Below, piece after piece: positions 1-64,000 of a stretch of 64,000 bases of DNA (position 1 is the first letter of the stretch; every line of letters begins with the position of its first letter). The position numbers and the translations under genes are program-made. The notes under the pieces are model-generated. The model saw only the letters and a list, made by a program, of their open reading frames with translations, was not told the DNA's origin and searched no databases. This DNA is from Nakamurella endophytica (lineage in GTDB: Bacteria; Actinomycetota; Actinomycetes; Mycobacteriales; Nakamurellaceae), in assembly GCF_014646215.1 (NCBI RefSeq), contig NZ_BMNA01000015.1, positions 1 to 64,000 on the forward strand, in the 5' to 3' direction.

Positions 1-242
1 TCGCCAGATCACTGCTGGAAACCGGCGGCTTCAGACCCTCCATACACCGTCGATTGCGATGAGCCCCCAATCTCCAACTAGACGGACCGTACAGTGGGCT
101 GCAATGCGAAGATGGACGCTGGCGCAACTGACGATTTGGGTGATGCTGCGTCTCGTTCGAGTGAATGTGCTGGCGGCTCGAACATCCGGTTTGTACGCTT
201 TGTGCTGGCTGGCGCATCTGGGCGAAACGGTGGGGGAGCCAT

Positions 243-500
243 ATGACCGAGTGTCAAGTGACGCACGTGACTAGGGATCAATGGGGTAGAACCTTGGAAC
301 TGCGGAACGACGCGATCCCTTGGCGCCGCTCCGCTGCCGCGTGCATCTACGATATTGAAACTGGACTAAATTCCTACTACGTCCTGTGGCGGGAGGTCGG
401 TCGAACCGACATCCACGTCGTGAATGGACCGACAGGAAAATACCTGCGGACCGACCACGACAGCTCACAGCGGAACAATCTTGATGACCTCCCAAGCTGA
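243..500 (+). CDS. DUF3892 family small protein (85 aa)
   Basis: Function unknown. The start ATG is chosen because a GGGGGAG Shine-Dalgarno lies 6 nt upstream; an upstream in-frame start would add 26 unconvincing residues. The protein shows the pattern I associate with DUF3892: an opening ITHV-like strand (VTHVTRDQWG), a central Ile-Glu-x-Gly-x-x-x-Tyr-Tyr-Val segment (IETGLNSYYV), then VVNGPTGKYLRTDHD and a closing NNLDDLP. The length is usual for this domain as a single-domain protein. It stands alone on the plus strand ahead of another tiny gene. The family assignment rests on remembered sequence pattern, not on a search. Confidence 0.75.
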   Translation: MTECQVTHVTRDQWGRTLELRNDAIPWRRSAAACIYDIETGLNSYYVLWREVGRTDIHVVNGPTGKYLRTDHDSSQRNNLDDLPS

Positions 501-824
501 CCGCTTTGCGTGCGTGCGCGCAACGGCTGCGCAGTCAGTGAACGACGTACCTAAGCGGCGCCCTTCAGCGCTTAAGGCAAGCGTCGCAGTGCCGCCGGTT
601 GGTCCAGCCCGCAGCTGCCGGCATCAGCGATTGGATGTTGCGACGTGTGCGCAAGAGCAACCCCGTACCACCCGCTACCATTGACCGCGACAGGCAGGGG
701 CTGAGCTATTACTGGCCGCGCGAGACCGGCCGCCATGGTCAACACCGTGGTTCTGTCCGGCCAGGTAGACTCAACTTATCAGCAGGGCGTCTCGCTGCAG
801 CACCTACTTCGAGAGGACATCGAC
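501..824. other. Intergenic stretch, no gene seen
   Basis: No frame here combines a ribosome binding site with a protein-like sequence. The right end carries the GAGAGGA Shine-Dalgarno of the next small gene. I see no strong hairpin. Confidence 0.4.
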
Positions 825-947
825 ATGGCCCGGAAAGGCGGGAAGCGCAGCCGCAGCGCAATCACCGGTCGCTTCGTCAAGTGGGTTACAGCACGCAAGA
901 ACCCGAAGACGACAGTCACGGAGTCAACCAAGAAGAGCAAGAAGTAG
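825..947 (+). CDS. Small highly basic protein (40 aa)
   Basis: A 40-residue protein rich in Lys, Arg, Ser and Thr, with the segments SAITGRFVKW, TARKNPKTTVTE and a Lys-rich tail. This resembles a widespread class of very short basic actinobacterial and phage proteins with the pattern SAI-(S/T)-G-(R/K)-(Y/F)-V...A-x-x-x-P-x-T-T-V-T-E. Their function is not established and automatic pipelines have given them misleading names. The ATG is chosen for the GAGAGGA Shine-Dalgarno 7 nt upstream; the frame is open further upstream, but that part does not look coded. Nucleic-acid binding is a guess from charge alone. Confidence 0.65.
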   Translation: MARKGGKRSRSAITGRFVKWVTARKNPKTTVTESTKKSKK

Positions 948-1284
948 CGTTGGACACAAGGTGCCTGGCTCTATTAACCGTGACGCGCCGACGGTTCGCG
1001 ATCGCGATCGCAATTACCGTGTGATCGTCAACTTGCTCAGCTAGTCCTCAACGGGCTCCACGCCCACACGACACCGGCCGTGCAACTCAACGCACGGCCC
1101 GCGGCACGCACTCTTTGCCTGCAGCGGAAAAGTGACCAGGTGACCGCTGTATTTCGTCACTGACGTCATCGCGAGGCCTTGTGACAGTCAGCGAGGTCAC
1201 GGTCGCAGGTCAAACCGGTGACGGCGCACGCTATTACCTAACGTACCCACGACCCCCAAGTTCTGCGAGTAAGCGTCCAATAGA
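948..1284. other. Intergenic stretch, no gene seen
   Basis: Space between a plus-strand small gene and the 3' end of a minus-strand gene. It contains GTCACGGTC/GTGACAGTCA-type repeats of the words GTGAC and GTCAC but no convincing ORF or terminator with a T tract. Confidence 0.35.
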
Positions 1285-1956
1285 TCAAATAATGATAGGC
1301 GTTAACAATAAGACAATGAGACCCGCAAGTAGACAACTGAGAAAGCCGATTAGAAGACCATCTCTATTCCGCTCCCAGAAGCCATCAACTTGCTTATCGA
1401 GCAGAACACGGCCGCGCTGCCGGAACGATAATAGGATGTAGCCAAATTGAGCTACTAGCCCTATTAATGTAGCGGCACTGTACAGCAATAGCCACCAGCC
1501 AGGCACCAGGCCTAAAGCCACAGGGGCAACCGAGAACACAAAAATGCCTATCCAGGCGGCGTAGATGTAGCCAAGTCGCTGGCGCATCGCCACCAACCGA
1601 GGCCGAGAATATGTCCGCAATATGTCTCCGATGCGTATATGTACAGCAAGTGACTCGCAATCGTCAAGCGATTGGCCTCGCTCCACCCGACTAATACCGT
1701 CGCCTCCTAGGTACACGCGCACCTGACGCCAGGAAGGGGCCTGGGCTGGGGCTTTAAGCGTCAAGTCTTTTATCCTCGCAGGCGGAGAGTCCAGGAGGTA
1801 ATCCAGGGTGTCCGGGTCCTCGTACCCAACGCACGACACTTGAAGCCCACCAAGCTTGCTCAACTCTGCCTCAATCAGACGCAGGGCCGCCTCATCAAGA
1901 CGGACGAACGGTACGTAATCTTCATTCCTTCGTCGAATCTCTTTCGTCAGTGGCAT
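1285..1956 (-). CDS. Membrane protein of unknown function (223 aa)
   Basis: I do not recognise the family. The N-terminal ~130 residues are soluble and begin with the charged segment MPLTKEIRRRNEDYVPF. The C-terminal part has two adjacent hydrophobic segments (around residues 133-180, including WIGIFVFSVAPVALGLVPGW) and a third at the extreme C-terminus (LIGFLSCLLAGLIVLLLTPI), so the protein should be anchored in the cytoplasmic membrane. The frame stays open to a GTG at 2088, which would add 44 residues; no clear Shine-Dalgarno decides between them. The region is less GC-rich than the neighbouring transfer genes, consistent with cargo. A soluble sensor joined to a C-terminal membrane hairpin occurs among defence effectors, but nothing specific supports that here. 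Confidence 0.6.
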   Translation of the reverse strand: MPLTKEIRRRNEDYVPFVRLDEAALRLIEAELSKLGGLQVSCVGYEDPDTLDYLLDSPPARIKDLTLKAPAQAPSWRQVRVYLGGDGISRVERGQSLDDCESLAVHIRIGDILRTYSRPRLVAMRQRLGYIYAAWIGIFVFSVAPVALGLVPGWWLLLYSAATLIGLVAQFGYILLSFRQRGRVLLDKQVDGFWERNRDGLLIGFLSCLLAGLIVLLLTPIII

Positions 1957-2422
1957 ACCCAATTGTGGCAGGTGTCGCCACGGTTGCGCGAGCCAACCGG
2001 TACGAACGTCGCAACGAGGTCGACCCAGCGTCATCCTCGCCGCCGCGCAGTTGTGGTCCAGCCACTTACCCCTAAGATCCTCGATCACCCTGGCCGGCGG
2101 ACTGGTCCGTTGCCTGCCTCAACAGCGCGCTGACCGGGTTTCGCCGTACGAAGCGTCACGCGACGCACCTCAGGGGTGGAGTTCAGCCTCCGTGACCAAC
2201 GACATGGAACAGGCACGGGGGCAAATGAAGCTGAGCCCCAGTCGGGGAATTGGCGGCATCACTCCCCAGGCGGGGCTGAGCCTACGCTGATGGATTCCGG
2301 TAACGCGCTCGAGGTGTTGGTGGCGAGCCATGTATATATCCCGACGGTGTCGAAGCCGTAATTGGGCAACGTCTCCCGGGAGGTTGACGGCCGCCTGTCT
2401 TAAAGCTGTGCGATGTACGCCA
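1957..2422. other. Intergenic stretch left of the insertion sequence
   Basis: The first 130 bases may be the 5' end of the preceding minus-strand gene if its GTG start at 2088 is used. I see no gene in the rest. It ends with CCA, the left copy of the target duplication of the insertion sequence. Confidence 0.4.
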
Positions 2423-2446
2423 GGAGCCTGACCCGCTTTTCCGGAC
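2423..2446 (+). repeat. IS3 left terminal inverted repeat
   Basis: Pairs with 3662-3685 in inverted orientation, 22 of 24 bases matching (mismatches at repeat positions 14 and 18). It is preceded by the CCA target duplication. Confidence 0.9.
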
Positions 2447-2488
2447 ACCTGAGTTGAGGCGATGATCGTCTCGGAAGGAGTCCGTGAG

Positions 2489-2773
2489 ATGCCTGCTGCC
2501 CACCCGCCGGAGTTCCGGCGTCGAGCCCTCGATCTGGTCGCCCAGGGCAACCCGGTCGGTCAGACCGCCCGTGACCTCGGGATCAGTGAGTCCTGCCTGC
2601 GGAACTGGATGTCCAGAGATGCGGTCGGCAGCGGCCGCAAGCCCGGGCTGACGACCGAGGAGCACAAGGAGCTGGTCGAGTTGCGGCGCCGGCTGCGGGT
2701 GCTGGAGATGGAGAACGAGATCCTCAAGCGCGCGTCGGCCTACTTCGCCAGGGAGAACGTGCTCCCAAAATAG
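2489..2773 (+). CDS. IS3-family transposase OrfA
   Basis: DNA-binding subunit of the IS3 transposase, 94 residues. It has a helix-turn-helix of the HTH_21/transposase_8 type (HPPEFRRRALDLVAQG, then ARDLGISESCLRNW) followed by a heptad-like segment (ELRRRLRVLEMENEILKRAS), the usual leucine-zipper oligomerisation region of OrfA. The ATG is chosen because AAGGAG lies about 9 nt upstream. The frame ends in TAG immediately after a CCCAAAA heptamer, so a fraction of ribosomes should shift -1 into orfB to make the OrfAB fusion transposase. Confidence 0.9.
   Translation: MPAAHPPEFRRRALDLVAQGNPVGQTARDLGISESCLRNWMSRDAVGSGRKPGLTTEEHKELVELRRRLRVLEMENEILKRASAYFARENVLPK
2764..2770 (+). promoter_or_regulatory. 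Programmed -1 frameshift heptamer
   Basis: The heptamer CCCAAAA is read C CCA AAA in the orfA frame directly before the TAG stop. Slipping by -1 gives CCC AAA ATA GGG and enters a frame reading IGFRLVQELAADG, a typical IS3 OrfB N-terminus that lies upstream of the first GTG of orfB. This fits the X XXY YYZ rule used in IS3 elements. Confidence 0.75.
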
Positions 2774-2820
2774 GGTTCCGGCTGGTCCAGGAGCTCGCCG
2801 CGGACGGGATCCCCGTCGCG

Positions 2821-3645
2821 GTGGCCTGCCGGTTCCTGAACGTCTCGACCTCCGGTTACTACGAGTGGGTGAACCGGCCACCGTCGCCGCGAGCGGTCGC
2901 GGATGCGGCGTTGACGACGACGATCCGACGCATCCACGCCGACTCCCGCGAGACTTATGGCGCTCCGCGCGTGCTCGCCGAGCTGCGCCTCGGGCTCGGC
3001 GTTCACGTCGGCCGGAAACGCGTCGCCCGGCTCATGCGACTCGACGGTCTGGTCGGGGTCTGGCACCGTCGGAAGCGGCGCGGCTGGAAACCTGACACGG
3101 CCACGCACGAGGACCTCGTGAAGCGGCAGTTCCGCGCGGACGCGCCGAACCGGCTCTGGTTCTGCGACATCACGCAGCACCGCGCGAGAGACGGATGGGT
3201 CTACTGCGCCGCGGTGATCGACGCGTTCAGCCGCCGCGTCGTGGGTTGGTCGATCTCGGACCGGATCACCGCCGAGATCGTCGTGGACGCGCTTGAGATG
3301 GCGCGCTGGCGCCGCCGGCCCGAACCCGGAACCATCGTCCACGCGGATCGTGGAGCGCAATACACCAGCTGGCTCTTCGGCCACAGGCTCCGGCAAGCAG
3401 GCCTGCTCGGCTCCATGGGCCGCGTCGCCTCGTCGGTGGACAACGCGCTCATCGAGTCGTTCTGGTCAACCATGCAACGCGAGCTCCTCGACCGCACGGC
3501 ATGGGACACCCGGGCGCAGCTGGCGTCGGCCATGTTCGAGTGGATCGAGGCGTTCTACAACCCCCGCCGCCGGCACACCAGTCTCAACAACCTCAGCCCC
3601 GCCGACTACGAAGCCCTTCACACCGCCGCAGAAATCGCGGCATGA
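2821..3645 (+). CDS. IS3-family transposase OrfB (DDE integrase domain)
   Basis: Catalytic part of the IS3 transposase. An HTH_21-like region (RRIHADSRETYGAPRVLAEL) precedes an rve integrase core. The three acidic residues are visible: Asp in WFCDIT, Asp in VHADRG and Glu in ALIESFW, followed by the usual RxxTAWDT...YNPRRRHTSL C-terminal pattern. The GTG given is the first internal start; the functional product is more likely the OrfAB frameshift fusion, which begins in orfA and enters this frame at about 2767. No truncation is seen. Confidence 0.93.
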   Translation: MACRFLNVSTSGYYEWVNRPPSPRAVADAALTTTIRRIHADSRETYGAPRVLAELRLGLGVHVGRKRVARLMRLDGLVGVWHRRKRRGWKPDTATHEDLVKRQFRADAPNRLWFCDITQHRARDGWVYCAAVIDAFSRRVVGWSISDRITAEIVVDALEMARWRRRPEPGTIVHADRGAQYTSWLFGHRLRQAGLLGSMGRVASSVDNALIESFWSTMQRELLDRTAWDTRAQLASAMFEWIEAFYNPRRRHTSLNNLSPADYEALHTAAEIAA

Positions 3646-3661
3646 TCAACACACAAGAACC

Positions 3662-3685
3662 GTCCGGGAAACCGGGTCAGGCTCC
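3662..3685 (-). repeat. IS3 right terminal inverted repeat
   Basis: Inverted partner of 2423-2446, immediately followed by the second CCA of the target duplication. Confidence 0.9.
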
Positions 3686-3730
3686 CCATGGTTGAGTAGG
3701 GCGATTAGTGTAGGTAGGAGGTGAGTCGTC

Positions 3731-4945
3731 GTGACTAACGCTGCTCGAGCCGCATCGGCACCGGATGGATGGCTGCCGGACGGGGAGCCGCTGTACGGCA
3801 GGCTCGGGGTGCTCGCCGTCGACGAAGCTGCTGGCACGGTGCAGTGCGCAGCTTGTGGGCGGTGGTTGAACACGGTGTCTGGATCTCACCTGACCGCCCG
3901 GCACGGGTTGACGGTGGCGCAGTACCGCCAGCGGTACGGGCTACAGCTGCGGCGGGTGTTGGAGGCCCCGCAGCGGCGGGCGCAGCGCAGTGCCAGTACC
4001 CGGCAGCGGATGGAGCGGGAACCACGGCTGAAGGCGTTGGTCGATCGGGCCGTGGGACGAGCCAAGAGCGGCGAGCTCGCCACCGCCTACCGGGACGCGA
4101 TGACCGCGGGCAGCCGGCGCAGCGCGCAGCGCGCCGAACGGCGTGAGCAGCTGGTGTCCCGCGCGCAGGAAGGTTCCCGCCGATCCGCACAGCGCAGCCG
4201 CGACCAGCGCGACGCCCGGGCCGCCGACCTAGGCTTCCTGGACGTTGCGTCGTATCTGCGGGATCGACACGGCCGTGGCTGGTCGGTGTTCAAGATGGCG
4301 GCTGAACTGGGCTCGTCACGCCAATCGGTGACGGCGCTGCTGGCCGAGCTGGACCTGCCCGGGCCGTTGGACCGTCAGCATCCGATCGAACAAGCGGCGC
4401 TGGGCCGGGTCGGCCACGCCACGCTGTTTCAGTTCCTGGCGGCCCAGCCAGCCGATGTTGGTCCTAAACAGCTGGCCGCAGCGCTCGGGCACAGCGTGCC
4501 CTGGCTCAAAGTCCGCGCCGAACGCGACGGCCTCGCGGACCGGTTGCAACCGGCACCGACCGCGCTGCAACGCATCACCGCTACAGCCCACCAGGCCGGC
4601 TTCGATGACGCCGGCCAGTACCTGGCCCACCGGTACGCCGACGGCGCCACCACCTCAGAGCTCAAGCAGGAAACGGGGCTGCACTCGCAGCAGCTGGCCG
4701 CACTGCTGACCGCGGCCGGCGTGCAGCGCCGCACCGATCCCGCCTACGTCGAACGGCAGACGTTGGATGGGATTGGCTACCGCGGCTCGCTGGTCGACTA
4801 CGCCGCCACCCGCACCAGCACAGGCTGGACCGTGCAACGAATGAGCGCCGAGCTTGGCCGATCCGACGTATGGCTGGCCCGCCGCCTACGCGCCCACGGC
4901 GCCGGTTACCTCATCGGCCCACCCGGACAACGACGCACCAGGTAG
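3731..4945 (+). CDS. MucR-like zinc-finger DNA-binding protein (404 aa)
   Basis: Probable DNA-binding regulator. Residues about 38-65 read CAACGRWL...SGSHLTARHG followed by LTVAQYRQRYGL, which matches the ROS/MucR zinc-finger pattern (Cys-x2-Cys, His-x4-His, then the YR-x-x-YG helix). The middle is Arg/Gln-rich with repeated SRRSAQR words (residues ~85-155). The C-terminal half contains several helix-turn-helix-like repeats, for example WSVFKMAAELGSSRQSVTALL and WTVQRMSAELGRSDVWLARR, suggesting multiple DNA contacts. At 404 residues it is far longer than MucR (~140). The GTG start has a strong TAGGAGG Shine-Dalgarno. The IS3 element ends 45 bp upstream. Targets are unknown. Confidence 0.75.
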   Translation: MTNAARAASAPDGWLPDGEPLYGRLGVLAVDEAAGTVQCAACGRWLNTVSGSHLTARHGLTVAQYRQRYGLQLRRVLEAPQRRAQRSASTRQRMEREPRLKALVDRAVGRAKSGELATAYRDAMTAGSRRSAQRAERREQLVSRAQEGSRRSAQRSRDQRDARAADLGFLDVASYLRDRHGRGWSVFKMAAELGSSRQSVTALLAELDLPGPLDRQHPIEQAALGRVGHATLFQFLAAQPADVGPKQLAAALGHSVPWLKVRAERDGLADRLQPAPTALQRITATAHQAGFDDAGQYLAHRYADGATTSELKQETGLHSQQLAALLTAAGVQRRTDPAYVERQTLDGIGYRGSLVDYAATRTSTGWTVQRMSAELGRSDVWLARRLRAHGAGYLIGPPGQRRTR

Positions 4946-5023
4946 AGGCCAGCGGCCGGCGCTCCCCCGTAGCTGCTAGGTCGACCGTCGTCGTCTCTGC
5001 CAGGCACTGCGACCCGCGCGTAC

Positions 5024-5290
5024 CTACCGACGGCCCAATAGCTCCGCAACGGCCGCCTTAATCGACATCAGTCCGCCCAGGATTATCAGCGTGCCGCCAA
5101 GGATTGCCGCAGGAACCGTCCAAGGAGCCAACAGCGGCGCCTGGTAAATCCCGATCGCTATGGCAACGAACACTGCCGCGCCGACCAAATACAGAATGAG
5201 CGGAGCCGGGGAACCCCCTTCGTCCACGAACACCGGTTTGGACGCCTTCGCGGAGAATGACACGCCCGGGTCCGGACTCGACATGTTCAT
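5024..5290 (-). CDS. Small two-helix membrane protein (88 aa)
   Basis: No family recognised. A ~30-residue soluble N-terminus is followed by two hydrophobic segments (LILYLVGAAVFVAIAIGIYQ and an Ala/Ile/Leu-rich segment starting at VPAAILGG) and a short basic C-terminus. It lies downstream of the lsr2 gene on the same strand with a 229-bp gap, so co-transcription is uncertain. A second in-frame ATG two codons in is an equally good start; no strong ribosome binding site is visible. Confidence 0.55.
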   Translation of the reverse strand: MNMSSPDPGVSFSAKASKPVFVDEGGSPAPLILYLVGAAVFVAIAIGIYQAPLLAPWTVPAAILGGTLIILGGLMSIKAAVAELLGRR

Positions 5291-5519
5291 GCAACTGATC
5301 TAGCAGGCATCCGAGCGACCGGCAACAGCGCGACGTCGATGCCACGCCGATACCTCATGGTGCCGGTCACTCGGACGCCAGCGCCACCGTCATGAGCGGT
5401 CAAGGTGGGCCTTCACCATCATCCCGCTGTCGTATCGCCCACGCAACGATCAAACGCAGCCAGCAACGGGCTGCCGACCGCCACCGCGAGGTGGCGGTTA
5501 CCAGAACTGCTGGCTTGTT

Positions 5520-5900
5520 TCAGCCGGCGAACTCCGGTTCCGACGTGCTCGCGGCCGGGGTGCCGGCAGGGTTGGTGGCGGCGGCGTACTGCTCGAGAAC
5601 CTGGCGGGAGATGCGGCCGCGTTCGGAGATCTCGATGCCGTTGTCAGCCGCCCACGCGCGGACCGCGGCCGAGTCGCCGGTGCTACGCGACGGTCGGGCC
5701 GCTGCTCGTCGGGTGGTTCGGTCAGGGCGGATCTTACGGCCGGCGTCGACGAACTCGGCCATCACCTTACGCAGCGCCTTTGCGTTGCGGGCGCTCAAGT
5801 CAATCTCGTAGTCTCGACCGTCCAAACCAAACCGCACCGTCTCGGCCGCCTTGGAACCGTCGATGTCGTCTACAACCTTCACATCCACCTGCGATGCCAT
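5520..5900 (-). CDS. lsr2: Lsr2 family nucleoid-associated protein
   Basis: Actinobacterial H-NS analogue that coats AT-rich DNA and silences foreign genes. The N-terminal ~60 residues (VDVKVVDDIDGSKAAETVRF, then GLDGRDYEIDLSARNAKAL) match the Lsr2 dimerisation/oligomerisation domain. The C-terminal domain carries VRAWAADNGIEISERGRISR and QVLEQY; its Arg-Gly-Arg at about residue 95 is the AT-hook-like minor-groove motif. At 126 residues it is slightly longer than chromosomal Lsr2 (~112), through an Ala/Pro/Thr/Ser tail. A mobile-element copy could reduce the host burden of the element or silence its AT-rich cargo; that role is inference. Confidence 0.93.
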   Translation of the reverse strand: MASQVDVKVVDDIDGSKAAETVRFGLDGRDYEIDLSARNAKALRKVMAEFVDAGRKIRPDRTTRRAAARPSRSTGDSAAVRAWAADNGIEISERGRISRQVLEQYAAATNPAGTPAASTSEPEFAG

Positions 5901-6182
5901 ACCTGTCCCCGTCCACCTATCCCGTCGAATGAAGCCCTCTACTCACCCACAGTATCGGAAGGGACTTGACCCGCGAACACAGCAGCAACAATTTCGCTCA
6001 CCGGGTAGAGCTCCAACGTCGGGTCGGGGACGCAGCCGACGAGCTCGCGCACCTTGGCCGTCGGTCAGTCGGGGTCGCGCCAGTCGTCAATCATCCCCGC
6101 CCGGCAGCAGCAGGGGGCTGTGGTCGTGGATCTGTCCGGCGGCGTCGGTGGCCGGCGGAGAACTGTTCAACGGTCACTGTGG

Positions 6183-7040
6183 CTAGTTGTCGTAGGGGTA
6201 GTGATTTTGCCAGCCGTGCGGTGTCCACAGGAGCACTCGTCGAGCGAGTTCAGGAGCAAGCCACAGATGCGTGATGGCCGGCGGAAGTGGTGGTGGTTCA
6301 GGAGGAAGTGCTTGCCCATCGTCCAGCAGCCCGTAAAAGACGGGAAACGGCAGAACGCTCCAGTGCACAGGTAGGAACAAGTGGCGCTCATCGGTGTCGG
6401 CTCGTGCGGTCTTGTCTAAGTGGCGAACCATGTGCGGTTCTGCGAAGGCGTCTTCCAAGGCCTGTCGGAGCCCGCTCAAGGATTCGTCGACGGCGCCGCC
6501 TCGGGAGGCGGGAAGAACCGTGGCACTTCGAACTCGATTACCGTCTATGGCTGGTAGATCGGGATGACCGACCATGTCCGAGGTGGAGTGCTCCAACAGC
6601 CAGGCGATGTCGGGGTCCGGATCCACGCTGATCTGTCGTTGCCACAGCTGCTCAGGTCGGGACAGCCCTGCAGCCTCGCACAGCAACGCAATCCGGACGT
6701 ACCTGCCCCTGAGCTGCGGCAGATCAGCCGCCGAACCGACTTCAACCGTCCAGGTCCACTGGCCCGGCAGTGGCCACTGGAACTGGTCTCTGCTGAGCAG
6801 TGAAAGGGTCTGCAGCGCGCCGTCCCCGGACAGTGCAGTCACTTCGAACGCCGCCCGGCGGCCGGTGGGGTAGGTCAACATGGCATCGACGACGCCCTGC
6901 CGGCCGTCAACGTCCCACGGCTCGGCGACCACCCCCAGCACACGCTCAGCGATCAGGCACGCCGCCCGTTCCTGCTCACTCAAGCCTTGGAACCGATCTG
7001 ACACGTCCCAAGCACAGCATGGAGAGCACGGATTAGTCAC
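6183..7040 (-). CDS. Uncharacterised protein near the restriction genes (~285 aa)
   Basis: No confident family. After a short CSPCC cysteine cluster, residues ~15-70 read SDRFQGLSEQERAACLIAE and VVDAMLTYPTGRRAAFEVTA. This Asp-x(n)-Glu-x-Thr arrangement in a predicted beta-hairpin resembles, but does not prove, a PD-(D/E)xK nuclease core. The C-terminus ends in a conserved-looking block, HLWLAPELARRVLLWTPHGW then HYPYDN, which I have seen in actinobacterial hypothetical proteins. The start is uncertain: GTG at 7040 (used), GTG at 7004, or the frame limit at 7160. It is downstream of the helicase-methyltransferase pair on the same strand but separated by ~390 bp, so it may be independent. Confidence 0.6.
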   Translation of the reverse strand: MTNPCSPCCAWDVSDRFQGLSEQERAACLIAERVLGVVAEPWDVDGRQGVVDAMLTYPTGRRAAFEVTALSGDGALQTLSLLSRDQFQWPLPGQWTWTVEVGSAADLPQLRGRYVRIALLCEAAGLSRPEQLWQRQISVDPDPDIAWLLEHSTSDMVGHPDLPAIDGNRVRSATVLPASRGGAVDESLSGLRQALEDAFAEPHMVRHLDKTARADTDERHLFLPVHWSVLPFPVFYGLLDDGQALPPEPPPLPPAITHLWLAPELARRVLLWTPHGWQNHYPYDN

Positions 7041-7429
7041 CCCCGTCCACGTCACGTCCGGGCGGGGCACACCGCTCCTACCTTCGACCTGCTTGCAATG
7101 GTGGCGCTGGGTCCAGCCCAGCGAGGTGCCGTGAGGCCGGCTGCCAGCATCTGAGCCCATCCGACCGATTGGGCCACCGGCCGGCCCTGGCCGTTTTCAC
7201 TTGTCGCGGTGAAGTCGTCGCGAGCGCAAAGAACATGATGCGATGTGCCATCGGTGCCCGCCTTCGGTGATGGCGCACACGCGTCTGGGCCGTCCGTGGC
7301 CCAGTAGGCCGGGTGCTGCCATTCACCCAGGTCGACTTGTCACCGACAAGTCTAATGCGGCACGGAGACACCTCAGGACGTCGGTCGCGGCCAGCGGAGC
7401 TGATCGCTCGGCTGGGGCCTGGTCGGGCA
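7041..7429. other. Intergenic stretch, no gene seen
   Basis: About 390 bases between the helicase stop and the next minus-strand gene. Open frames on both strands are short, without ribosome binding sites or family patterns. It probably holds the promoter of the downstream gene, but I cannot point to one. Confidence 0.35.
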
Positions 7430-10400
7430 TCAAGACACGGACGCTGGTGTGATGGCGGTCCAGCAGATCAGGTAGATGTCGTCGAGTTGCGCTGGCGGCA
7501 GCGGGATCGGCGCCTCCGGTACGGACAGGCCGTACTCCTCCGCGACGTAGGCGATGCGTTCAATCACAGTTCGCGGCGGGCCGTGCGTGGCCGTCTGCAG
7601 GGCTGCGCGGACCGCACGCTGGACGCGAGTGGTGTAGGGCGCCTTTAGCCGGTTGGCGAGGTCGTCTTGCCGTTCACCGAGGTAGGCGCCGTGCTGCTCG
7701 ACGAAGTCAATGGCATCGCGCATGACCTTGGGCAGGGGTGGGGCCAACCGCCCTGGGTCGGTCCGGAGCGACCAGTCCAGGTGGATGTCACGGCGGGCAA
7801 CGTCCCAGGCATCGAAGGCAGCGTCGTACATGCCGTCGGTCAGCTCGCCGGGCGGCGTGGTCTCGTCGCCAGGGTCGGCGTGCGAGAGGCAGGACAGTGT
7901 CTCCCGGATGACCTCGGGAGTCGGCTCGCCGGTGCCGGTGTGCACTGTCCGGATAGTGAGGTCAGCGTGGAGTGGGACGTACCGGTAGAACGGCTTGTCG
8001 TGGTCGCCGACGCGGGCGCAGAACACGAATCCTGGATCGGCGCAGTTCCTGGTGATGCCGGTTCCTGCACCCCAGGGGAGCGCGCGGACGCGGCTCTTGG
8101 TGGTGGGGTTCTTGAAGGCGTTGCTCAGCTGTCGGCGGTACTCCTCGCCGGACAGCGCGGCCGATCCGCCGTCTTCGAACAAGCCTGCCTCTTGGTGCTT
8201 GATCTGTTCGATCATGTCGCGAGTTTCGGTGATGGAGCGTTCCACGGGATCGACGCCGGGCAGGACAGTGCCGACGCCCACCGCTGCGGCGGCCTGCTTG
8301 AGCTTGCGCTGGAGCCGTTCCTCTAGGCCCAGGAGCCGATCGAGATCCTCGTCGGGGAAGAAGCAGCGCATGAAGACCCGGCTGTGGGGTGAGCCGATGC
8401 GGTCGATGCGACCGTGCCGCTGCACGAGCTTCATCGGATTCCAAGGCAGGTCGTAGTTGATGATGTGCCGGGCTTGCTGCAGGTTGACGCCTTCGGCGAG
8501 GACGTCGGTGGTAATCAGCATGTCGTACACGTCGTCCTCGGCGCCGGTTCCCGCGGTGTTCGGTGCGAAACCGGCGATCAGCGCGGTCCGGTCGATCTTG
8601 TCGGGGCCGGACACCAGGGCGTACCGATCGCGGAAGGAGGCCAGGCGTGAATCAGTGATGACGGCGTCCTTGACGGCCGTCTGGATGTACTCGGCGGTGT
8701 CAGTAAAGTAGGTAAACACTAGGACTTTCCGCTTGTTCCTGGTGTCATCCTCTCCGATGCCTTGGTCGTCGGCCTCGGCCGCGATGGTTGCGAGCTGGTC
8801 GATTAGGCGGGCGATTTTAGGGTCGGTCGTGTGGTCCACGTGTCGGACCCGTTTATGCAGCCGCGCCAGCAGGGCGCGATCCGCTTCAACGGCCTCCCGG
8901 AGTTCACCGACGTGGTAGCCGCCAGCGGCGATGGTGCCGTCGTCGTCCTCGAGCTCGGCGAGAAAGTCGGCGGCATCGTCCATGCCGACGGTGACGAAGT
9001 CACGCAGGCTCTCACCGGTCAGGACGTAGCCAGCGTCCAGGGCGTGCAAGAACCGGTCGTGGGATTCTATCATCTTAGCGACGGTCCGGCAGAAGGCGTA
9101 TGCCGAGGACTCGAAGCGCTTGAGCAGTGCGGAGCGGAGGAGTCCGGCGTTCTGGGCTTCATACTGTTCGGGCTCGCCGATACGGCGAAACTGAGACGGC
9201 ACGTAGCGGGCCATGGTGAGCACTTGTCCGAGGTCTTCGAGGATGACGCCGGCGCTGTCGCCCAGGCTGTCGTCGTCCACGTGCGCCCCCAGCGCGGTGG
9301 CCAGGTCGTCGAACACACCTGGCAGCACCCTGGTCAGGTCGTAGTCGACCCGGCGAACCTCACACGTCGGGAAGGAGATCTCCTGATCGACACCGTTGAT
9401 GCGGACCCGGTCACCTCGGTAGTGATTCTTGATGAAGCGTCGGGTGCGGCGCACGGCAGTCGCATCGAGCACATCGAACAGCTGCTGAGCGGTCAGGTCG
9501 TCCGGATCGGTGGCGATGGCCAGGTTGAAGTACTGCCGCAGGGAGGGGATCCCGATGTCGGCGAACGCGTAATCATTGCGCGCGAAGTACATGATCAGGT
9601 TGTAGAGATCTTCTAGGCTGTTGTTAACGGGGGTCGCCGTTAGCAGCACGAGATCCTTGGGCACCGTGGAGTCGACAATCCGGTGGAGTGCCTCGGCGCG
9701 CAACGTGAGGTTGTTGCGGAAGGCGTGGGCCTCGTCGATCACGACCATCGCGTACTCGTCGATGTGCTGCAGCGCGGAGCTCCTCGTGCCGGCGTTGTCG
9801 ATGTTGGACACCAGCTCCTCGAAGGAGATGACGTCGGCGCGAAGATTGGTGTCTCGCAGGAAGCCTGACCAGGTGGAGTCGCGCAGCGTCGCCGGGCAGA
9901 CGATCAGGACCTTCTGCCGCCGCTGGACGGTGGCCTCGTAGATCAGCTCACCCGCCAGGTAGGTCTTGCCCAGGCCGACCTCGTCGGCGATCAGCACGCC
10001 GTTGCGGCGGTCCAGGATCCGCTTGGCCCGCCAGACGCCGTCTGATTGGAAGGCTGTGAGCCCGAGCCGTGAGCCGGCGGTGGCATCGTCAAGGTCCGCG
10101 CCGTAGTTCTCGAACAGCATGCGCAGGAAAATGTCCCACGGCTGGTGGGGCTCCCAGCGTGACCGGTACAGCGAGGCTAGATCGTAGGGCGTCGCCTTCT
10201 CCCACTGTTCGTTGAACCAGTCGACGACCTGCTTGACCGGAGTCGGCTGGTAGTGGCCCAGGTTCAACTCGTTGTTGCGGGCCAGTCCGGCGTAGGTGAA
10301 GTTCGAGGAGCCCGCCAGGACTCCGGTGTTGTCGGTCTCAACGATGAACGCCTTGCCGTGCAAGAAACCCTGCTCGTAGCGCCGCACTTCGACCGCGGGG

Positions 10401-10816
10401 TGTTCCTCAAGCCAGCGCACCAGTCGGCGCGCGGCCGCGTCGGCCTCCCGTGTAAAACCCAAGAGGTTGCGGTCCTCCTGCAGGGCGCGGACGTGTCCCT
10501 CGAGCGCCCGCCGGACCTCCGGGCTTGGCCCACGACGACGCTGCCGCTGCCCCAACGGGCGGATACGGGAGCGTTCGTCGACGTCGACGGGCTCAGCTCC
10601 CAGCAACAGCCGGACGGCGCCGACCTGCTCGAGTTCCTCGGCGAGCAGGTTGAACCCGCCCGGGTTGAAGTACGCGGTCGCGATGGCCAGCGCCGGCGGC
10701 TCGATCCACTTGCCGCGCAGGTACCCCAGCAGCGAGTTGATGGCCGTGGCGACCTGTTGCCCGCTGGACAGGTCGTTGGTCGCGAACTCGGGCCTGATGG
10801 TCGCCGGAACGGTCAT
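7430..10816 (-). CDS. PLD-nuclease/SNF2-type helicase fusion (putative restriction/defence helicase)
   Basis: An 1128-residue protein. Residues ~20-220 resemble a phospholipase D-like nuclease domain with one HKD-type motif (FLHGKAFIVE...GVLAGSSNFT, from about residue 147). A superfamily 2 helicase follows: Walker A GVLIADEVGLGKTYLAG (~280), Walker B VVIDEAHAFRN (~357), motif III LLTATPVNNS, and a C-terminal helicase lobe ending in YDLPWNPMKLVQRHGRIDRI. It starts within the ATGA at the end of the methyltransferase gene (4-bp overlap), so the two should be translated together and act as one system. Pairs of SNF2/PLD helicase and Eco57I-class methyltransferase recall the translocase and methylase parts of DISARM-type or BREX-like systems, but drmA, drmB, pglZ and brxC partners are absent. 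I therefore call it a restriction-like two-gene system without naming a type. Confidence 0.88.
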   Translation of the reverse strand: MTVPATIRPEFATNDLSSGQQVATAINSLLGYLRGKWIEPPALAIATAYFNPGGFNLLAEELEQVGAVRLLLGAEPVDVDERSRIRPLGQRQRRRGPSPEVRRALEGHVRALQEDRNLLGFTREADAAARRLVRWLEEHPAVEVRRYEQGFLHGKAFIVETDNTGVLAGSSNFTYAGLARNNELNLGHYQPTPVKQVVDWFNEQWEKATPYDLASLYRSRWEPHQPWDIFLRMLFENYGADLDDATAGSRLGLTAFQSDGVWRAKRILDRRNGVLIADEVGLGKTYLAGELIYEATVQRRQKVLIVCPATLRDSTWSGFLRDTNLRADVISFEELVSNIDNAGTRSSALQHIDEYAMVVIDEAHAFRNNLTLRAEALHRIVDSTVPKDLVLLTATPVNNSLEDLYNLIMYFARNDYAFADIGIPSLRQYFNLAIATDPDDLTAQQLFDVLDATAVRRTRRFIKNHYRGDRVRINGVDQEISFPTCEVRRVDYDLTRVLPGVFDDLATALGAHVDDDSLGDSAGVILEDLGQVLTMARYVPSQFRRIGEPEQYEAQNAGLLRSALLKRFESSAYAFCRTVAKMIESHDRFLHALDAGYVLTGESLRDFVTVGMDDAADFLAELEDDDGTIAAGGYHVGELREAVEADRALLARLHKRVRHVDHTTDPKIARLIDQLATIAAEADDQGIGEDDTRNKRKVLVFTYFTDTAEYIQTAVKDAVITDSRLASFRDRYALVSGPDKIDRTALIAGFAPNTAGTGAEDDVYDMLITTDVLAEGVNLQQARHIINYDLPWNPMKLVQRHGRIDRIGSPHSRVFMRCFFPDEDLDRLLGLEERLQRKLKQAAAAVGVGTVLPGVDPVERSITETRDMIEQIKHQEAGLFEDGGSAALSGEEYRRQLSNAFKNPTTKSRVRALPWGAGTGITRNCADPGFVFCARVGDHDKPFYRYVPLHADLTIRTVHTGTGEPTPEVIRETLSCLSHADPGDETTPPGELTDGMYDAAFDAWDVARRDIHLDWSLRTDPGRLAPPLPKVMRDAIDFVEQHGAYLGERQDDLANRLKAPYTTRVQRAVRAALQTATHGPPRTVIERIAYVAEEYGLSVPEAPIPLPPAQLDDIYLICWTAITPASVS

Positions 10817-13800
10817 GCCTCGGCTTCCTCATGCGCCGCGTGGTAGGCCGCGGTGACGTTGTCTCGGTGCGCTCGGGGGAGACCCAGTTCCTTGAAGTCC
10901 TTGGCGATGGTGTCGAAGTCGTCCAGGTTGAGACCGTATCCGCGTAGTGTCGCAACCTCAATGTCGGCCAGGAGCCGCGGCACGGGCATCTCGGACAGGT
11001 CGGTGATGCTGGCCGCGGAGCGGGCCAGTACGTCGATGCCTCCGGCGAGCCGCCGGAACCCTTGACGCACCAGGACAGCGGCGACGCGTTCCGCGACGTA
11101 GCTGACGTCTTCCTCGGACCACCCGGGAATTGGTAGCTGGTTGACGACCGGCGCCGTGACGTGACGGTCGACGAAGCGCCGTGACCACCAGTCGAGGGTG
11201 TTGGTGTTGAGCAACCCGAGAAGGGCCAGTCGCGCGTCTTCGGTCGAGTCCGGCGCGTGAGCCACCCCGTGCACGTATCCCGCGTTGGGGAGCAAGCCCG
11301 CTTCCGGCAGGGCAGTCGCGATCACTGTGCGAGTGTCGTCGCTCCGACTGGGGTAACGGAAGACCACTACTGGGTGGCTGGCATCCAGGCGTACGACTCC
11401 GTGGTCAAGGGAGACACCGCGTCGTTTGGCCACGAGCGCTGGGAAATTGGCAATAAATTGTTTGTAGGGCACCGACTCGTCGTAGTTGTATGCGTCGGCG
11501 TGGGCGGTCATCAAGACCTTCCACGCGCCAGCTTCACTAGCATGCTTGGTCAGTCCATTGTCCGGTCCCGAACCGGTGAAGTCCCAACGGGTGTCACTCC
11601 GCCCGGATATCCACCCTCCTTGGACTGAAAGCCGGGCATGTCCTCGCATCTTGTCGAAGACGCGTTTGTCCTCCGCATCGACAAACCAGGGAATGACGTG
11701 GGACTCTGAGTACGTCGCAAGGTCATCGGTCGTCAGGGTGATGGCGTTTTCCTTAGAGGCGGCTTGGATCTGCTCAGCGGTCGTGGCCACCCACACGGCC
11801 ACTGGTGCGTCGGTTCGAGGACCGGCTGCCAACAGAACCACGGCGTACGACTGGTGAATGTCCTCGAACAGCCACTCGGCATGGTTTCTGCCTTGAACAA
11901 CTGCGAGGTCGTGGCTCACGACCAAGTGCTTGCGAAGCTTCTTCCAGCCAGCGAGCACCATGCTCTGACGGGGCAGCACCAGGCCCAAGCGGCCACTGGG
12001 ACGGAGCACCTTGATGGCGCGCTCGAGCATCAGCTGGGCGAGTTCAAGGTGGGTGCCGCCGCGCAGCGGGAAGCCTTCCTTGAAGTAGCTCTGGAGCTCC
12101 TCGCGCTGCTTCTGTTCCGATCGCTCGTGCGCTGCTTCGGTTGGATGTGTCCGACGGAGCTCGTTGATCCTGTCCGTCCGCTTCTTGTCGGGGAGCGCTA
12201 TGAGACCTGGACTGATTCCAACCCAGTACGGGGCCGGTTCCCAGCGGACCTTCTCCCACGGTGGATTGCCCAGGATGACGTCGAATCCGGGCTGCGGCCG
12301 GATGAAGACCTCAGGGAACAGCACGGGCAGGTGCAGCGCGTTGAGCCGCTGCACCGCCGCCTGGGTGCTCGCTTGGTTGCCCAGGGCGACCGCTTCCTCA
12401 GGGCCGGCGGGCAACTTCGCTTCGCCGAGCCGGACGGCGACTGCGCTGTCCAGCAGGGACCGAGCGCCGGCGGCCTCCTGCATCGCCTTGGCGTGGGCGC
12501 GAGAGGACTCTCGGACCTCGGCCTTAGTGGCCTCGGCGGTGCGAGCGACGCGAAGCAGGCGGTCGCGGGCCACCTCCAGGGTCGCCTTGATGCCCTCGGC
12601 GAACAGGCTTTCCTGTCCGGCGGCTGCCCTGGGCTCGAAAACGGTGAGCGCCTCGTCGACCGTGCCCATCCCGGTCAGGCTGTTGCCGACCCGTAGGCCG
12701 TGGTCGAGGGACGACATGGGCAGGCCGGGTACGAAGGTGTGGATCCAGATGGCGAGTCGCGCGAGCTCGACTGCCATTAGGTTGAGGTCCAGGCCGTAGA
12801 TGCATCGGCGGGCGATCTGGCGTCGCAGCAGCATCGACGGTTCGATCTCGATGTGTCCGGCCGCATCGCCAAGGGCCTCCTCGGCGGCGGCGGACAGCCG
12901 GCTCAGTTCATCGGTGACGGCGGGGATGGAGTGCTCGCTGAGGAACTTGGCGAAGCGGTTCTCGATGCGATCGATCGCTGCCACTAGGAAGTGCCCCGAT
13001 CCCATGGCGAGGTCGGCGACGCGGAAGTCAAAGTAGGTTTCGGCAGCGCCTGCGTCATCGCCGGCGTCCAGCATCGACTTGACTTGGGCCAGGTGATCGG
13101 CCAGAGCCGGCTCGAGCGCGGCGTCGAGCAGATGCTCGACCGCGAACGCCTTGGTGAAGTAGGAGCCGGTGGCCTTCCGGTTGCCGGAGGCGTTGTGGAA
13201 GTACACGCCGCCGGCGGGGACGACGACGAGATCCCCCGGCTTCGCAGGTAGATATGTCGCCGTCTTCGCGGCGACGGTGAGGTCGGCTGGCGCGACGGAC
13301 AGCGACGACTCGAGCAGCCCTTCATAGATCGTGCCGAACTCACGGACTGAAAGCGATCGAAAGTCGACCGGCCCGAGATCGCCGTCAGCACCCGTGTCGA
13401 TCAAGAGGGACTTGAGCGCCGGCCCTATCTCGGCGTTGCTCAGCCGCATCTCGCTGATCGCGTGACCAGACGGGTGCATCTCCGGGTCGCTGGCGAACAG
13501 GCCGCCGTTGTAGGCGGGCACGCCCCATTCGCGGTTGCCATCGTCGACGGCCCGCCAGACGGACTGCAGGTCCTCCCAGCGGTCGAAGGAACTGGCGTCG
13601 AACTCGTAATCACCGTCGGTGGAGAACTCGCGCGCGAGGGTCTTGAGAGCCTTGCGGGTGTACCGCGGGTTCCGTTGATACGGCAGCAGGCCGCGGTCCT
13701 CGGCGTAGGCCACGAACAGCAACCGGAACAGGATGATCAAGGTCCGGTGGTAGGCCTCGTGCAGGTCCTGCTCGTTCAGTTCGGCGTTCTGGGCGTTCCG

Positions 13801-14835
13801 CATGGCGTTGGCGACGGCAACCGCCAAGGCGGGGACGACATCGACGTACACGCGGTCGCGCAGTCGCGCTCCCAGCGCGGTGGCGTGGTCGATGGACGCG
13901 GCCAGGATCTCGGCGACAGTGCCGGTGGCATCGAGCGCGGTCGGTGCGAACAGCAGCGGCAGGTAGCCGGCATCCGCCTCGGTGAGCAGGGCCAGGTCGA
14001 GTTCAACGAAGGTCTCCGATTGTCCTTTCCGACCGACGCCGATGTCCGGCCGCGCCGGATAGAGGCGCATTTGGGTCCCCCGCATGACGATGAGCCAGGG
14101 CAGGTTGTACTCCTGGGCGATCGCCAGCCCCTGTGTGACTGGCGAGACCGCCCCGAACCGCACGCCGGGTCGATCGAAAAGCTCCTCCTCGTTGAGCAGG
14201 ACGGCGATTGCCTGGCGGGTCCCGTTGGCCGACAGCACGTGCGCGAGCGAACCGTAGGCCGTGGTGGTGTAGCCGAGTGCAGTGATCAAGGCAGCGCCGG
14301 TCTTGCCCAGCGTTGCCATGCCGCGGGCGCGGGCGGCTGCCCAGTCGACACGGGCAGGGACACCGTGACGCAGCTCGTGGGAGGCGAAGAGCCCTTGGTT
14401 GGTCAGACCAGCGATGAGCTGGTCTTTCGGTCCGACCAAGAGCCGTTGCAACGTCCGCTTAGCGGCGGCCGCAGTGGGCTCCGCCAGTGCAGCAGCACAG
14501 ATCCGCTCGACCTGGCTCAGGTCAAGGCCTCCGATGGCCGCCGGGTCACCGCTGAGTCCGCACACGGTAGCTTGCCATCCGCTGCTGCCCTGATGGGCGA
14601 CCACCAGCAGCACCGGAGCGGCGCGGCGATTCCAGCGTAGTGACCACAGTCGGCGGACATCGTCCATCCTGGGCGGGTTCGGCGAGACGGCGAGGGCGAC
14701 CTCAAGGGCGTCTGAGCCGGCTCCGATGGCGACGCGAAGCGGCTCCAGAGAGCTGGGAACCCCGCTGGGTCGCATCCAGTCAATCTCCTGCGTCTCTGTG
14801 TCGGCCAGGAAGTCATCGATGGAAAACGCTGCCAC
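10813..14835 (-). CDS. Eco57I-class DNA N6-adenine methyltransferase (1340 aa)
   Basis: Large restriction-modification-type methyltransferase. Motif I (DLAMGSGHFLVAAIDRIENR, from about residue 608) binds S-adenosylmethionine. The catalytic motif IV is ILGNPPWEKV (around 857), the NPPY/W form used by N6-adenine methylases. The N-terminal ~550 residues should hold the nuclease-like or scaffold region seen in long Eco57I/PglX relatives, and the C-terminal ~300 residues a target-recognition region (an IPGW motif and a terminal helical part are visible). It begins at a GTG after a ~900-bp gap and overlaps the helicase gene by 4 bp downstream. The length is closer to PglX/DrmMI-type stand-alone methylases than to classical type I HsdM (~500). 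Confidence 0.88.
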   Translation of the reverse strand: MAAFSIDDFLADTETQEIDWMRPSGVPSSLEPLRVAIGAGSDALEVALAVSPNPPRMDDVRRLWSLRWNRRAAPVLLVVAHQGSSGWQATVCGLSGDPAAIGGLDLSQVERICAAALAEPTAAAAKRTLQRLLVGPKDQLIAGLTNQGLFASHELRHGVPARVDWAAARARGMATLGKTGAALITALGYTTTAYGSLAHVLSANGTRQAIAVLLNEEELFDRPGVRFGAVSPVTQGLAIAQEYNLPWLIVMRGTQMRLYPARPDIGVGRKGQSETFVELDLALLTEADAGYLPLLFAPTALDATGTVAEILAASIDHATALGARLRDRVYVDVVPALAVAVANAMRNAQNAELNEQDLHEAYHRTLIILFRLLFVAYAEDRGLLPYQRNPRYTRKALKTLAREFSTDGDYEFDASSFDRWEDLQSVWRAVDDGNREWGVPAYNGGLFASDPEMHPSGHAISEMRLSNAEIGPALKSLLIDTGADGDLGPVDFRSLSVREFGTIYEGLLESSLSVAPADLTVAAKTATYLPAKPGDLVVVPAGGVYFHNASGNRKATGSYFTKAFAVEHLLDAALEPALADHLAQVKSMLDAGDDAGAAETYFDFRVADLAMGSGHFLVAAIDRIENRFAKFLSEHSIPAVTDELSRLSAAAEEALGDAAGHIEIEPSMLLRRQIARRCIYGLDLNLMAVELARLAIWIHTFVPGLPMSSLDHGLRVGNSLTGMGTVDEALTVFEPRAAAGQESLFAEGIKATLEVARDRLLRVARTAEATKAEVRESSRAHAKAMQEAAGARSLLDSAVAVRLGEAKLPAGPEEAVALGNQASTQAAVQRLNALHLPVLFPEVFIRPQPGFDVILGNPPWEKVRWEPAPYWVGISPGLIALPDKKRTDRINELRRTHPTEAAHERSEQKQREELQSYFKEGFPLRGGTHLELAQLMLERAIKVLRPSGRLGLVLPRQSMVLAGWKKLRKHLVVSHDLAVVQGRNHAEWLFEDIHQSYAVVLLAAGPRTDAPVAVWVATTAEQIQAASKENAITLTTDDLATYSESHVIPWFVDAEDKRVFDKMRGHARLSVQGGWISGRSDTRWDFTGSGPDNGLTKHASEAGAWKVLMTAHADAYNYDESVPYKQFIANFPALVAKRRGVSLDHGVVRLDASHPVVVFRYPSRSDDTRTVIATALPEAGLLPNAGYVHGVAHAPDSTEDARLALLGLLNTNTLDWWSRRFVDRHVTAPVVNQLPIPGWSEEDVSYVAERVAAVLVRQGFRRLAGGIDVLARSAASITDLSEMPVPRLLADIEVATLRGYGLNLDDFDTIAKDFKELGLPRAHRDNVTAAYHAAHEEAEA

Positions 14836-15743
14836 GTCGGCGGCCCCCTACTCACTGGAAAAGACGCCCTCGATCTTCTCCCATCGGATGCGACCGGACA
14901 CGTAGGGGCTGCTGATCGCTACCCACTCGGGCGAGCACTGGACCGGTCAGGTCATGGCTGCCCGTCGCAGCGCGGCGGTTGCTCTGGCGTCTATACGTTG
15001 CGGGTGCTGGCGATCTGCGACTGACTACCTCGGGACACCTCAACGACGGGTGCAGCAGGGAACCGAGTCTCGGCGACGCCGAAGTCGATGGGTTCCGCAC
15101 GCCAAGGCAACGGTGAGATTGGAGCCATAGGCGAATCGGGTGTCGCCTGCAACATCAGGACGTCCAGCGGTGGAGGGCGGAGCCGGTCCACATCGTGTTG
15201 ATCCAGTCGACCGTGCGTCGCTAGGTGGCTTCCTCCTCAAGGGTGAGGACGATGTCGCAGGTCATCGCTGCCTGAGCTTGAGCAGGAGCAGCGTCGCGTC
15301 GTCGGTGGGTTCGGGAGTCCAGGGTTCCGCGAAGTCTTGCGACTCGCTTGACCAGATCCGCGGCGAGTGACCCGACAGGCCTCATGTCCCATCGGCGTCG
15401 TGCGCTACCTCAGCGCTACCTCGTCCAGGACGTCCGGATCCGAGAAGCGGACGGACACGAGCTACTGGCACCTCTGCGTATCGAAGTCGGTCGTATGACT
15501 CTGGTTGGGCTCGTCGTCGCAGCGATCTGCCCGATGGCTTGAAGGCGGCCGATCGGCGAGACGGTCAACGGTGACCGGCGTAGCGAGCCAAAGGCTGGCC
15601 GCCTCAATCGGCGTGCCGGTAGGCGACTTGGTACTGCACGAAGCGTGCGGGTGCGATCGTCGGCGGCTCGAGCCAACGGCATGGTCTCTAAAGCGCCTCA
15701 ACGACACCTCAGCCAGTGACCGGCGGTACTAAATGTGAAACAG
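14836..15743. other. 900-bp stretch between defence genes, mostly without intact genes
   Basis: No open frame here has both a ribosome binding site and a family pattern. On the minus strand a short region (15262-15381) reads like the C-terminus of a PP2C/SpoIIE-type phosphatase, with related residues in the neighbouring frame. This suggests decayed coding sequence rather than designed intergenic DNA. Confidence 0.4.
15262..15381 (-). pseudogene. Possible remnant of a PP2C/SpoIIE-like phosphatase gene
   Basis: The minus-strand frame ends with PEPTDDATLLLLKLRQR and a TGA. The DDATLLLL pattern is the metal-binding Asp-Asp plus final strand at the C-terminus of SpoIIE/PP2C phosphatases. The preceding helix-like words ADLVKRVARLRG are found in the next frame over the same DNA, and upstream frames contain several stops, as expected for a frameshifted fragment. 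The match is short and could be chance. Confidence 0.3.
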
Positions 15744-17036
15744 TTACGTACTGCTGCCGTCCTGCTCTTTGTACAACGTCCGGACAAGTTCAAGTACGCG
15801 CACCGCCGCTTCGTCGTCAAGCTGCACGTCCTGGCCGTTGGAAAATCGAGCCTTGACGTTAGCAATGAGCGTGTTTGGATCCTTGCCTTGCCGAATGTCG
15901 AGGAGCGTGTTGCGGGCTCGGCGGATACTGCGGGGGTGACGAAGGTTCTGGTGGACTGCAGCGAGCTGATCTAGTAGCCGGTCGGCAAGGTGCCCATTCA
16001 AAGGCGGTGTAGGTGTGATGGCGGCGGCGATGTCCTCAGCTGCTGGCAGCACTGCGCGCTCGGCGGCTGGCAAGGTGTCGTACGTGTAGGTGGCCACGGC
16101 CATCGGCGAGTTCGCCGAGCCCAGCGCAAATCGAACGACCTCGTCGGTGCCGGAGCTACACACCAGGATCCCCAACGTGGAAGCGTGCTTGTCAGGTCGG
16201 CGCTTTTGCTGGTTGATCGCTCCGACGTAGAACTGCAGCTGACCGAGATGGGCGGGTTCGAACTTGCCGACCTTAAGCTCGACGACAACGTAGCGGAGCT
16301 GCTCCGGATGGAAGAGCAGCAGGTCGATGAAAAACTCGTCGCCGCCGACTTCAATACGGACCTGGCGGCCGACGAACGCGCAGCCGTAGAACTCCAGCAG
16401 CGTGTCTTGCAGCCGGCTCAGTAGACCGTCCTCGAGGTCGCGTTCAGAGGCGCTCGAGTCCAAGCCGAGGAAGTCGAACACGTACGGGTCGCGCAAGATC
16501 TCTCGCGCCTGATCAGCGTCGGCGGCGTCTAGGTGAGCGGGGAAGTTGTTCGGCGCCGCCCCGAGTCGGCTGCGCAGGTCGGTGGCGATGTGGTGTTCCA
16601 AGACCTTGCGGGACCAGCCGTCAACAGCGGAGCGTTGGGCGTACCACTCCCGCTCATGGGGGTCCTGCACCTTGAGCAGCACCGTCACCTGGCCCCAGGG
16701 CAATCGTCCAACAGCCTGTTGGACGATTGCAGGGTCCGGCCATGCAGCCGCAAGTGCCCGCATGGAGAACAGGTTCGATCGGCTCCACCCGCGCTGCTCC
16801 CCGAGCTCTTCTCGCAGGTCTGCCGCCAGGCGGTCAATCACTCGAGTGCCCCAGCCCTGCTCGTGCTGGCGGTCCAGGATCAGTTTGCCGATGCGCCAGT
16901 ACAGCCCGACCAGGTCCGTGTTCGCCGCGCGCACCACACGCAGTCGCGTGGCCAACACGTCTGCCTTAACCTGCGCCAGCAGCTCCGGATAGCCCTCAGG
17001 CAAGACCTCGGACGTCATGACTTCATCGGCTTCCAT
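15744..17036 (-). CDS. DUF1016/YhcG family PDDEXK nuclease
   Basis: YhcG-type protein of 430 residues. The N-terminal DUF1016_N region (PELLAQVKADVLATRLRVVR, then LVGLYWRIGKLIL and RGWSRSNLFSMRALAAAWP) is the winged-helix DNA-binding part. The C-terminal domain holds the PD-(D/E)xK nuclease core: Asp in FFIDLLLFH, then VVVELKVGKFEPAHLGQLQF with Glu-x-Lys. Such proteins are frequent next to restriction-modification genes and on mobile elements, and some act in DNA recombination or defence. Here it precedes the methyltransferase-helicase pair on the same strand and follows a small helix-turn-helix gene by 60 bp, so the last two probably share a transcript. A second ATG six codons in is an alternative start. 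Confidence 0.9.
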   Translation of the reverse strand: MEADEVMTSEVLPEGYPELLAQVKADVLATRLRVVRAANTDLVGLYWRIGKLILDRQHEQGWGTRVIDRLAADLREELGEQRGWSRSNLFSMRALAAAWPDPAIVQQAVGRLPWGQVTVLLKVQDPHEREWYAQRSAVDGWSRKVLEHHIATDLRSRLGAAPNNFPAHLDAADADQAREILRDPYVFDFLGLDSSASERDLEDGLLSRLQDTLLEFYGCAFVGRQVRIEVGGDEFFIDLLLFHPEQLRYVVVELKVGKFEPAHLGQLQFYVGAINQQKRRPDKHASTLGILVCSSGTDEVVRFALGSANSPMAVATYTYDTLPAAERAVLPAAEDIAAAITPTPPLNGHLADRLLDQLAAVHQNLRHPRSIRRARNTLLDIRQGKDPNTLIANVKARFSNGQDVQLDDEAAVRVLELVRTLYKEQDGSST

Positions 17037-17096
17037 GCTTGGTACGGAGCGAGCACATGAGCGCGCACGAGAGGTTCAACCTGGGGGTCTCTTGCC

Positions 17097-17360
17097 CTAC
17101 GGCTTCGAGTCGGCGTCGGCCTCGAGGTGAGGTGCGCGCAGTGCTTGGAGGTCAAGTGTCCGTCCGTTGGCGTCGGCCCAGGTGATGAGGTCGTCCAGTG
17201 CCCAGACCTGGCCCATGGTGAGTACGTCCAGGGGTTCGGGGAAACCGCGCTGGTTGGACAGTTGAACCGCGCGGCTGCGGCTGACGTGCAGCATCATTGC
17301 CAGCTCTGTCCGTCCCGCGAGTCGTAGCCGCACGGGAGCCACCGTAACCATGCCCAGCAC
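17097..17360 (-). CDS. Small helix-turn-helix DNA-binding protein (87 aa)
   Basis: AlpA/MerR-like small regulator. The segment AGRTELAMMLHVSRSRAVQL followed by SNQRGFPEPLDVLTMGQVW and LDDLITWADANGR is the layout of excisionase/AlpA-type winged helices found in many mobile elements. The GTG start has AGGAAGG 6 nt upstream. It is divergent from the DUF932 gene, with a 32-bp palindrome between them that could be its operator, and 60 bp upstream of the DUF1016 nuclease, with which it probably forms an operon. It could control the defence cluster or the plasmid genes; the sequence does not decide. Confidence 0.75.
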   Translation of the reverse strand: MLGMVTVAPVRLRLAGRTELAMMLHVSRSRAVQLSNQRGFPEPLDVLTMGQVWALDDLITWADANGRTLDLQALRAPHLEADADSKP

Positions 17361-17378
17361 TCTACAACCTTCCTCTTG

Positions 17379-17410
17379 CTTCCTACACTACACAATAGTA
17401 CAGTAGGAAG
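17379..17410. promoter_or_regulatory. Imperfect 13-bp inverted repeat, candidate operator
   Basis: Arms CTTCCTACACTAC and GTACAGTAGGAAG pair at 11 of 13 positions around the 6-bp AT-rich centre ACAATA. It lies between the divergent starts of the small helix-turn-helix gene and the DUF932 gene, where it could control both. The centre and right arm also supply -10-like sequence (ACAATAGT). Confidence 0.6.
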
Positions 17411-17452
17411 TGACAGACCGGGCGGGCCGGTTGTCGACAGGAGGACAAAGTC

Positions 17453-18463
17453 ATGGCTCACATGCTGGAGAACCTGGGCGGCGCGGCGGGGGATGCGTCG
17501 TTCGTGTCGGCGCGGCAGCACGCCTGGCACCGGTTGGGGACTGTGCTGCCCAAAGCGTTCGACGCGGCTCAGGCCATGCAGTACGCCAAGTTGGGCGGCT
17601 GGGACGTGCGGACGGTACCGCTGCAGACCGCGTCGAGCATCGACGCCGACGGCGTTACGGCCGGGATCGACGTGCCGGATGCGTTCGCCACGGTGCGGAC
17701 CAACCCAGCCACCGGGAAGGTCGAACCTCTGGGGGTGGTGGGCTCGGGGTACCGGCCGGTGCAGAACGAGGCACACGCCGAGGTGCTCAACGCCGTTGTG
17801 GACGAGGGCGGCGCGCACTTTGAGACCGCCGGCAGCCTACGGGGCGGCCGTCAGGTGTTCATGACGATGAAGCTGCCGACCACGATGCGGATCGGTGGGG
17901 TCGACCCGGTCGACCTGTACCTGGTGGCGCTTAACAGCCACGACGGGTCGTCGGCGTTCCGGCTGCTGGTCTCCCCGGTCCGGGTGGTGTGCGCCAACAC
18001 CCAGGCCGCCGCGCTCCGGTCAGCCAAGTCGAGTTTTTCGATTCGGCACACCGCCGGCGCGACCGGCCGGATCGCTGAGGCCCGGCAGGCCCTCGGGCTC
18101 ACGTTCGCCTACGCCGAAGCGTTCCAGGCCGAGGCGGACCGGCTGATCGAGCAGCCGCTGAGCGATGTGCAGTTCAAGCAGGTCATCGCCCAGGTGTGGC
18201 CCACCGAGGCGACCAGCAGCCGCACCCACGCCGCCGACGAGCGGCTACGGGAGCTGTCCCGGCTGCGCCGCTACTCCCCGACCCTGTCCGAGGACTTCCG
18301 CGGCAGCAGGTGGGGCGCCTACCAGGCCATCACCGAGTACGTGGACTTCACCGCCCCGATGCGCAGCCGCCGCGCCGGACAGGCAGAACGTGCCGAGCGG
18401 GCCGTCACCGGCACCGGCCCGGCCGTCAAGACCCGCGCGTTCGAGCTGATCGCCGCGCTGTAA
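17453..18463 (+). CDS. DUF932 / phage-plasmid-like protein (TIGR03299 type)
   Basis: A 336-residue protein of the widespread DUF932 family carried by plasmids and phages; its biochemical role is not established. It opens with MAHMLENLGG and the diagnostic ARQHAWHRLGTVLP. It continues with FATVRTNPATGKVEPLGVVG and with RLLVSPVRVVCANTQAAAL, a conserved block of this family. The C-terminal TEYVDFTAPM segment is also typical. The ATG has an AGGAGG Shine-Dalgarno. A 13-bp perfect hairpin follows the stop codon by 9 nt. It is usually part of the replication/maintenance cargo next to DUF6573-like genes, as here. Confidence 0.9.
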   Translation: MAHMLENLGGAAGDASFVSARQHAWHRLGTVLPKAFDAAQAMQYAKLGGWDVRTVPLQTASSIDADGVTAGIDVPDAFATVRTNPATGKVEPLGVVGSGYRPVQNEAHAEVLNAVVDEGGAHFETAGSLRGGRQVFMTMKLPTTMRIGGVDPVDLYLVALNSHDGSSAFRLLVSPVRVVCANTQAAALRSAKSSFSIRHTAGATGRIAEARQALGLTFAYAEAFQAEADRLIEQPLSDVQFKQVIAQVWPTEATSSRTHAADERLRELSRLRRYSPTLSEDFRGSRWGAYQAITEYVDFTAPMRSRRAGQAERAERAVTGTGPAVKTRAFELIAAL

Positions 18464-18472
18464 CCGCCAGGT

Positions 18473-18505
18473 GGTGGGCCAGGAGTTCACAGCTCCTGGC
18501 CCACC
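18473..18505 (+). terminator. Perfect 13-bp hairpin after the DUF932 gene
   Basis: Arms GGTGGGCCAGGAG and CTCCTGGCCCACC are fully complementary around the 7-nt loop TTCACAG, 9 nt after the stop codon. There is no T tract, so it may be a terminator of the type common in high-GC actinobacteria or an mRNA-stabilising structure between this gene and the next, 45 bp further on. Confidence 0.65.
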
Positions 18506-18550
18506 GGGCGCCCTCCCCCAACCGCTCAAAGCCGAAGAAGAGGCCCCCCG

Positions 18551-19414
18551 ATGATCCCTGCCCCGCGCCGCCGCAGCCACCCCGCACCACCACCGGCCGG
18601 ACCGGTCGGCCCCGGCCGATGCCCGGCCCGCCGCGCCCGCCCCATGTTCGGCCCGCAACACGACCGGCCGCTCGTGTCGATCTACTCCCGCGCCGACGCC
18701 ATCGCCGACGGGCTACTGATCGAGACGCCCCGCCAGCTGTGGGCCGAGTTCCGCATTCCGGGGCCGGCCGCCGTCACCGCGCAACTGTGGGCCGAGACGG
18801 TCGCCACCGCCACCTACCCACAGCCGCCGGCCCCGGACGCGCCGCCGGTGCTGCCGTTCGAAGTCCGCGCTCGTCTCGAAGCGCTGCTGTGGCAGGCCCG
18901 CACCGTCTACGAGACCGACCCGCGCCGCCGGCACCGGCAGACGTTCGTGGCTTGGCGGATCCCGGGGCCTCTGGCCGATGCCAGCACCCCCGGCCGGGTC
19001 CACCCCGACGAGCATCCCGACGCCCGCCCGGTCCGGGTCGCTTTCACTATCGGCCCCGGCGACTGCGGGGAAACCGTCGCCACGCTGGCCCATGCCCACA
19101 CGGGTGGGGTTGGCCGCTTCCACCTGGCCGACGACGATCCGGCCGTGACCTGGCCGGCCGCTGGCTGGGAGCCGGACAGCGCGACCGGGGATGCGCGGCC
19201 GCTGGTCACCATCGAGGTTCTGCAGGCCATGCTTGATCACGCCGCCGCGGACCCGACCCGGCCGCCCGAGGTCGAGGCCCAGTGGTGGCGAGACGGCACG
19301 GTCACCATCGACGCCGGCGGCCGCTGCATCACCCTGCGCCCGGACCCCACCGGCGACGCCGGCATCTACCCGCTCGGCCCGCTGGGCTGGCCGCTGCGCC
19401 GAACGGCCGGGTGA
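18551..19414 (+). CDS. DUF6573-like plasmid protein (287 aa)
   Basis: Function unknown. After a Pro/Arg-rich N-terminus, the words VSIYSRADAIADGLLIE match the start of the DUF6573 domain (tyrosine-Arg/Ala-ADG-x-L pattern) found in plasmid and ICE proteins. The pattern WRIPGPLADA and a stretch around PDEHPDARPVRVAFTIGPGD follow. The ATG used has AAGAAGAGG upstream, but a later start near residue 32 is possible because the first 30 residues are low-complexity. The stop overlaps the GTG of the next gene by 4 bp, so the two are translationally coupled. Confidence 0.7.
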   Translation: MIPAPRRRSHPAPPPAGPVGPGRCPARRARPMFGPQHDRPLVSIYSRADAIADGLLIETPRQLWAEFRIPGPAAVTAQLWAETVATATYPQPPAPDAPPVLPFEVRARLEALLWQARTVYETDPRRRHRQTFVAWRIPGPLADASTPGRVHPDEHPDARPVRVAFTIGPGDCGETVATLAHAHTGGVGRFHLADDDPAVTWPAAGWEPDSATGDARPLVTIEVLQAMLDHAAADPTRPPEVEAQWWRDGTVTIDAGGRCITLRPDPTGDAGIYPLGPLGWPLRRTAG

Positions 19415-19743
19415 CCGGCATGCACGACGATCGGGTCCGCTACCACGGGTCGCTGACCGAGCAGCACGGTCCGGCCGTGCGGCTGGGGTATTGCCCGTGC
19501 CCGGACTGCCGCGACCTCGCCGGCCGTAGCCGCGAACGGGCCACGGGGCGGTGGGACGGCGACGGCCTCGGCGACGAACGCTTCCGGCTGGTGCTGCCCG
19601 ACGGCAGCGTCCTCTCGCACGTCCGCGCCTACAGCTTCACCGACCTCTCCGCCGCGGCACCGTGCCCCGGCCGCGCAGCGGGCCATCCGCTCCTGACCGT
19701 CCCGCGGAAGCGGTCCGGGTCTTGGCCTGCCGATCGTCGGTGA
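19411..19743 (+). CDS. Small cysteine-containing protein of unknown function (110 aa)
   Basis: Starts at a GTG inside the GTGA that ends the DUF6573-like gene, or at the ATG three codons later. It contains the cluster YCPCPDCRD, a possible zinc-binding knuckle, and a segment RFRLVLPDGSVLSHVRAYSF that reads as real coding sequence. No family is recognised. Its position and coupling make it part of the plasmid-type operon. Confidence 0.6.
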   Translation: MTGMHDDRVRYHGSLTEQHGPAVRLGYCPCPDCRDLAGRSRERATGRWDGDGLGDERFRLVLPDGSVLSHVRAYSFTDLSAAAPCPGRAAGHPLLTVPRKRSGSWPADRR

Positions 19744-20299
19744 CGGGTCGACGCCGAGTTGCGCGCACCTTGCAGCCGCCGACGGGGTCGAGCAGCCGTC
19801 GATGCGAGGCGGCGCGGTGTAGCGGCGTGGCCACGGGCGTTGTCAGCGCGGGTGGCTAACGTCGGTCGGGGCGGGCCGCGTGTCGAATGCCGGATCCGGC
19901 CGCATCAACAAGTTGAGCGGCCGGACCCCGACAGACGGTCGTGAGTCCCCGGGAAGGCTCACGAACGCCGACCGACCTTCGCACGGTCGCAGCCATCCGC
20001 GGTACACCCGCACGGGCGCTTCGAGACCGCAAACGCGGAACGGCCCGGCCGGCTCTTGCTCGAACCGACCGGACCTAGCGCGGCCGCCTATCCCGGGAAG
20101 GCTTCCCCGCTACCAACCCGCTTCCGGCTCCGGGGCGGGGCAACCTCCTCGTCAGACTGCGGTGTGACCGACCGGTACCGAGTGGGCTGCGGCACCGGCG
20201 GCGGCCGCCTAGCGCCGCTGGTACGGGTTTGCGTACCCGGTGGGCGTCAGGCCACGGGAATCCGGTCGCGTGGTCCGCTCACGCCAACTTCGACGCCAG
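19744..20299. other. GC-rich intergenic region with short repeats
   Basis: No gene seen in ~550 bases between convergent genes. The 12-mer CCCGGGAAGGCT occurs twice (19948-19959 and 20092-20103). The second copy forms the small palindrome GGGAAGGCTTCCC and the first sits inside GTGAG...CTCAC arms. These could be weak terminators for the convergent transcripts. Confidence 0.35.
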
Positions 20300-20932
20300 T
20301 CAGAAGAGGGCTGGCGCCGCCGGCGCTGCTGCTGGTCGATCGTCCGGCGTGGCTCGGGGGTCGAACAGGTCGACCGGGAAGTCGTCCCACCCGGGCACCG
20401 GGGTGCGGGCCGGTTCACCGAACAGCGGCAGCAGAGCTGCGAGTGGGTCACCGACCGCGACCGCCGCCGCTAGGACGTCGGCGAGCGTGTCCGGGTGGGC
20501 GTGCGGGTCGGTGCGCAGCGCGTCCCGCAGCGCCGCTTGGATGGCCAGGGACGCGCCGAGGTTGCCGCGCACATCGGTCCGGCCTGGCCGTGGCCCGACC
20601 GCCCGGCCACGCTGCACCGCCTGCCGCATGTTCTCCCGTTGGCTTCCGACCCGGACATGACCGGGCCGGGTGGACACGCACAGCCGCTGGTCGCAATCAT
20701 GCAGCACCGTCGAACCCAGCTGCACCGGCCCGGACGCCAGCTGCGCGGCCACCTGGTGCGGGGTGACCGTCCGACCGACCGGGGTGCCGTTGGGGACGGC
20801 GAACCGGCCATACCCGTCGGACCCGACCGCGCCCATCCACACCTGACACGTCGCCGTCACCACGACCCGGCGGCGCAGCCGCGCCACATCACCGGCCGAC
20901 AGGTACAGCGGCTCACCGTGGGACTTACTCAC
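20300..20932 (-). CDS. HNH-type endonuclease-like protein (210 aa)
   Basis: Resembles the small HNH proteins of actinobacterial phages and plasmids. The pattern is CQVWMGAVGSDGYGRFAV, then HQVAAQL (first His region), HDCDQRLCVSTRPGHVRVGS and QRENMRQAVQRGR; the Cys pair and the terminal Q-x-E-N-M match the HNH_3 layout. The histidine in the usual HNH position is only partly conserved, so activity is uncertain. The C-terminal ~80 residues are Ala/Pro-rich. The GTG start overlaps the TAA of the upstream gene by 8 bp (GTGAGTAA), so the two are coupled. It lies with the relaxase accessory gene next to the transfer origin candidate. Confidence 0.65.
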   Translation of the reverse strand: MSKSHGEPLYLSAGDVARLRRRVVVTATCQVWMGAVGSDGYGRFAVPNGTPVGRTVTPHQVAAQLASGPVQLGSTVLHDCDQRLCVSTRPGHVRVGSQRENMRQAVQRGRAVGPRPGRTDVRGNLGASLAIQAALRDALRTDPHAHPDTLADVLAAAVAVGDPLAALLPLFGEPARTPVPGWDDFPVDLFDPRATPDDRPAAAPAAPALF

Positions 20933-21359
20933 TGTCCGCGCCGGCGCCGGCGCCCTCACGGGTGGCCGGGGCCCCACTGTCGGCGGGCGCTGCTGCCTTG
21001 ACGGTGAGTCGTCGCACGTCCGCTAGCGGCAGGCCAGTCAGCGATGCGATGTCGGCCGCCTTGACGCCTTCGCCGGTCAGCGCGGCAAGGCCCGCGGCTA
21101 GCGCCGGTTCCGCGGCGCCCAGCGCGTCATTCTCAGCGCGGTCGATCTTCGCGACGGCCGCGTCGTACGCGGCGTGGGCGGCCGCGCGTTCCTCGGCGGC
21201 GTGGCCGGTGATCGCGGCGAGCTGTTCGGCCGCGTCGATCACCGCGGCGGCAGCTTCCTCAATCCGGCTATCGCGTGCTGCCCGGTCCGCGGTCAACGCC
21301 GCCCACCGCTGCCGCGCCTGCTGCCGCGCCGTGACCGCCCGGTTCGTCTTCGACCCCAT
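20925..21359 (-). CDS. Coiled-coil protein divergent from the relaxase (144 aa)
   Basis: No family recognised. It has a basic N-terminus (SKTNRAVTARQQARQRWAAL), a long Ala/Glu-rich helical region and a C-terminal segment KAADIASLTGLPLADVRRLT that looks like a helix-turn-helix. Its place, divergent from the MobF relaxase across a ~130-bp region, is where relaxosome accessory DNA-binding proteins are usually encoded, so that role is a reasonable inference. An upstream GTG at 21389 would add ten residues. It overlaps the HNH-like gene downstream. Confidence 0.6.
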   Translation of the reverse strand: MGSKTNRAVTARQQARQRWAALTADRAARDSRIEEAAAAVIDAAEQLAAITGHAAEERAAAHAAYDAAVAKIDRAENDALGAAEPALAAGLAALTGEGVKAADIASLTGLPLADVRRLTVKAAAPADSGAPATREGAGAGADSE

Positions 21360-21460
21360 GTCGCTGACCGTAGCGACCCGCACCGACACCGCATACCTAC
21401 CACGCCACCGCCTACTGGCGTCAGCCGCAAGCCTGCACCCTCGAAGCAGTCACACCTCTT

Positions 21461-21482
21461 GCACTCCGGCACCGTAGAGTGC
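21461..21482. promoter_or_regulatory. Short inverted repeat upstream of the relaxase, candidate oriT or translational element
   Basis: Arms GCACTC and GAGTGC are perfectly complementary around a 10-nt loop, ending 8 nt before the relaxase ATG and touching its GGGAAG Shine-Dalgarno. The ~130-bp divergent region is the natural place for the origin of transfer nicked by the adjacent relaxase, but no known nic consensus was recognised. Confidence 0.35.
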
Positions 21483-21490
21483 GGGAAGTG

Positions 21491-24400
21491 ATGTCGCTGC
21501 ACAAGCTGACCGCCGGGGACGGGTACACGTACCTGATCCGGCAGGTCGCCGCGCAGGACGCCACCGAACGCGGCACGGACTCGCTGGAGAGCTACTACTC
21601 GGCCAAGGGTGAGGCGCCGGGGCACTGGTGGGGTCGCGGCCTCGACGGGCTGGACGTGTCGGGGACCGTCACCGAACAGCAGATGCGGAACCTGTTCGGG
21701 GAGGGCCTGCACCCCAACGCCGACCAGCTCATCGAGCAGGCCCTGACCGAACTACCGCACGGCGGACGCCGCCGCGAGCAGCTGCGACACCTGACCAAGG
21801 CGGGCCGACTGGGCCGGCCGTTCCCCGTCTACCCGGGCGACACCCCGTGGCGCGCCCGCCTCGGCTTGGCCTACCTGGACACCGAGCTCGGCGTGCGGCG
21901 ACCGCTCACCGAGGCCGAGAAGAGCCAGATCCGCACCCAGGTCGCCACCGACCTGTTCACCGAACTGCACGGCCGGCCGCCGGGCACTGGGCAGGAACTG
22001 TCCGGGTTCCTCGCGGCGCAATCCCGCGCCCAAACCTCGGCGGTCGCCGGGTACGACCTCACCTTCTCCCCCGTCAAATCGGTGTCCGCGTTGTGGGCGG
22101 TGGCCCCGTTGCAGGTGTCCGCTCAGATCGAGGCCGCCCACGCCGACGCGGTCCAACAGACCTTGCAGTGGTTGGAGACCGAGGCCGGCTACACCCGGGA
22201 AGGCACCCGCGGCGTCGCCCAGGTCGAGACCACCGGACTGATCGGAGCGGTGTTCACCCACCGCGACTCCCGCGCCGGCGACCCCGACCTGCACACACAC
22301 GTCGCCGTCTCCAACAAGGTCCAAACCCGATCCGGGAAATGGCTGGCGCTAGACGGGCGGATGCTGCACCGGATGGCCGTTGCAGCGTCCGAGCGGTACA
22401 ACACGCTGCTCGAGGCCGGCATCACCGAGCGGATCGGCGGCACCTTCCAGCCCCGCCAACAAGACGTGCCCGGGCGGCGGCCAGTGCGGGAACTGGTCGG
22501 CGTCCCCACCGAACTGATCCAGCGGTGGTCGTCCCGACGCGAGTCCATCGAGGCCAAGACCGAGCAGCTGCACGCGAAGTTCCTAACCGACCACGGCCGG
22601 GTCCCCACCGCCGTGGAACGCATCGGCCTGGCGCAGCAAGCCACCCTGGCGACCCGGCAGGCCAAGCACGAACCCCGTTCCCTGGCTCAGCAACGCGCCG
22701 CCTGGCACACCGAAGCGGTCCACGCCCTGGGCGGCGAAGACCGACTGGCCGCCGTGCTGCAGCAGGTGCAGCAGCCGCCCGACCCCGACCAGTACCGACC
22801 GGTAACCCGGCAGCTACTGACCGGCCTGACCGAAGCGGTGGTGCAGGTGACCGCCGAACACCGCGGCCAGTGGCGCTGGCACAACCTTGCCGCCGAAGCC
22901 CTGCGGCAGGCCCGCGCCGCCGGCGTCGACCCCGCCCAAGCCGCCTCGGTCGCTGCCCAGGTCACCGACCTGGCCGCCGGCGGGGAGCACTGCCTACCCA
23001 TCGGCGCCGACACCGACCCCGTCGACACCGCCCACCCGGTCCCGCCGCAGCTGCAGCGCTCGGACGGGTCGTCGGTGTTCCGGATGGCCCGCGGGCAACT
23101 GTTCACCTCCCCCGCCGTCCTGCACGCCGAACAGCGGATCCTGGCCCAAGCCGCCCTGCTCGACGGCCGCACCCTCGCCGCCTCCGACATCGACATCGCC
23201 GCGCTGGAATGGTCGGCCAACAACGACGGCCGCGTCCTGAACACCGGCCAACAAGCTCTCGTGCACACCGTGGCCACCACCGGCCGGCGGGTGCAGCTGG
23301 CGCTGGCACCCGCCGGCACCGGCAAGACCACCGCCATGGGTGTGCTGGCCGCCGCGTGGCGCGCCAGCGGCGGCACCGTCCTCGGCCTGGCCCCGCAAGC
23401 CTCCGCCGCGCAGGAACTGTCCGCCGCGATCCCCGGCGTGCACGCCGACACCCTCGACAAGCTCGTCCACGATCTGCGCCGCCTGGCCCCCAGCGACCGG
23501 GCACCGTGGATCGGCCGCGTCGACGCCGACACCCTCGTGATCATCGACGAAGCCGGCCTGGCCTCGACACCGAAGCTGGACACCGCCATCAGCTACATCA
23601 CCGGCCGCGGCGGCCGAGTCCTGCTGGTCGGGGACGACCAACAACGCGCCGCCGCCGGCGCCGGCGGCCTGCTCCGCGACCTCGAAGCCGTCCACGGCGC
23701 CGTCACCCTGACCGAGGTGCTCCGGTTCACCGACCCCGTGCTCGGCCACGCATCACTGGCGTTGCGAGCCGGGGACCCCAGCGTCGCCGGGTTCTACGCC
23801 GACCGCGGCGAACTGCACGCCGCCACCCCAGACACCGCCGCCGACCAGGCCTTCACCGCCTGGGCCGCCGACACCGCCGCTGGCGCCGACTCGGTCATGA
23901 TCGCCCCAACCCTGGACATGGTCGGCGCGCTCAACGCCCGCGCCCGCGCTGCGCGGGCCGCCGCCGGCGCCCTGCGCGGCCCCCACCTCACCTTGCCCAA
24001 CGGCGAAAACGTCGCCGCCGGCGACGTCATCATCACCAAACGGAACAAGCGCAGCCTGTCCCTGGGCGGCACCGACTTCGTCCGCAACAACTACCGGTGG
24101 ACCGTCACCGCCGTGCACCCCGACGGGTCGCTGCGTGCCGTCGAAACCGTCCGCCAAGTGGAACGCACCATCCCCGCCTGGTATGTGCAGCAAGGGTTCG
24201 TCCGGCTCGGCTACGCCCATACCGCCGCGTCCGTGCAAGGCATGACCGTCGGCTCCCCCACCGGCCGCAACCGGCGGCGCGGCACTGCGCACGTCGTCGT
24301 TGCCGACGGCATGACCCGCAACGACCTCTACCCGGCGTTGACCCGCGCCGTCGACGGCAGCCACGCCTACGTCATCACCCCCGGAACAGGCGACCCACAC

Positions 24401-27400
24401 GACGTCGTCACCCCCGGCGCGGTTACGCCGCCCACCCCCGTCGAGGTGTTCGCCGGCATCCTCGCCCGCGACGGCTCCGCCCGATCCGTCACCACCGAAC
24501 TACGGCACGCCGCCGACCCCACCCACCGGCTCGGCCCCGCCGCCGACGCCTACCTGCACGCCGTCACCACCGCCGCTGAAACGGTCCTTGGACCCGACCG
24601 GCTCGCCGCGCTGACTGACGCCGCGGAACAGGCCGCGCCCGGCGTAACCGACGCCGCAGCATGGGACACCCTGCGCGGCCACCTAGCCGTCCTGGAACTG
24701 TCCGGACGGGACGCCGCCGCCGAGCTGGCGGCCGCCGCCGCAGCACGTGAACTGGACACCGCCGGCGACCCGGCCGCGACCCTGGACTGGCGGCTCGACC
24801 CCACCGGCAACCACTCCCAACACGCCGGCCCCGTCCCGAGGCCCCTGCCGTGGCTGCCCGCCATCCCCCACGTCCTGGCCGCCAACCTGCAATGGGGCGA
24901 CTACCTGCACGCCCGCCGCCAGCTGGTCGACGACCTCGCCGGCCAAATCCGCCAACAGGTACGCGTGTGGACCGTCGACGCCGCCCCGGCGTGGGCCATG
25001 CCTTACCTGCCCGACCGGGACGTCACCGCCGACCTGGCGGTGTGGCGGGCCGCGCACAGCACACCCACCGACGACCCACGCCCCGCCGGGGACAAGCCGC
25101 AACGGATCGCCGAACAGCAGCAACGCCGGCACCTGATCGACCGGGCCGTCACGGTCGCGGGCGACCCCGCCGACGGCGCCGACCGCTGGGCCGACATGCT
25201 GGCCCACGCCGGTGTCAACGTCACCAGCGACGACTACTGGCCCGTCATCGCCGGCCGGCTGTCCCTAGCCGAGACGGCCGGGCTACCGGTGCGGCACCTA
25301 CTCGACCACGCCATCGCCGACCGGACCCCGCTGCCCACCGAGGGCACAGCCGGGGCTTTGTGGTGGCGGCTCGCCCCGCACATCAGCGCCGACTCCTACA
25401 CCCCCACCCCGGCCGGACACCGGCTGCGCCCGCCATGGGTCGGCCGGCTGCAACACGCACTCGGCCGCGAGGCGACCGACCGGATCCTGACCGACCGGCT
25501 GTGGCCCACCATCGTCGGCGCCGTCGACAGCTACGCCCGCACCCCCGCCGCCACCGTCGACGGGCACCGACCCGAGCAGATCGCCGCCGACGCCGCGCAA
25601 CTACTCGCCGCCGCCTGCGACACCGTCCGCCCCCACGAACAAGCCGCGGTGTTGCTGTGGCACATCGGCACCCTCACCGACCCGCAACCACCAGACCCGC
25701 ACCACGAACCCGACGCGCCCGACCCGGACGAGGCAGACCGGCGCCGCCCCGCCGACGCCGACCAGCTCCTGGGCGACCCCGACCTCGACCCGGGCACCGA
25801 CCGCAGCACCACCCGCACCGTCCCGCCCGTCGACGACACCGACCCCACCCTCGACCCGGCCGCGGACCCGTTCAACCTCGACCTGCACACCGCGGACGCC
25901 GCCGCAATCGACGCCCAACACGCCACCCACATCCACGACCTGGTCGAGCCCGACGAGTACGGGCCCGTCGACGACCAGCAGGATCGGCCGGTCGACGGCG
26001 ACGACGCCCTCCCCACCCCGGACGACGACCCCCTACCGCCGCCGCCCGCCGAACCAGACCGCTTCCCCACCACCGACCATCCGGTGCTGGCCGACGTCGA
26101 CGAGGCAGCGCAGGCGGCGGCGCTGGACCGCTCCCGCGCAGCGCTCACCGCGGCCGCCGCCTTCTACCACCAACAGGCCGCCGGCTCGTGGGTGCCCCGC
26201 TACCTCGCCGGCCGCGGCCTGGCAACCCCGGCTGCCGCCGACTTCGGCCACGCCCCCGCCGCGTGGACCGCCACCCGTGACCACCTGCACGGGCTCGGAT
26301 TCAGCGACACCGAGCTTCTCGCCGCCGGCCTTGTCCAAACCACCAGCCGCGGCGGCATCGTCGACCGGCTCCGCGACCGCGCCGTCACACCCATCACCAC
26401 ACCCGACGGACAGGTCGCCGGCTTCATCGGACGCAAGAACCCGTCCGACACCAACACCGAGACACCCAAGTACCTCAACACCCCCACCACCGCCCTCTAC
26501 GACAAGAGCCGGCTGCTCTACGGGCTCACCCCCGACGCCGTGGCGGCGCTACGCGACGGCGCTGACCTGGTCATCGTCGAGGGACCGATGGACGCCGCCG
26601 CCGTCAACGCCGCCCACCGCGAACCGGCCGGCCACCACCCGGCGGTCGTCGCTGTCGCACCGTGCGGCACCGCCCTCACCGCCGAGCACCTGGCCACCCT
26701 CGACGCCGTCACCGATGGCCGCCTGACAGCCAGGCAGATCGTGGTGGCATTCGACCAGGACACCGCCGGCCGGGCCGCCGCAGTCCGCGCCCACCAACTG
26801 CTCGCCCACACCGGCATCCACGACAGCCGCGGACTCCTGACCCACCCCGGCAAGGACCTCGCCGACCTGCTCGCCGACGCAGGCCCTGACACCGTCCGCG
26901 ACGCGGTCAACGACCGGCGGCAGCTGACCGACCTGGTCGTCGACGACACCCTGGAACAGGTCCGCGCGCACACCTTCCGCGACCGCCCCGGCGGCCACAC
27001 CCTCACCCAGGCCGCCCAGGACATCACCTTCCGGGTCCAGGCGTTCCAAGCCCTCGAGCGGCGCCTGGCCGGCCTGCCCGACCACGCCGTCCAACGGCAG
27101 GCCGCCCGGATCGCCGACCAGCTCGGGATGCAACCCATCGACGTGCTGGACCGGCTCACCTACGACCGCCGCGCCACCGCCGCCACCCACGCCACCGTCG
27201 ACGACCCCCGCCACACCGACCCGGGCGTCGGCGACATCGGCGGCAACGCCGGTGACCTGGCGGCAGCCCTGCGGCTGCCGGAACCGCCGGTGCTGTCCAG
27301 CTACGGCCAGGCCGTCCTGGCCGCCGCGCACGGCACCGCACCCGCCGCCGACAACCACGCCGAACCTGCCGCCGACCTCGTCCCGGCCGCAGCGCATACG

Positions 27401-28192
27401 ACGCCGGAGCCGCGGCCCTACGCCGGCCTGCCCGACGCGGTCCTCAATCGGGAGATCGACGCGGCGCACGCGCAGCGCGCCGTCACCGAGTTGGACCTGC
27501 CGGACGCCATCGTTGACCTCGAGCGCATCCGCAGCGACGTGGCCCGAGGCGACGGCCCCGCGACCGCCGAGCTCAAACGCGTCCACCTCTTCCACCGTGA
27601 ACGAGTCGAACAGATCCGCACCCTGCAGGACACCGACGCCCAAGCCCGCGACATCGCGGCGCAGATCGGACGCAACGCCGGTCAACGCTCCCACGCCGAA
27701 GGGGAACTCGCCCAGCTCGGTGCCTTCTCCGGCCGCCGTAAAGCCGAACTGCGCCAGCGACTGCTCGACCTGCAGGCCAGCGACGAACAGCTACACGCCC
27801 GCATCATTCAAGCCCGCGAGCGCGTCAGCCCGTTCCGAGACCAGCTCGGCACCCCCGAACAGCAACAGCAACACCTGGACGCCGCCAAAACGCACCACGC
27901 CGAACTCGACCAGCTGCGTGCCCGCGCCGCCGAACACGACCAGCAAGCCGTGCACCGCGCCGCCCGCTTGGTCGACCAACTCCGCACCCACGGGCAACAA
28001 GCCGACCAGCGGTGGCATCACCTCACAGCCGAGCGGCGGTACCGGGCCGAGCACCCGGAACAGCCAGGCGCCGACGAACGGCGCACCGCTGCCTACGATG
28101 CTGCGCTCCGCAGACGTGACACTGATGAGCCGAAACCCGACATGCCATGCGTAGGGCAACCGCAGTCAACCCCAAACCAGATCGAGCGATGA
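21491..28192 (+). CDS. MobF relaxase-helicase with C-terminal TOPRIM primase-like module (2233 aa)
   Basis: Conjugative relaxase of the TrwC/TraA type that nicks and unwinds the transferred strand. The N-terminus MSLHKLTAGDGYTYLIRQVA and the tyrosines in LESYYSAKGE supply the nicking Tyr. FTHRDSRAGDPDLHTHVAV (~250-270) is the HUH metal site. A RecD/TraI-type helicase follows (Walker A APAGTGKTTAMGVL ~607, Walker B VIIDEAGLAS, and the late motif ASVQGMTVGSPTGRNRR). An Asp/Pro-rich linker (~1395-1540) leads to a DnaG/TOPRIM-like part: an RGLATPAAADFG zinc-free primase-core pattern, GGIVDRLRDRAVTPI, VIVEGPMDA (~1693) and VVAFDQDTAGRAA. The C-terminal ~250 residues are coiled coil. The ATG four codons into the frame is chosen for its GGGAAG signal and fit to the family. 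The fusion is longer than typical TraA (~1000-1800). Confidence 0.93.
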   Translation: MSLHKLTAGDGYTYLIRQVAAQDATERGTDSLESYYSAKGEAPGHWWGRGLDGLDVSGTVTEQQMRNLFGEGLHPNADQLIEQALTELPHGGRRREQLRHLTKAGRLGRPFPVYPGDTPWRARLGLAYLDTELGVRRPLTEAEKSQIRTQVATDLFTELHGRPPGTGQELSGFLAAQSRAQTSAVAGYDLTFSPVKSVSALWAVAPLQVSAQIEAAHADAVQQTLQWLETEAGYTREGTRGVAQVETTGLIGAVFTHRDSRAGDPDLHTHVAVSNKVQTRSGKWLALDGRMLHRMAVAASERYNTLLEAGITERIGGTFQPRQQDVPGRRPVRELVGVPTELIQRWSSRRESIEAKTEQLHAKFLTDHGRVPTAVERIGLAQQATLATRQAKHEPRSLAQQRAAWHTEAVHALGGEDRLAAVLQQVQQPPDPDQYRPVTRQLLTGLTEAVVQVTAEHRGQWRWHNLAAEALRQARAAGVDPAQAASVAAQVTDLAAGGEHCLPIGADTDPVDTAHPVPPQLQRSDGSSVFRMARGQLFTSPAVLHAEQRILAQAALLDGRTLAASDIDIAALEWSANNDGRVLNTGQQALVHTVATTGRRVQLALAPAGTGKTTAMGVLAAAWRASGGTVLGLAPQASAAQELSAAIPGVHADTLDKLVHDLRRLAPSDRAPWIGRVDADTLVIIDEAGLASTPKLDTAISYITGRGGRVLLVGDDQQRAAAGAGGLLRDLEAVHGAVTLTEVLRFTDPVLGHASLALRAGDPSVAGFYADRGELHAATPDTAADQAFTAWAADTAAGADSVMIAPTLDMVGALNARARAARAAAGALRGPHLTLPNGENVAAGDVIITKRNKRSLSLGGTDFVRNNYRWTVTAVHPDGSLRAVETVRQVERTIPAWYVQQGFVRLGYAHTAASVQGMTVGSPTGRNRRRGTAHVVVADGMTRNDLYPALTRAVDGSHAYVITPGTGDPHDVVTPGAVTPPTPVEVFAGILARDGSARSVTTELRHAADPTHRLGPAADAYLHAVTTAAETVLGPDRLAALTDAAEQAAPGVTDAAAWDTLRGHLAVLELSGRDAAAELAAAAAARELDTAGDPAATLDWRLDPTGNHSQHAGPVPRPLPWLPAIPHVLAANLQWGDYLHARRQLVDDLAGQIRQQVRVWTVDAAPAWAMPYLPDRDVTADLAVWRAAHSTPTDDPRPAGDKPQRIAEQQQRRHLIDRAVTVAGDPADGADRWADMLAHAGVNVTSDDYWPVIAGRLSLAETAGLPVRHLLDHAIADRTPLPTEGTAGALWWRLAPHISADSYTPTPAGHRLRPPWVGRLQHALGREATDRILTDRLWPTIVGAVDSYARTPAATVDGHRPEQIAADAAQLLAAACDTVRPHEQAAVLLWHIGTLTDPQPPDPHHEPDAPDPDEADRRRPADADQLLGDPDLDPGTDRSTTRTVPPVDDTDPTLDPAADPFNLDLHTADAAAIDAQHATHIHDLVEPDEYGPVDDQQDRPVDGDDALPTPDDDPLPPPPAEPDRFPTTDHPVLADVDEAAQAAALDRSRAALTAAAAFYHQQAAGSWVPRYLAGRGLATPAAADFGHAPAAWTATRDHLHGLGFSDTELLAAGLVQTTSRGGIVDRLRDRAVTPITTPDGQVAGFIGRKNPSDTNTETPKYLNTPTTALYDKSRLLYGLTPDAVAALRDGADLVIVEGPMDAAAVNAAHREPAGHHPAVVAVAPCGTALTAEHLATLDAVTDGRLTARQIVVAFDQDTAGRAAAVRAHQLLAHTGIHDSRGLLTHPGKDLADLLADAGPDTVRDAVNDRRQLTDLVVDDTLEQVRAHTFRDRPGGHTLTQAAQDITFRVQAFQALERRLAGLPDHAVQRQAARIADQLGMQPIDVLDRLTYDRRATAATHATVDDPRHTDPGVGDIGGNAGDLAAALRLPEPPVLSSYGQAVLAAAHGTAPAADNHAEPAADLVPAAAHTTPEPRPYAGLPDAVLNREIDAAHAQRAVTELDLPDAIVDLERIRSDVARGDGPATAELKRVHLFHRERVEQIRTLQDTDAQARDIAAQIGRNAGQRSHAEGELAQLGAFSGRRKAELRQRLLDLQASDEQLHARIIQARERVSPFRDQLGTPEQQQQHLDAAKTHHAELDQLRARAAEHDQQAVHRAARLVDQLRTHGQQADQRWHHLTAERRYRAEHPEQPGADERRTAAYDAALRRRDTDEPKPDMPCVGQPQSTPNQIER

Positions 28193-28738
28193 CCGGGGTG
28201 ACCCGTGACTCGATCCATGAATCCGCACTAGATACTCGCGCGGCCCAGCCCAGCCCGGGATGACCACCATTCGGCGATGTATCGATTGGAGCACTGCCAG
28301 CTCCGCATCATCCGGGTAGACGTCGCGATGCGGACTACCGGAGCACTAAGCACCTAGAGCTGGAGCCGGCCGCATTGGTCAACCAGCTCCGTTCACGCTC
28401 TCACCGTCGGCCGACCGTGCGGACAAAAGTCGGGGCCCGGTGCAACCTGTCCGGTGCCCTTCCCCGTCCAGATGAGCAGCCACCTGCCACGACAGTAGGA
28501 GTGCCATGCCCACGATAGAACGTTCGACCGTTGTCTTGCGATCGGCCCTTGAAGCGCCTGCCTGAATGCAGGGTCGGACCGTGATGTGGTCACGGGCGAA
28601 GCGCGCCGGCAGCAAGAGGCACGCCACGTGGGCGTACAACGCAAGTCCTTCGGTTCGGCAAGTGTCACCCATTTGGGCGCTATGTCCGGGTCGTCTAGAG
28701 CGCTACGTTTCGAACTCCTTACTAAAGAGGGGGAAACT
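28193..28738. other. Intergenic stretch before the exported-protein cargo
   Basis: No convincing gene in ~545 bases. The base composition falls toward the right, where the AT-richer cargo genes begin. A GAGGGGGAA ribosome binding site for the next gene ends the stretch. Confidence 0.35.
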
Positions 28739-29542
28739 GTGCGATACAGGATCCGCGCAATATTGGTTGCGACTGCCGCGCTTGGCGCCAGTCTGGTCGT
28801 CACGCCGCGGGCCGACGCCGTTGGAACCTGTGCTCAACAGCATGCCAACTACTTCGACGGCTACCTTCACGTGCCGTCGGCACACTCGGACACCTTCGAG
28901 GGAGCTTCGGGGTACATAGTTAATCAGTTCGCTAGCACGTGTGAAGGTGATCCAGAAAGCCCAAGTCCTGCCAATCGAACTATCGGAAACAATTTTACAA
29001 CGGTGTGGGTTATGATAGCCGATTATAACTTAAATAGCTGGTCTCAGGTAGGCGCCATCTCCGGCTACAACTTGGATCAGTACTTTTGGGCGGAGGTTGT
29101 CCTCCATTGGAATAATGGCTCACCTGATGAACGGTACGACAGGTTCATCGGGAGTCCGTTGACCTACGGCGTTCGCCACGCGTACACCGAGAAGTGGGTT
29201 GCAAGTTGTCCTGCTCCAACCAATCACTCCTGCGAGGAAAGCTTCGTCGACAGCACTCGCGTCACGGACACCGATTTTAACCCGTTCGGCAACTTCGCAG
29301 GCGGCCCTACCTCGCCTCCGCGTTGGAGTCCGCAGTACTCAGCCGAAAAAACCTATCAGGAAAGCCAAATTCAAGGAGACCCCAGCACGCACGCGAAGTT
29401 TACTTCAATCGGCGTCCAGCAATTCAGCAATAATGCCTTTGTGCTTGAGCCTTGCACCTTAAGTATCGCCGCACCTCAAGCAACCTACGCAGGTCGTTCG
29501 TCGAGCGGCTGCGTCAACATAGATGTTTGGGCCACCAACTGA
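28739..29542 (+). CDS. Secreted protein of unknown function (267 aa)
   Basis: A GTG start preceded by GAGGGGGAA is chosen because it begins a clean Sec signal peptide: basic VRYRIR, hydrophobic AILVATAALGASLVV, then TPRADA with a signal peptidase I site after Ala-x-Ala. The mature protein begins VGTCAQQHANYFDGYLHV and has six or more cysteines, fitting an extracellular disulphide-bonded domain; many Trp/Tyr/Asn residues suggest a beta-rich fold. No family recognised. Codon use is clearly AT-richer than in the transfer genes on either side, a sign of separate acquisition. The next exported gene follows 19 bp later, so they form an operon. Confidence 0.75.
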   Translation: MRYRIRAILVATAALGASLVVTPRADAVGTCAQQHANYFDGYLHVPSAHSDTFEGASGYIVNQFASTCEGDPESPSPANRTIGNNFTTVWVMIADYNLNSWSQVGAISGYNLDQYFWAEVVLHWNNGSPDERYDRFIGSPLTYGVRHAYTEKWVASCPAPTNHSCEESFVDSTRVTDTDFNPFGNFAGGPTSPPRWSPQYSAEKTYQESQIQGDPSTHAKFTSIGVQQFSNNAFVLEPCTLSIAAPQATYAGRSSSGCVNIDVWATN

Positions 29543-29561
29543 GACGGATGCGGAGTCGAAG

Positions 29562-30245
29562 ATGCCCAATAAGTCCTCCCAGCGCTTGGCAGGTGCCTCC
29601 GTTGCGGCGGCCGTCGCGATTGTCGCCGTCCTGACCCTAGTCGTCGCCGGATCGTCGCGCTCGAGGTCGTCGTCAAGCGTGGCAGCAACCGTCTCCACCG
29701 AAGTGACAACAACTTCTGCAACGGTTGAAACAACCACTGAGAGTACGGAAGCGTGGGCGTCCAAAACGCGAGACACGCGTCGATCTCTTCCTACGACCAA
29801 TGCGGGAGGTACCCGGTCCTATCCGGGTGTAGGCGCGGATTATTATCCGGCGGATACCGGCGAGGTGGCCAACATCCCGAGGGATCAGATTATTGAGCGG
29901 CTTGCCTCGAACCCGTTTGTGGTTGGCTTGACTCGAGAAGGGCAGGAGCCAACCTCCGTGTCGTTGGTGATGTACGAAAATGCATTCGGCAAGCAGGAAG
30001 AGGACGGATCCGAAACGCCAAGCGTACCGAGACAGTTGGTGTGGCTGGCCGAATATGACAAGGTAAAAACAGACGGTATCTCGGTTCCGGCCGGGCGTAC
30101 TGCTAGCACCACCGCAACGTCGACATCTCCAACATATAGCTGCAACCTTTTTCTTGCGTTCAGCGCCAGTAGCGGCCAGCAACTCGACGGGTTCCAGTAT
30201 TGCTCGGATCCAGTAGCGCTTGCCTCTCTAACAAGCTCCAAGTGA
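29562..30245 (+). CDS. Membrane-anchored or exported Thr/Ser-rich protein (227 aa)
   Basis: Begins at the ATG after CGGAGTCG. MPNKSSQR is followed by a long hydrophobic stretch (ASVAAAVAIVAVLTLVVAG) without a clear cleavage site, so it is probably a signal anchor. A Ser/Thr-rich linker (SSVAATVSTEVTTTSATVET) leads to an extracellular domain containing PSYPGVGADYYPADTG-like sequence and two cysteines near the end. No family recognised. It is 19 bp after the secreted protein gene, in the same low-GC cargo, so the two products probably work together at the cell surface. Confidence 0.7.
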   Translation: MPNKSSQRLAGASVAAAVAIVAVLTLVVAGSSRSRSSSSVAATVSTEVTTTSATVETTTESTEAWASKTRDTRRSLPTTNAGGTRSYPGVGADYYPADTGEVANIPRDQIIERLASNPFVVGLTREGQEPTSVSLVMYENAFGKQEEDGSETPSVPRQLVWLAEYDKVKTDGISVPAGRTASTTATSTSPTYSCNLFLAFSASSGQQLDGFQYCSDPVALASLTSSK

Positions 30246-30298
30246 GCAAGGGAATGCATCCGCTGTCAGCAGCGTAGTTGAGTGGTGATTGAGAAAGG

Positions 30299-30769
30299 TC
30301 ACGTTTCGGCGGGTTGCGTGCTATGGCGGATGGCGTCGGTAAGCTCGCGGTCGTCTCGCACGTTGTGTTGCCCCTTTCGGCACGCCGTGGCGCCCGGTCC
30401 GAGCAGCCGGATACGCAGACGATCCTGGAAGGCCGGCAAGTTGCGGTTGTAGTAGTCCAAAGCGGTTATTACAGTCGAGTCCTCGTCGGTATGAGCAGCC
30501 CACCAGGCCCAGTACTGCACGGGCAGTTCGTGGGTCAGCGGTGGATGTAGCCGCCAGCAGCGAGGTATCACCTCATCGACTCTGGTGGCGTAAACACGGT
30601 TGTAGGCGTCCACGAAGCCGTCTAGAGCGACGTCGAGCCAGGCGGCGTCCTGGGTGGACAGGTTGGCCCACGCCCACGGCGGTGTCCCAACCTTGCGGCC
30701 ATCGGCGCGGGTCGCCAACGCCAAGAACCGGTCCGTATCCATGTTGTTGGAGAGTGTCGCGGGGTTCAC
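30299..30769 (-). CDS. Last gene of the transfer operon, unknown function (156 aa)
   Basis: Starts at a GTG overlapping the TGA of the coupling-protein gene by 4 bp, so it is translated with it. It contains WAWANLSTQDAAWLDVAL and CWRLHPPLTHELPVQYWAWW, a Trp-rich block that recalls DUF4913-like plasmid proteins (Trp...HP...L...W) without being a clear member. No signal peptide or membrane segment; cytoplasmic. A role as accessory to the coupling protein is inferred only from position. Confidence 0.65.
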   Translation of the reverse strand: MNPATLSNNMDTDRFLALATRADGRKVGTPPWAWANLSTQDAAWLDVALDGFVDAYNRVYATRVDEVIPRCWRLHPPLTHELPVQYWAWWAAHTDEDSTVITALDYYNRNLPAFQDRLRIRLLGPGATACRKGQHNVRDDRELTDAIRHSTQPAET

Positions 30770-32769
30770 GGCTTAGTCCGTCCTTTCGTGGCGGTGCCGG
30801 CGTACACGGCGAGCTCGTCAACGTTGGCGAGCTGCTCGCTGCGGCGGGCAGCGACAAACTCGTCGGCTTGGGTCATCTCACGGTGGATGACGCGGTCGTC
30901 GTGGCGGCGGTGGTCGGCGCGATGGGTGGTGGCCAGGAAGGCGGGGATGCCGATGCCGAGGACGACGGACTGGCCGTCGGCCAGGTTCTGCTGGTCGGAT
31001 TCGGGCAGGACGTCGACGAGCTCGGCGTGTTCGGTGCGCTGGCCGCCGCTGGTGCGGCCGCGGTTGCGGCTTGCGGTGACGACGTGGGCGCGGCCGGCGC
31101 GGCGGGTGATCTCGTCGGCGGCCTCGGCGTCGTAGCCGCCGATGATCGAGTGGCACTGGGTGCGCAGCCGGGCCGCGGCGGCCTTGCCGTAGAGCTGTTC
31201 CTCGTCGGCCGAGGACTGCACGGCGTAGGCGAACGAGATGCCGTACTTGCGTTGCACCGAGGCCACGTACGGCAGGATCGGCACCCGCACCCCGGCCAGC
31301 AGCTCGTCGAACACGCCGACGAACGTCTGCGGCAGCCGTCGCCGTGGCAGCAGCCGTGCGGTGCGTTCGGCGGTCAGGAACATCTCCTGCGCGAACAGGG
31401 TCAGCAGCGGCCGCGCCAGCTCCATCTCGTCGACCTCGGCGAGCAGGTAGACGGTGCCGCCGGCGGCGATCAACGCGGCCATGTCGAACTGCGGGTCGTC
31501 GCGGCTGCCGCACAACGCCCGGCCTTGCCCGGACCCCAGGGAGGACACGGCGAAGTTCAGGTACCGGCGCACACCCGAGGTGGTGCGCCCGGCCGCCGGG
31601 TCCAGGTGCACCTGCATGTTCATGATCGCAGTCTTGGCGGCGGTGTAGCCGTCCCCGGTCTGACCGCCCAGCGCGGTGGCCGGGGTGCCCAGGTCGGTGC
31701 TACGCAGCCAGTCGACGATGTCGTCGACGTCCAGGGCGGGGTCGAGGGCTGCGGCGTGCAGCCAGGCGGCCAGCACCTGGGTGGCCGAGTCGCGGAAGAA
31801 CTTGTCGGTGGAGGACTCGAACTCGTTGTCGCCGTCGCCGGCGTGCACCAAGGCGCGGGCCCGGTTGGTGGCGACCTTGAAGTCGTGGCAGCCGACGATA
31901 GGGTTCCACCGGACCCGGGGAAACCCGGCGGCCATCCGCGTCGACGGGTCGGACAGGTCGGCGACCACAACCGGGTACTTCACCGGTATGCGCCAGCGTC
32001 TGCGAAGCAGCCGCATCCACCGGTACCGGACCGGCGGCAGGCGGTAGCCGCGGGCCTTGACGGTGGCGGTAAAGATCTCCGACTCCACCGACGACACCAC
32101 CGCCGCGCCGGGCAGCTGCCGGATCAACGGGATCAGCAGCCGCCACGACTTGCCCCAGCCGGTGCGCGCCACGATCCGAAGCCGTGTCTCGTAGCCGAAC
32201 CACAGCGACTCACGGGGAGCGTTGGGTTGCAGGGGATGCCCGAACCGGTAGCCCATGCTGGTCGTCGGCAACCACAGCCGCCGCCACCAGCTGGTGCCCG
32301 GCAGTGTGAACCTGCCGGTGCGGCGCACCGCCCGGGCGCCGTACTTGCCGCGGATCTGCCGCACCGTGGCCAGGCCGCGGTAGCGCTGAGCGCCGGGGTA
32401 GCGGCGATGAGACCCCCAGCGGCGCAACATCAGCAGCCATCCGGCGAACAGCACGGCCGCCACCACCGCAACCGCCGGCAGTGGCACATGCGGAACCACC
32501 AGAGTGAGCGGAAACTGGACCCGCCGCGTCGACCTGCCTTGACCGGCCAGGTCCAGCAGCGGACCGCCGCCCACGAACAACCCGCGCCAGCGCGGCTTGA
32601 CCAGGTGCCAGCCCCGGCCCGTCGCCACACCGACGGTTCCGAATCCCAGCTCCACGCACAGCACCGCCCCGGCCAGGGCAGCGGCTCCGGTGCGGATCCG
32701 GGCGAAGGTCTCCCGGGAGGTGCTGATCCGGGTGACACCTTCCCGATGCTGGTCAGTGCGCACCGCCAT
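30766..32769 (-). CDS. VirD4/TraD-like type IV coupling protein (667 aa)
   Basis: Couples the relaxosome to the transfer channel. Two N-terminal hydrophobic segments (residues ~30-50 and ~75-105, the second containing VVAAVLFAGWLLML) anchor it. The P-loop is degenerate, RIVARTGWGKSWRLLIP at about 195-210. Walker B is TFVGVFDELLAG and a late helicase-like block is QSSADEEQLYGKAAAARLRT, as in TraM-recognition/VirD4 proteins. Its ATG lies inside a 40-codon ORF that bridges it to the NlpC/P60 gene, with GAGAGGAG as ribosome binding site. Downstream it overlaps the last gene of the operon. Confidence 0.88.
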   Translation of the reverse strand: MAVRTDQHREGVTRISTSRETFARIRTGAAALAGAVLCVELGFGTVGVATGRGWHLVKPRWRGLFVGGGPLLDLAGQGRSTRRVQFPLTLVVPHVPLPAVAVVAAVLFAGWLLMLRRWGSHRRYPGAQRYRGLATVRQIRGKYGARAVRRTGRFTLPGTSWWRRLWLPTTSMGYRFGHPLQPNAPRESLWFGYETRLRIVARTGWGKSWRLLIPLIRQLPGAAVVSSVESEIFTATVKARGYRLPPVRYRWMRLLRRRWRIPVKYPVVVADLSDPSTRMAAGFPRVRWNPIVGCHDFKVATNRARALVHAGDGDNEFESSTDKFFRDSATQVLAAWLHAAALDPALDVDDIVDWLRSTDLGTPATALGGQTGDGYTAAKTAIMNMQVHLDPAAGRTTSGVRRYLNFAVSSLGSGQGRALCGSRDDPQFDMAALIAAGGTVYLLAEVDEMELARPLLTLFAQEMFLTAERTARLLPRRRLPQTFVGVFDELLAGVRVPILPYVASVQRKYGISFAYAVQSSADEEQLYGKAAAARLRTQCHSIIGGYDAEAADEITRRAGRAHVVTASRNRGRTSGGQRTEHAELVDVLPESDQQNLADGQSVVLGIGIPAFLATTHRADHRRHDDRVIHREMTQADEFVAARRSEQLANVDELAVYAGTATKGRTKP

Positions 32770-32875
32770 CTCCTCTCAAGCAGCGGCAAGTACTACCGGC
32801 ACAGCCAGCGGTGCTGGCGCTACCAGCAATGCCAGCTGTGCCGGCTGTGTCAGCGGTGGACAGGTTGTCGATCAT
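32753..32875 (-). CDS. Small Ala/Gly/Thr-repeat ORF coupling two transfer genes (40 aa)
   Basis: Begins with an ATG that overlaps the TGA of the NlpC/P60 gene (ATGA) and ends 17 nt inside the coupling-protein gene. The product reads MIDNLSTADTAGTAGIAGSA, then a cysteine-containing STAGCAGSTCRC tail. The ribosome binding site of the coupling protein lies inside it, so reading this ORF would carry ribosomes across the ~100-bp gap. It may be a coupling device with no protein function, or a small peptide. Confidence 0.5.
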   Translation of the reverse strand: MIDNLSTADTAGTAGIAGSASTAGCAGSTCRCLRGDGGAH

Positions 32876-34719
32876 GGGGTGTCGGCCCAGACGCGGGACA
32901 GGGTCGGGTAGAAGCCGCCGTAGACGGGTTTGAGGTGGACGACGTCGCCGGACTGCGGCGCCTCGAGCAGGTAGTCGACACCGCCGATCTTGCCCAGGTA
33001 CATGGCGATGTGGCCCGGGTCGGCCAGCATGTCCCCGGGCACCGCCTGGGCGTAGGGGATCTGCTGACCGGCGGCCCACTGGTCCTGGGAGAAGTGGTCC
33101 AAGGTGATGCCGACCTGCGCCCACATGTACTGCATCAGCCCGGAGCAGTCGAACCCGACGATGTGGCAGTCGTTCTCGGCGCCATCAGGGCCGCAGATCC
33201 CCAGGGTCGGGCCGTTGGGGCTGCCGCCGCCCCACGAGTACGGCTCCCCCAACCACGACAGTCCCGCCGAGATTGCCTTGGCGACGGTGGTGTTCGGGGC
33301 CGTGATGGTGCCGGCCACCCCTGCCTTGGCCGGCAACGTGATCGCCGGACCGTTGACCACCACCACCCCGGACCCGCCCTGCCCGCCACCAGGAGCCGGG
33401 GTAGTCAGCGCGGCGACGATGCCCTTGGCCTGGTTGTAGGCGGCCTGGTAGATCCCCCCGTCGGAGGACGGGCTGCCCTGCACGGTCTGCGCCGCCACCC
33501 ACGGGTCCATCGACTGCCACCCGGCGACCCTGTCCAGCGCGTCGTAGAACTTGCCCGCCGACACCGCCGGTGCGATTAACTCCGTCGGAGTCCCCCACCC
33601 AGCTGAAGGGCGTTGCTGGAACAGGCCGATCGAGTCCAGGTTGTGCCCGACCGCGTCGTGCGGGAACGACATCGACTGCGCCGCCACGGACCGCTCCTGC
33701 GGGTTGAGCTGGCGGTGCCCGTCCGGGAAGTAGCCCCGGTCGGTGCTGCTGCCGTCGTTGGCGTAGTTCAGCAGCGTCGCCTCGGCGATCGCGACGGCGA
33801 CGCCGATCTGCGCGGCCACCGTCGGCAGATGCCGGGCGGCGGCGACCTGCACGATGATCGAGGCGTTGGTGGCCTGGGCCGGGGTCAGCCCGGGCACCGG
33901 GCCGGTGGTCGCGCCGGTGATGCAGTCGATGCCGGTCCCGGTACCGCCGGTGTCCGACACCGGCGTGTCACCCGTGGCCAGCAGACCGACCACAGCGGCC
34001 GCCCACGCCTCGCGCGGCCGGTAGACAGCGGCTGGTCTGCCGTGCGGGGCGGTCGCCGCGGCTGCGACCTCACCGACCTGCCGCGCCGGATCCTGGTAGG
34101 CCGCCATCCCCCTCATATGCTCGTAAAACGACGTCGCCGACTGCACCGGGTCGATCAAGTTGACCCCCGGATAGTCGCTGACCCACTGCCCGAACAGCCC
34201 CGCGGTCTCCCCACCCCGGTCATAGACCAGCGGCGACGGCACCAGCACCACGGCGTCGTAGGACACCACAAGCGCCGTGCGCATCGCCCGCTGATCCAGA
34301 CGCAGGCCCTTGGCGACGGCGACGATCAACTGCGCCGACTGCACCTGCGCCGCGGACAGCGAGTAGCCGTCCACTGCTGCGACTTTCGCCTGCGCTGACG
34401 CGGGCAGCGGGGCTGATGTCGCCGCGGCGACCGCGGACCTCACTGCTGCGGTCTCGTCGTCGGCCAACGTTGGCGCGCCCGTCACTGACGTCGATGCGGC
34501 AGCGCCGAGTGCGCTGCCGGTCCTGCTGACCGGGGCGGTGGGATTTGGCGCGCAGGCACCGCCGCCGCCCTGCGAGTTGGCGTTCGCGGTGCTCGTCCCG
34601 ACCGCCCCGACTAGGCCCAACGCCAGCAGCACCAGCACGGCGGCCAGCAGAGCCACCGGAGTCCCCAGCAGCAACAGCCACCACCCACCGCCGTCGGTGC
34701 GGCGTATCCCCGTGCGCAC
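32872..34719 (-). CDS. Lytic transglycosylase plus NlpC/P60 peptidoglycan hydrolase (615 aa)
   Basis: Cell-wall hydrolase of the conjugation machine (VirB1/TcpG-like role). GTG 2 bp after the upstream stop gives a start with a basic N-terminus and one membrane anchor (WWLLLLGTPVALLAAVLVLL). The middle region is lysozyme-like: VAVAIAEATLLNYAND with the likely catalytic Glu near 310, then DSIGLFQQRPSAGWGT. The C-terminal NlpC/P60 peptidase has GFDCSGLMQYMW (Cys ~522) and PGHIAMYLG (His ~567). A TTG two codons earlier is an alternative start. The frame is open far upstream, but that belongs to the neighbouring gene's opposite reading. Confidence 0.9.
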   Translation of the reverse strand: MRTGIRRTDGGGWWLLLLGTPVALLAAVLVLLALGLVGAVGTSTANANSQGGGGACAPNPTAPVSRTGSALGAAASTSVTGAPTLADDETAAVRSAVAAATSAPLPASAQAKVAAVDGYSLSAAQVQSAQLIVAVAKGLRLDQRAMRTALVVSYDAVVLVPSPLVYDRGGETAGLFGQWVSDYPGVNLIDPVQSATSFYEHMRGMAAYQDPARQVGEVAAAATAPHGRPAAVYRPREAWAAAVVGLLATGDTPVSDTGGTGTGIDCITGATTGPVPGLTPAQATNASIIVQVAAARHLPTVAAQIGVAVAIAEATLLNYANDGSSTDRGYFPDGHRQLNPQERSVAAQSMSFPHDAVGHNLDSIGLFQQRPSAGWGTPTELIAPAVSAGKFYDALDRVAGWQSMDPWVAAQTVQGSPSSDGGIYQAAYNQAKGIVAALTTPAPGGGQGGSGVVVVNGPAITLPAKAGVAGTITAPNTTVAKAISAGLSWLGEPYSWGGGSPNGPTLGICGPDGAENDCHIVGFDCSGLMQYMWAQVGITLDHFSQDQWAAGQQIPYAQAVPGDMLADPGHIAMYLGKIGGVDYLLEAPQSGDVVHLKPVYGGFYPTLSRVWADTP

Positions 34720-34721
34720 GT

Positions 34722-35984
34722 TCAACCCCCGACGACGGCGGCGTCGACCAGCCACCGCCCGTCGCTCAGGACGACCTGGCGGACCCCGGCGGTCCGCCAC
34801 ACCCGCGCCGACCTCCCGGGTTCGGTGAGGACCTTGTCCGCGGTGAACACCACCCGAGCGAACGTCGACGAGGCCTGGTGCCCGTCCGACAGCGCCGCGG
34901 TAAACCCGCCGCACATCAGCAGCTGCCGGCCCGGCACCACCTGCGCTTCCCACCAGGCCCGGCCCTCCCGGTCCCGGGCAGGGTCCTCGACGGTCCACTC
35001 CCGGCCGGTCATCGCCGGCCGGGCCAACGTCACCGACGCGCCGAACGGGCGCCGCCAGTCCGCCGCGCAGGTCCGGGCCAGCCACGCCCGCACCGCCCCG
35101 GTCGGTGTCGACAGATCCCGGTCGGTCGGCGCAGTCGTCGGGATCGGCGCCGGCCGGACGGCGGCGGCGTCCACCCGCAAACCGCGCCCGGTGCTGGGCT
35201 TCACCGCGATGACACCGCCGGCAGGGGTCGGCTCCCAACCCGACCCCAGCAACGCCGTCCCAGCCGCCCGTCCCGGCTCTCCCGCCGGACCCGGGCGTGA
35301 CATCCGTGTCCCCGTCCTCGCGTCCGACCACGCGGACCGGCTCGAAGTCACCGACGGGACAAACGCGCCGGTCGGCTCAAGCGAAGAGGTCGACGAGCTG
35401 CTTACGTGCCCGGACAGCCGGCTGATCAGCAGGCCGGCGGCAAGGGCGGCGACGACCACGGCGATCACCGCCGCGAGCAGCAACGCGCCAGTGGCCCGTT
35501 CCCGGGCATCGCCGCCGGCGGTGCGGCGGTGCTGCCACCACTGCCGGGCCTCCTGCCGCTCCGCGGCCAGCCACGCCTTGCGGGCCTTGCGGTTCATCCA
35601 GCCAGGCGCTGGCTGCAAAAACCCACCCCGCCACGAGCCGTCCGGGTCGGCGCGGCGGTCCGCAGCCAGCAACCGGTGCAGCCGAGCTGCTTCCAACATC
35701 CGCCACTCCCGCCGGTCCCGGCGCTGCATCCCGGCCGGTGGCGGCCGCAACCGCGGCCCGCCCACCGCGTCCTGCTCGTCCGGGTCCGCCCGGAACGGGT
35801 CCTCCTGCCGCGCCGCCCGCGAGGACACCCCACCGCGCGCGGCGACGTCGGCGGTATCGGCCGTGAACGGCACATGCCGGACCCGCGCCGCCCACCCAGG
35901 CCCCACGTCCTCAACTTCGCCCAGCAGGTCCTCCTCGACCGCGTCGACATCGCTGTCGCTGTCGCTGCCGTATCGGCCGGTCAT
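34722..35984 (-). CDS. Single-pass membrane protein of the transfer operon (420 aa)
   Basis: No family recognised. An acidic, then Arg-rich cytoplasmic N-terminus (~165 residues) precedes one membrane segment (ATGALLLAAVIAVVVAALAA) and an extracytoplasmic C-terminal domain of ~220 residues with two cysteines (RTCAADWRRPF, LLMCGGF). The ending RVWRTAGVRQVVLSDGRWLV is a beta-rich pattern like those of periplasmic VirB8/TcpC-like domains. ATGA overlap with the VirB6-like gene upstream and 2 bp to the hydrolase gene downstream show it is a structural part of the operon. A link between channel and cell-wall hydrolase is inference. Confidence 0.75.
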   Translation of the reverse strand: MTGRYGSDSDSDVDAVEEDLLGEVEDVGPGWAARVRHVPFTADTADVAARGGVSSRAARQEDPFRADPDEQDAVGGPRLRPPPAGMQRRDRREWRMLEAARLHRLLAADRRADPDGSWRGGFLQPAPGWMNRKARKAWLAAERQEARQWWQHRRTAGGDARERATGALLLAAVIAVVVAALAAGLLISRLSGHVSSSSTSSLEPTGAFVPSVTSSRSAWSDARTGTRMSRPGPAGEPGRAAGTALLGSGWEPTPAGGVIAVKPSTGRGLRVDAAAVRPAPIPTTAPTDRDLSTPTGAVRAWLARTCAADWRRPFGASVTLARPAMTGREWTVEDPARDREGRAWWEAQVVPGRQLLMCGGFTAALSDGHQASSTFARVVFTADKVLTEPGRSARVWRTAGVRQVVLSDGRWLVDAAVVGG

Positions 35985-38512
35985 CCCCGGCTCCCGCGCT
36001 GCTGGCCGTCCTGGTCGGGAGATCTCGGCGACCCCGCCTGCGGTCGGGTGCGCTGCGGCGGCGCTGCGAACCCGGCTCTCGGCGGTCGCGCCGGCCCTGA
36101 GTCCTGCGGCTTTGACAGCCTTGCTGCGGAGTTCGGACCGCTGGCCGCGGCCGTGGACCCTTGCCCCGTCGTGTCTCCGGTCCCGCGGTGCGGCGGCGGG
36201 GTATGGGCCAACGGTGGCAGCCGCCGCGGCGATTCGACCCGAAGTGACGGCCCGGCAACCGTCGCCGCGTCGCCGCGTCGCCGCGCCGGCGGTGTCGTCG
36301 CAGCACCAGCGGCCGCTGGCGGCGTCCCCTGCCGACTGGACGGGCCGGCGGCCCGCTTGCCCGCCGCCGGGGGTGGAGTGTTGGCTAGCGGCTTGAGTTC
36401 GCGGGTGGTCACCGGCCCCGGCCCACGGCCGCCGGCGCGGCCCGCGGTGATCGCCTCGTTAGTGGCGCGGGCGCCGGTCGGGCTCGACGACGGCGCCGAA
36501 TGTTCCACCACCCGCCGCGCCGGACGCCCTTGCCGCGGCGGCGACGCCACGAACCCCGGACGTTGCTCCTCCACGACGGCCGCTCCGTCGACCGTGCGGG
36601 TCTCCGCGGCGAACGAGCGCCGGGTCGCCGGCTCGCCGGCGACGAACCGCCGGCCCTCACCGTCGCCGCTGCCGGTGGGCACCACCTCGACCGGTGCCGG
36701 ACCGGCCGGGGGAAGCTGCCGGCCACGGCCGGTCGCCGCGTCCCCCGCGGTGGGCGGCAACTGCCGCGGCGCACGAGCGCGGACCGGCTCGACAACTCGA
36801 CGACCCGGCCCGGCCGGGCCACCCGGCCGTCGGTACGGCGTCGCGACCGTCGTCGGGGTCGGTGGCGGCCGGTTGTCCAGCGGCGCCAAGGCCCGCAACC
36901 CCTGCCCGTACAGCCGACCCAAACCGGCCGCGGCCTGCCCGGCCGCGCGGCCCATCCCCAGCCCCGCGCCGACCAGGACGGGCGCCGCCGAGACTCCTGC
37001 CCTGGCGCTGCCTTTCGTCAGCTTCAACGCTTGCCGGCCCATCGCCCCTAGGCCACGCATCGCCATGTAGGAGGAGAACGGGGAGGCCCCTGCCCCGGCG
37101 CCCAGCCCGACCACGTTTTCCAACCGGCCCCGCATCCGCACCCCGGTGATGAACACGGCCAGGTTGAACATGCCGACCACGAAGAACCCGTAGCGACCCA
37201 CACCCAGGTTCAGGATCGACGAGAGCACCATCACGGCGCCGATCACCGCAGTGATGATCACCGCCTGGAACAGCGCACCCAGCAACTCCTCCAGCCAGCG
37301 GACCCCGATCTCGCGCGGCCGGCCCGGAATCATCCAGGTCAGCAAAAAGAACAACCCCAACAAGATCAACAGCAGGAACCCGATGACGGCCATCAATCCG
37401 AACACCACCAACGCGATCAGCATCGCCACCAACGGCAACGTCACCACCGCCACGAAGATCACTGCGCCGGCCCTACCGAAGCTCTGCCCGCGGATCCAGT
37501 CACACTGGGCGTTCAACTCGTTCGGGCAGTACTGACCTGTGGCGTCGTTCGAGTTGCCGCCATTCTTGCCAGCGAGTCTCTCGGACAGGTCCTGCCAGCG
37601 CTGGTCCTGGGTGAGGTAGTCCTTGCCGACGTCCTTACAGATGTCGGCCGAGTTGAAAGCGACGTAGCACCACGGTGTCACGACGTAGGTGTTGAACATC
37701 GCGTCGGAGAGCTTCCGCGTCGCGCCGGGTAGGTCGTTGGGTAGCTGCACCGCCGGAAAGCCGGCCGCGGACTGCCCGGCCGAAGAGACGCTGGAGTAGC
37801 CCGTCAACGCCGCTGTGGTGATCGATGTGCGGGCATCATCCAGCGTAGTCAGCGACGCCGACGGTGCCAGCGCGAAGGACGCTGCAAAGATCGACGCGGC
37901 GATGATCCATGCGCCGTCACTGAAGAGCGATCCGCCACCGGAGCGCTTCATCCGTGCGTAGGCAGCGAACCCCGCGATCGCCAGCGTGGAACCAAACAGC
38001 GGCCAGAACACCTGTACAGCGACCTGCCGGACCGCGGCGTCGATCTCAATGCGATTGTCGGCGTAGAGGGTCAGGTTGAGCAGCCACTGCATACACACGA
38101 TCGCGCCGCGGGCGATCGACGCGAGCAAGATCAAGACGACCGACTCGAGCGCATGCAGCAGGTTCCACATCGACTCCTCGATCCACGGAGCACCGTGGTG
38201 GCTGTCTGACAGCTGAATCGGCACCGTGAACGCCGAGGGATCCAGCCGCTCGAAGACCGTCTGGCCGCCGGCCGACCCAAGGTCCGGTCCCACGATCAGC
38301 CCGTCCGCGTGCGCGGCAACTCCTTGTCCCACTGAGAAGAAGCCGACCAACCAAGCGCAGCCAGTGAGCCGCCACTTTGATCCGAGCAACCACCGAGCGG
38401 GCCGCCAGAGCGGCTGCAGGAGGACTACTACCGCGATCCACCCGGGCCCGACGATTCGCCGCATGAGGTCTCGTCCCAACGGCCTTTTGCACGGAGTGCC
38501 ATCGCCTAACAC
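35981..38512 (-). CDS. VirB6/TrbL-like polytopic channel protein (843 aa)
   Basis: Inner-membrane channel component of the type IV secretion system. A signal-like first segment (GWIAVVVLLQPLW then SVGQGVAAHADG) is followed by a soluble loop and several hydrophobic helices, among them FVAVVTLPLVAMLIALVVFG and LVVFGLMAVIGFLLLILLGL. The C-terminal ~370 residues are Pro/Arg/Ala-rich and disordered. A few cysteines occur in the extracellular loop (CPNELNAQCDW). The GTG used overlaps the lipoprotein stop; the ATG 16 codons later (38464) is an equally plausible start. This layout, several helices plus a long disordered cytoplasmic tail, is usual in actinobacterial conjugation proteins of this group. 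Confidence 0.82.
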   Translation of the reverse strand: MLGDGTPCKRPLGRDLMRRIVGPGWIAVVVLLQPLWRPARWLLGSKWRLTGCAWLVGFFSVGQGVAAHADGLIVGPDLGSAGGQTVFERLDPSAFTVPIQLSDSHHGAPWIEESMWNLLHALESVVLILLASIARGAIVCMQWLLNLTLYADNRIEIDAAVRQVAVQVFWPLFGSTLAIAGFAAYARMKRSGGGSLFSDGAWIIAASIFAASFALAPSASLTTLDDARTSITTAALTGYSSVSSAGQSAAGFPAVQLPNDLPGATRKLSDAMFNTYVVTPWCYVAFNSADICKDVGKDYLTQDQRWQDLSERLAGKNGGNSNDATGQYCPNELNAQCDWIRGQSFGRAGAVIFVAVVTLPLVAMLIALVVFGLMAVIGFLLLILLGLFFLLTWMIPGRPREIGVRWLEELLGALFQAVIITAVIGAVMVLSSILNLGVGRYGFFVVGMFNLAVFITGVRMRGRLENVVGLGAGAGASPFSSYMAMRGLGAMGRQALKLTKGSARAGVSAAPVLVGAGLGMGRAAGQAAAGLGRLYGQGLRALAPLDNRPPPTPTTVATPYRRPGGPAGPGRRVVEPVRARAPRQLPPTAGDAATGRGRQLPPAGPAPVEVVPTGSGDGEGRRFVAGEPATRRSFAAETRTVDGAAVVEEQRPGFVASPPRQGRPARRVVEHSAPSSSPTGARATNEAITAGRAGGRGPGPVTTRELKPLANTPPPAAGKRAAGPSSRQGTPPAAAGAATTPPARRRGDAATVAGPSLRVESPRRLPPLAHTPPPHRGTGDTTGQGSTAAASGPNSAARLSKPQDSGPARPPRAGFAAPPQRTRPQAGSPRSPDQDGQQRGSRG

Positions 38513-38952
38513 GTGCTGCCAACCTCGCCAGGGTCATGTTGAGCGAGCGAGTCCACTGCCCAGCTGCCGTCGCTTCGCTTGATGAGGCCCGGCTCGAAGA
38601 TCAAGAAGCGGTTGACTGGCTGATCGACCGTGTAGATGACTCCGACGGATCCGTTGGAGTAGGTGCAGGTTTGCTGACTGGCGCGGGGAGTCTGGTGGGA
38701 CCAGTTCGCGCTACCTGTGCACAGGCTCTGGCTGGTCAGCGCGGCGCGTTCCTTCGTCGTGGTGAAGCTGCATGCGGTGGCGAGGTCGCCAGCTGCCCAG
38801 GCGTTGGCGAAGGCGTCGGCGACGGCGCGTGGGTTGGTGCGGTCGACGGTGGGAGGGGCGGGGGTGTTGCTGCCGCCGCAGCCGGTGAGCAGCACGCCGC
38901 CGAGGACCGTGACGGTGGCCAGGGCGGTGATGGTCTTGGGTTGCGCGGTCAT
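38506..38952 (-). CDS. Transfer-operon lipoprotein (148 aa)
   Basis: The ATG overlaps the stop of the VirB4-like gene (ATGA). The N-terminus MTAQPKTITALATVTVLGGV ends in the lipobox LLTGC, so the mature protein is lipid-modified on Cys and held outside the membrane. The domain that follows (TNPRAVADAFANAWAAGDLA, TACSFTTTKERAAL) resembles small NTF2-like or DUF-type extracytoplasmic domains that end in an RSDGSWAVDSL strand. Located between the VirB4-like and VirB6-like genes, it is probably part of the transfer complex. Confidence 0.8.
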   Translation of the reverse strand: MTAQPKTITALATVTVLGGVLLTGCGGSNTPAPPTVDRTNPRAVADAFANAWAAGDLATACSFTTTKERAALTSQSLCTGSANWSHQTPRASQQTCTYSNGSVGVIYTVDQPVNRFLIFEPGLIKRSDGSWAVDSLAQHDPGEVGSTC

Positions 38953-41441
38953 GAGGCTTCCTCCATCGGGTCGGCGGTGGTGCCGTCGGTGGAAGTGTCG
39001 ACCGTGGTGGGGTGGCGTTTGGTGGTGGTGTCCAGGACTTCGGCGATCTGTTGGGTGAGCCGGTCGAACCGGATCGCGGCGATCTGCCCTTGCGAGTCGC
39101 GGTACAGGCATTGGCCCTTGCGCAGTCCTCGCTGCCGGTCCAGCACGGCCCGGTCGGGTTCCAACCCCAGGAGGCGAGCCTGGTCGGCGGCTTCGGTGTC
39201 GGTGCGAGCACCGAAGGCGAACACCGAGTTGATCTGGTCCACCAGGCCGGGGATGCGGAGTAGGTCACCGGTGGCCTGGGTGTCCAGGAGCAGGTCGGTG
39301 TCGTTGGCGCTGCCCATGCGGGCGATCCGCTCGAGCAGCGATGTGCCGTAGGAGAACCCAGTGATCAGGTGCAGTTCCGGCAACGCCAGCAGTTTGGGGA
39401 TCCCGCGGACCTGGCTGGACATGTGCGCCAGGTAGGTGAACACGGCCTGGACGAACATCGCCGACAGCCGCCCGCCGGGCTTCCACAGTTCCTCGGGGGT
39501 GTGCGGGTCTGGCAGCCGCAGCGCGTTGAGTTTGAAGTAGACGAATCCGGGCCCGGTGGGGATCGGCGTGGCTGACAGGTCCGGCGGGCCGGCGACGGCG
39601 CGCGCTAGCGGGTCGCGGGCGAGGCTGGTCAGGTCTCGGCCTAGCTGCTGCTCGTGCGGGTCGGTGCTGTTGTGCAGGGCTTCGATGATCGCGTGGGTGG
39701 ACCGCTGGTCCGGGTCCGACAGGGCGGCGACGGAGTCGGCGGCGGCCCGCAGCGGCGCCTCAACCAGTTGCCGGCGCTGCACCGGAAGCATCAGGGTCAG
39801 GTCATCGACCGCATAGGATGCGGCGGTCTGCGGGTCGTCCTGCAGGTAGCGGAACGCATCCAGCGCACCGGAGGCCTGCTCCTCTGCCGAGAGCCGCCAC
39901 ACTGTCCCGCCGTACATCTCGCAGTAGTCCGGGACACCGCCGAGGTCGCCCTTCATGTCCGGCAGGGCGGCCCAGCTCGGCACGGCCAGCTGCTCGGCGA
40001 CCAGCATCAGGCACATCGAGGTGGACTTGGCCATGCCGGTCGATCCGACCAGCACGGTGGTGACGGCGTCGCGGGTCAGCTGGGCGTTGGTGATGCGGGT
40101 GCGGACCGGACCTGGGGTGGAGCCGGTGTTCGCCGCAACGTACGACCCGGTGGCCGAGCCGACCTGGGAGCCGCCGTGAAACCACGACCCCACCAGCGTC
40201 GACAGGGGCCGGAACTGGGCGAACTCGAGCACCCGCCGCCGGTCTCCAAGCACTGTTTCCTTCCACAGCAGGTCCTGCAGGTGCGGCGGCGCCCACAGCT
40301 TGATTCCGCGGCCGGCGTACCGGTCGATCAGCGCCTGGGTGCGACGGTCCAGCACGTCAAGGTCCTCGGCCTCGACCACCCACGTGGGGGTGTCCCACAC
40401 CATGTCCAGGAGCCCGGATTGCACCTCCAGTAGTCGCGCCGACAGGGTGGAACGGGCCAGCGCGACCTGCTCGGGGGCTTCCTCGGCCAGTCCTTCACGG
40501 GCGGTGCGTTCCTGCTCCTTGGCCAGCGCCAACGCCTCCGACAGCGTCTTGACCGCTTCCGCTTTGGGTGGTCGACGCCCGCGGATGGACACCTCGACCG
40601 GCGGGGCGGTCGGGTCGTCGTCGCTGCGCAACACGTCCAAATGCTTGAGCCACTCCCCGCCCGGCAGCTCCAACCCTGTTGCTGGAAACCCTGTCTCGGT
40701 GGGGATAACCAGCCGCAGGTAGCGGGTGCCCAGGTCCGTGCCGATCTCGGTGTGCCGGGCACCGGGCAGCACTTGCGCCGACTTGAGCCGGGCCAGCTGC
40801 CCGCCGGAAGCGATCGGCGTGTCGGGCAGCCAGTCCACCACCCGCCGCAGGTCGTGCCGCAGCGCCCACGCCAGCTCCTGCGTCGTCGCCGGCCGCGCCC
40901 GGAAGCTGGATTCGCCCATCCGCTGCAACCACCCCGACACCCGCTTGACGCTGACGGCCAACGCCTGCGCGGCGTCCCCGGACGACAACGCGCCGGTTGT
41001 CGCCTTCTTCGCGCGGGCGGTCAGCTGCGCCGGCAGGCTGGTGTCCGCCACATCCATCCGAACCCCGATCAGCACCTGCCGCCGGGGAAAGTCATTGGCA
41101 TCAATCCGGTCCGCCTGCAACGCCAGCAACTGCTGCGCCCCGTCGGGCAAATCGGGCCGCCACTCCTGGTCCAGGTAGTCCTGCCCGGACCAACGGCCCC
41201 ACTGCACCTTGATGTGAAAGTCCGCACCGGGGGGCAACAACCGGCCCAAGTCCGCGGCGTTCTCCGCCGTCGCCGCAACCAGCCGCGCCGAGTCCAGCTC
41301 GTCGGTCGCCGCCGGCGGGATGACCGCCCACGCCCACGTCCCACCCGGGCCGGTCGACACGCCCTGCGCCAGAGCGGTCGGCGTGGCCACCGGGCCGCCA
41401 TCACGGCGCCAACGGGATCCGGCGTTGCGCAGCAGGCCCAT
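38949..41441 (-). CDS. VirB4/TraC-like conjugation ATPase (830 aa)
   Basis: Motor ATPase of the type IV secretion system. The N-terminal ~420 residues form the VirB4 N-domain (opening MGLLRNAGSRWRRDGGPVAT; the SCO6880-like pattern WAWAVIPPAATDEL). The ATPase domain has Walker A VLVGSTGMAKSTSMCLM (~464) and a PDMKGDLGGVPDYCEMYGGT block, then a Walker B-like region KLLALPELHLITGFSYGT and an arginine-finger region near LDTQATGDLLRIPGLVDQIN. Its ATG overlaps the stop of the PrgI/TcpE-like gene by one base (TGATG). This is usually the best-conserved protein of these operons. Confidence 0.88.
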   Translation of the reverse strand: MGLLRNAGSRWRRDGGPVATPTALAQGVSTGPGGTWAWAVIPPAATDELDSARLVAATAENAADLGRLLPPGADFHIKVQWGRWSGQDYLDQEWRPDLPDGAQQLLALQADRIDANDFPRRQVLIGVRMDVADTSLPAQLTARAKKATTGALSSGDAAQALAVSVKRVSGWLQRMGESSFRARPATTQELAWALRHDLRRVVDWLPDTPIASGGQLARLKSAQVLPGARHTEIGTDLGTRYLRLVIPTETGFPATGLELPGGEWLKHLDVLRSDDDPTAPPVEVSIRGRRPPKAEAVKTLSEALALAKEQERTAREGLAEEAPEQVALARSTLSARLLEVQSGLLDMVWDTPTWVVEAEDLDVLDRRTQALIDRYAGRGIKLWAPPHLQDLLWKETVLGDRRRVLEFAQFRPLSTLVGSWFHGGSQVGSATGSYVAANTGSTPGPVRTRITNAQLTRDAVTTVLVGSTGMAKSTSMCLMLVAEQLAVPSWAALPDMKGDLGGVPDYCEMYGGTVWRLSAEEQASGALDAFRYLQDDPQTAASYAVDDLTLMLPVQRRQLVEAPLRAAADSVAALSDPDQRSTHAIIEALHNSTDPHEQQLGRDLTSLARDPLARAVAGPPDLSATPIPTGPGFVYFKLNALRLPDPHTPEELWKPGGRLSAMFVQAVFTYLAHMSSQVRGIPKLLALPELHLITGFSYGTSLLERIARMGSANDTDLLLDTQATGDLLRIPGLVDQINSVFAFGARTDTEAADQARLLGLEPDRAVLDRQRGLRKGQCLYRDSQGQIAAIRFDRLTQQIAEVLDTTTKRHPTTVDTSTDGTTADPMEEAS

Positions 41442-42010
41442 CAGGTCCAGATCCCTTCAGTGGCGGCATGGTTGGCGTGCTCGCCCGCCGCGGCGTCTCT
41501 CCTGCGTCCGGGTCGACGGCCAGACCCGGCGGTCACGGCGGCGGCGGACAGGGTGAACGGTGCGAGCGAGACGCCGGCCCTGCGGGCGGCGCGGCGCAAC
41601 CGCCGCGAGGCTGCCGGGTCGACGACGGTCCACTGCGCCCGTACCAGGAACGGCCGTCCCGGCCGTTCACGCGCGGCCATCGAATCCAGCATCGGCACCT
41701 GCCGACGCGCCAGGTAACGGGCACGGTCCAGCCACAGCACGTAGTGCGGCCGCCCGCCGGCATCCGGCCGCAACGCTGCCAGCGCCAGCAACGCCGGCGG
41801 CACGATGTAGGCCCAGGCGTACCGCAGCACCGGCACCCCGAACACCACGCCGAGCAGCAGCCAGCAGGGCACGATGATCGCCGCGCCGACCAGCAGCTTG
41901 CGCCGTGCCACCCCTTCCCCGAGATCGAACCGGCCGACGTTGTACTGGCGGGCCTCGATCCGCACATGCGCGGTGTCCGAGGGCAGCGGGAACCGAGACT
42001 CGCCGCTCAC
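41441..42010 (-). CDS. PrgI/TcpE-like membrane protein of the transfer operon (189 aa)
   Basis: The GTG overlaps the stop of the upstream gene (GTGA); the frame remains open upstream but that part lacks protein character. A RIEARQYNVGRFDLGEGV opening is followed by two hydrophobic segments (LLVGAAIIVPCWLLLGVVFG and YAWAYIVPPALLALAAL), then DGRPHYVLWLDRARYLARR-like sequence and a cytoplasmic tail. This order, directly before the VirB4 gene, matches PrgI/TcpE (VirB3-like) proteins, which couple VirB4 to the membrane. The exact family is uncertain. Confidence 0.75.
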   Translation of the reverse strand: MSGESRFPLPSDTAHVRIEARQYNVGRFDLGEGVARRKLLVGAAIIVPCWLLLGVVFGVPVLRYAWAYIVPPALLALAALRPDAGGRPHYVLWLDRARYLARRQVPMLDSMAARERPGRPFLVRAQWTVVDPAASRRLRRAARRAGVSLAPFTLSAAAVTAGSGRRPGRRRDAAAGEHANHAATEGIWT

Positions 42011-42240
42011 CGGAGCACCGCCGCGACATCCCTCGAACCGCCACCGCCGAAGGCCAAAGGCGCGGCCGGCCACCCGCACAGCAGCTGCCGGACGTTCCGG
42101 GACCGGTCGGGCAACGCCGCCCCCACAGCGCACAGCACGGCGTCCGCGGCGACCGCCGCCGCCTGGTCAATCCCGAGCACCGACCACGTACCGGCCAGCG
42201 GCATGGCCGCGGCTGCGGCCGCCAGGCACCCCACCGTCAT
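42007..42240 (-). CDS. Small Ala-rich protein of the transfer operon (77 aa)
   Basis: Lies between two membrane-protein genes with 7 bp upstream and a 4-bp overlap downstream, which supports it being translated. Ala/Val-rich, with a moderately hydrophobic N-terminus (CLAAAAAAMPLAGTWSVLGI) that may be membrane-associated. No family recognised. Confidence 0.6.
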   Translation of the reverse strand: MTVGCLAAAAAAMPLAGTWSVLGIDQAAAVAADAVLCAVGAALPDRSRNVRQLLCGWPAAPLAFGGGGSRDVAAVLR

Positions 42241-42247
42241 CGCCGCT

Positions 42248-42532
42248 TCAGCCGAAGATCTGGTGGACGATCGCCACGATCGTGGCCTGGGCGTTATCGG
42301 GGGCGAAGACGAACCAGCCGGCGAAGATTGCGGCGGCTCCTTCGGCGATCATCTCGCCCCACCGCTTCTGCGCCCACGCGGTGAACATCCGCACGATCAG
42401 GATGACCATGAACAGCGACACCAAGATCGTGATGATCGTGTTCTTGAGCGAGTCGAACTGCGGCAACGCCAGTGTCGTCGTTGGGGCGGCCATGTGTGCC
42501 GCTGCGGCGGCCTGGGACAGCAGCACGGACAT
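42248..42532 (-). CDS. Small two-helix membrane protein, TcpD/VirB2-like (94 aa)
   Basis: The ATG has a strong AGGAGGATCC ribosome binding site. Residues ~30-55 (TIITILVSLFMVILIVRMFT) and ~63-85 (EGAAAIFAGWFVF) are membrane segments separated by a short basic loop. Size and place between the TcpC-like and VirB4-region genes are those of TcpD or pilin-like subunits of Gram-positive type IV secretion systems. No signal peptide cleavage site is obvious. Confidence 0.72.
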   Translation of the reverse strand: MSVLLSQAAAAAHMAAPTTTLALPQFDSLKNTIITILVSLFMVILIVRMFTAWAQKRWGEMIAEGAAAIFAGWFVFAPDNAQATIVAIVHQIFG

Positions 42533-42557
42533 CGGATCCTCCTGAAACCGGCGTGGT

Positions 42558-44246
42558 CTACGGGGCGGTGGTGGTCAGCTGAGGGCCGATGGCGGCGATG
42601 TACCAGCGGTCCTGGGAGAAGGTCAGGGCCAACGCGTACCGCTGGGCGATCTGCAGATCAGTGCCGGTGAGCTGCCAGGTCGCGGTGCCGGTGCCGGTGG
42701 CGGACATCGCCGTGGCGGTGGAGCCGGCCGGCTGCTTCGGCGTCGCGGTCACCCAGTCCGGCAGCGACACCAGGGACACCGCCCCGGCCAGGCCGCGAAC
42801 AGTGACCCCAGGGGCGGTCACATAGGCGACGTCGCCGCTGCCGTAGTCGCCGAGCAGCGTCGCTGCAGTGGCCTGGCTGTCCCTGGCCAAATTGGGATCG
42901 TTCTGCGCGTCGGTCGGAGCGGAAACCAGCTGCGGAGCCTCCCCGCTGAAGACCGCCCCTCCGCCGCTCACCGACACTGAGCCGCCAGGGCCTGTGGTTT
43001 GGGTGACTGGCACGGTCAAGGTCAGCCACCGCACACCCAGGACATGCCACCCGGCCGGAACCGGGCCGGGGTCGGCTGCGGCACCGGCCGGGCCGGTCTC
43101 CTGCTGCGGTTCTGGCTGCGCCGTACCGGCGGTCCTGGGCGGTATCGCGACTCGCACCCGCACCGTGACCGCGACGAGAGCATGGGAGGCGTCGACAACG
43201 AGCACCGTGCCCGGCAGCGCAGCCTCCGCCCGCAGGTACCCCGAGCCCTTCCACCGTTGCCCGCTCACCCCGCCACTGACATCGGCCGCCAAGGCGGCAA
43301 CGCCAGCGGCGCTGCTCGCCGGGCTGTAGGACAAGTAGTCCAGCGCGTACCGGGCCGCCGCCTGCGACGCCTCAGCCGAGTCGAACGCTGCATCCGCCGG
43401 GGCGGCCGCGGACGGGCCGCTGCGGCCGAAGAGCGGGTTCCACAGCACTTGCTTCGCCCCGGCCACCGCGACCACTGCGACAACCACGAACAGCGCCGTC
43501 CGGCCCAGCGTCGCGGAGAACCCACGCGGAGCCCGCAACACCTCGATATCTGGCGCCGACCCTGCCGCGCGCAGCTCGCCCGGTGACGGGGTCAGCGGCA
43601 CCTCCGGCTCGACCTCCGCCGGTATCGGCGAGCTCCCTGACCTCAACCGCCGGCGCCGCCGGCTCGGTCGGTCCTTCAAAGGCCGCGGCGAAGTTCGAGC
43701 CGGCTCCGCGCGGTCGGTCGGCACCATCGACGGCGCGGGTCCATCCGCGGCGGTCGGCGACGCGGCTTCGGCGAGCCCGGCCAGCCACTCCGGCGTTGTC
43801 GCACCTCTGCGGTCCCGGTGGCCGGCTTCGCGGCGGCGCCGCTCGCCGCGGTCCAAGCCGGCCACCTTGCGCAGCACTGCGACCACGCTGGCCGGCCGCA
43901 CCGAAGCCCCGCCGCGGCCGGGCAGCGGCACCGCTGCTCCTTCGACCGGCTGTGCAGCAGGCGTAACCGGCGCCGGAACCGGCAGGGCGTCCCAATCGAA
44001 GGGATCCGGCTCCGACTGCGCCGGCGAGGATTGCCTCGCGCTTGGTGCGGCCGGCGGCGTGGTGGGGCTGGACGGCGACGCAAACGGTGCCAGCGGTCGG
44101 TCCTCGATGCCCGAAGTCGGGACCAGTCCGGTCGCCGTGGCGTGGGTCGGCCCGCCGGGTTGTAGGAAGTTCAACTCGCTGGCGACCGGGCGGACCCGCG
44201 GCGAAGCCCGGCGCCCGGGGTCGGTCGGGGGCGCATTGACGGTCAC
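42558..44246 (-). CDS. TcpC-like conjugative transfer protein (562 aa)
   Basis: Bitopic structural protein of the conjugation machine, VirB8-like. The GTG is chosen for a GAGGAC signal 6 nt upstream, overlapping the stop of the ATPase gene; an upstream start at 44288 is possible. The ~240-residue cytoplasmic N-terminus is Pro/Arg-rich and disordered. One membrane segment (TALFVVVAVVAVAGAKQVLW) precedes an extracytoplasmic part. There, ALDYLSYSPASSAAGVAALA and a GWHVLGVRWLTLTVPVTQT strand pattern match the conjugative-transposon TcpC family, and a second similar domain ends in AQRYALALTFSQDRWYIAAI. The two-domain arrangement is typical of TcpC. Confidence 0.82.
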   Translation of the reverse strand: MTVNAPPTDPGRRASPRVRPVASELNFLQPGGPTHATATGLVPTSGIEDRPLAPFASPSSPTTPPAAPSARQSSPAQSEPDPFDWDALPVPAPVTPAAQPVEGAAVPLPGRGGASVRPASVVAVLRKVAGLDRGERRRREAGHRDRRGATTPEWLAGLAEAASPTAADGPAPSMVPTDRAEPARTSPRPLKDRPSRRRRRLRSGSSPIPAEVEPEVPLTPSPGELRAAGSAPDIEVLRAPRGFSATLGRTALFVVVAVVAVAGAKQVLWNPLFGRSGPSAAAPADAAFDSAEASQAAARYALDYLSYSPASSAAGVAALAADVSGGVSGQRWKGSGYLRAEAALPGTVLVVDASHALVAVTVRVRVAIPPRTAGTAQPEPQQETGPAGAAADPGPVPAGWHVLGVRWLTLTVPVTQTTGPGGSVSVSGGGAVFSGEAPQLVSAPTDAQNDPNLARDSQATAATLLGDYGSGDVAYVTAPGVTVRGLAGAVSLVSLPDWVTATPKQPAGSTATAMSATGTGTATWQLTGTDLQIAQRYALALTFSQDRWYIAAIGPQLTTTAP

Positions 44247-44256
44247 CGACAGGTCC

Positions 44257-45195
44257 TCACGCGGCGCGTCCGGGACGCGCCGGGACACCGGCGGTGTGCC
44301 GCGCCGGGCGTGCCAGGCAACCGGCGACGTGGTTGCACGCTCGAAGGAAGCCCAGGTTCGACTCTCGAGTTAGCTCGTTCCAGTTGATCAGGCCGCCGCC
44401 GTGCAGAGCCGGGTCGTACGGCACGACGAAGACTCCGCCGCACGACTCGGCCAGCCAGTCGATCGCTGGACGCAGCTCCTCCAGGTCCACGCCTGGGTTT
44501 TCCACGCCGAGCACCACAGTCGCACCAGCGACCAAGTCGTCCAGGTCGTCCTCGCGCAGCTCCTCCAACAACTGATGCGTCGACTCCAAGGAGTCCACCG
44601 TGGACAGCGCGCCGATCGCCAGGTGGTCCGCGGCGTGCAAACCGGCTTGAGCACAGTCGTCGAGGAGCTGCTTGCCCAGATCGGTCACCACGAGCTGCGC
44701 CAGCTGCGACAACCTGGCCAGGCTGACGTCTAGCTCTGGTCGTCTCATTGCCCGTACTGCAGCGCGGCGAGCCCGGTCGTGGTGCATCAGGTGCACCCGA
44801 CCGGAAGCCACCTGCAGGTAGCTCATCAGCTCGCTGGGAAAAACCACCTGCTCGGCATCAGCGACGAACTCGGTCAGCGCTTTGACGTCCGGGTCGGCCT
44901 GGCCGGCCAGGCGCCGGCGCAGCTTGCCGATGGTCGGATCAAGATCCACCCCGACGGTCAACCTCGGCACCACCAACGACAGGAAGTGCACCAAGGCCGC
45001 CGCCGTGGTCGTCGAGTTGCCGCCGCCCTTCCCACTGACCACCGTCACGGTTCGAGACGCCACACCCGGCATCCGGGCATACGCCGCCGCTTCCAACGCC
45101 GACCACTCAGCACTCACCTCGCCCCACAGCGCTTGCTGCTGCGCCGCCTCGGTCAACTCGACCGCCAACGCATCTGTCCTGCGCGTCGTCCTCAC
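44257..45195 (-). CDS. ParA/MinD-like ATPase with a non-canonical P-loop (312 aa)
   Basis: Deviant-Walker ATPase fold encoded second in the transfer operon. The P-loop region reads VVSGKGGGNSTTTAAALVHF. The signature Lys of KGG is present, but the P-loop Lys of the usual KGG-x-GK-(S/T) is replaced by Asn-Ser, so nucleotide hydrolysis may be weak or lost. TVGVDLDPTIGKLRRRL supplies the usual Asp after the second strand, and VVTDLGKQLLDDCAQ the switch II Asp. It overlaps by 4 bp with the small membrane protein upstream and is 10 bp from the TcpC-like gene. Positioning of the transfer complex is a possible role. Confidence 0.8.
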   Translation of the reverse strand: MRTTRRTDALAVELTEAAQQQALWGEVSAEWSALEAAAYARMPGVASRTVTVVSGKGGGNSTTTAAALVHFLSLVVPRLTVGVDLDPTIGKLRRRLAGQADPDVKALTEFVADAEQVVFPSELMSYLQVASGRVHLMHHDRARRAAVRAMRRPELDVSLARLSQLAQLVVTDLGKQLLDDCAQAGLHAADHLAIGALSTVDSLESTHQLLEELREDDLDDLVAGATVVLGVENPGVDLEELRPAIDWLAESCGGVFVVPYDPALHGGGLINWNELTRESNLGFLRACNHVAGCLARPARHTAGVPARPGRAA

Positions 45196-45416
45196 CGGCC
45201 ACCCCGGAGCACGGCCACCGAACCGAGCAGCGCGAACACGCCTGTCGCGAGCCCGAGGATCAGCCAGCCCAACTCGTATGGGGAGCGTTCCGTGCGGGCG
45301 GCGCGACGGGCCGCGGCCGCCTCCCGCCGCGCCGCCCGCAACTGCCGCCGCAGCTTTGCTGCACGAGCGTCCTGGGTCGCCAGCACCGCGCCCAACCAGA
45401 AGCCGTTCTGCGTCAT
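45192..45416 (-). CDS. Small membrane protein, first gene of the transfer operon (74 aa)
   Basis: A GGAGCGACG ribosome binding site precedes the ATG. A basic, Ala/Arg-rich helix (RRQLRAARREAAAARRAAR) is followed by one membrane segment (LGWLILGLATGVFALLGSVA) and a short basic end. The 3' end overlaps the ATPase gene (ATGA). No family recognised. Being first, its upstream region should contain the promoter of the ~15-kb transfer operon. Confidence 0.65.
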   Translation of the reverse strand: MTQNGFWLGAVLATQDARAAKLRRQLRAARREAAAARRAARTERSPYELGWLILGLATGVFALLGSVAVLRGGR

Positions 45417-45495
45417 CGTCGCTCCGTCCTGTTGACCGACAGCTCGAACCGGTCCCGCTAACTGGCGTCAGCCAGGCAGCAACAGGAATAGCGTT

Positions 45496-45626
45496 GCTGT
45501 AGTTAAGCCAGTGCTGAGACCGTATGCGAGCCTCTGAACTGCCGTCAAGTCGCCTAGCCGTCCGGATAGCTGAAGCAAGGAGAACTCTGCTGTAGCTGTG
45601 CAGGGAGCTTCGCGGCTTCGCTACAG
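45496..45626. promoter_or_regulatory. Repeated GCTGTAG/CTACAGC words in a divergent promoter region
   Basis: Within 131 bases the word GCTGTAG occurs at 45496-45502 and 45589-45595 (as palindromic GCTGTAGC) and its inverse GCTACAG at 45620-45626. Another GCTACAGC lies at 46215-46222, at the start of the downstream peptidase gene. The region separates the divergent transfer operon and EspR-like operon, so these may be regulator sites that control both directions. Confidence 0.45.
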
Positions 45627-45689
45627 TGCGTAAACGCCGGCCGTTAGGGTGCCTTCCAACCCGAGTGCTTGGCCTTGGAGGTGTGCAGG

Positions 45690-46148
45690 GTGGTGGAGCG
45701 AGAGGCCGGGATGCCGGGCCTTGCTACTCAGCTGAACCACCTCTTCGCCACCGTTCCGCGGCCCGGCACAAGCCAGCTGTGGAACAACGAGGACGCCGCG
45801 GCCGCCATGCGCGAGGCGGGAGTCAACATCTCCGCCGCCTACCTGAGCCAACTGCGGACGGGCAAACGCGACAACCCGTCAGCTCGTCACCTCGGCGCCC
45901 TTGCCCGACTGTTCCGGGTCCCGGTGGACTACTTCTTCGACCCAGCAGTCAGCAAGCAGATCGACGCCGATCTTCGCCTACTCGTGGCCGTCAGAGACGC
46001 CAACGTCCAGGGCATCGCTCTGCGAGCCCACGGGCTGTCGGCTACCGGCCTGTCAGGCATCGCCGGAATGATCGAACACATCCGCCGCATGGAGCGCCTC
46101 GAAGACACCACGAACCCCGATCAGCCTCCGCCGCCGTCGGAGCAGTAA
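45690..46148 (+). CDS. EspR-like helix-turn-helix regulator (152 aa)
   Basis: XRE-type regulator resembling mycobacterial EspR. It has LATQLNHLFATVPRPGTSQL and an N-terminal helix-turn-helix with the signature AAYLSQLRTGKRDNPSARHL, then ALARLFRVPVDYFFDPAV, the usual EspR-like order, and a C-terminal dimerisation region (QIDADLRLLVAVRD). The GTG is chosen for GGAGGTG 6 nt upstream; an ATG later (MPGLATQ) and an upstream TTG are alternatives. It leads an overlapping operon with an ImmA/IrrE peptidase and two membrane proteins, and is divergent from the transfer operon, so it may control conjugation; that is inference. It is a good candidate for binding the GCTGTAGC repeats upstream. Confidence 0.88.
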   Translation: MVEREAGMPGLATQLNHLFATVPRPGTSQLWNNEDAAAAMREAGVNISAAYLSQLRTGKRDNPSARHLGALARLFRVPVDYFFDPAVSKQIDADLRLLVAVRDANVQGIALRAHGLSATGLSGIAGMIEHIRRMERLEDTTNPDQPPPPSEQ

Positions 46149-46208
46149 CCAGCCCCGACTCCGATCGCTACTGTGTGGGCTGAAGTACAGCAAGGGCGGA
46201 GGTGCTGC

Positions 46209-46730
46209 ATGCCAGCTACAGCACGACGGCGGATTCAAGCGGTCCTGACCCAGCTGCAGCCCCTCATCCCTACCCCCTGGGACATCACCGTCCTGGTGGA
46301 CAGAATCGCGCAGCAACGACGCCGCCCGGTCACCCTCCAGAGCTGGGACTTCGGGACCTGGACCCAGCGAGACAGCAGTAGACCCACAGGACTGTGGATC
46401 CCCTCCGCCCGCGCCGACTGGATCTTCTACTCCGACACGGCAACGGCCATCTCCCGCGAGCAAACCATCGGCCACGAACTTGGCCACCTGCTCCTAGGGC
46501 ACACCCCTCGCCTAGGTGACGCCCCTCCCGAGTTGCTCACGGCTCTCACACCAGCTCTGCCGCAGGACCTGGCCCGCGACATGCTCGCCATGGCCAGAAC
46601 CGGCTACGAGAAGCAGGACGAGGCCCTGGTAGAGGAATTCGGCACCACGCTCATCCGATTCGGGGCCACACTCCAAACCCGCCAGGAGCCACAAGACGAA
46701 CTCGGGCGACTGACGGACTCACTACGGTGA
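46209..46730 (+). CDS. ImmA/IrrE family metallopeptidase (173 aa)
   Basis: Zinc peptidase with the motif TIGHELGHLLLGHTP (HExxH plus a further His), the ImmA/IrrE (peptidase M78) signature. Such proteins cut or sense helix-turn-helix repressors and so relieve repression in mobile elements such as ICEBs1. The ATG is chosen for GGAGGTG 5 nt upstream. Its stop overlaps the GTG of the MAB_1171c-type gene (GTGA), and an EspR-like regulator is 60 bp upstream, an arrangement that suggests the peptidase acts on that regulator. C-terminal helices (ARDMLAMARTGYEKQDEALV) follow the catalytic region. Confidence 0.88.
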   Translation: MPATARRRIQAVLTQLQPLIPTPWDITVLVDRIAQQRRRPVTLQSWDFGTWTQRDSSRPTGLWIPSARADWIFYSDTATAISREQTIGHELGHLLLGHTPRLGDAPPELLTALTPALPQDLARDMLAMARTGYEKQDEALVEEFGTTLIRFGATLQTRQEPQDELGRLTDSLR

Positions 46731-47794
46731 CCTGGACAGCCATCGCTTTGCTGGCCGTGGCCTGCGCGTATCGACTGGTGCTAGTCCGGCGGCAACCCAA
46801 CTGGGTCAACATCAGCCACGCCATCGCCGTCATCGCCGCCGCAGTGGGCTTCGCCGCCGTCACCGCAGCTCCGCTCATCGACGCGGCGCTGGGCGCCAAC
46901 GCCACCGACCTCGTCGGCCACATGTTCGTCGTCATCGGCGCGGTGTCTGCCCAGATGCTGGTACTTGGGATTCGCGTCAGCCGACCGCCCGTCCGCGCCG
47001 CCGCTGCCGGCGTCGTCATCGCCTGCGTCGTTCTCGCCGTCATGGCGATCACCTTCGCCGCCGCTCCGATACACCAACGAGCGGTGCTCGACCTCGTCGT
47101 CGACCCCAACTACGTGCAGCTGACATCCGTGGCCATCTACCGGGCCGTGTTCGAGGCCTACCTGGCCTACGTCCTGGTCGACATCGTCCGACTGTGCCGC
47201 CGCTACGCCGGCATCCCCGGCGACCTCGGCCGCCGGGCCAGTCTCGCCCTGCTCGGGTGGGGGTGCGTCATCAGCGTCGGCTACGCCGTCTTCAACATCG
47301 CCTACATCGTGATCCAACAAACCGCCCACCGCACCGTCCCGGTCCTGCACGATCTCGGCTCGCTCGCCGCCCGCATAGGACTGGGCATGCTCGCCATCGG
47401 CCTGCTCGTTCCTCAGCTACTACCCGCCACTCGACGATGGCTGACCACACTGGCCGGCATCCGCCGACTTGGACCGCTATGGCGGGCGGTCACCGCGCAT
47501 GCGCCGGCTGCCACACTGCCCACCCCACTACCAATCACCCCGCGCCGGGCCGAGCTGCGCCACGACCGCCGCATCATCGAAGTCGCCGAAGGGCTGGCCA
47601 TGATCGAAGCCGCTTCTAACCACGACGGCAGCGAGCAAGAAGCAACCACCAGACTGCGCCACCTAGCGGCCGATCCCACACTTGCGCAGCCACGCGACGC
47701 CGCCGCCGAGCGCGCCCGGATCCTGCAGCTGGCCACCGCCTACCGCAGCCGAATCCCGGCACCTATCGACGCGAGAGCCCGCTCACCACGATGA
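46727..47794 (+). CDS. MAB_1171c family polytopic membrane protein (355 aa)
   Basis: Seven hydrophobic segments in the first ~240 residues (for example AIALLAVACAYRLVLV, AIAVIAAAVGFAAVTAAPLI, AAGVVIACVVLAVMAITFAA) and a cytoplasmic C-terminal tail (EVAEGLAMIEAASNHDGSEQ, LQLATAYRSRIP). The WVNISHAIAVI and YAGIPGDLGRRASLALLGWG blocks match MAB_1171c-type proteins, which are called putative transporters but lack proven function. It starts in a GTGA overlap with the ImmA/IrrE gene and overlaps the PAP2-like gene downstream, so all three are one unit with the EspR-like regulator. Confidence 0.8.
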   Translation: MTWTAIALLAVACAYRLVLVRRQPNWVNISHAIAVIAAAVGFAAVTAAPLIDAALGANATDLVGHMFVVIGAVSAQMLVLGIRVSRPPVRAAAAGVVIACVVLAVMAITFAAAPIHQRAVLDLVVDPNYVQLTSVAIYRAVFEAYLAYVLVDIVRLCRRYAGIPGDLGRRASLALLGWGCVISVGYAVFNIAYIVIQQTAHRTVPVLHDLGSLAARIGLGMLAIGLLVPQLLPATRRWLTTLAGIRRLGPLWRAVTAHAPAATLPTPLPITPRRAELRHDRRIIEVAEGLAMIEAASNHDGSEQEATTRLRHLAADPTLAQPRDAAAERARILQLATAYRSRIPAPIDARARSPR

Positions 47795-48399
47795 CCGGCA
47801 CCACCACGCAGCAACCCACCAACGTCCGCCACTGGGCGGCGCGCATCATCACCGAAGTCGCCGCGCCCGCCGTGTGCGCTCTGGCCGCCCTGCTCGTAAT
47901 CGTCATCCGCAATGCCAACACCACAACCGGCGCGGCATGGGGTGTCTTCGCCGCGACCTTCGTTGCGGTCATCCCCATGGGCTACATCGCCCACAGCGTC
48001 AAGAAGGGCAAGCTCAGCGACCACCACATCGCCGACCGCACCCAACGCCGCACACCACTGCTCATCGCCGCCGGTTCGGTCACCCTCGCCGTGATCGTCC
48101 TTGTCGTGGGTCACGCCCCTCGCGAGCTCACCGCCGTGGTCATCGCGATGCTCGGCGGCCTGCTCACCGTTATTGCGGTCACCCACTGGTGGAAGGTCTC
48201 AATCCACGCCGCGGTCGCCGGCGGCCTCGTCGCTGTCCTCGTCGCCCTGTTCGGCCCCTGGGCCATGTTCGCGGTACTCCTCGTCGCCGCCATTGGCTGG
48301 TCCCGCACCGTCCTGGGCGCCCACACCTGGCCACAGATCATCGCCGGAAGCATCCTCGGTGCCTTGATGACAGTCGCCCTGTTCATCCCGCTCCGCTAA
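47791..48399 (+). CDS. PAP2-like membrane phosphatase superfamily protein (202 aa)
   Basis: Six hydrophobic segments. The C-terminal part contains WKVSIHAAVAGGLVAVLVAL and IGWSRTVLGAHTWPQIIAGS, which correspond to the PAP2 motifs SGH and S-R-x5-H; the final Asp of the third motif is replaced by Gln, so catalysis is uncertain. Starts by ATGA overlap with the MAB_1171c gene. It could act on lipid phosphates in the membrane or be a non-catalytic relative. Confidence 0.78.
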   Translation: MTGTTTQQPTNVRHWAARIITEVAAPAVCALAALLVIVIRNANTTTGAAWGVFAATFVAVIPMGYIAHSVKKGKLSDHHIADRTQRRTPLLIAAGSVTLAVIVLVVGHAPRELTAVVIAMLGGLLTVIAVTHWWKVSIHAAVAGGLVAVLVALFGPWAMFAVLLVAAIGWSRTVLGAHTWPQIIAGSILGALMTVALFIPLR

Positions 48400-48574
48400 C
48401 CGCGACGCTCGCCCCGGAGTAGCGCCTCCCACCGTGCCCTCGCGGCGACGGCCGCGACGTCGAGCGGCATCTGCGGTGTCGTCACGACGACGGCAGCGCT
48501 TCGTCGAGCTGCATCCATTGATGCCCCGAAGCTCGGGCGTGTCGTGCGACAAATCAATGCATTGGGCTGACAGC

Positions 48575-48832
48575 ATGCAACCCATGCCAGCAGTCGCAGG
48601 TCGGCGCATCAGGCGCAGCACTCGAGCCGGAGGACGCCTCCTCCAGGGACACGTCGACGCAGACGTGCACCGCAAGGCGAACGACGCCGCAGACGCGGCC
48701 GGGGTCTCCCTCGGTCTCTACCTCGAAGAGCTGATCCGGCGAGACGAGGTCGACGCCCAAGGCTGCCCGCTCTGGCTCACGCCTCGAACCCAGCACGAAG
48801 GGCAGGACGAGCTCCCGCTCAAGACCGCGTAA
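48575..48832 (+). CDS. Small ribbon-helix-helix-like protein (85 aa)
   Basis: After a basic N-terminus, GHVDADVHRKANDAADAAGVSLG and LYLEELIRRDE form the strand-helix-helix pattern of ribbon-helix-helix DNA-binding proteins, followed by a PLWLTPRTQ tail. It lies just upstream of the replication operon and could be a copy-control or partition regulator; no partner toxin is visible. Start uncertain (ATG at 48575 or 48584). The longer upstream frame lacks protein character. Confidence 0.55.
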   Translation: MQPMPAVAGRRIRRSTRAGGRLLQGHVDADVHRKANDAADAAGVSLGLYLEELIRRDEVDAQGCPLWLTPRTQHEGQDELPLKTA

Positions 48833-48871
48833 GGCAGTAACCGGGCCGCAACCGTGGCCTGGACAGCACGA

Positions 48872-48919
48872 AGCCCCACACCCTGAAGATCAGTTTGGCC
48901 GCTGAACGGGTGCGGGGCT
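48872..48919 (+). promoter_or_regulatory. Hairpin upstream of the replication operon
   Basis: Arms AGCCCCACACCC and GGGTGCGGGGCT pair at 11 of 12 positions around a 24-nt loop. It lies after the ribbon-helix-helix gene and ends 13 nt before the GAGGAGAAG ribosome binding site of the leader ORF, so it could be a terminator, an attenuator or a target for antisense control of replication. Confidence 0.5.
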
Positions 48920-48945
48920 CCGTCGAACTACGAGGAGAAGTCTAC

Positions 48946-49059
48946 ATGCCGACCCCCGCGCGGGGGTACCGGTCTCGGGCCGCCATCTTGGCGTGTCTTG
49001 ATGCCGTTGCATCGTCCCCGCCGACATCTGCGAGTAGCCGCCGCTTCACCGTCCGGTGA
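48946..49059 (+). CDS. Leader ORF translationally coupled to the replication gene (37 aa)
   Basis: ATG preceded by GAGGAGAAG with 6-nt spacing, much stronger than any signal of the following gene. The peptide begins MPTPARGYRSRAAILACLDA and ends in TVR. Its TGA overlaps the GTG of the replication protein (GTGA), so the main protein is probably made by re-initiation. Leader peptides of this kind control Rep translation in several plasmids. Confidence 0.6.
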   Translation: MPTPARGYRSRAAILACLDAVASSPPTSASSRRFTVR

Positions 49060-51008
49060 GCGGTCCGGCGGCCCGCCGCGGCCGCCGCGCACACGCCGTC
49101 CCCCCGCCCACAGGGTGGGCGTTGACGGCTGCGTTGTCGCCGCGCCGATCTGTGCGGGTGGCGTCGGTCGACGCGCAAGGCCGGGTGGAGAACCGCTATC
49201 CGTCCACCGCGCCGGTGTCGGGCGCGGAGCCGGTGGTGCCGTGGGCGGTGTATCTGACCGATGCCCGTGGCCGGTTCCGGCTGTTGGGGTTCGATCTGGA
49301 CGCCAAGGCCGGCCCGGTGGAGTCGGATCTGGCCAGGTTGCGCCAGCTGCTGGGCCGGGCCGGTGTGCCGCATGTGGTGTGCCGGTCCGGGCCGGGCGGC
49401 GGCCGGCATGTGTGGGCCGCGGTGGGCGAGCCGGTGCCAGCGCCGGTGGTGGCCCGGCTGGCCCGCGGACTGCGGCAGCTGCTGCCCAGCTTGGACGTCA
49501 GCGCCCTGCTGAACCCGGCCACCGGTGCGCTGCGCCCCCCAGGGGCTCCGCACCGCCTCGGTGGGCGCAGCGAAATCTTGGCCGGCGACGTGTCGGCGCT
49601 GCTGTCCCCGACCGCCGGCGTCCACGCCGTACTGACACTTGCCGGCCTGGTCGGCGACCCACCACCCCGGTCCACCGCCACGACCGATGGGGCGATGCCG
49701 GTCGGCCGGGACGAGCACGGCCATCCACACTTGCTCGGTGACCGGCGGCCGCTGCCGCCAGCCGCGCAAGCGGCCCTGACGAGTCCGTTGCCGGCCGAGG
49801 CGGATGCCAGCCGGGTGTTGTTCACGGTGCTGTGCGGGGCCGCCCGGGCTCGTTGGCGCCGCGCCGACCTGGACGTCCACGTTGCGGCGGCGGCGGGGTT
49901 GGAGCATGTCCGGACTCGCCGGCACGGCCCCCTGCGCGTCGCACGCGATCAGCGGGTTCAGCGGGAGGTGCTGGACCGGAACTGGCGCCGGGCGGTCGCC
50001 TGGATCGCCGCGCACCCGACCGACCCGACCGACACGGCCGGCGCCGACCCGACGTGGTTGCCGCGCTGTACCGCTGTCACCGATGCGGTCGCCGGGGTGC
50101 AGCGCCGCGCGGACGCCTCCCCCGGCCGCTGGGCCACCGGGGGCGGGCCGGCCGATCGGCGGGTGCTGGACGTGCTGTGCCTGCTGCAGCTGGACGCCGT
50201 CCGCCCCGACGGCGTGGAGGCCGACATCCGCCGGCTATCCCAGCTGACCGGCCTGGGCCGGGACACCGCCCGGATCGCTTTGCTGCGCCTTGCCGCCGAC
50301 GGCTGGATCGTCCAGGTCCGCCCCGCCGAGGGAGTCCACGCCGCCCACTGGACCATCCACACCAGCCCGCCCACGTTGTCCACACCAGAAGTGACCTCAG
50401 GTCGGTCACAAGCGGACACGCGCCCCGACCGCCACCTCCCCCTCGATGTCCCTGCTGCTCGCAACGCCTGGCGTTCCCACCTACGGCACCGCACCACCGC
50501 TGTTGCCCACGACGTGTTCACCGCCAACCACGGGTTGGCGCATCACTGCGCCCGCACCTACCAAGCCCTCACCACCGCAGAAGAGAGCCCCAGGATCCTG
50601 GCCGACCGGCTCGGCTACACCCTGCCCCGCACCCTGGCCTACCTCGAACGGCTACACCGCCACCGGCTCGCCCGCACCGACCCGGCCGGGCACTGGCTGC
50701 GACCGGGCCGGGACCAACGCGATGCTGCCGCTACTGCGATCGGCGCCGCGGGAGTGCTGGCGGCGCGGACGGTGCGGCACGAGACCGAACGCACCGCGTG
50801 GGCGTGGTGGCTGGACGAGCTGGCCTGGCGGCGCCTGTCCCCCGCCCGCCGCCGCCGCACCCCCGGCGCCGACCAAGCGGCATTACCTCTTCCGGAGCTG
50901 CCGGCGCCGCGTCGGCGCCACGGCCCGCACCCCGTGCACCGCGGCCGCGCCGACTATGCCGCCGCCCTGGCCCACCTGCGTAACGAACTACACCGCCAGG
51001 CCAGCTGA
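49056..51008 (+). CDS. Plasmid-type replication protein with a primase-polymerase-like N-terminus (650 aa)
   Basis: The N-terminal ~200 residues resemble archaeo-eukaryotic primase folds of plasmid replicases: RLLGFDLDAKAGPVESDLAR with the Asp-x-Asp pair near residue 78, and VVCRSGPGGGRHVWAAVGEP near 110, the Gly-rich ssDNA-binding strand. LLNPATGALRPPGAPHR follows, as in those proteins. The C-terminal half has two winged-helix segments (VEADIRRLSQLTGLGRDTAR, and SPRILADRLGYTLPRTLAYL). This makes it a replication initiator candidate. Coupled to the leader ORF by GTGA. No helicase domain is present, so it must rely on host or another helicase. Confidence 0.78.
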   Translation: MSGPAARRGRRAHAVPPPTGWALTAALSPRRSVRVASVDAQGRVENRYPSTAPVSGAEPVVPWAVYLTDARGRFRLLGFDLDAKAGPVESDLARLRQLLGRAGVPHVVCRSGPGGGRHVWAAVGEPVPAPVVARLARGLRQLLPSLDVSALLNPATGALRPPGAPHRLGGRSEILAGDVSALLSPTAGVHAVLTLAGLVGDPPPRSTATTDGAMPVGRDEHGHPHLLGDRRPLPPAAQAALTSPLPAEADASRVLFTVLCGAARARWRRADLDVHVAAAAGLEHVRTRRHGPLRVARDQRVQREVLDRNWRRAVAWIAAHPTDPTDTAGADPTWLPRCTAVTDAVAGVQRRADASPGRWATGGGPADRRVLDVLCLLQLDAVRPDGVEADIRRLSQLTGLGRDTARIALLRLAADGWIVQVRPAEGVHAAHWTIHTSPPTLSTPEVTSGRSQADTRPDRHLPLDVPAARNAWRSHLRHRTTAVAHDVFTANHGLAHHCARTYQALTTAEESPRILADRLGYTLPRTLAYLERLHRHRLARTDPAGHWLRPGRDQRDAAATAIGAAGVLAARTVRHETERTAWAWWLDELAWRRLSPARRRRTPGADQAALPLPELPAPRRRHGPHPVHRGRADYAAALAHLRNELHRQAS

Positions 51009-51286
51009 ACAGATCGGACACCGGTCCAGGCGTATCGTCGGCGGTCTTACCGCCCGCCACGAGTAAGCCCACCGTGACTCGGCCGGGACGGAAGCGTTCG
51101 GGTTGGTCCAACCGTCTTGGATAGTCGACGAAGTTGTTCTCTGGTGTGTTGACACCGCACTGCAGCATGACGTGGGTGCCGGGGCCTCGAACCTCCCGGC
51201 GGCTGCCTGTCACCCGTGTGGAGTGCATCCTCACCGTCCGGTGGTGCCGCCGCGATAACTCCGCAGGCGGCACCACCGACCAGGGA

Positions 51287-51817
51287 TCAGGAGTTGATGA
51301 ACCGGCTGCAGGCGTTCCAGACCTGTTGTGCGTACCAGCGCATCATCGGGCCTGACACGCCCGGGATGATCGATCGGTTGATGTTGAGCAGCGCGTTGAA
51401 CGCGATCCGGGTTCCGATCTCAGCAGCGAAGTAGATGGCCACGCCGAGCGGAACTCCGGCCCCCACGATGCACTGGGTGTAGTCCCAGGTGCGCCCCCAG
51501 AATGACGCCGGCAGGATCGTTGCCGCCCGACGTCGATCTGCCAGGCCGGACTGCATCACCGCCGCCGGCGCGGCGACCTTGTTCTCCGCGTCTCTGACAG
51601 CGCCTTGACGGATCACCGGGTTGATCACGAAGTCTTCGATCCCGGTGGAGGTCGTGGTGCTGACCTCGTGGGCCACAGTGGGCTGTCCGACCGCCTCGGT
51701 CGACGTTGCCACTTGGCCCAAGCCGCACACAAGCGCGCTGCTTACCAACACGCCGGTCCCGGTCATCAGCACTCGAGTGCCGAGCCCGGGCCGATCCACT
51801 TCTTTGACGACCGACAT
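51287..51817 (-). CDS. Exported protein of unknown function (176 aa)
   Basis: GGAGCGACC upstream of the ATG. A signal-like N-terminus (GTRVLMTGTGVLVSSALVCG then LGQVATSTEA) suggests export; cleavage is likely after Ala-x-Ser/Thr-Glu-Ala. A Thr-rich stretch and a C-terminal hydrophobic hairpin (CIVGAGVPLGVAIYFAAEIG) with MRWYAQQVWNACSRFINS at the end follow. No family recognised. Small size, two cysteines and a hydrophobic C-terminal part could fit a surface-exclusion, immunity or secreted-peptide function, but there is no direct evidence. Confidence 0.6.
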   Translation of the reverse strand: MSVVKEVDRPGLGTRVLMTGTGVLVSSALVCGLGQVATSTEAVGQPTVAHEVSTTTSTGIEDFVINPVIRQGAVRDAENKVAAPAAVMQSGLADRRRAATILPASFWGRTWDYTQCIVGAGVPLGVAIYFAAEIGTRIAFNALLNINRSIIPGVSGPMMRWYAQQVWNACSRFINS

Positions 51818-52017
51818 CGGTCGCTCCTTCCAGGTAGGTGCCCCAGGTGGGCCGTGCCGTCGGTCTTGCGCTGACCGGCAGGCTCAACCAATCAAGGCGT
51901 GTGACCGGGGACCACACCTTGACGGGTAGAAGCAGGAAGAGGCCCGCGGTGCGAGAGATTTGCCGAGTCTGCGGGGCCAGCTGGTGTCTCGCATGTCGGT
52001 AGCTCAAGCTGTGCAGC

Positions 52018-52980
52018 GTGAGCATCCCCGAGGACGAGTCCGGCGCCCAACCCAACGTCGGACATGACCCCCTAGTCTTTGAGCCGGGCGACTCAGCCAC
52101 GCGGATCGTCGAGGAGTGGCTGGAGCGGCCCGCGCTGCGACTACTGGTCGAGCGATTCGGTGGGACGTGGCCGAGCAAAGGCGGCGTCGTACACCGACTG
52201 GAAGCGCTGCACGAGTTCAGCGTCGTGTGGGATCGGCGCCAGGGTGCGAGCCGGCTTCACATCGTGGAGGCCGTCGAGGGTGCTGAGCTTGCCGATCTTG
52301 TCCTGAAGGCCGCGCAGGAACTTGGCCTAGTGGTGCAACCCCCGTTACAACGCCGAAGCTACGACTGGGCATTCGTACTTGGTGGTCTAGCTACGGGCTG
52401 CCTGTCCCGCGTCCAGGCTCTGTCCGCCCTCATAACGGCCGGCACCAGAGTCGACGGTGTTGCGCTTCTTGGTTCCTTCCGACAGCTGCAAGACGAAGAA
52501 CTGGCTACGTTGTCCGACGAGTCATTTGAAGCGTTAACAGAGGTCGTCACGCTCCAGGCAGCGTCCGACCGATGGCTACACACTGCCGACTGGGCAGAAC
52601 AGCTTACCGGGAATTTGGTGAGCGATCCACGCCGGGCGTCCTTTCGGGCTTCGGCTGAAGGGATGCACGGCCTGAACGTTCATGCGTTCGCCTCTGCTTC
52701 GAGTGAGCCCCAGAAGCGTGCTGCAAATACCGCGGATACGTACCACACGGCAGTTGCCGAGCTTTCCCCTGGCTCCGGAGCGCACATACTCCTGGTCACA
52801 TCCAGGATCTATCGATATCAATGGCTGGACGCCATCCGTGTTCTCGGTCGGCCGTGCGAGCTATCCATTGAGCTGTACGGCACAGAGTCGGGAGCTAACA
52901 GCCGGCGATCCTTCGGACCGAGCTGGTACTTGCAAGAGCTGCGCTCGATGATTACTAGCAGCCTGGCGGTCCTGAGGTAA
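52018..52980 (+). CDS. DUF218/YdcF-like protein in a two-gene operon (320 aa)
   Basis: The first ~115 residues form an unrecognised domain. From about residue 120 the order fits DUF218 (YdcF/SanA) folds: YDWAFVLGGLATGCLSRVQA (Gly-rich first strand, then Arg), VDGVALLGSFRQLQDEEL (second strand ending at Arg and Glu), RAANTADTYHTAVAELSPGS (Thr-Ala-Asp helix), AHILLVTSRIYRYQWLDAIR (VTS strand) and a final YGTESGANSRR-containing part. A GTG start with a weak ribosome binding site is used. The next gene starts 35 bp downstream, so the two are one operon. The base composition is lower in GC than the conjugation genes. Family assignment is by pattern only. Confidence 0.65.
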   Translation: MSIPEDESGAQPNVGHDPLVFEPGDSATRIVEEWLERPALRLLVERFGGTWPSKGGVVHRLEALHEFSVVWDRRQGASRLHIVEAVEGAELADLVLKAAQELGLVVQPPLQRRSYDWAFVLGGLATGCLSRVQALSALITAGTRVDGVALLGSFRQLQDEELATLSDESFEALTEVVTLQAASDRWLHTADWAEQLTGNLVSDPRRASFRASAEGMHGLNVHAFASASSEPQKRAANTADTYHTAVAELSPGSGAHILLVTSRIYRYQWLDAIRVLGRPCELSIELYGTESGANSRRSFGPSWYLQELRSMITSSLAVLR

Positions 52981-53015
52981 CCCATGCCGGCGCGACGGTC
53001 ATACTAGGGAATTAC

Positions 53016-55376
53016 ATGGAGACATTGACGGTCACCGGCGAACATATCCGCGCCGCACTGAATATGCACCGTGACCACGTGTTGGGCAAAGATGTGGTCC
53101 CGGACTCTGTAGCCGCCCTCGGCCCGCTTGCTTCGGTCGTCGCTGAGCCCGGACGCGGATTGCACGCCACTTGGAGGCCAACCGCTGAGCTTAGATTACA
53201 TGCGTTCTTGACGGACGTTCTCCACGTACGTCACTACGGCGGCGAGCCGCACGTTGGCGACAAACCAACCACAATCATTCGCGTCGTTAGAGCATGTGCC
53301 AAATATTACGGAACCAACGCCTTTCCCCACCAATGGGATCAGCTGGAGTATGAGTCGGATTTGAAGAGCGATACTCTAAGCGGCCACGTTTCGCGGTATG
53401 CCCCCAGGATGACTGGCGCTGCGGAACAATGGATCAGGGCGGACGGCGGCCCCACAGTGGCCCTTCCGCTCCGCCCGCCTGTGTCTTGGACAACATGGCG
53501 TTTGAATGACACTACCCGAGTTAGCCGAGGTCGTCTGCGTTTTGAGTGGCCGCCGCAGGACCTGCGAGCAATGATGCTCAGGCAGCTAATTCAGGGTCAG
53601 CCGCGGCATCGTCAAATTCAATACGATCCCCCGTTGGCAGCAACGGCAAAAGGTGTCCTGCAACAGCTTGACGCTTCAAACAAAATTGTTGCATCGACGA
53701 CTGCGACGAACAGAGGACTAGATCCAAAGCTGACGTGGCTCTTGCTCCGGCAAGTAGCCGGGGAACGCGCACTAGAGTACTTTTTGACCAATCCTCAGTC
53801 GCCGGCCGCTGCTGCTTCTGCTGGTGGCCTGATTCGGTACATTCTGCCCGAATGGGGAAGCACGGGCCCGCTCATCCCGGCCACCGTGGATATCGGGGAT
53901 CCGCTAGATGATGTCGGACACTCGTGGGTGGACATTGCCGCAGCAGTACTTAGTCGAACGTTCTGGTCGCTCGTGGCGGGTAGGGACCGGGTCGAGTTTC
54001 TGAACAAGGCACTCACGGAGGCGACCAGCGGCCTCACTGACGAGCAAATGGGACATCGACGCCACCGGCAGCCCCCAAGGCTTATTGTAGTGAGTCGGGA
54101 CGGGGCTCGACAATTGGGTAACGAAGTTGCGCGAACGCCCGATGCGCGAGGACCTAGCGGTGACATCTTGGAACGTCTCGCCCGTCTTCGGGACAGCACG
54201 CAGGTGTCGCGAACCCAGCCATCGGTACGGCAGTACGTCATCAAGAGTTGGCTCGCTGAGGCTGATGCACTTGCAACGGACGAGCGCTTCGGCCCGGACG
54301 AGGCAATCGAGCTTGCGGTGCAGCGTCAAGGACTGCTTTGGGATGCGGCCACGACATATGGACAGGCTGAAATGAGTACCCTCTTCGGCCAACTCTCCGA
54401 CTTCCGTCCGTTAGAGCGCGTCGACCGATCCTCCCTAAGTAAACGTGAATACTTCACCCTCCAATCGCTTCAGGACGACAAGGACCGCGCATTAGCCGTA
54501 GCCCTCAGAAAAGGTCCGCGGAGCTGGTTGAGCGCTTCCCGCGATGCCGGCGAGCGAGCTGTGGCGCGCTGGCAAAACGACCCCGCAATCCTCAGTACCG
54601 TAGGCGACCTAGGCTGGGACCTTGCACAACAGGATTATCTCGCGCACGCAGGATTCTACGTTACGCGCTTAGAGGAGTACCTCACCGCAAGGTGGCCTGA
54701 CAGACAACCGGAACCCATCATCCGAGTAGCAGCGAGGGCTCAGCTCTGGGCGTCGGCGGCCGTTGCACTGTTCGAGCAACTAGGCAGCAATCTACCCGCG
54801 AACAGATGGGACGAGCAGCGTCGCCTGGCTGTGCCTCTATGGGAGATAAACACTCGATTGCTGGAACTACGCGCGTTCACCGGCGTGCTCGCATGTCTAC
54901 GGACCAACTTGTTTACCGAACGCGCTTGGCGGGCGCAAATCACCCATGTTGATTGGTCCGTTACCCAGGGCGGGATACGCCACGTGACGACGGGGGCCGA
55001 CTTGTGGTTGGCGCTGGTCGACGGCTACCTGCACTTGATGCAGCATCCGCTTGTGACTGCTCGCGACTATCCTCGGCTACGCCAACAGGCACTAGGCTTG
55101 ATGCTCGTGTCGCGGACAGGACTGTTGCCCGTCCCGCCACCGATTGATATCCGGGCTGTTCGGGGGCCAGGTGCTCAATCGGCGTACGAATTGCAGAACG
55201 ATGATTCGCCGTTGGTAGCTGAGGTGAAGCGAGATCCATGGCTGATTGTAGACGCACTGCTACGCCGGAACGACAAGTTAGGCTGGGTCGGTAAGTTGCA
55301 CAATAAGGGACCAGTATGGACGCATCTTGTCACGGCGCACGACGAGCTTCTAGCCGCCCTCAGAAGAGCCCGTTAG
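53016..55376 (+). CDS. Large protein without recognised domains, partner of the DUF218-like gene (786 aa)
   Basis: ATG preceded by AGGGA. No P-loop, protease, nuclease or membrane signature was found by eye. It is mainly helical and soluble in appearance, with blocks such as RVVRACAKYYGTNAFPHQWD (N-terminal), GLTDEQMGHRRHRQPPRLIV (middle) and WRAQITHVDWSVTQGGIRHV (C-terminal). It begins METLTVTGEHIRAALNMHRD and ends in LHNKGPVWTHLVTAHDELLA. The large size, unknown fold and operon with a small signalling-type protein resemble uncharacterised defence or toxin systems. I cannot assign a function. Confidence 0.75.
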   Translation: METLTVTGEHIRAALNMHRDHVLGKDVVPDSVAALGPLASVVAEPGRGLHATWRPTAELRLHAFLTDVLHVRHYGGEPHVGDKPTTIIRVVRACAKYYGTNAFPHQWDQLEYESDLKSDTLSGHVSRYAPRMTGAAEQWIRADGGPTVALPLRPPVSWTTWRLNDTTRVSRGRLRFEWPPQDLRAMMLRQLIQGQPRHRQIQYDPPLAATAKGVLQQLDASNKIVASTTATNRGLDPKLTWLLLRQVAGERALEYFLTNPQSPAAAASAGGLIRYILPEWGSTGPLIPATVDIGDPLDDVGHSWVDIAAAVLSRTFWSLVAGRDRVEFLNKALTEATSGLTDEQMGHRRHRQPPRLIVVSRDGARQLGNEVARTPDARGPSGDILERLARLRDSTQVSRTQPSVRQYVIKSWLAEADALATDERFGPDEAIELAVQRQGLLWDAATTYGQAEMSTLFGQLSDFRPLERVDRSSLSKREYFTLQSLQDDKDRALAVALRKGPRSWLSASRDAGERAVARWQNDPAILSTVGDLGWDLAQQDYLAHAGFYVTRLEEYLTARWPDRQPEPIIRVAARAQLWASAAVALFEQLGSNLPANRWDEQRRLAVPLWEINTRLLELRAFTGVLACLRTNLFTERAWRAQITHVDWSVTQGGIRHVTTGADLWLALVDGYLHLMQHPLVTARDYPRLRQQALGLMLVSRTGLLPVPPPIDIRAVRGPGAQSAYELQNDDSPLVAEVKRDPWLIVDALLRRNDKLGWVGKLHNKGPVWTHLVTAHDELLAALRRAR

Positions 55377-55633
55377 GCGTCAGCAACCCGAGTTTTCGGA
55401 GCTGGGAACGGCGGCGGCTTAGCTGCAGGGAGTCGGGGTGTGCTGCGGGAGCGAAGTGACTGGGAGGAACGGGCGCGTGTCGGCTAAAGTGGCGGCCAGA
55501 GCTCGTGGGGACGTCGGAGCCGGGGCCCCGCAGGACCAGGGCGGTGTCCACGTTACCGGCGACCTGATGAGGCGATGTCAAGCTCAGTCGCCCGACACGG
55601 GTTCGTCCGCTTGGTGATGCTCTTTCAAGAGAA

Positions 55634-56476
55634 CTACTTGTCGGTTGGTTCGGGCGGCAACCAGACCTTATCGGATGGCGGCGCCAATAGTGATGGTTGA
55701 TACCGGCTCCGCATAAGCGAATGACGAAATGTCCCGAAGCCCGACTGAAGAGCGTGCGCTCGAGCGTACGACGCACGCTGATGGTTGAAGGACATCTTCA
55801 TGAGCGGGGAAACGGGACGCTCTGTTTCAGCGATGTAAATCGGCGACGCAAGAATGCATCGATAACCTGTATAATCGCTTGGCTCATACTCGAGCACCTT
55901 TGCAACGAACTCAATCTCAGCCAGGCGCGTCAAGTCTTGGTTGAAAAAGTCCGCCTCGCCAATGTCGACGGACCAGGCGGGCGCGCCATTCGAAGCGCTG
56001 TCACCATGTGGCTCCGATCGCTCCTTTAAGAAGGTCATGAGCGCTCCCTGACTCGAGTTGGCAAATTTTGATCCGCGGTCACCCTGCCTTTCGGTCGTGT
56101 GGTAAGCCGAACCGCCAAGTCCTAGAATCGTGCGGGAATCAGGGTAACCGATAAAGAATGCTACTTCGGCATAGTTATGGAGTCGGCGCGGCCAAAATCC
56201 CCAGGCGACTATACAGGTCCCGCGGATATATCCTTCAGCCGGTTCAATCGATATGTCATGAATCTTGCCATCGACTTGAAGCTCGTGGCACACGCGTTCG
56301 AGCTTGTGATAAAGGTTGAGATCTATCTGTCTGGCGGTTACGCCTAAGCTGAAAACTCCCGTGTTAACGCCAACGGTAGGGGCAAGCCGGTCCCTCAGCG
56401 AGGGCCTTCTTTGAGCGATTAGCTGAGCATGCAGGTTTTCGATCTTCTCCTCCGAAATGTAGAGAAAGTTCCTCAT
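55634..56476 (-). CDS. DUF7019/SAVMC3_10250-like protein (280 aa)
   Basis: Starts at the ATG of MRNFLYISEEKIENLHAQLI, the conserved opening I remember from the SAVMC3_10250 (DUF7019) family. The frame extends 52 codons upstream into Arg/Pro-rich sequence that I regard as non-coding. KIHDISIEPAEGYIRGTCIV, RTILGLGGSAYHTTE and GSKFANSSQGALMTFL are further blocks of this family. Actinobacterial proteins of this type occur in variable genomic regions, and their function is not known to me. It is convergent with the 786-residue protein gene and has no strong ribosome binding site. Confidence 0.7.
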   Translation of the reverse strand: MRNFLYISEEKIENLHAQLIAQRRPSLRDRLAPTVGVNTGVFSLGVTARQIDLNLYHKLERVCHELQVDGKIHDISIEPAEGYIRGTCIVAWGFWPRRLHNYAEVAFFIGYPDSRTILGLGGSAYHTTERQGDRGSKFANSSQGALMTFLKERSEPHGDSASNGAPAWSVDIGEADFFNQDLTRLAEIEFVAKVLEYEPSDYTGYRCILASPIYIAETERPVSPLMKMSFNHQRASYARAHALQSGFGTFRHSLMRSRYQPSLLAPPSDKVWLPPEPTDK

Positions 56477-56951
56477 GACTGGACGACGCCGTGTCCGCCG
56501 CGGGCTCATGGACGCAGTTTTACCAGGGAGTTGCCCCGCTGTACCAGGATCAAAGTGTGGCGATGCTGGCCTACGTCGTACACTCGGATTCGGAGTAGCG
56601 GCCCGGCGCTGAGTGGCAAGGGAGCTGCGCACACGCCGAGCGGCAAAGCGTAGCTACCCGGTATTGCGCGGTCTTGACGGTCAGCGCGCCCAATCCGTTA
56701 GCAGGCTGCCCGCACGTAGGCAGCAGCCGGCCACGTGCCTCGCGGTGCGCAGCGGCACAAGGGCCTGTCGGGCCACCGCGTTCAGCGCCAACCCGTCATG
56801 CGTGGGCTGGGTACACCAAGCTGCTGCTCGACCTCTGCCCGGAGCCATCGCCTCCGGGTCGTTGCATCACCCCCGACCGGGCCGCTGTGCGCAACCACGC
56901 CGCTCGTGGCATCGGGTTAGTGCCACTTAACTCCTCCGGAAGACGGCAAAG
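56477..56951. other. Intergenic stretch, no gene seen
   Basis: About 475 bases between two minus-strand cargo genes. Frames on both strands lack ribosome binding sites and protein-like sequence. The promoter of the DUF7019-like gene should lie here. Confidence 0.35.
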
Positions 56952-57356
56952 TCACGCGCCACCCACTGCGAGTGCCGTACGGATACTTTCGCACCCGGCT
57001 ATGTAAACAGTAGCGTTGATCCCTTGACGCGCCGCCTCCTGCCCTATCTGTGTTAGATATCCCTGAGTGCGACTGGCAATTGAGACGGCATCCGCTGATT
57101 GATTTGTGGCCAACGCTGCACCCAAAGCGTCCACAAAGCCGTCAATGATGGCGGCATCCGACTCTGAAGGCGTCCGGATGCGACTTTCGGGCTTCGCAAC
57201 AACGCACATGGTGTGGATCTTGTCTATTGCTTCTGCATAAAGTTCTAGGGCGCCGCCGAACTTGTGCTGCGTATAGAGAGTGTGTGCTCTTGTCGCCAAT
57301 TGATCGGGTATTTGGAGGGGCGGAGTTTGGGGCGCTTGTTTGCGAAATATGGCCAT
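56952..57356 (-). CDS. Small protein of unknown function (134 aa)
   Basis: Starts at ATG in MAIFRKQAPQTPPLQIPDQL, chosen because the upstream extension is Pro/Arg-rich and the protein-like sequence begins here. A helical repeat-like region (ATRAHTLYTQHKFGGALELY, then AEAIDKIHTM) resembles tetratricopeptide or helical-hairpin folds but is too short for a firm call. SIASRTQGYLTQIGQEAARQ and a C-terminal YIAGCESIRTALAVG follow. It belongs to the lower-GC cargo, 475 bp from the next gene. Confidence 0.55.
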   Translation of the reverse strand: MAIFRKQAPQTPPLQIPDQLATRAHTLYTQHKFGGALELYAEAIDKIHTMCVVAKPESRIRTPSESDAAIIDGFVDALGAALATNQSADAVSIASRTQGYLTQIGQEAARQGINATVYIAGCESIRTALAVGGA

Positions 57357-57617
57357 CGGGGCACTGTAGTGGCGTGTGGGGCGACCGTCCAGTGGTGGCG
57401 GCGCATTCGTCGTGTTCAGGCTACTGCGGTATAGGGGCTGATGCCACTTCGCGGTTGAGTGGCACTGGCGAAGTGCCCGCTGAGGTAGGCGTCGCGGACG
57501 GTGCCGCTGCACCGGTGGAGTACCTGTCTCGCCGTGGTGGTTGCCTTGGCTGCATTAGTGGCTGTTCCTCTCGCGCGTCAATGTGGCAGTCGGTTGCTAG
57601 CAGCTCGTTAGCCGGTG

Positions 57618-58979
57618 TTAGGCGCTGGCACGGCGGTAAGCCTGCTTTAGTAGCGGTTTGAGTGAGGTTAGATCGGCCAGTGGTCGTACTTGGGCGTGGC
57701 TGTAGAGGTGTGTTCCGCCGACGATGATCGCTGGCAGGCCGGGGGCGTGTGCGTCAAGGCCCCGGATGTAGACGCTGAGGTGGTCGTTGTGGATTTGAAG
57801 GTCGACGAGTTTGCGTTGGGCGTAGTACTTGAAACCTTTGATGCGGGAGCGGCGTGTGACGTCGGTGCCGAGGTTGGTGATGGCGGCGTCGACAGCGTCG
57901 AAGACCGTCCGCAAGGTTGGGTTGAGCTTGTCGAGGTGGAGTTGGGCCGGGACGTCTTGGCCGGCGGGGACGGAGCGGGCGAGTTCGACGAGGGTGTGTC
58001 CGTCGCTGTTGATCCAGTAGGCCGGGCCTTGTACTTGGGATGTGCGGTCGGCTGCGTCGCCGAGGATGTGCCGGGTCAGTCCGGTCGGTGAGTAGGACTG
58101 GCCGTCGGCTTCCCACACCAGGGGTTTGGTGGGGTCGGCCTGCCAGATGGCGTAGCGGCGGTTGGGTTGGGCTTGTATCCAGGGTTCGACGGTGGCTTGT
58201 AGCACGGCGCTGGGCGGCTTGAACTCGAGCCGCTCGCCCGGTTCGAGCAGGTCCGCCTCCAACAGGCGGGTAACGGCGCTGACGTCTCGCTGCTTGGTTT
58301 GCCGTTCGCCGCGCTCTTGCCGGGCCTGGGTCAGTTCTGGTGAGAGCACGAAGTCTTGGACTTCGGGTGGCGGGTAGTGCTGGGAGACTGTGACCAGGAC
58401 GTCGTTGGTGGTGCGGTAGGCCTGGAACGCCAGCAGCCGCACGTCGAGGCCGACCTGGTTGAGGAAGACCACTGTGGCGGTGACGGTCTTGGGGAACTGG
58501 GAGGCCATCAGGACCAGTCGGGGCTGCTGCAGGCCTTCGTCGGTGATGCTGGCCCACTGCTCGAGCTCGGCCAGGGCGGTGTCCGGGTCGACGGGTTCGC
58601 CGCGGCGTGCGGTCAGGAACTGTGCGTGCGCTTGGGCCAGGTGATCGCGGGTGAACCGGGAGACCAGCGCCGCGTACTTGAGGGCCTGCATGTCGACCGT
58701 GTCCGGGGCCCGGTCCCGTTTGAGCTCGACGACGACGAGCTGGCCGGTGCTGTCCAGACCGAGCAGGTCCAGACGGTCCCGCTCCAACCCTCCGGAGGCG
58801 TCGGTCCACCGTCCGAACTCGGCGGTGACGATCTTGACGTCCTCGCCGATCACCTGCGGGTGCGCGATCACCCACTCCTGCAGGTGCTGACGCTCCCGGA
58901 GCCCGGCCTCGGCCAGACCGATCGGCTGCGCCGCCGTCGCCACCGGCCCGGACACTGTGAATACCATCTCCCCCGCCAC
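57618..58979 (-). CDS. PDDEXK nuclease with RAMA-like and DUF5655-like domains (453 aa)
   Basis: Putative modification-dependent or general defence nuclease. Residues ~60-110 contain the nuclease core: Asp in RLDLLGLDS, then GQLVVVELKRDRAPDTVDMQ with Glu-x-Lys. The middle (~245-315) reads ADLLEPGERLEFKPPSAVLQ, AIWQADPTKPLVWEADGQSY and SPTGLTRHIL, which fits the RAMA domain, a proposed modified-DNA sensor attached to nucleases. The C-terminal ~130 residues (RIKGFKYYAQRKLVDLQIHN) are DUF5655-like. The GTG start has GAGAGGG upstream. It lies 67 bp after a small zinc-type gene and behind a DUF4258 gene, so all three are one operon. The nuclease type and target are unproven. Confidence 0.8.
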   Translation of the reverse strand: MAGEMVFTVSGPVATAAQPIGLAEAGLRERQHLQEWVIAHPQVIGEDVKIVTAEFGRWTDASGGLERDRLDLLGLDSTGQLVVVELKRDRAPDTVDMQALKYAALVSRFTRDHLAQAHAQFLTARRGEPVDPDTALAELEQWASITDEGLQQPRLVLMASQFPKTVTATVVFLNQVGLDVRLLAFQAYRTTNDVLVTVSQHYPPPEVQDFVLSPELTQARQERGERQTKQRDVSAVTRLLEADLLEPGERLEFKPPSAVLQATVEPWIQAQPNRRYAIWQADPTKPLVWEADGQSYSPTGLTRHILGDAADRTSQVQGPAYWINSDGHTLVELARSVPAGQDVPAQLHLDKLNPTLRTVFDAVDAAITNLGTDVTRRSRIKGFKYYAQRKLVDLQIHNDHLSVYIRGLDAHAPGLPAIIVGGTHLYSHAQVRPLADLTSLKPLLKQAYRRASA

Positions 58980-59046
58980 CCCAGCACCCTCTCAGCCCGG
59001 AGCTGCGGCACGGGCCATTTCCGGCGCCGAGGCGGAACACGTGCGG

Positions 59047-59619
59047 TCAAGCGGCGCTGGCCCACCCGGGTCCGCGGTCGATCATGATGCCGAACAGCGC
59101 GTCTTTCAGTTCGTCGGCCAGGTCACGGGCAGCCGCCCCGTCCGCCGGGGTGTGGCACTGCGCCGGCAGGAGACGAAGCTCGCGGTAGACAGTGGCCAGC
59201 CGGTCGATGAGGGCGCGGTCCTCGGCGGTGTCGTCGTCGAACACCATCACCGTGAGCACCTCCTTCGCGAGCGGTGCCACCAGATCCACGACGTGAGCCC
59301 ACACCCGTACACCTGCGGCCAACGCCAGTAGGGTGCCCGGCGCCGGTGGCCGGGCGAGTTGCCCGCTGGCTTGCCGGGCCTGGCAGTGCTTGCAAGTCAC
59401 CTCGTCGTCGGTCCACTTCCCCGGCTCGAGTGACAGGTGCTCGACCCGGCACGCCGGGTACGCCACCAGGCGACCCCACCGCCGGGCCCACACGGTGCGG
59501 TGCACCTGGCCGGCGCCGGTCACCGTCCGCCCGCGGACGTTCGGCGCCGGCAGCGCCGGCACGCTCCGCTCGTCGATCACCGAGATCACGTCAGCAAGCC
59601 AGAACTCGTCCATCATCAT
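59047..59619 (-). CDS. Zinc-type protein in the nuclease operon (190 aa)
   Basis: No family recognised. A central pattern with CRVEHLSLEPGKWTDDEVTC and KHCQAR gives three Cys and a His in the spacing of a small zinc knuckle, in a protein starting MMMDEFWLADVISVIDERSV. The remainder is Ala/Leu-rich helix. GAGGAC lies upstream of the three consecutive ATG codons, so the exact start is uncertain. It is followed by the nuclease gene 67 bp downstream and preceded by the DUF4258 gene by 57 bp. Confidence 0.65.
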   Translation of the reverse strand: MMMDEFWLADVISVIDERSVPALPAPNVRGRTVTGAGQVHRTVWARRWGRLVAYPACRVEHLSLEPGKWTDDEVTCKHCQARQASGQLARPPAPGTLLALAAGVRVWAHVVDLVAPLAKEVLTVMVFDDDTAEDRALIDRLATVYRELRLLPAQCHTPADGAAARDLADELKDALFGIMIDRGPGWASAA

Positions 59620-59676
59620 CAGTCCTCTTCTTGGGTTGGGTGGTGCGGTAGGGGTGGTGGGCTGGCCGCGTCGGCG

Positions 59677-59961
59677 TCAGGCCGCGGTCGGCAGGTTGTA
59701 GCGGTGGTGGACGCCGTGCACGTACGGCGTGCTGGTGCGCAGTCCCACCGTGATGACCACCCCGTCGTCGTCGCCGACCACGACTCGGATCACCGCTCCG
59801 ACGAACACGGTCCGGCCTGACTCGTGGCCGAACCCGCCGGGCAGGGTCATCAACGGACGCTGCAGCACCGACTCGACCTCGGCCCGTGGGATGCGCAGGT
59901 CGCGCATACGGCCGACGGCATGCTTCGAGTAGACCGGCTGTGCGCTTTCGTGAACGGGCAT
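59677..59961 (-). CDS. DUF4258 family protein (94 aa)
   Basis: ATG with a strong CCAGGAGGA ribosome binding site. HAVGRMRDLRIPRAEVESVL, FGHESGRTVFVGAVIRVVVG and VITVGLRTSTPY follow the DUF4258 layout, a small RelE/BrnT-like fold. Such proteins can act as toxins or as single-gene nucleic-acid binding proteins; no antitoxin gene is seen next to it. It is the first gene of the operon that ends with the RAMA nuclease. Confidence 0.75.
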   Translation of the reverse strand: MPVHESAQPVYSKHAVGRMRDLRIPRAEVESVLQRPLMTLPGGFGHESGRTVFVGAVIRVVVGDDDGVVITVGLRTSTPYVHGVHHRYNLPTAA

Positions 59962-60561
59962 GGCGATCCTCCTGGAGGAATGTCGTGTTGGTTTCGCGGC
60001 TCCCGAACGGGTGCCGTTGGAAAGACCCTAGAGCTGCAGCTCCCGAGGCGTCAAGGGCGTCGACCCGTCGAATTTACACGGCGAACGACCGTCCCGGCCA
60101 TCTAGCATCATCCCAGCTCAGACGGTGTATAGACGATCTTCCAGCACTTAATTAATGGGGTTCGGGAGTTAGTGCTGGTCGGTAACGGCTGAGCGCCAGT
60201 ACATAAGGGCAAGTCTATTTGTAGCAGACACCGCCACGATAAGGGCCCGCACGTTTGCAAGTCGCGGCGAGGCCCTATTACGCGAGCCCCCTTAGTTGCC
60301 GTGACAGGCGCCCAAAATTTTTGACCGGCGCCGTCGAGCAAAATATTGGGCAGACGGTCGCGGGCGTAGCCGACCTGCGACGCTGCACGACACCAAGTGC
60401 CGCTCTAGTAGCTGCTCGCGGCGACCCCAGTGGAGCGGTGTCAGCTGGCACTGGCAGATGTCGTCACGGCGGGGGCCGCGCGGTCGACACGTCGAGGCTC
60501 TGCAGGTCCGCTTTCGTGGTGACAGACCGGTTCGCACGCTCCGGTGGCAGGATTCAAAGCC
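59962..60561. other. 600-bp divergent intergenic region
   Basis: No gene seen. It is relatively AT-rich in the middle (AAAATTTTTGACC, TTAATTAATGG) and contains an inverted repeat described separately. It must hold the promoter of the minus-strand nuclease operon and the start region of the plus-strand gene. Confidence 0.4.
60141..60178. promoter_or_regulatory. Inverted repeat with an AT-rich centre
   Basis: Arms CCAGCACT and AGTGCTGG are perfectly complementary (9 of 10 if one more pair is added), separated by ~22 bases that include TTAATTAATGG. It lies in a divergent intergenic region, so it may be an operator; the AT-rich centre is also the kind of site Lsr2 binds. Confidence 0.4.
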
Positions 60562-60870
60562 GTGACCGCTGAAGTCCGCTGCGAGTTGTGTGACCTGCCC
60601 CGAACGCAGTGTGAGCACGGGCGCACAGCTCAACAGGCCGCTCGGGCGGGTACCGCTCGTGTGCTGATATCTCCTCAGGGTTTGGCGCACTTCGATGGCT
60701 GCCGGCACAAGGGGGACGACCCGGATATGAGCCGCTGGGGCGAGTTGGAGACGCCCGGCGCCTGGATCCGGTTGGGCAACGGGGAGCAGCTACCGGCGAC
60801 CGGTGGCGACAGGCCGGATCGGGTGGCGACCCGGAGATGCGCAGACTGCGTCGACCACGGACCTTGGTGA
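60562..60870 (+). CDS. Small cysteine-rich protein of unknown function (102 aa)
   Basis: Residues 7-19 read CELCDLPRTQCEHG, a Cys-x2-Cys...Cys-x-His pattern typical of small zinc-binding actinobacterial proteins, followed by RVLISPQGLAHFDGCRHKGD and a closing CADCVDHGPW. The GTG is preceded by AGGAT; an in-frame GTG six codons earlier is possible. It is the only plus-strand gene in the right part and is convergent with the recombinase pair. Confidence 0.6.
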   Translation: MTAEVRCELCDLPRTQCEHGRTAQQAARAGTARVLISPQGLAHFDGCRHKGDDPDMSRWGELETPGAWIRLGNGEQLPATGGDRPDRVATRRCADCVDHGPW

Positions 60871-60968
60871 CAGCCGCCGCTCCTCACAGTGACAAGGCAG
60901 GCCGGGCCGGCAAGCACGAACGCGGCGCCTGCTTGGACTGCCACTCGCGGTAGCCAGTTCGAGGCACG

Positions 60969-62021
60969 TCAGGTGTGCTGTACCCGTCCTCCCTGTTCCA
61001 GCAGCTGCTTGGTGCGAGCCTCGAGTTCGGCGATCCGGGTGTCCATGTCGTCCAGGGCGTCGCCGATGTTGGCGAGCTGTTCGCGGGCGGCGTGGCGTTG
61101 GTGGATGCCGTGTTGCCACTGCTGGATGTCGTAGGTCAGCGTGGGCGCCAGGACTTCGTCGGTGAACTCGATGGGTTGCTGGCCGCTGGCCGGTGGCGGG
61201 ATGTCGCGGTGCGGCTGGTGGGTGCCGGCGGCGGCTTGTCGGGCGAGGTGGGAGATGGACTGGCGGGATAGGCCGGTGGGTCGGTCCAGGGGTGTCCAGC
61301 CGTGTTGGTCGATCGGGGGGAGCAGCGGGATTGCGTCTCCGGTCCAGTCGGGTGGGCGGGGGCTGTAGCAGTTGTGGGGGATGCCGGCGTGCAGCGGGTC
61401 GGCGTAGTGCAGTACGTGCGCGACCTGTCGGGTGCCGCGGGTGGCTTCGAGGTAGAGCAGGTCCATCCAGGCGGTGACCGCGCAGGCCGGGCACGCCCAC
61501 GCCTGGTCGGTCGCAGCTAGTTGGACGTCTCCGGCGGGGGTGGTGATGGTGGCGGCACCGCGGTTGATGGTGATGTCGGCGGCGGTGAGTTGGGCAAGGT
61601 GGCGGTAGGGGATGTCTGCGGCGGCCAGGACGAGAAGGGCGCGGTCGCGGCGGCCGAACCAGCCGCGGGTCCAGCCGCTGGCCGGGAGCCGGCGTAGCGC
61701 AGTGTCGACGGCGGCCGGGTCGAGCGGCCGGCGCGCCGGCCGGGCGGGGCGGCCGCGGACCAAGTCGCGGAGTGCGCCGCCCCGGGCGGGCGGCGGGTGG
61801 CCGGCGGCGCGGTGGTGATGGTCGATCGCGGTCAGCCGCCGCCGTTGGGTGGCCGGTTGGGCGGGGCAGGCGACCAGGAATGCGTGCACCGTGTCCAGGT
61901 CTGCGGGTAGCGGTGTCCGGCCGATTGTGGCGCACCAGTCGAGGAACAGTTGCCACTCGGCTGTGTACCGAGCGGCGGCCGCGGCCGGCTGCTGCTCGGT
62001 GTCGTCGGGTTCGGTCGTCAT
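60969..62021 (-). CDS. Recombinase-like protein lacking the catalytic residues (350 aa)
   Basis: Paralogue of the neighbouring tyrosine recombinase, 3 bp downstream of it. It shares the N-terminal core-binding part (AAARYTAEWQLFLDWCATIG) and the central insert with Cys-x2-Cys and Trp (CPACAVTAWMDLLYLEATRG, versus CPPCAYTRWRQLLDTAAG in the integrase). The Arg-x-x-Glu segment becomes YRHLAQLTAADI, and the HxxR...H...Tyr C-terminal block is absent. The C-terminus is instead a coiled-coil helix (DMDTRIAELEARTKQLLEQG). Likely non-catalytic; it could act as a directionality or DNA-bridging partner. Start ATG is certain from its spacing to the upstream stop. Confidence 0.8.
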   Translation of the reverse strand: MTTEPDDTEQQPAAAAARYTAEWQLFLDWCATIGRTPLPADLDTVHAFLVACPAQPATQRRRLTAIDHHHRAAGHPPPARGGALRDLVRGRPARPARRPLDPAAVDTALRRLPASGWTRGWFGRRDRALLVLAAADIPYRHLAQLTAADITINRGAATITTPAGDVQLAATDQAWACPACAVTAWMDLLYLEATRGTRQVAHVLHYADPLHAGIPHNCYSPRPPDWTGDAIPLLPPIDQHGWTPLDRPTGLSRQSISHLARQAAAGTHQPHRDIPPPASGQQPIEFTDEVLAPTLTYDIQQWQHGIHQRHAAREQLANIGDALDDMDTRIAELEARTKQLLEQGGRVQHT

Positions 62022-62024
62022 GAC

Positions 62025-63338
62025 CTACAGCCCCAACCTCGTGACCGCGTTGCCTACGAGGGGTGCGTGTTCGCGGGCGTAGGTCTCCAGGATGGTGGGG
62101 TTGCGGTGGCCGGTCTGCCGCATGATGGCGTGCGCGTCGGCGCCCTGCCGGAACGCTTCGGTGACGAACCCCGAGCGCAGCGAGTGGCCGCCGAGCCGAG
62201 CGATCTGGGCGGGGGTGTAGCCGGCGTCGGCGGCGCGGCGGGCGAGGACCTCGTTTACGGCCTGCCCGGACATGGCGCGGCTGCTGATGGCGCCGGTCTT
62301 GTGGACGGTCGGGAACAGCGGCGCCTGCGGGTCGGTGGGCTGCGGTACGTCGACGCGGCAGACATGGCCGTCGACGCCGGGATCGCCGGCTTGCTGGAAC
62401 AGGGCGGCCATGACCGGCCGCCGCTGCTCGGCCGGCGGCAGGCCGGCAGCGGTGTCGAGGAGTTGCCGCCAGCGGGTGTAGGCGCAAGGCGGGCAAGTCT
62501 GGGGGTCCCTCCCATAGGGGACGGCCTTCACCGTGCCACGGGCTTCCTGGTCGGTCTTCGACTTGCGGACGGTGATGTGCAGCCCGTCCACCCGATGCAC
62601 CACTACATCGCCCAGCCTGAGGCTGACGAGTTCAGAGCGGCGGGCCGCGGTCGCGAACCCGAGCAACAGCAGTGCGGCGTCGCGGCGGGCGATCACCCCG
62701 GCCGGCCAGGTGTGGAACGCCGGCCGCAGTGTCCTCAGCAGGGACCGGATGTCGTCGAGTAGCAGCGGCGCCCGCCGTGCCGGCGGGGTCGCCCGGGCGC
62801 GGCGGATCCCGGCCAGCGCCCGCCGCACCACCTCGGCCCGGCCGGGTGCGTCGAGGCCGGCGGCGGTGTGGAACTGGTTGATCGACGACACCCAACGGGC
62901 CAACGTGGCCGCGCTGTACCGCCACCGCGTCCCGAACCCCGACTCCCCCATCCCCGCCGGCCGCTGCTCCCCCGCCGCCTCCGTCACATAGGCGGCCACC
63001 GTCAACGGATGCGCCGGCAGGCTGGCCTGCCCCTGCTCGTGGCACCACCGTTCGAACCGCGCCCAGTCCGACCGGTACGCCGCCTTCGTGGCCGGCGCCG
63101 TCGACGCCTCCACCGCCGCCCACACCCGGGCGAGCGCCTCCGCGTCCAGCTGCTGCGCCGGGTCGATCTGCTCGGCGACCTCGGCGTCGAGGTCGACCTG
63201 CCGCTCCCCCGCCCACCGCGCCGGCTTCTCCAGCGGCGGCGCAGGCGTTGTAGCGGCGGAACGTTGCACCGCCACGGCGTCGTGGACGATGACGGGCCGC
63301 GGCCCGTCCGCCGCGTCGAGCTGTCGGGCGGTGCTCAC
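62025..63338 (-). CDS. Tyrosine site-specific recombinase/integrase (437 aa)
   Basis: Complete-looking phage-type integrase. The GTG in a GTGA overlap with the upstream membrane-protein gene is chosen as start; the frame is open further upstream but enters the duplicated segment. An N-terminal SAM-like domain (STAPATKAAYRSDWARFERW) leads to the catalytic domain: Arg in ATAARRSELVSLRLGD (~233), HSLRSGFVTEAFRQG (~386), His in GHRNPTILE (~410) and the nucleophile in ETYAREHAP (~418). A Cys-x2-Cys insert (CPPCAYTRW) lies in the middle. It is in an operon with the catalytically incomplete paralogue. Confidence 0.92.
   Translation of the reverse strand: MSTARQLDAADGPRPVIVHDAVAVQRSAATTPAPPLEKPARWAGERQVDLDAEVAEQIDPAQQLDAEALARVWAAVEASTAPATKAAYRSDWARFERWCHEQGQASLPAHPLTVAAYVTEAAGEQRPAGMGESGFGTRWRYSAATLARWVSSINQFHTAAGLDAPGRAEVVRRALAGIRRARATPPARRAPLLLDDIRSLLRTLRPAFHTWPAGVIARRDAALLLLGFATAARRSELVSLRLGDVVVHRVDGLHITVRKSKTDQEARGTVKAVPYGRDPQTCPPCAYTRWRQLLDTAAGLPPAEQRRPVMAALFQQAGDPGVDGHVCRVDVPQPTDPQAPLFPTVHKTGAISSRAMSGQAVNEVLARRAADAGYTPAQIARLGGHSLRSGFVTEAFRQGADAHAIMRQTGHRNPTILETYAREHAPLVGNAVTRLGL
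63081..63128 (+). repeat. Direct repeat copy 1 (integrase N-terminal coding sequence)
   Basis: 48 bp that recur at 63868-63915 with 2 mismatches; part of the integrase gene encoding the VEASTAPATKA segment. The similarity continues at lower identity on the right-hand side. Confidence 0.85.
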
Positions 63339-63772
63339 CGGTCCGCCGATCCACTGCGATCGTCGGCCCCGTCGCCGGCGACAGGACGACGGGATCGCCG
63401 TCGAACCGTCCACACGAGAAGCAGACCAGCCGACACGGCGGCCAGCATGGCGCTGCCCCGTAGGCCCAACGTGGCTAGAGCGGGGTCCGTGGCGCGGCGG
63501 ATCGCCGATGCAAGCACCAACCCGCAGACGACCACGACCACGGCCAACGCAGCGGCGGCAAACGGACGCAGGCCCGGCTGCGGACCTGGCCTCGTGCTGC
63601 GCAGCACCAAGCCGCTGACGACCAGCCACAGCGCGGCGGCCACCAGCCCGAGGACGAAATCCAACCAGCGCCGCGGCCCGGATGGCAGCAGCAGCGCGCT
63701 GCTCGCGCCCAGTACGCCGATGGCGAACCCGGCCCAGGTCCACAACCGAAGCGACGTCCGCGGCGAGCTCAC
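63335..63772 (-). CDS. Four-helix membrane protein upstream of the integrase (145 aa)
   Basis: GTG start overlaps the TGA of the truncated integrase copy (GTGA), and its TGA overlaps the GTG of the integrase, so three consecutive frames are coupled. Hydrophobic segments include LWTWAGFAIGVLGASSALLL, FVLGLVAAALWLVVSGLVL, AAAALAVVVVVCGLVLASAI and ALATLGLRGSAMLAAVSAGL, followed by a basic tail. No family recognised. Confidence 0.6.
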   Translation of the reverse strand: MSSPRTSLRLWTWAGFAIGVLGASSALLLPSGPRRWLDFVLGLVAAALWLVVSGLVLRSTRPGPQPGLRPFAAAALAVVVVVCGLVLASAIRRATDPALATLGLRGSAMLAAVSAGLLLVWTVRRRSRRPVAGDGADDRSGSADR

Positions 63773-64000
63773 GACGACACCACCGACAGCACGCAGCGGC
63801 GACCGCCTGCGCCAGATAGTGCTGCACGTTCGGCCACCGCCCTGCCCTTCCCCACCGCTGCTCTGCCCGCCTTCGTCGCTGGCGCCGTCGACGCCTCCAC
63901 CGCCGCCCACACCCGCGCGACAGCGTCACGCGGCAGCTGCTGTGCCGGGTCCAGCTGCTCGGCAACCGCAGCAGCGCCGTCGGGGTCGACCCGCCCCTCT
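63769..64000 (-). pseudogene. Truncated second copy of the integrase N-terminus, partial at window end
   Basis: The frame runs in from the window edge and reads VDPDGAAAVAEQLDPAQQLP then VARVWAAVEASTAPATKAG, parallel to VDLDAEVAEQIDPAQQLDAE and LARVWAAVEASTAPATKAA of the integrase next to it. After ATKA the two diverge, and this copy ends in an unrelated Arg/Ala-rich tail (VLSVVSS) before TGA, 4 bp overlapping the GTG of the membrane-protein gene. The part beyond the window is unknown, so it may be the end of a larger gene rather than a plain remnant. Confidence 0.7.
63868..63915 (+). repeat. Direct repeat copy 2 (in the truncated integrase copy)
   Basis: 46 of 48 bases identical to 63081-63128 and in the same orientation, 787 bp to the right. 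Confidence 0.85.

What the first reader, a model, noticed from the sequence alone, without database searches (positions are those of the whole stretch)
7430..14835. Stand-alone methyltransferase plus PLD-helicase restriction-like pair without the usual partners
The 1340-residue Eco57I-class methylase and the PLD/SNF2 helicase overlap by 4 bp, which implies one functional unit. The helicase carries its own nuclease-like domain. The partners of DISARM (drmA, drmB) and BREX (pglZ, brxC) are absent from the window, so a minimal two-protein system is possible.
Basis: partly seen in the sequence, partly recalled or inferred. Interest (0 to 1): 0.65.

Follow-up and report, generated by a model that had tools for sequence, protein, structure and literature searches.

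The report
Two-gene methylase and helicase-nuclease defence pair
Two overlapping genes on a plasmid-like stretch of an actinobacterial genome look like a compact anti-virus restriction system, in which one protein marks the cell's own DNA and the other is a DNA motor with a cutting domain; the same pair recurs in other actinobacteria and in salt-loving archaea without a constant helper gene, and its activity remains to be tested.

Summary
P2 (10813-14835, minus, 1340 aa, Eco57I-class methyltransferase) and P1 (7430-10816, minus, 1128 aa, PLD nuclease domain plus SNF2 helicase) overlap by 4 bp and form a conserved two-gene unit. In 21 of 21 other core loci with a readable flank, methyltransferase sequence lies upstream of P1 on the same strand (intact 18, cut by contig end 1, broken 2; in one, a protease-like ORF lies between). 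No third gene recurs among 13 loci. Hosts are actinobacteria and haloarchaea.

The pair fails tests for DISARM, BREX and ARMADA membership. P1 groups with other PLD-type helicases, apart from DrmD-like and ARMADA helicases. P2 resembles PglX/DrmMI, and its nuclease-like fold has no conserved D...ExK. P2's C-terminal half, beginning just after NPPW, comes in two classes exchanged between lineages while P1 was not: the signature of a specificity domain.

Best reading: ATP-dependent restriction-modification. P2 recognises and methylates the target; the P1 motor-nuclease cuts unmethylated DNA. This would be a new variant of a known kind. No activity has been shown.

The parts
7430..10816 (-). P1: PLD-nuclease + SNF2 helicase, 1128 aa
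   Evidence: translation; Pfam; orthologs; motifs 18/18
10202..10684 (-). PLD (HKD) nuclease domain of P1, about residues 45-205; H153, K155, GSSN 169-172, E183
   Evidence: Pfam PLDc_2 130-205; one HKD motif per chain; conserved in 18 of 18. The start at residue 45 is estimated from conservation
8267..10069 (-). SNF2-type helicase core of P1, about residues 250-850 (Walker A 281-285, DEAH 361-364, TATP 393-396, motif VI 799-806)
   Evidence: Pfam
10813..14835 (-). P2: adenine-N6-type DNA methyltransferase with target-recognition half, 1340 aa
   Evidence: translation; Pfam Eco57I; PADLOC PDLC03620 630 bits
13894..14310 (-). P2 residues 176-314: restriction-nuclease-like fold (HsdR N-domain / BpuSI-like) without conserved D...ExK
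   Evidence: model (pLDDT mostly 75-94 there); VIA-align 3h1t Z 8.6, 3s1s Z 6.8; 18 sequences
14446..14835 (-). P2 residues 1-130: small alpha/beta domain, weak fold match to Hjc-type resolvases, no conserved nuclease motif
   Evidence: (Z 5-6, may be only a common arrangement)
12256..13014 (-). P2 methyltransferase core, SAM motif (residues 608-614) to NPPW (857-860)
10816..12228 (-). P2 residues 870-1340: exchangeable specificity half (window carries class A)
   Evidence: identity drop at NPPW; two classes; tree conflict
10813..10816 (-). 4-bp overlap of the P2 stop and P1 start (translational coupling, inferred)
   Evidence: 6 of the 18 other intact pairs also overlap by 4 bp

Best explanation
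A two-gene, ATP-dependent restriction-modification system. P2 recognises a specific DNA sequence through its C-terminal half and methylates an adenine there, protecting host DNA. When P2 meets the unmethylated site on incoming DNA it engages P1, whose SNF2 motor runs along the DNA on ATP and whose PLD domain cuts it. Each P1 carries one HKD motif, and PLD nucleases of that kind work as dimers (recalled), so cutting probably needs two P1 molecules to meet, as in Type III and ISP enzymes. Shown here: the genes, intact catalytic motifs, co-inheritance, lack of a constant third gene, and exchange of P2's C-half without change of P1. Inferred: methylation, complex formation, translocation, cleavage and phage defence.
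For: Catalytic residues of both proteins conserved in 18 of 18 pairs. Methyltransferase sequence upstream of P1 on the same strand in 21 of 21 readable core loci other than the window. Co-inheritance over 15 loci: distance correlation r = 0.82, reached by 0 of 2000 permutations. Exchange: L033/L026 67% identical over residues 1-850 but 22% over 896-1290; L036/L037 64% and 22%; window/L024 67% and 26%; P1 is 66-74% identical in the same pairs. Class A is one clade in the C-half tree but needs at least 3 changes on the N-half tree. All 18 C-halves split cleanly: within-class 261 bits or more, between-class 117 or less. P2 has a PglX/HsdM-like methylase body and an HsdR/BpuSI-like fold with no conserved D...ExK, so the live nuclease is most likely P1's. 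L180 keeps P1 with its HKD, Walker A and DEAH motifs beside a P2 that has lost its methylase core, which fits P1 being harmless without P2.
Against: No activity, methylome or phage data. In L180 the TATP motif reads TVTP, so that P1 may itself be decaying. A solitary P2-like gene exists without P1 (L155, beside a transposase): 1 of 9 core P2 places found with P2 as the query. Three of 24 other core loci end at a contig edge and say nothing; in L038 a 286-aa trypsin-like ORF lies between the two genes. P2's nuclease-like fold keeps two acidic positions (E218 in 17 of 18, D or E at 221 in 18 of 18), without a conserved lysine, so a non-canonical site is not excluded. Fold matches for P2 are of middling strength. 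P1's model is poor (mean pLDDT 54), so its domains rest on sequence.
Confidence: 0.75

Rival explanations
1. A BREX-like or DISARM-like exclusion system: P2 marks self, and P1 blocks replication or unwinds or nicks invading DNA rather than making sequence-triggered double-strand breaks.
For: P2's body resembles PglX/BrxX best (VIA-align Z 9.9 with high rmsd), and DrmMI, haloarchaeal and ARMADA methylases are among its sequence kin. ARMADA is reported to act directly, without abortive infection (PMC12458937, abstract and passages).
Against: BREX/DISARM partners do not recur beside the pair; P1 carries an invariant nuclease motif and lies outside the DrmD-like clade.
Confidence: 0.13
2. The pair needs a further factor encoded elsewhere and is only part of a larger system.
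For: Relatives of P1 occur in larger gene sets: BR type-2 systems (PMC12839542, sections read) and clusters with small extra genes. Two pairs lie near complete related sets: an ARMADA-like set 21.5 kb away in Umezawaea and a DUF499-bearing set about 6 kb away in G068.
Against: No gene family other than the two recurs among 13 loci from actinobacteria and haloarchaea. Both neighbouring sets have a helicase and a methylase of their own. More distant relatives also show a methylase gene directly followed by the helicase gene (L185, L187, L189, L190, L191).
Confidence: 0.08
3. A decaying leftover of ARMADA or DISARM that lost its YprA-type helicase.
For: One pair (Umezawaea, L022) lies on the same contig and strand as an ARMADA-like set.
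Against: That set has its own SNF2 helicase and methylase, both outside the pair's clades; intact motifs in 18 of 18 argue against decay.
Confidence: 0.02
4. P2 is itself a complete Type IIG enzyme and P1 an unrelated neighbour.
For: PADLOC scores P2 best as REase_MTase_IIG (630 bits), and it has a nuclease-like fold at residues 176-314 with two conserved acidic positions.
Against: No conserved D...ExK in that fold; P1 and P2 stay together in 21 of 21 readable core loci and are co-inherited.
Confidence: 0.02

Closest known systems
BREX-Related (BR) type-2 systems (PMC12839542)
   Same: HKD-nuclease + Swi2/Snf2 helicase as effector with an adenine methylase; PADLOC 'HKD+Snf2' is P1's best model (162 bits)
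   Different: BR type-2 also encodes a DUF499 ATPase and DUF3780, and BR methylases carry DUF1156; here no third gene is constant and the methylase is Eco57I/PglX-like
ARMADA (PMC12458937) and class 1 DISARM (DrmD + DrmMI)
   Same: Adjacent SNF2-family helicase and PglX-like methylase genes
   Different: They come with a YprA-type helicase (24 of 30 DrmD places have MZB within 35 kb); the one ARMADA-like helicase scanned shows no PLD hit, and these helicases form another clade
Type ISP restriction enzymes (LlaGI, LlaBIII)
   Same: Nuclease + SF2 motor + methylase + recognition domain working together (PMC7049714, passages)
   Different: One polypeptide there, two here; the nuclease here is of PLD type
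Type III restriction (Mod/Res)
   Same: Two genes: methylase with specificity plus helicase-nuclease
   Different: Res has a Rad25-like helicase, typically with a restriction-fold nuclease; Mod is a beta-class methylase (recalled)
Type IIG enzymes (BpuSI, DrdV)
   Same: Nuclease-like fold ahead of methylase and specificity half; PADLOC label
   Different: No conserved catalytic D...ExK in the fold; a separate motor-nuclease gene accompanies it

Membership tests
DISARM class 1 | drmA/drmB (MZB/DUF1998) near drmD-drmMI | tested here: not met
   MZB on the pair's contig over the cut-off in 1 of 17 genomes or records (L022, 28.7 kb, an ARMADA-like gene); G003 cannot be judged (4.7-kb contig); positive control 24 of 30
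DISARM class 1 | helicase passes the DrmD model | tested here: not met
   NF038317 170 bits, cut-off 610; separate clade
DISARM class 1 | methylase inside the DrmMI clade | tested here: not met
   216 bits against 1822 for a true DrmMI; separate clade
BREX | pglZ in the same locus | tested here: not met
   PglZ in 1 of 17, on another contig
BREX | methylase passes a PglX model | tested here: not met
   NF033452 28 bits, cut-off 500; no tree with PglX was built
ARMADA | YprA-type helicase in the operon | tested here: not met
   the ARMADA-like set in Umezawaea has its own helicase and methylase
BREX-Related type 2 | HKD + Swi2/Snf2 helicase effector | tested here: met
BREX-Related type 2 | DUF499 ATPase in the locus | tested here: not met
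   DUF499 over the cut-off in 3 of 17; near the pair in one only (G068, about 6 kb), inside a set with its own 1183-aa helicase and 931-aa methylase; G003's is on another contig, but the pair's contig there is only 4.7 kb; W06's is weak and over 80 kb away
BREX-Related type 2 | DUF3780 gene in the locus | tested here: inconclusive
   0 of 17, but the control genomes rang nowhere
BREX-Related type 2 | DUF1156-type methylase | tested here: not met
   Pfam lists only Eco57I and N6_Mtase for P2 at E 0.001
Type IIG | active nuclease in the same chain as the methylase | tested here: inconclusive
   Fold present, no conserved D...ExK in 18 sequences, but two conserved acidic positions; sequence test only
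Type ISP | nuclease, motor, methylase and TRD in one polypeptide | tested here: not met
   two ORFs in 18 of 18 aligned pairs
ATP-dependent restriction-modification (general kind) | methylase with exchangeable specificity region | tested here: met
   (sequence evidence)
ATP-dependent restriction-modification (general kind) | ATP-dependent cleavage of unmethylated target DNA | not testable with these tools
   needs biochemistry

The most novel reading that the evidence does not exclude
A distinct two-gene class of ATP-dependent restriction: a IIG-like methylase whose own nuclease fold has gone dead and whose cutting has been handed to a separate PLD-SNF2 motor. Target specificity changes by swapping the methylase's C-terminal half, between lineages that include both actinobacteria and haloarchaea, while the motor partner stays the same.
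Probability: 0.6. Interest if true: 0.62.

Novelty: new variant of a known kind. Interest (0 to 1): 0.55.

Why it matters
If true, it is a very small ATP-driven restriction system: a methylase and a motor-nuclease, two genes, found on plasmids among other places, in Bacteria and Archaea. It joins a PglX/DrmMI-type methylase to a PLD-SNF2 effector, two parts otherwise reported from larger sets (DISARM, ARMADA, BREX-Related). It could therefore show what a methylase-helicase core does without the other partners. The two natural specificity classes give a ready domain-swap experiment: exchange the C-half and read the change in methylation motif and in restriction. PADLOC at present splits it into 'Type IIG' and 'HKD+Snf2'; in the plasmid records seen, P2 is a hypothetical protein and P1 a helicase.

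Tried and rejected
A quick thought that true DrmD-DrmMI pairs also stand alone in actinobacteria (L140-L143) was wrong: the stretches were too short, and in 24 of 30 DrmD places an MZB gene lies 9-30 kb away on the same strand (of the other 6, four have none on the same contig and strand and two have one farther off). A first label 'ARMADA-like' for L144-L151 was wrong; in those looked at, the neighbours look like the DUF499/DUF1156 BREX-Related type 1 set (by eye and recall), so they were relabelled BR1. The labels 'PLDmodIII' (L028-L031) and 'TaqIlike_PLD' (L152-L154) rest on neighbours seen, not on model scans. My simple HKD pattern was not found in L029-L031 and L189-L191, so 'PLD helicase' is unproven for those six; it was found in the other distant relatives tested that hold the N-terminus.

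The P1 structure model (pLDDT 54) was not used. Foldseek on the P2 model gave no match at E 0.001 or below; VIA-align gave the fold readings, and it warns that parts outside residues 5-120 and 319-1059 are barely tested. The 908-bp gap upstream of P2 and a promoter/terminator scan gave nothing. P0003 (6183-7160) and the DUF1016 nuclease gene (15744-17036) were considered as partners and rejected because neither family recurs beside other pairs. Phage records hold only distant helicases (12 records, none covering 80%). DUF3780 rang nowhere, controls included.

Rows dropped: L025 (near copy of L023) and L027 (cut at both contig ends) were left out of the trees; five of eight BR1 rows were dropped from the second helicase tree. 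L167, L179 and L188 end at contig edges; L186 starts at one; L192-L194 are distant P1 relatives without a P2 match in the stretch held. L181-L183 entered after and are not in that tree test. Trees hold no PglX, Type IIG, ISP or DUF1156 methylases.
Full report
WHAT IS THERE. The window holds two minus-strand genes that overlap by 4 bp at 10813-10816: P2, 1340 aa (10813-14835), then P1, 1128 aa (7430-10816). P1 has a PLD domain followed by a SNF2-type helicase; P2 is an Eco57I-class methyltransferase. In an alignment of 18 pairs the PLD residues H153, K155, GSSN 169-172 and E183, the Walker A lysine, D361-E362 and the listed motif VI residues are the same in 18 of 18, and so is NPPW 857-860 of P2. 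Both enzymes look alive.

A CONSERVED PAIR. Orthologs were found with P1 in genomes, plasmids and virus contigs, and with P2 in class genomes and plasmids. Besides the window there are 24 core loci. In 3 (L167, L179, L188) the contig ends where P2 should be. In the other 21, methyltransferase sequence lies upstream on the same strand: intact in 18, cut by a contig end in 1 (L027), broken in 2 (L180, L184). In the 18 intact pairs the spacing, from the starts I chose, is -85 to +56 bp in 17, six of them a 4-bp overlap as in the window; in L038 it is 877 bp, with a 286-aa trypsin-like ORF between. Named hosts are Umezawaea, Rhodococcus, Actinoplanes, Mycobacterium gallinarum, Euzebya, Paenarthrobacter, Halalkalicoccus and Halorubrum. 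The pair is rare: core P1 in 3 of 101 near relatives, own genome included; P2 in 2 of 394 class genomes, own included, against 54 of 394 with a DrmD-model match at the same threshold, 29 of them over the curated cut-off. In the phylum, 18 of 396 genomes reach the P1 threshold; by score and length 9 are core (fragments counted) and 9 more distant. With P2 as the query, 1 of 9 core places has no P1: a 1098-aa P2-like gene before a transposase in Halorubrum.

NO CONSTANT THIRD GENE. All-against-all comparison of ORFs of 70 aa or more in 13 loci found only the two genes, and ORFs overlapping them in other frames, in three or more loci (two of the 13 are near copies, one is a 4.7-kb contig). The drmB/YprA marker MZB is over the cut-off in 8 of 17 pair-bearing genomes or records: one ORF of 810-1022 aa in each of eight actinobacterial genomes (probably the housekeeping MrfA-type helicase, inferred) plus one extra each in G478 and G480; one plasmid (W03) has a partial hit under the cut-off. 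Only the G478 extra lies on the pair's own contig, as far as could be checked: 28.7 kb from P2, on the same strand, in an ARMADA-like set (YprA-type 1715 aa, SNF2 helicase 938 aa, methylase 1310 aa) that ends 21.5 kb before P2. For G003 the pair's contig is 4.7 kb and says nothing. PglZ is in 1 of 17: the window's own genome, on contig C3. DUF499 is in 3 of 17; in G068 it sits about 6 kb from the pair, in a set with its own 1183-aa helicase and 931-aa methylase. DUF3780 is in 0 of 17, but no control rang. So some pairs lie in defence islands beside related complete systems, yet none of these genes is constant. As a positive control, 24 of 30 true DrmD places have MZB on the same contig and strand within 35 kb; by that measure one pair locus (L022) would count.

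WHERE THE PARTS COME FROM. In trees of 41 helicases and 33 methylases the pair proteins form one clade each (support 100 in both; SH-aLRT, quick search, no bootstrap, rooted at the midpoint for drawing). P1 lies among the helicases that match its model from the N-terminal PLD region on, apart from DrmD, haloarchaeal DrmD-like, BR1 and ARMADA helicases (support 100). P2 lies on the side of DrmMI, haloarchaeal and ARMADA methylases, apart from the TaqI-like methylases that accompany some of P1's other relatives. The programs flag long branches, so deeper joins are unsure, and PglX, Type IIG, ISP and DUF1156 methylases were not in the tree. More distant pairs of the same layout exist: L185, L187, L189, L190, L191. 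The pair looks like a mosaic: a PglX/DrmMI-type methylase joined to a PLD-SNF2 effector.

CO-INHERITANCE AND SPECIFICITY EXCHANGE. Pairwise distances of P1 and P2 over 15 loci correlate at r = 0.82; 0 of 2000 permutations reach this. Yet P2 is two-faced. Between the window and L024, P2 identity is 67-68% over residues 1-850 and 25-26% beyond residue 895; P1 is 66%. The same break, at the NPPW motif, separates L033 from L026 (67-68%, then 22-24%; P1 74%) and L036 from L037 (64-65%, then 22-23%; P1 69%). The C-halves of 18 sequences fall into class A (window, L022, L033, L036, L183) and class B (13), with within-class BLAST at least 261 bits and between-class at most 117. On 15 sequences class A is a single clade in the C-half tree (support 100) but needs at least 3 changes on the N-half tree by well-supported branches, no fewer than shuffled labels often need (129 to 135 of 500 shuffles as low). 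Class A includes a haloarchaeal plasmid (L036) whose N-half groups with other haloarchaeal-type pairs. This is what a target-recognition region does in restriction systems; since P1 follows the N-half, P1 most likely takes its specificity from P2.

A PROBABLY DEAD NUCLEASE IN P2. The AlphaFold2 model of P2 residues 1-1200 (mean pLDDT 61) is good over most of residues 10-350. Residues 177-314 match the HsdR N-terminal nuclease domain (3h1t, Z 8.6) and residues 174-311 Type IIG BpuSI (3s1s, Z 6.8); the body from 319 on matches BrxX/PglX (Z 9.9, rmsd 8.5) and HsdM. The tool warns that Z under 8 may mean only a common arrangement. In 18 sequences no D...ExK is conserved in that fold; two acidic positions (218 and 221) are, without a lysine. 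So P2 resembles a Type IIG enzyme that lost its cutter, and the live nuclease is most likely P1's. In L180 the methylase core is gone but P1 keeps its HKD, Walker A and DEAH motifs, as expected if P1 needs P2 to act; its TATP motif reads TVTP, so the case is not clean.

LITERATURE. Searches listed no paper that, from titles, abstract starts and the passages read, describes this two-gene unit. Seen: PMC12839542 (outline, sections 29 and 30, passages), PMC12458937 (abstract and other passages), PMC2292703, PMC9142583, PMC7049714, PMC6471742 (passages), PMC8565338 (term search, no hits). Most subscription papers are not held, so a description elsewhere cannot be excluded. PADLOC already has models that fit P2 as Type IIG (630 bits) and P1 as 'HKD+Snf2' (162 bits).

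VERDICT. The likely mechanism is ATP-dependent restriction-modification with specificity in P2 and cutting in P1. It is a new variant of a known kind, and no activity has been tested.

Noticed in passing
L138 (own genome, contig C3, 560001-580000): A cluster with a PglZ-domain ORF (1006 aa) and neighbours of 1191, 1259, 435 and 712 aa that looks like BREX type 2 (only PglZ was tested by model; the rest by eye).
   Followed up: partly
L159 (Umezawaea, set ends 21.5 kb before its pair): An ARMADA-like set (YprA-type, SNF2 helicase, Eco57I methylase) followed by two ORFs that look McrB/McrC-like (by eye).
   Followed up: partly
L197 (G068, 3449-13124): A DUF499-bearing set with a 1183-aa SNF2 helicase and a 931-aa methylase, like BREX-Related type 1, about 6 kb upstream of the G068 pair.
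   Followed up: partly
L038 (5477-6337): A 286-aa trypsin-like protease ORF inserted between P2 and P1; a large trypsin-looking ORF (by eye) also follows the pair in L026 (13240-17004).
   Followed up: partly
window 15744-17036 (-): DUF1016/YhcG-type PD-(D/E)XK nuclease gene upstream of the pair (PADLOC candidate PDC-S02); not shared by other pair loci.
   Followed up: partly
window 30766-32769 (-) and 38949-41441 (-); also 17453-18463 (+): TraG/VirD4-type coupling protein, AAA_10 ATPase and DUF932 genes: the contig looks like a conjugative element or plasmid.
   Followed up: partly
L180 (6998-12827): P1 open over 1110 aa beside two P2 fragments that lack the methylase core: a natural methylase-less case.
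   Followed up: yes
L155 (7920-12403): Second P2-like gene in Halorubrum lacusprofundi, 1098 aa, with no P1 in the stretch, followed by an ISH3-type transposase.
   Followed up: partly
L184: Both genes of a pair are split over different frames in one genome; decay or sequencing error.
   Followed up: partly
L028 (3836-12042): A PLD helicase next to a 916-aa protein and a GHKL/MORC-looking ATPase, resembling the MORC-associated restriction operons of PMC2292703 (by eye).
   Followed up: no
P2 residues 1-130 (window 14446-14835): A second small alpha/beta domain with weak fold matches to Hjc Holliday-junction resolvases; could be a second degenerate nuclease fold.
   Followed up: partly
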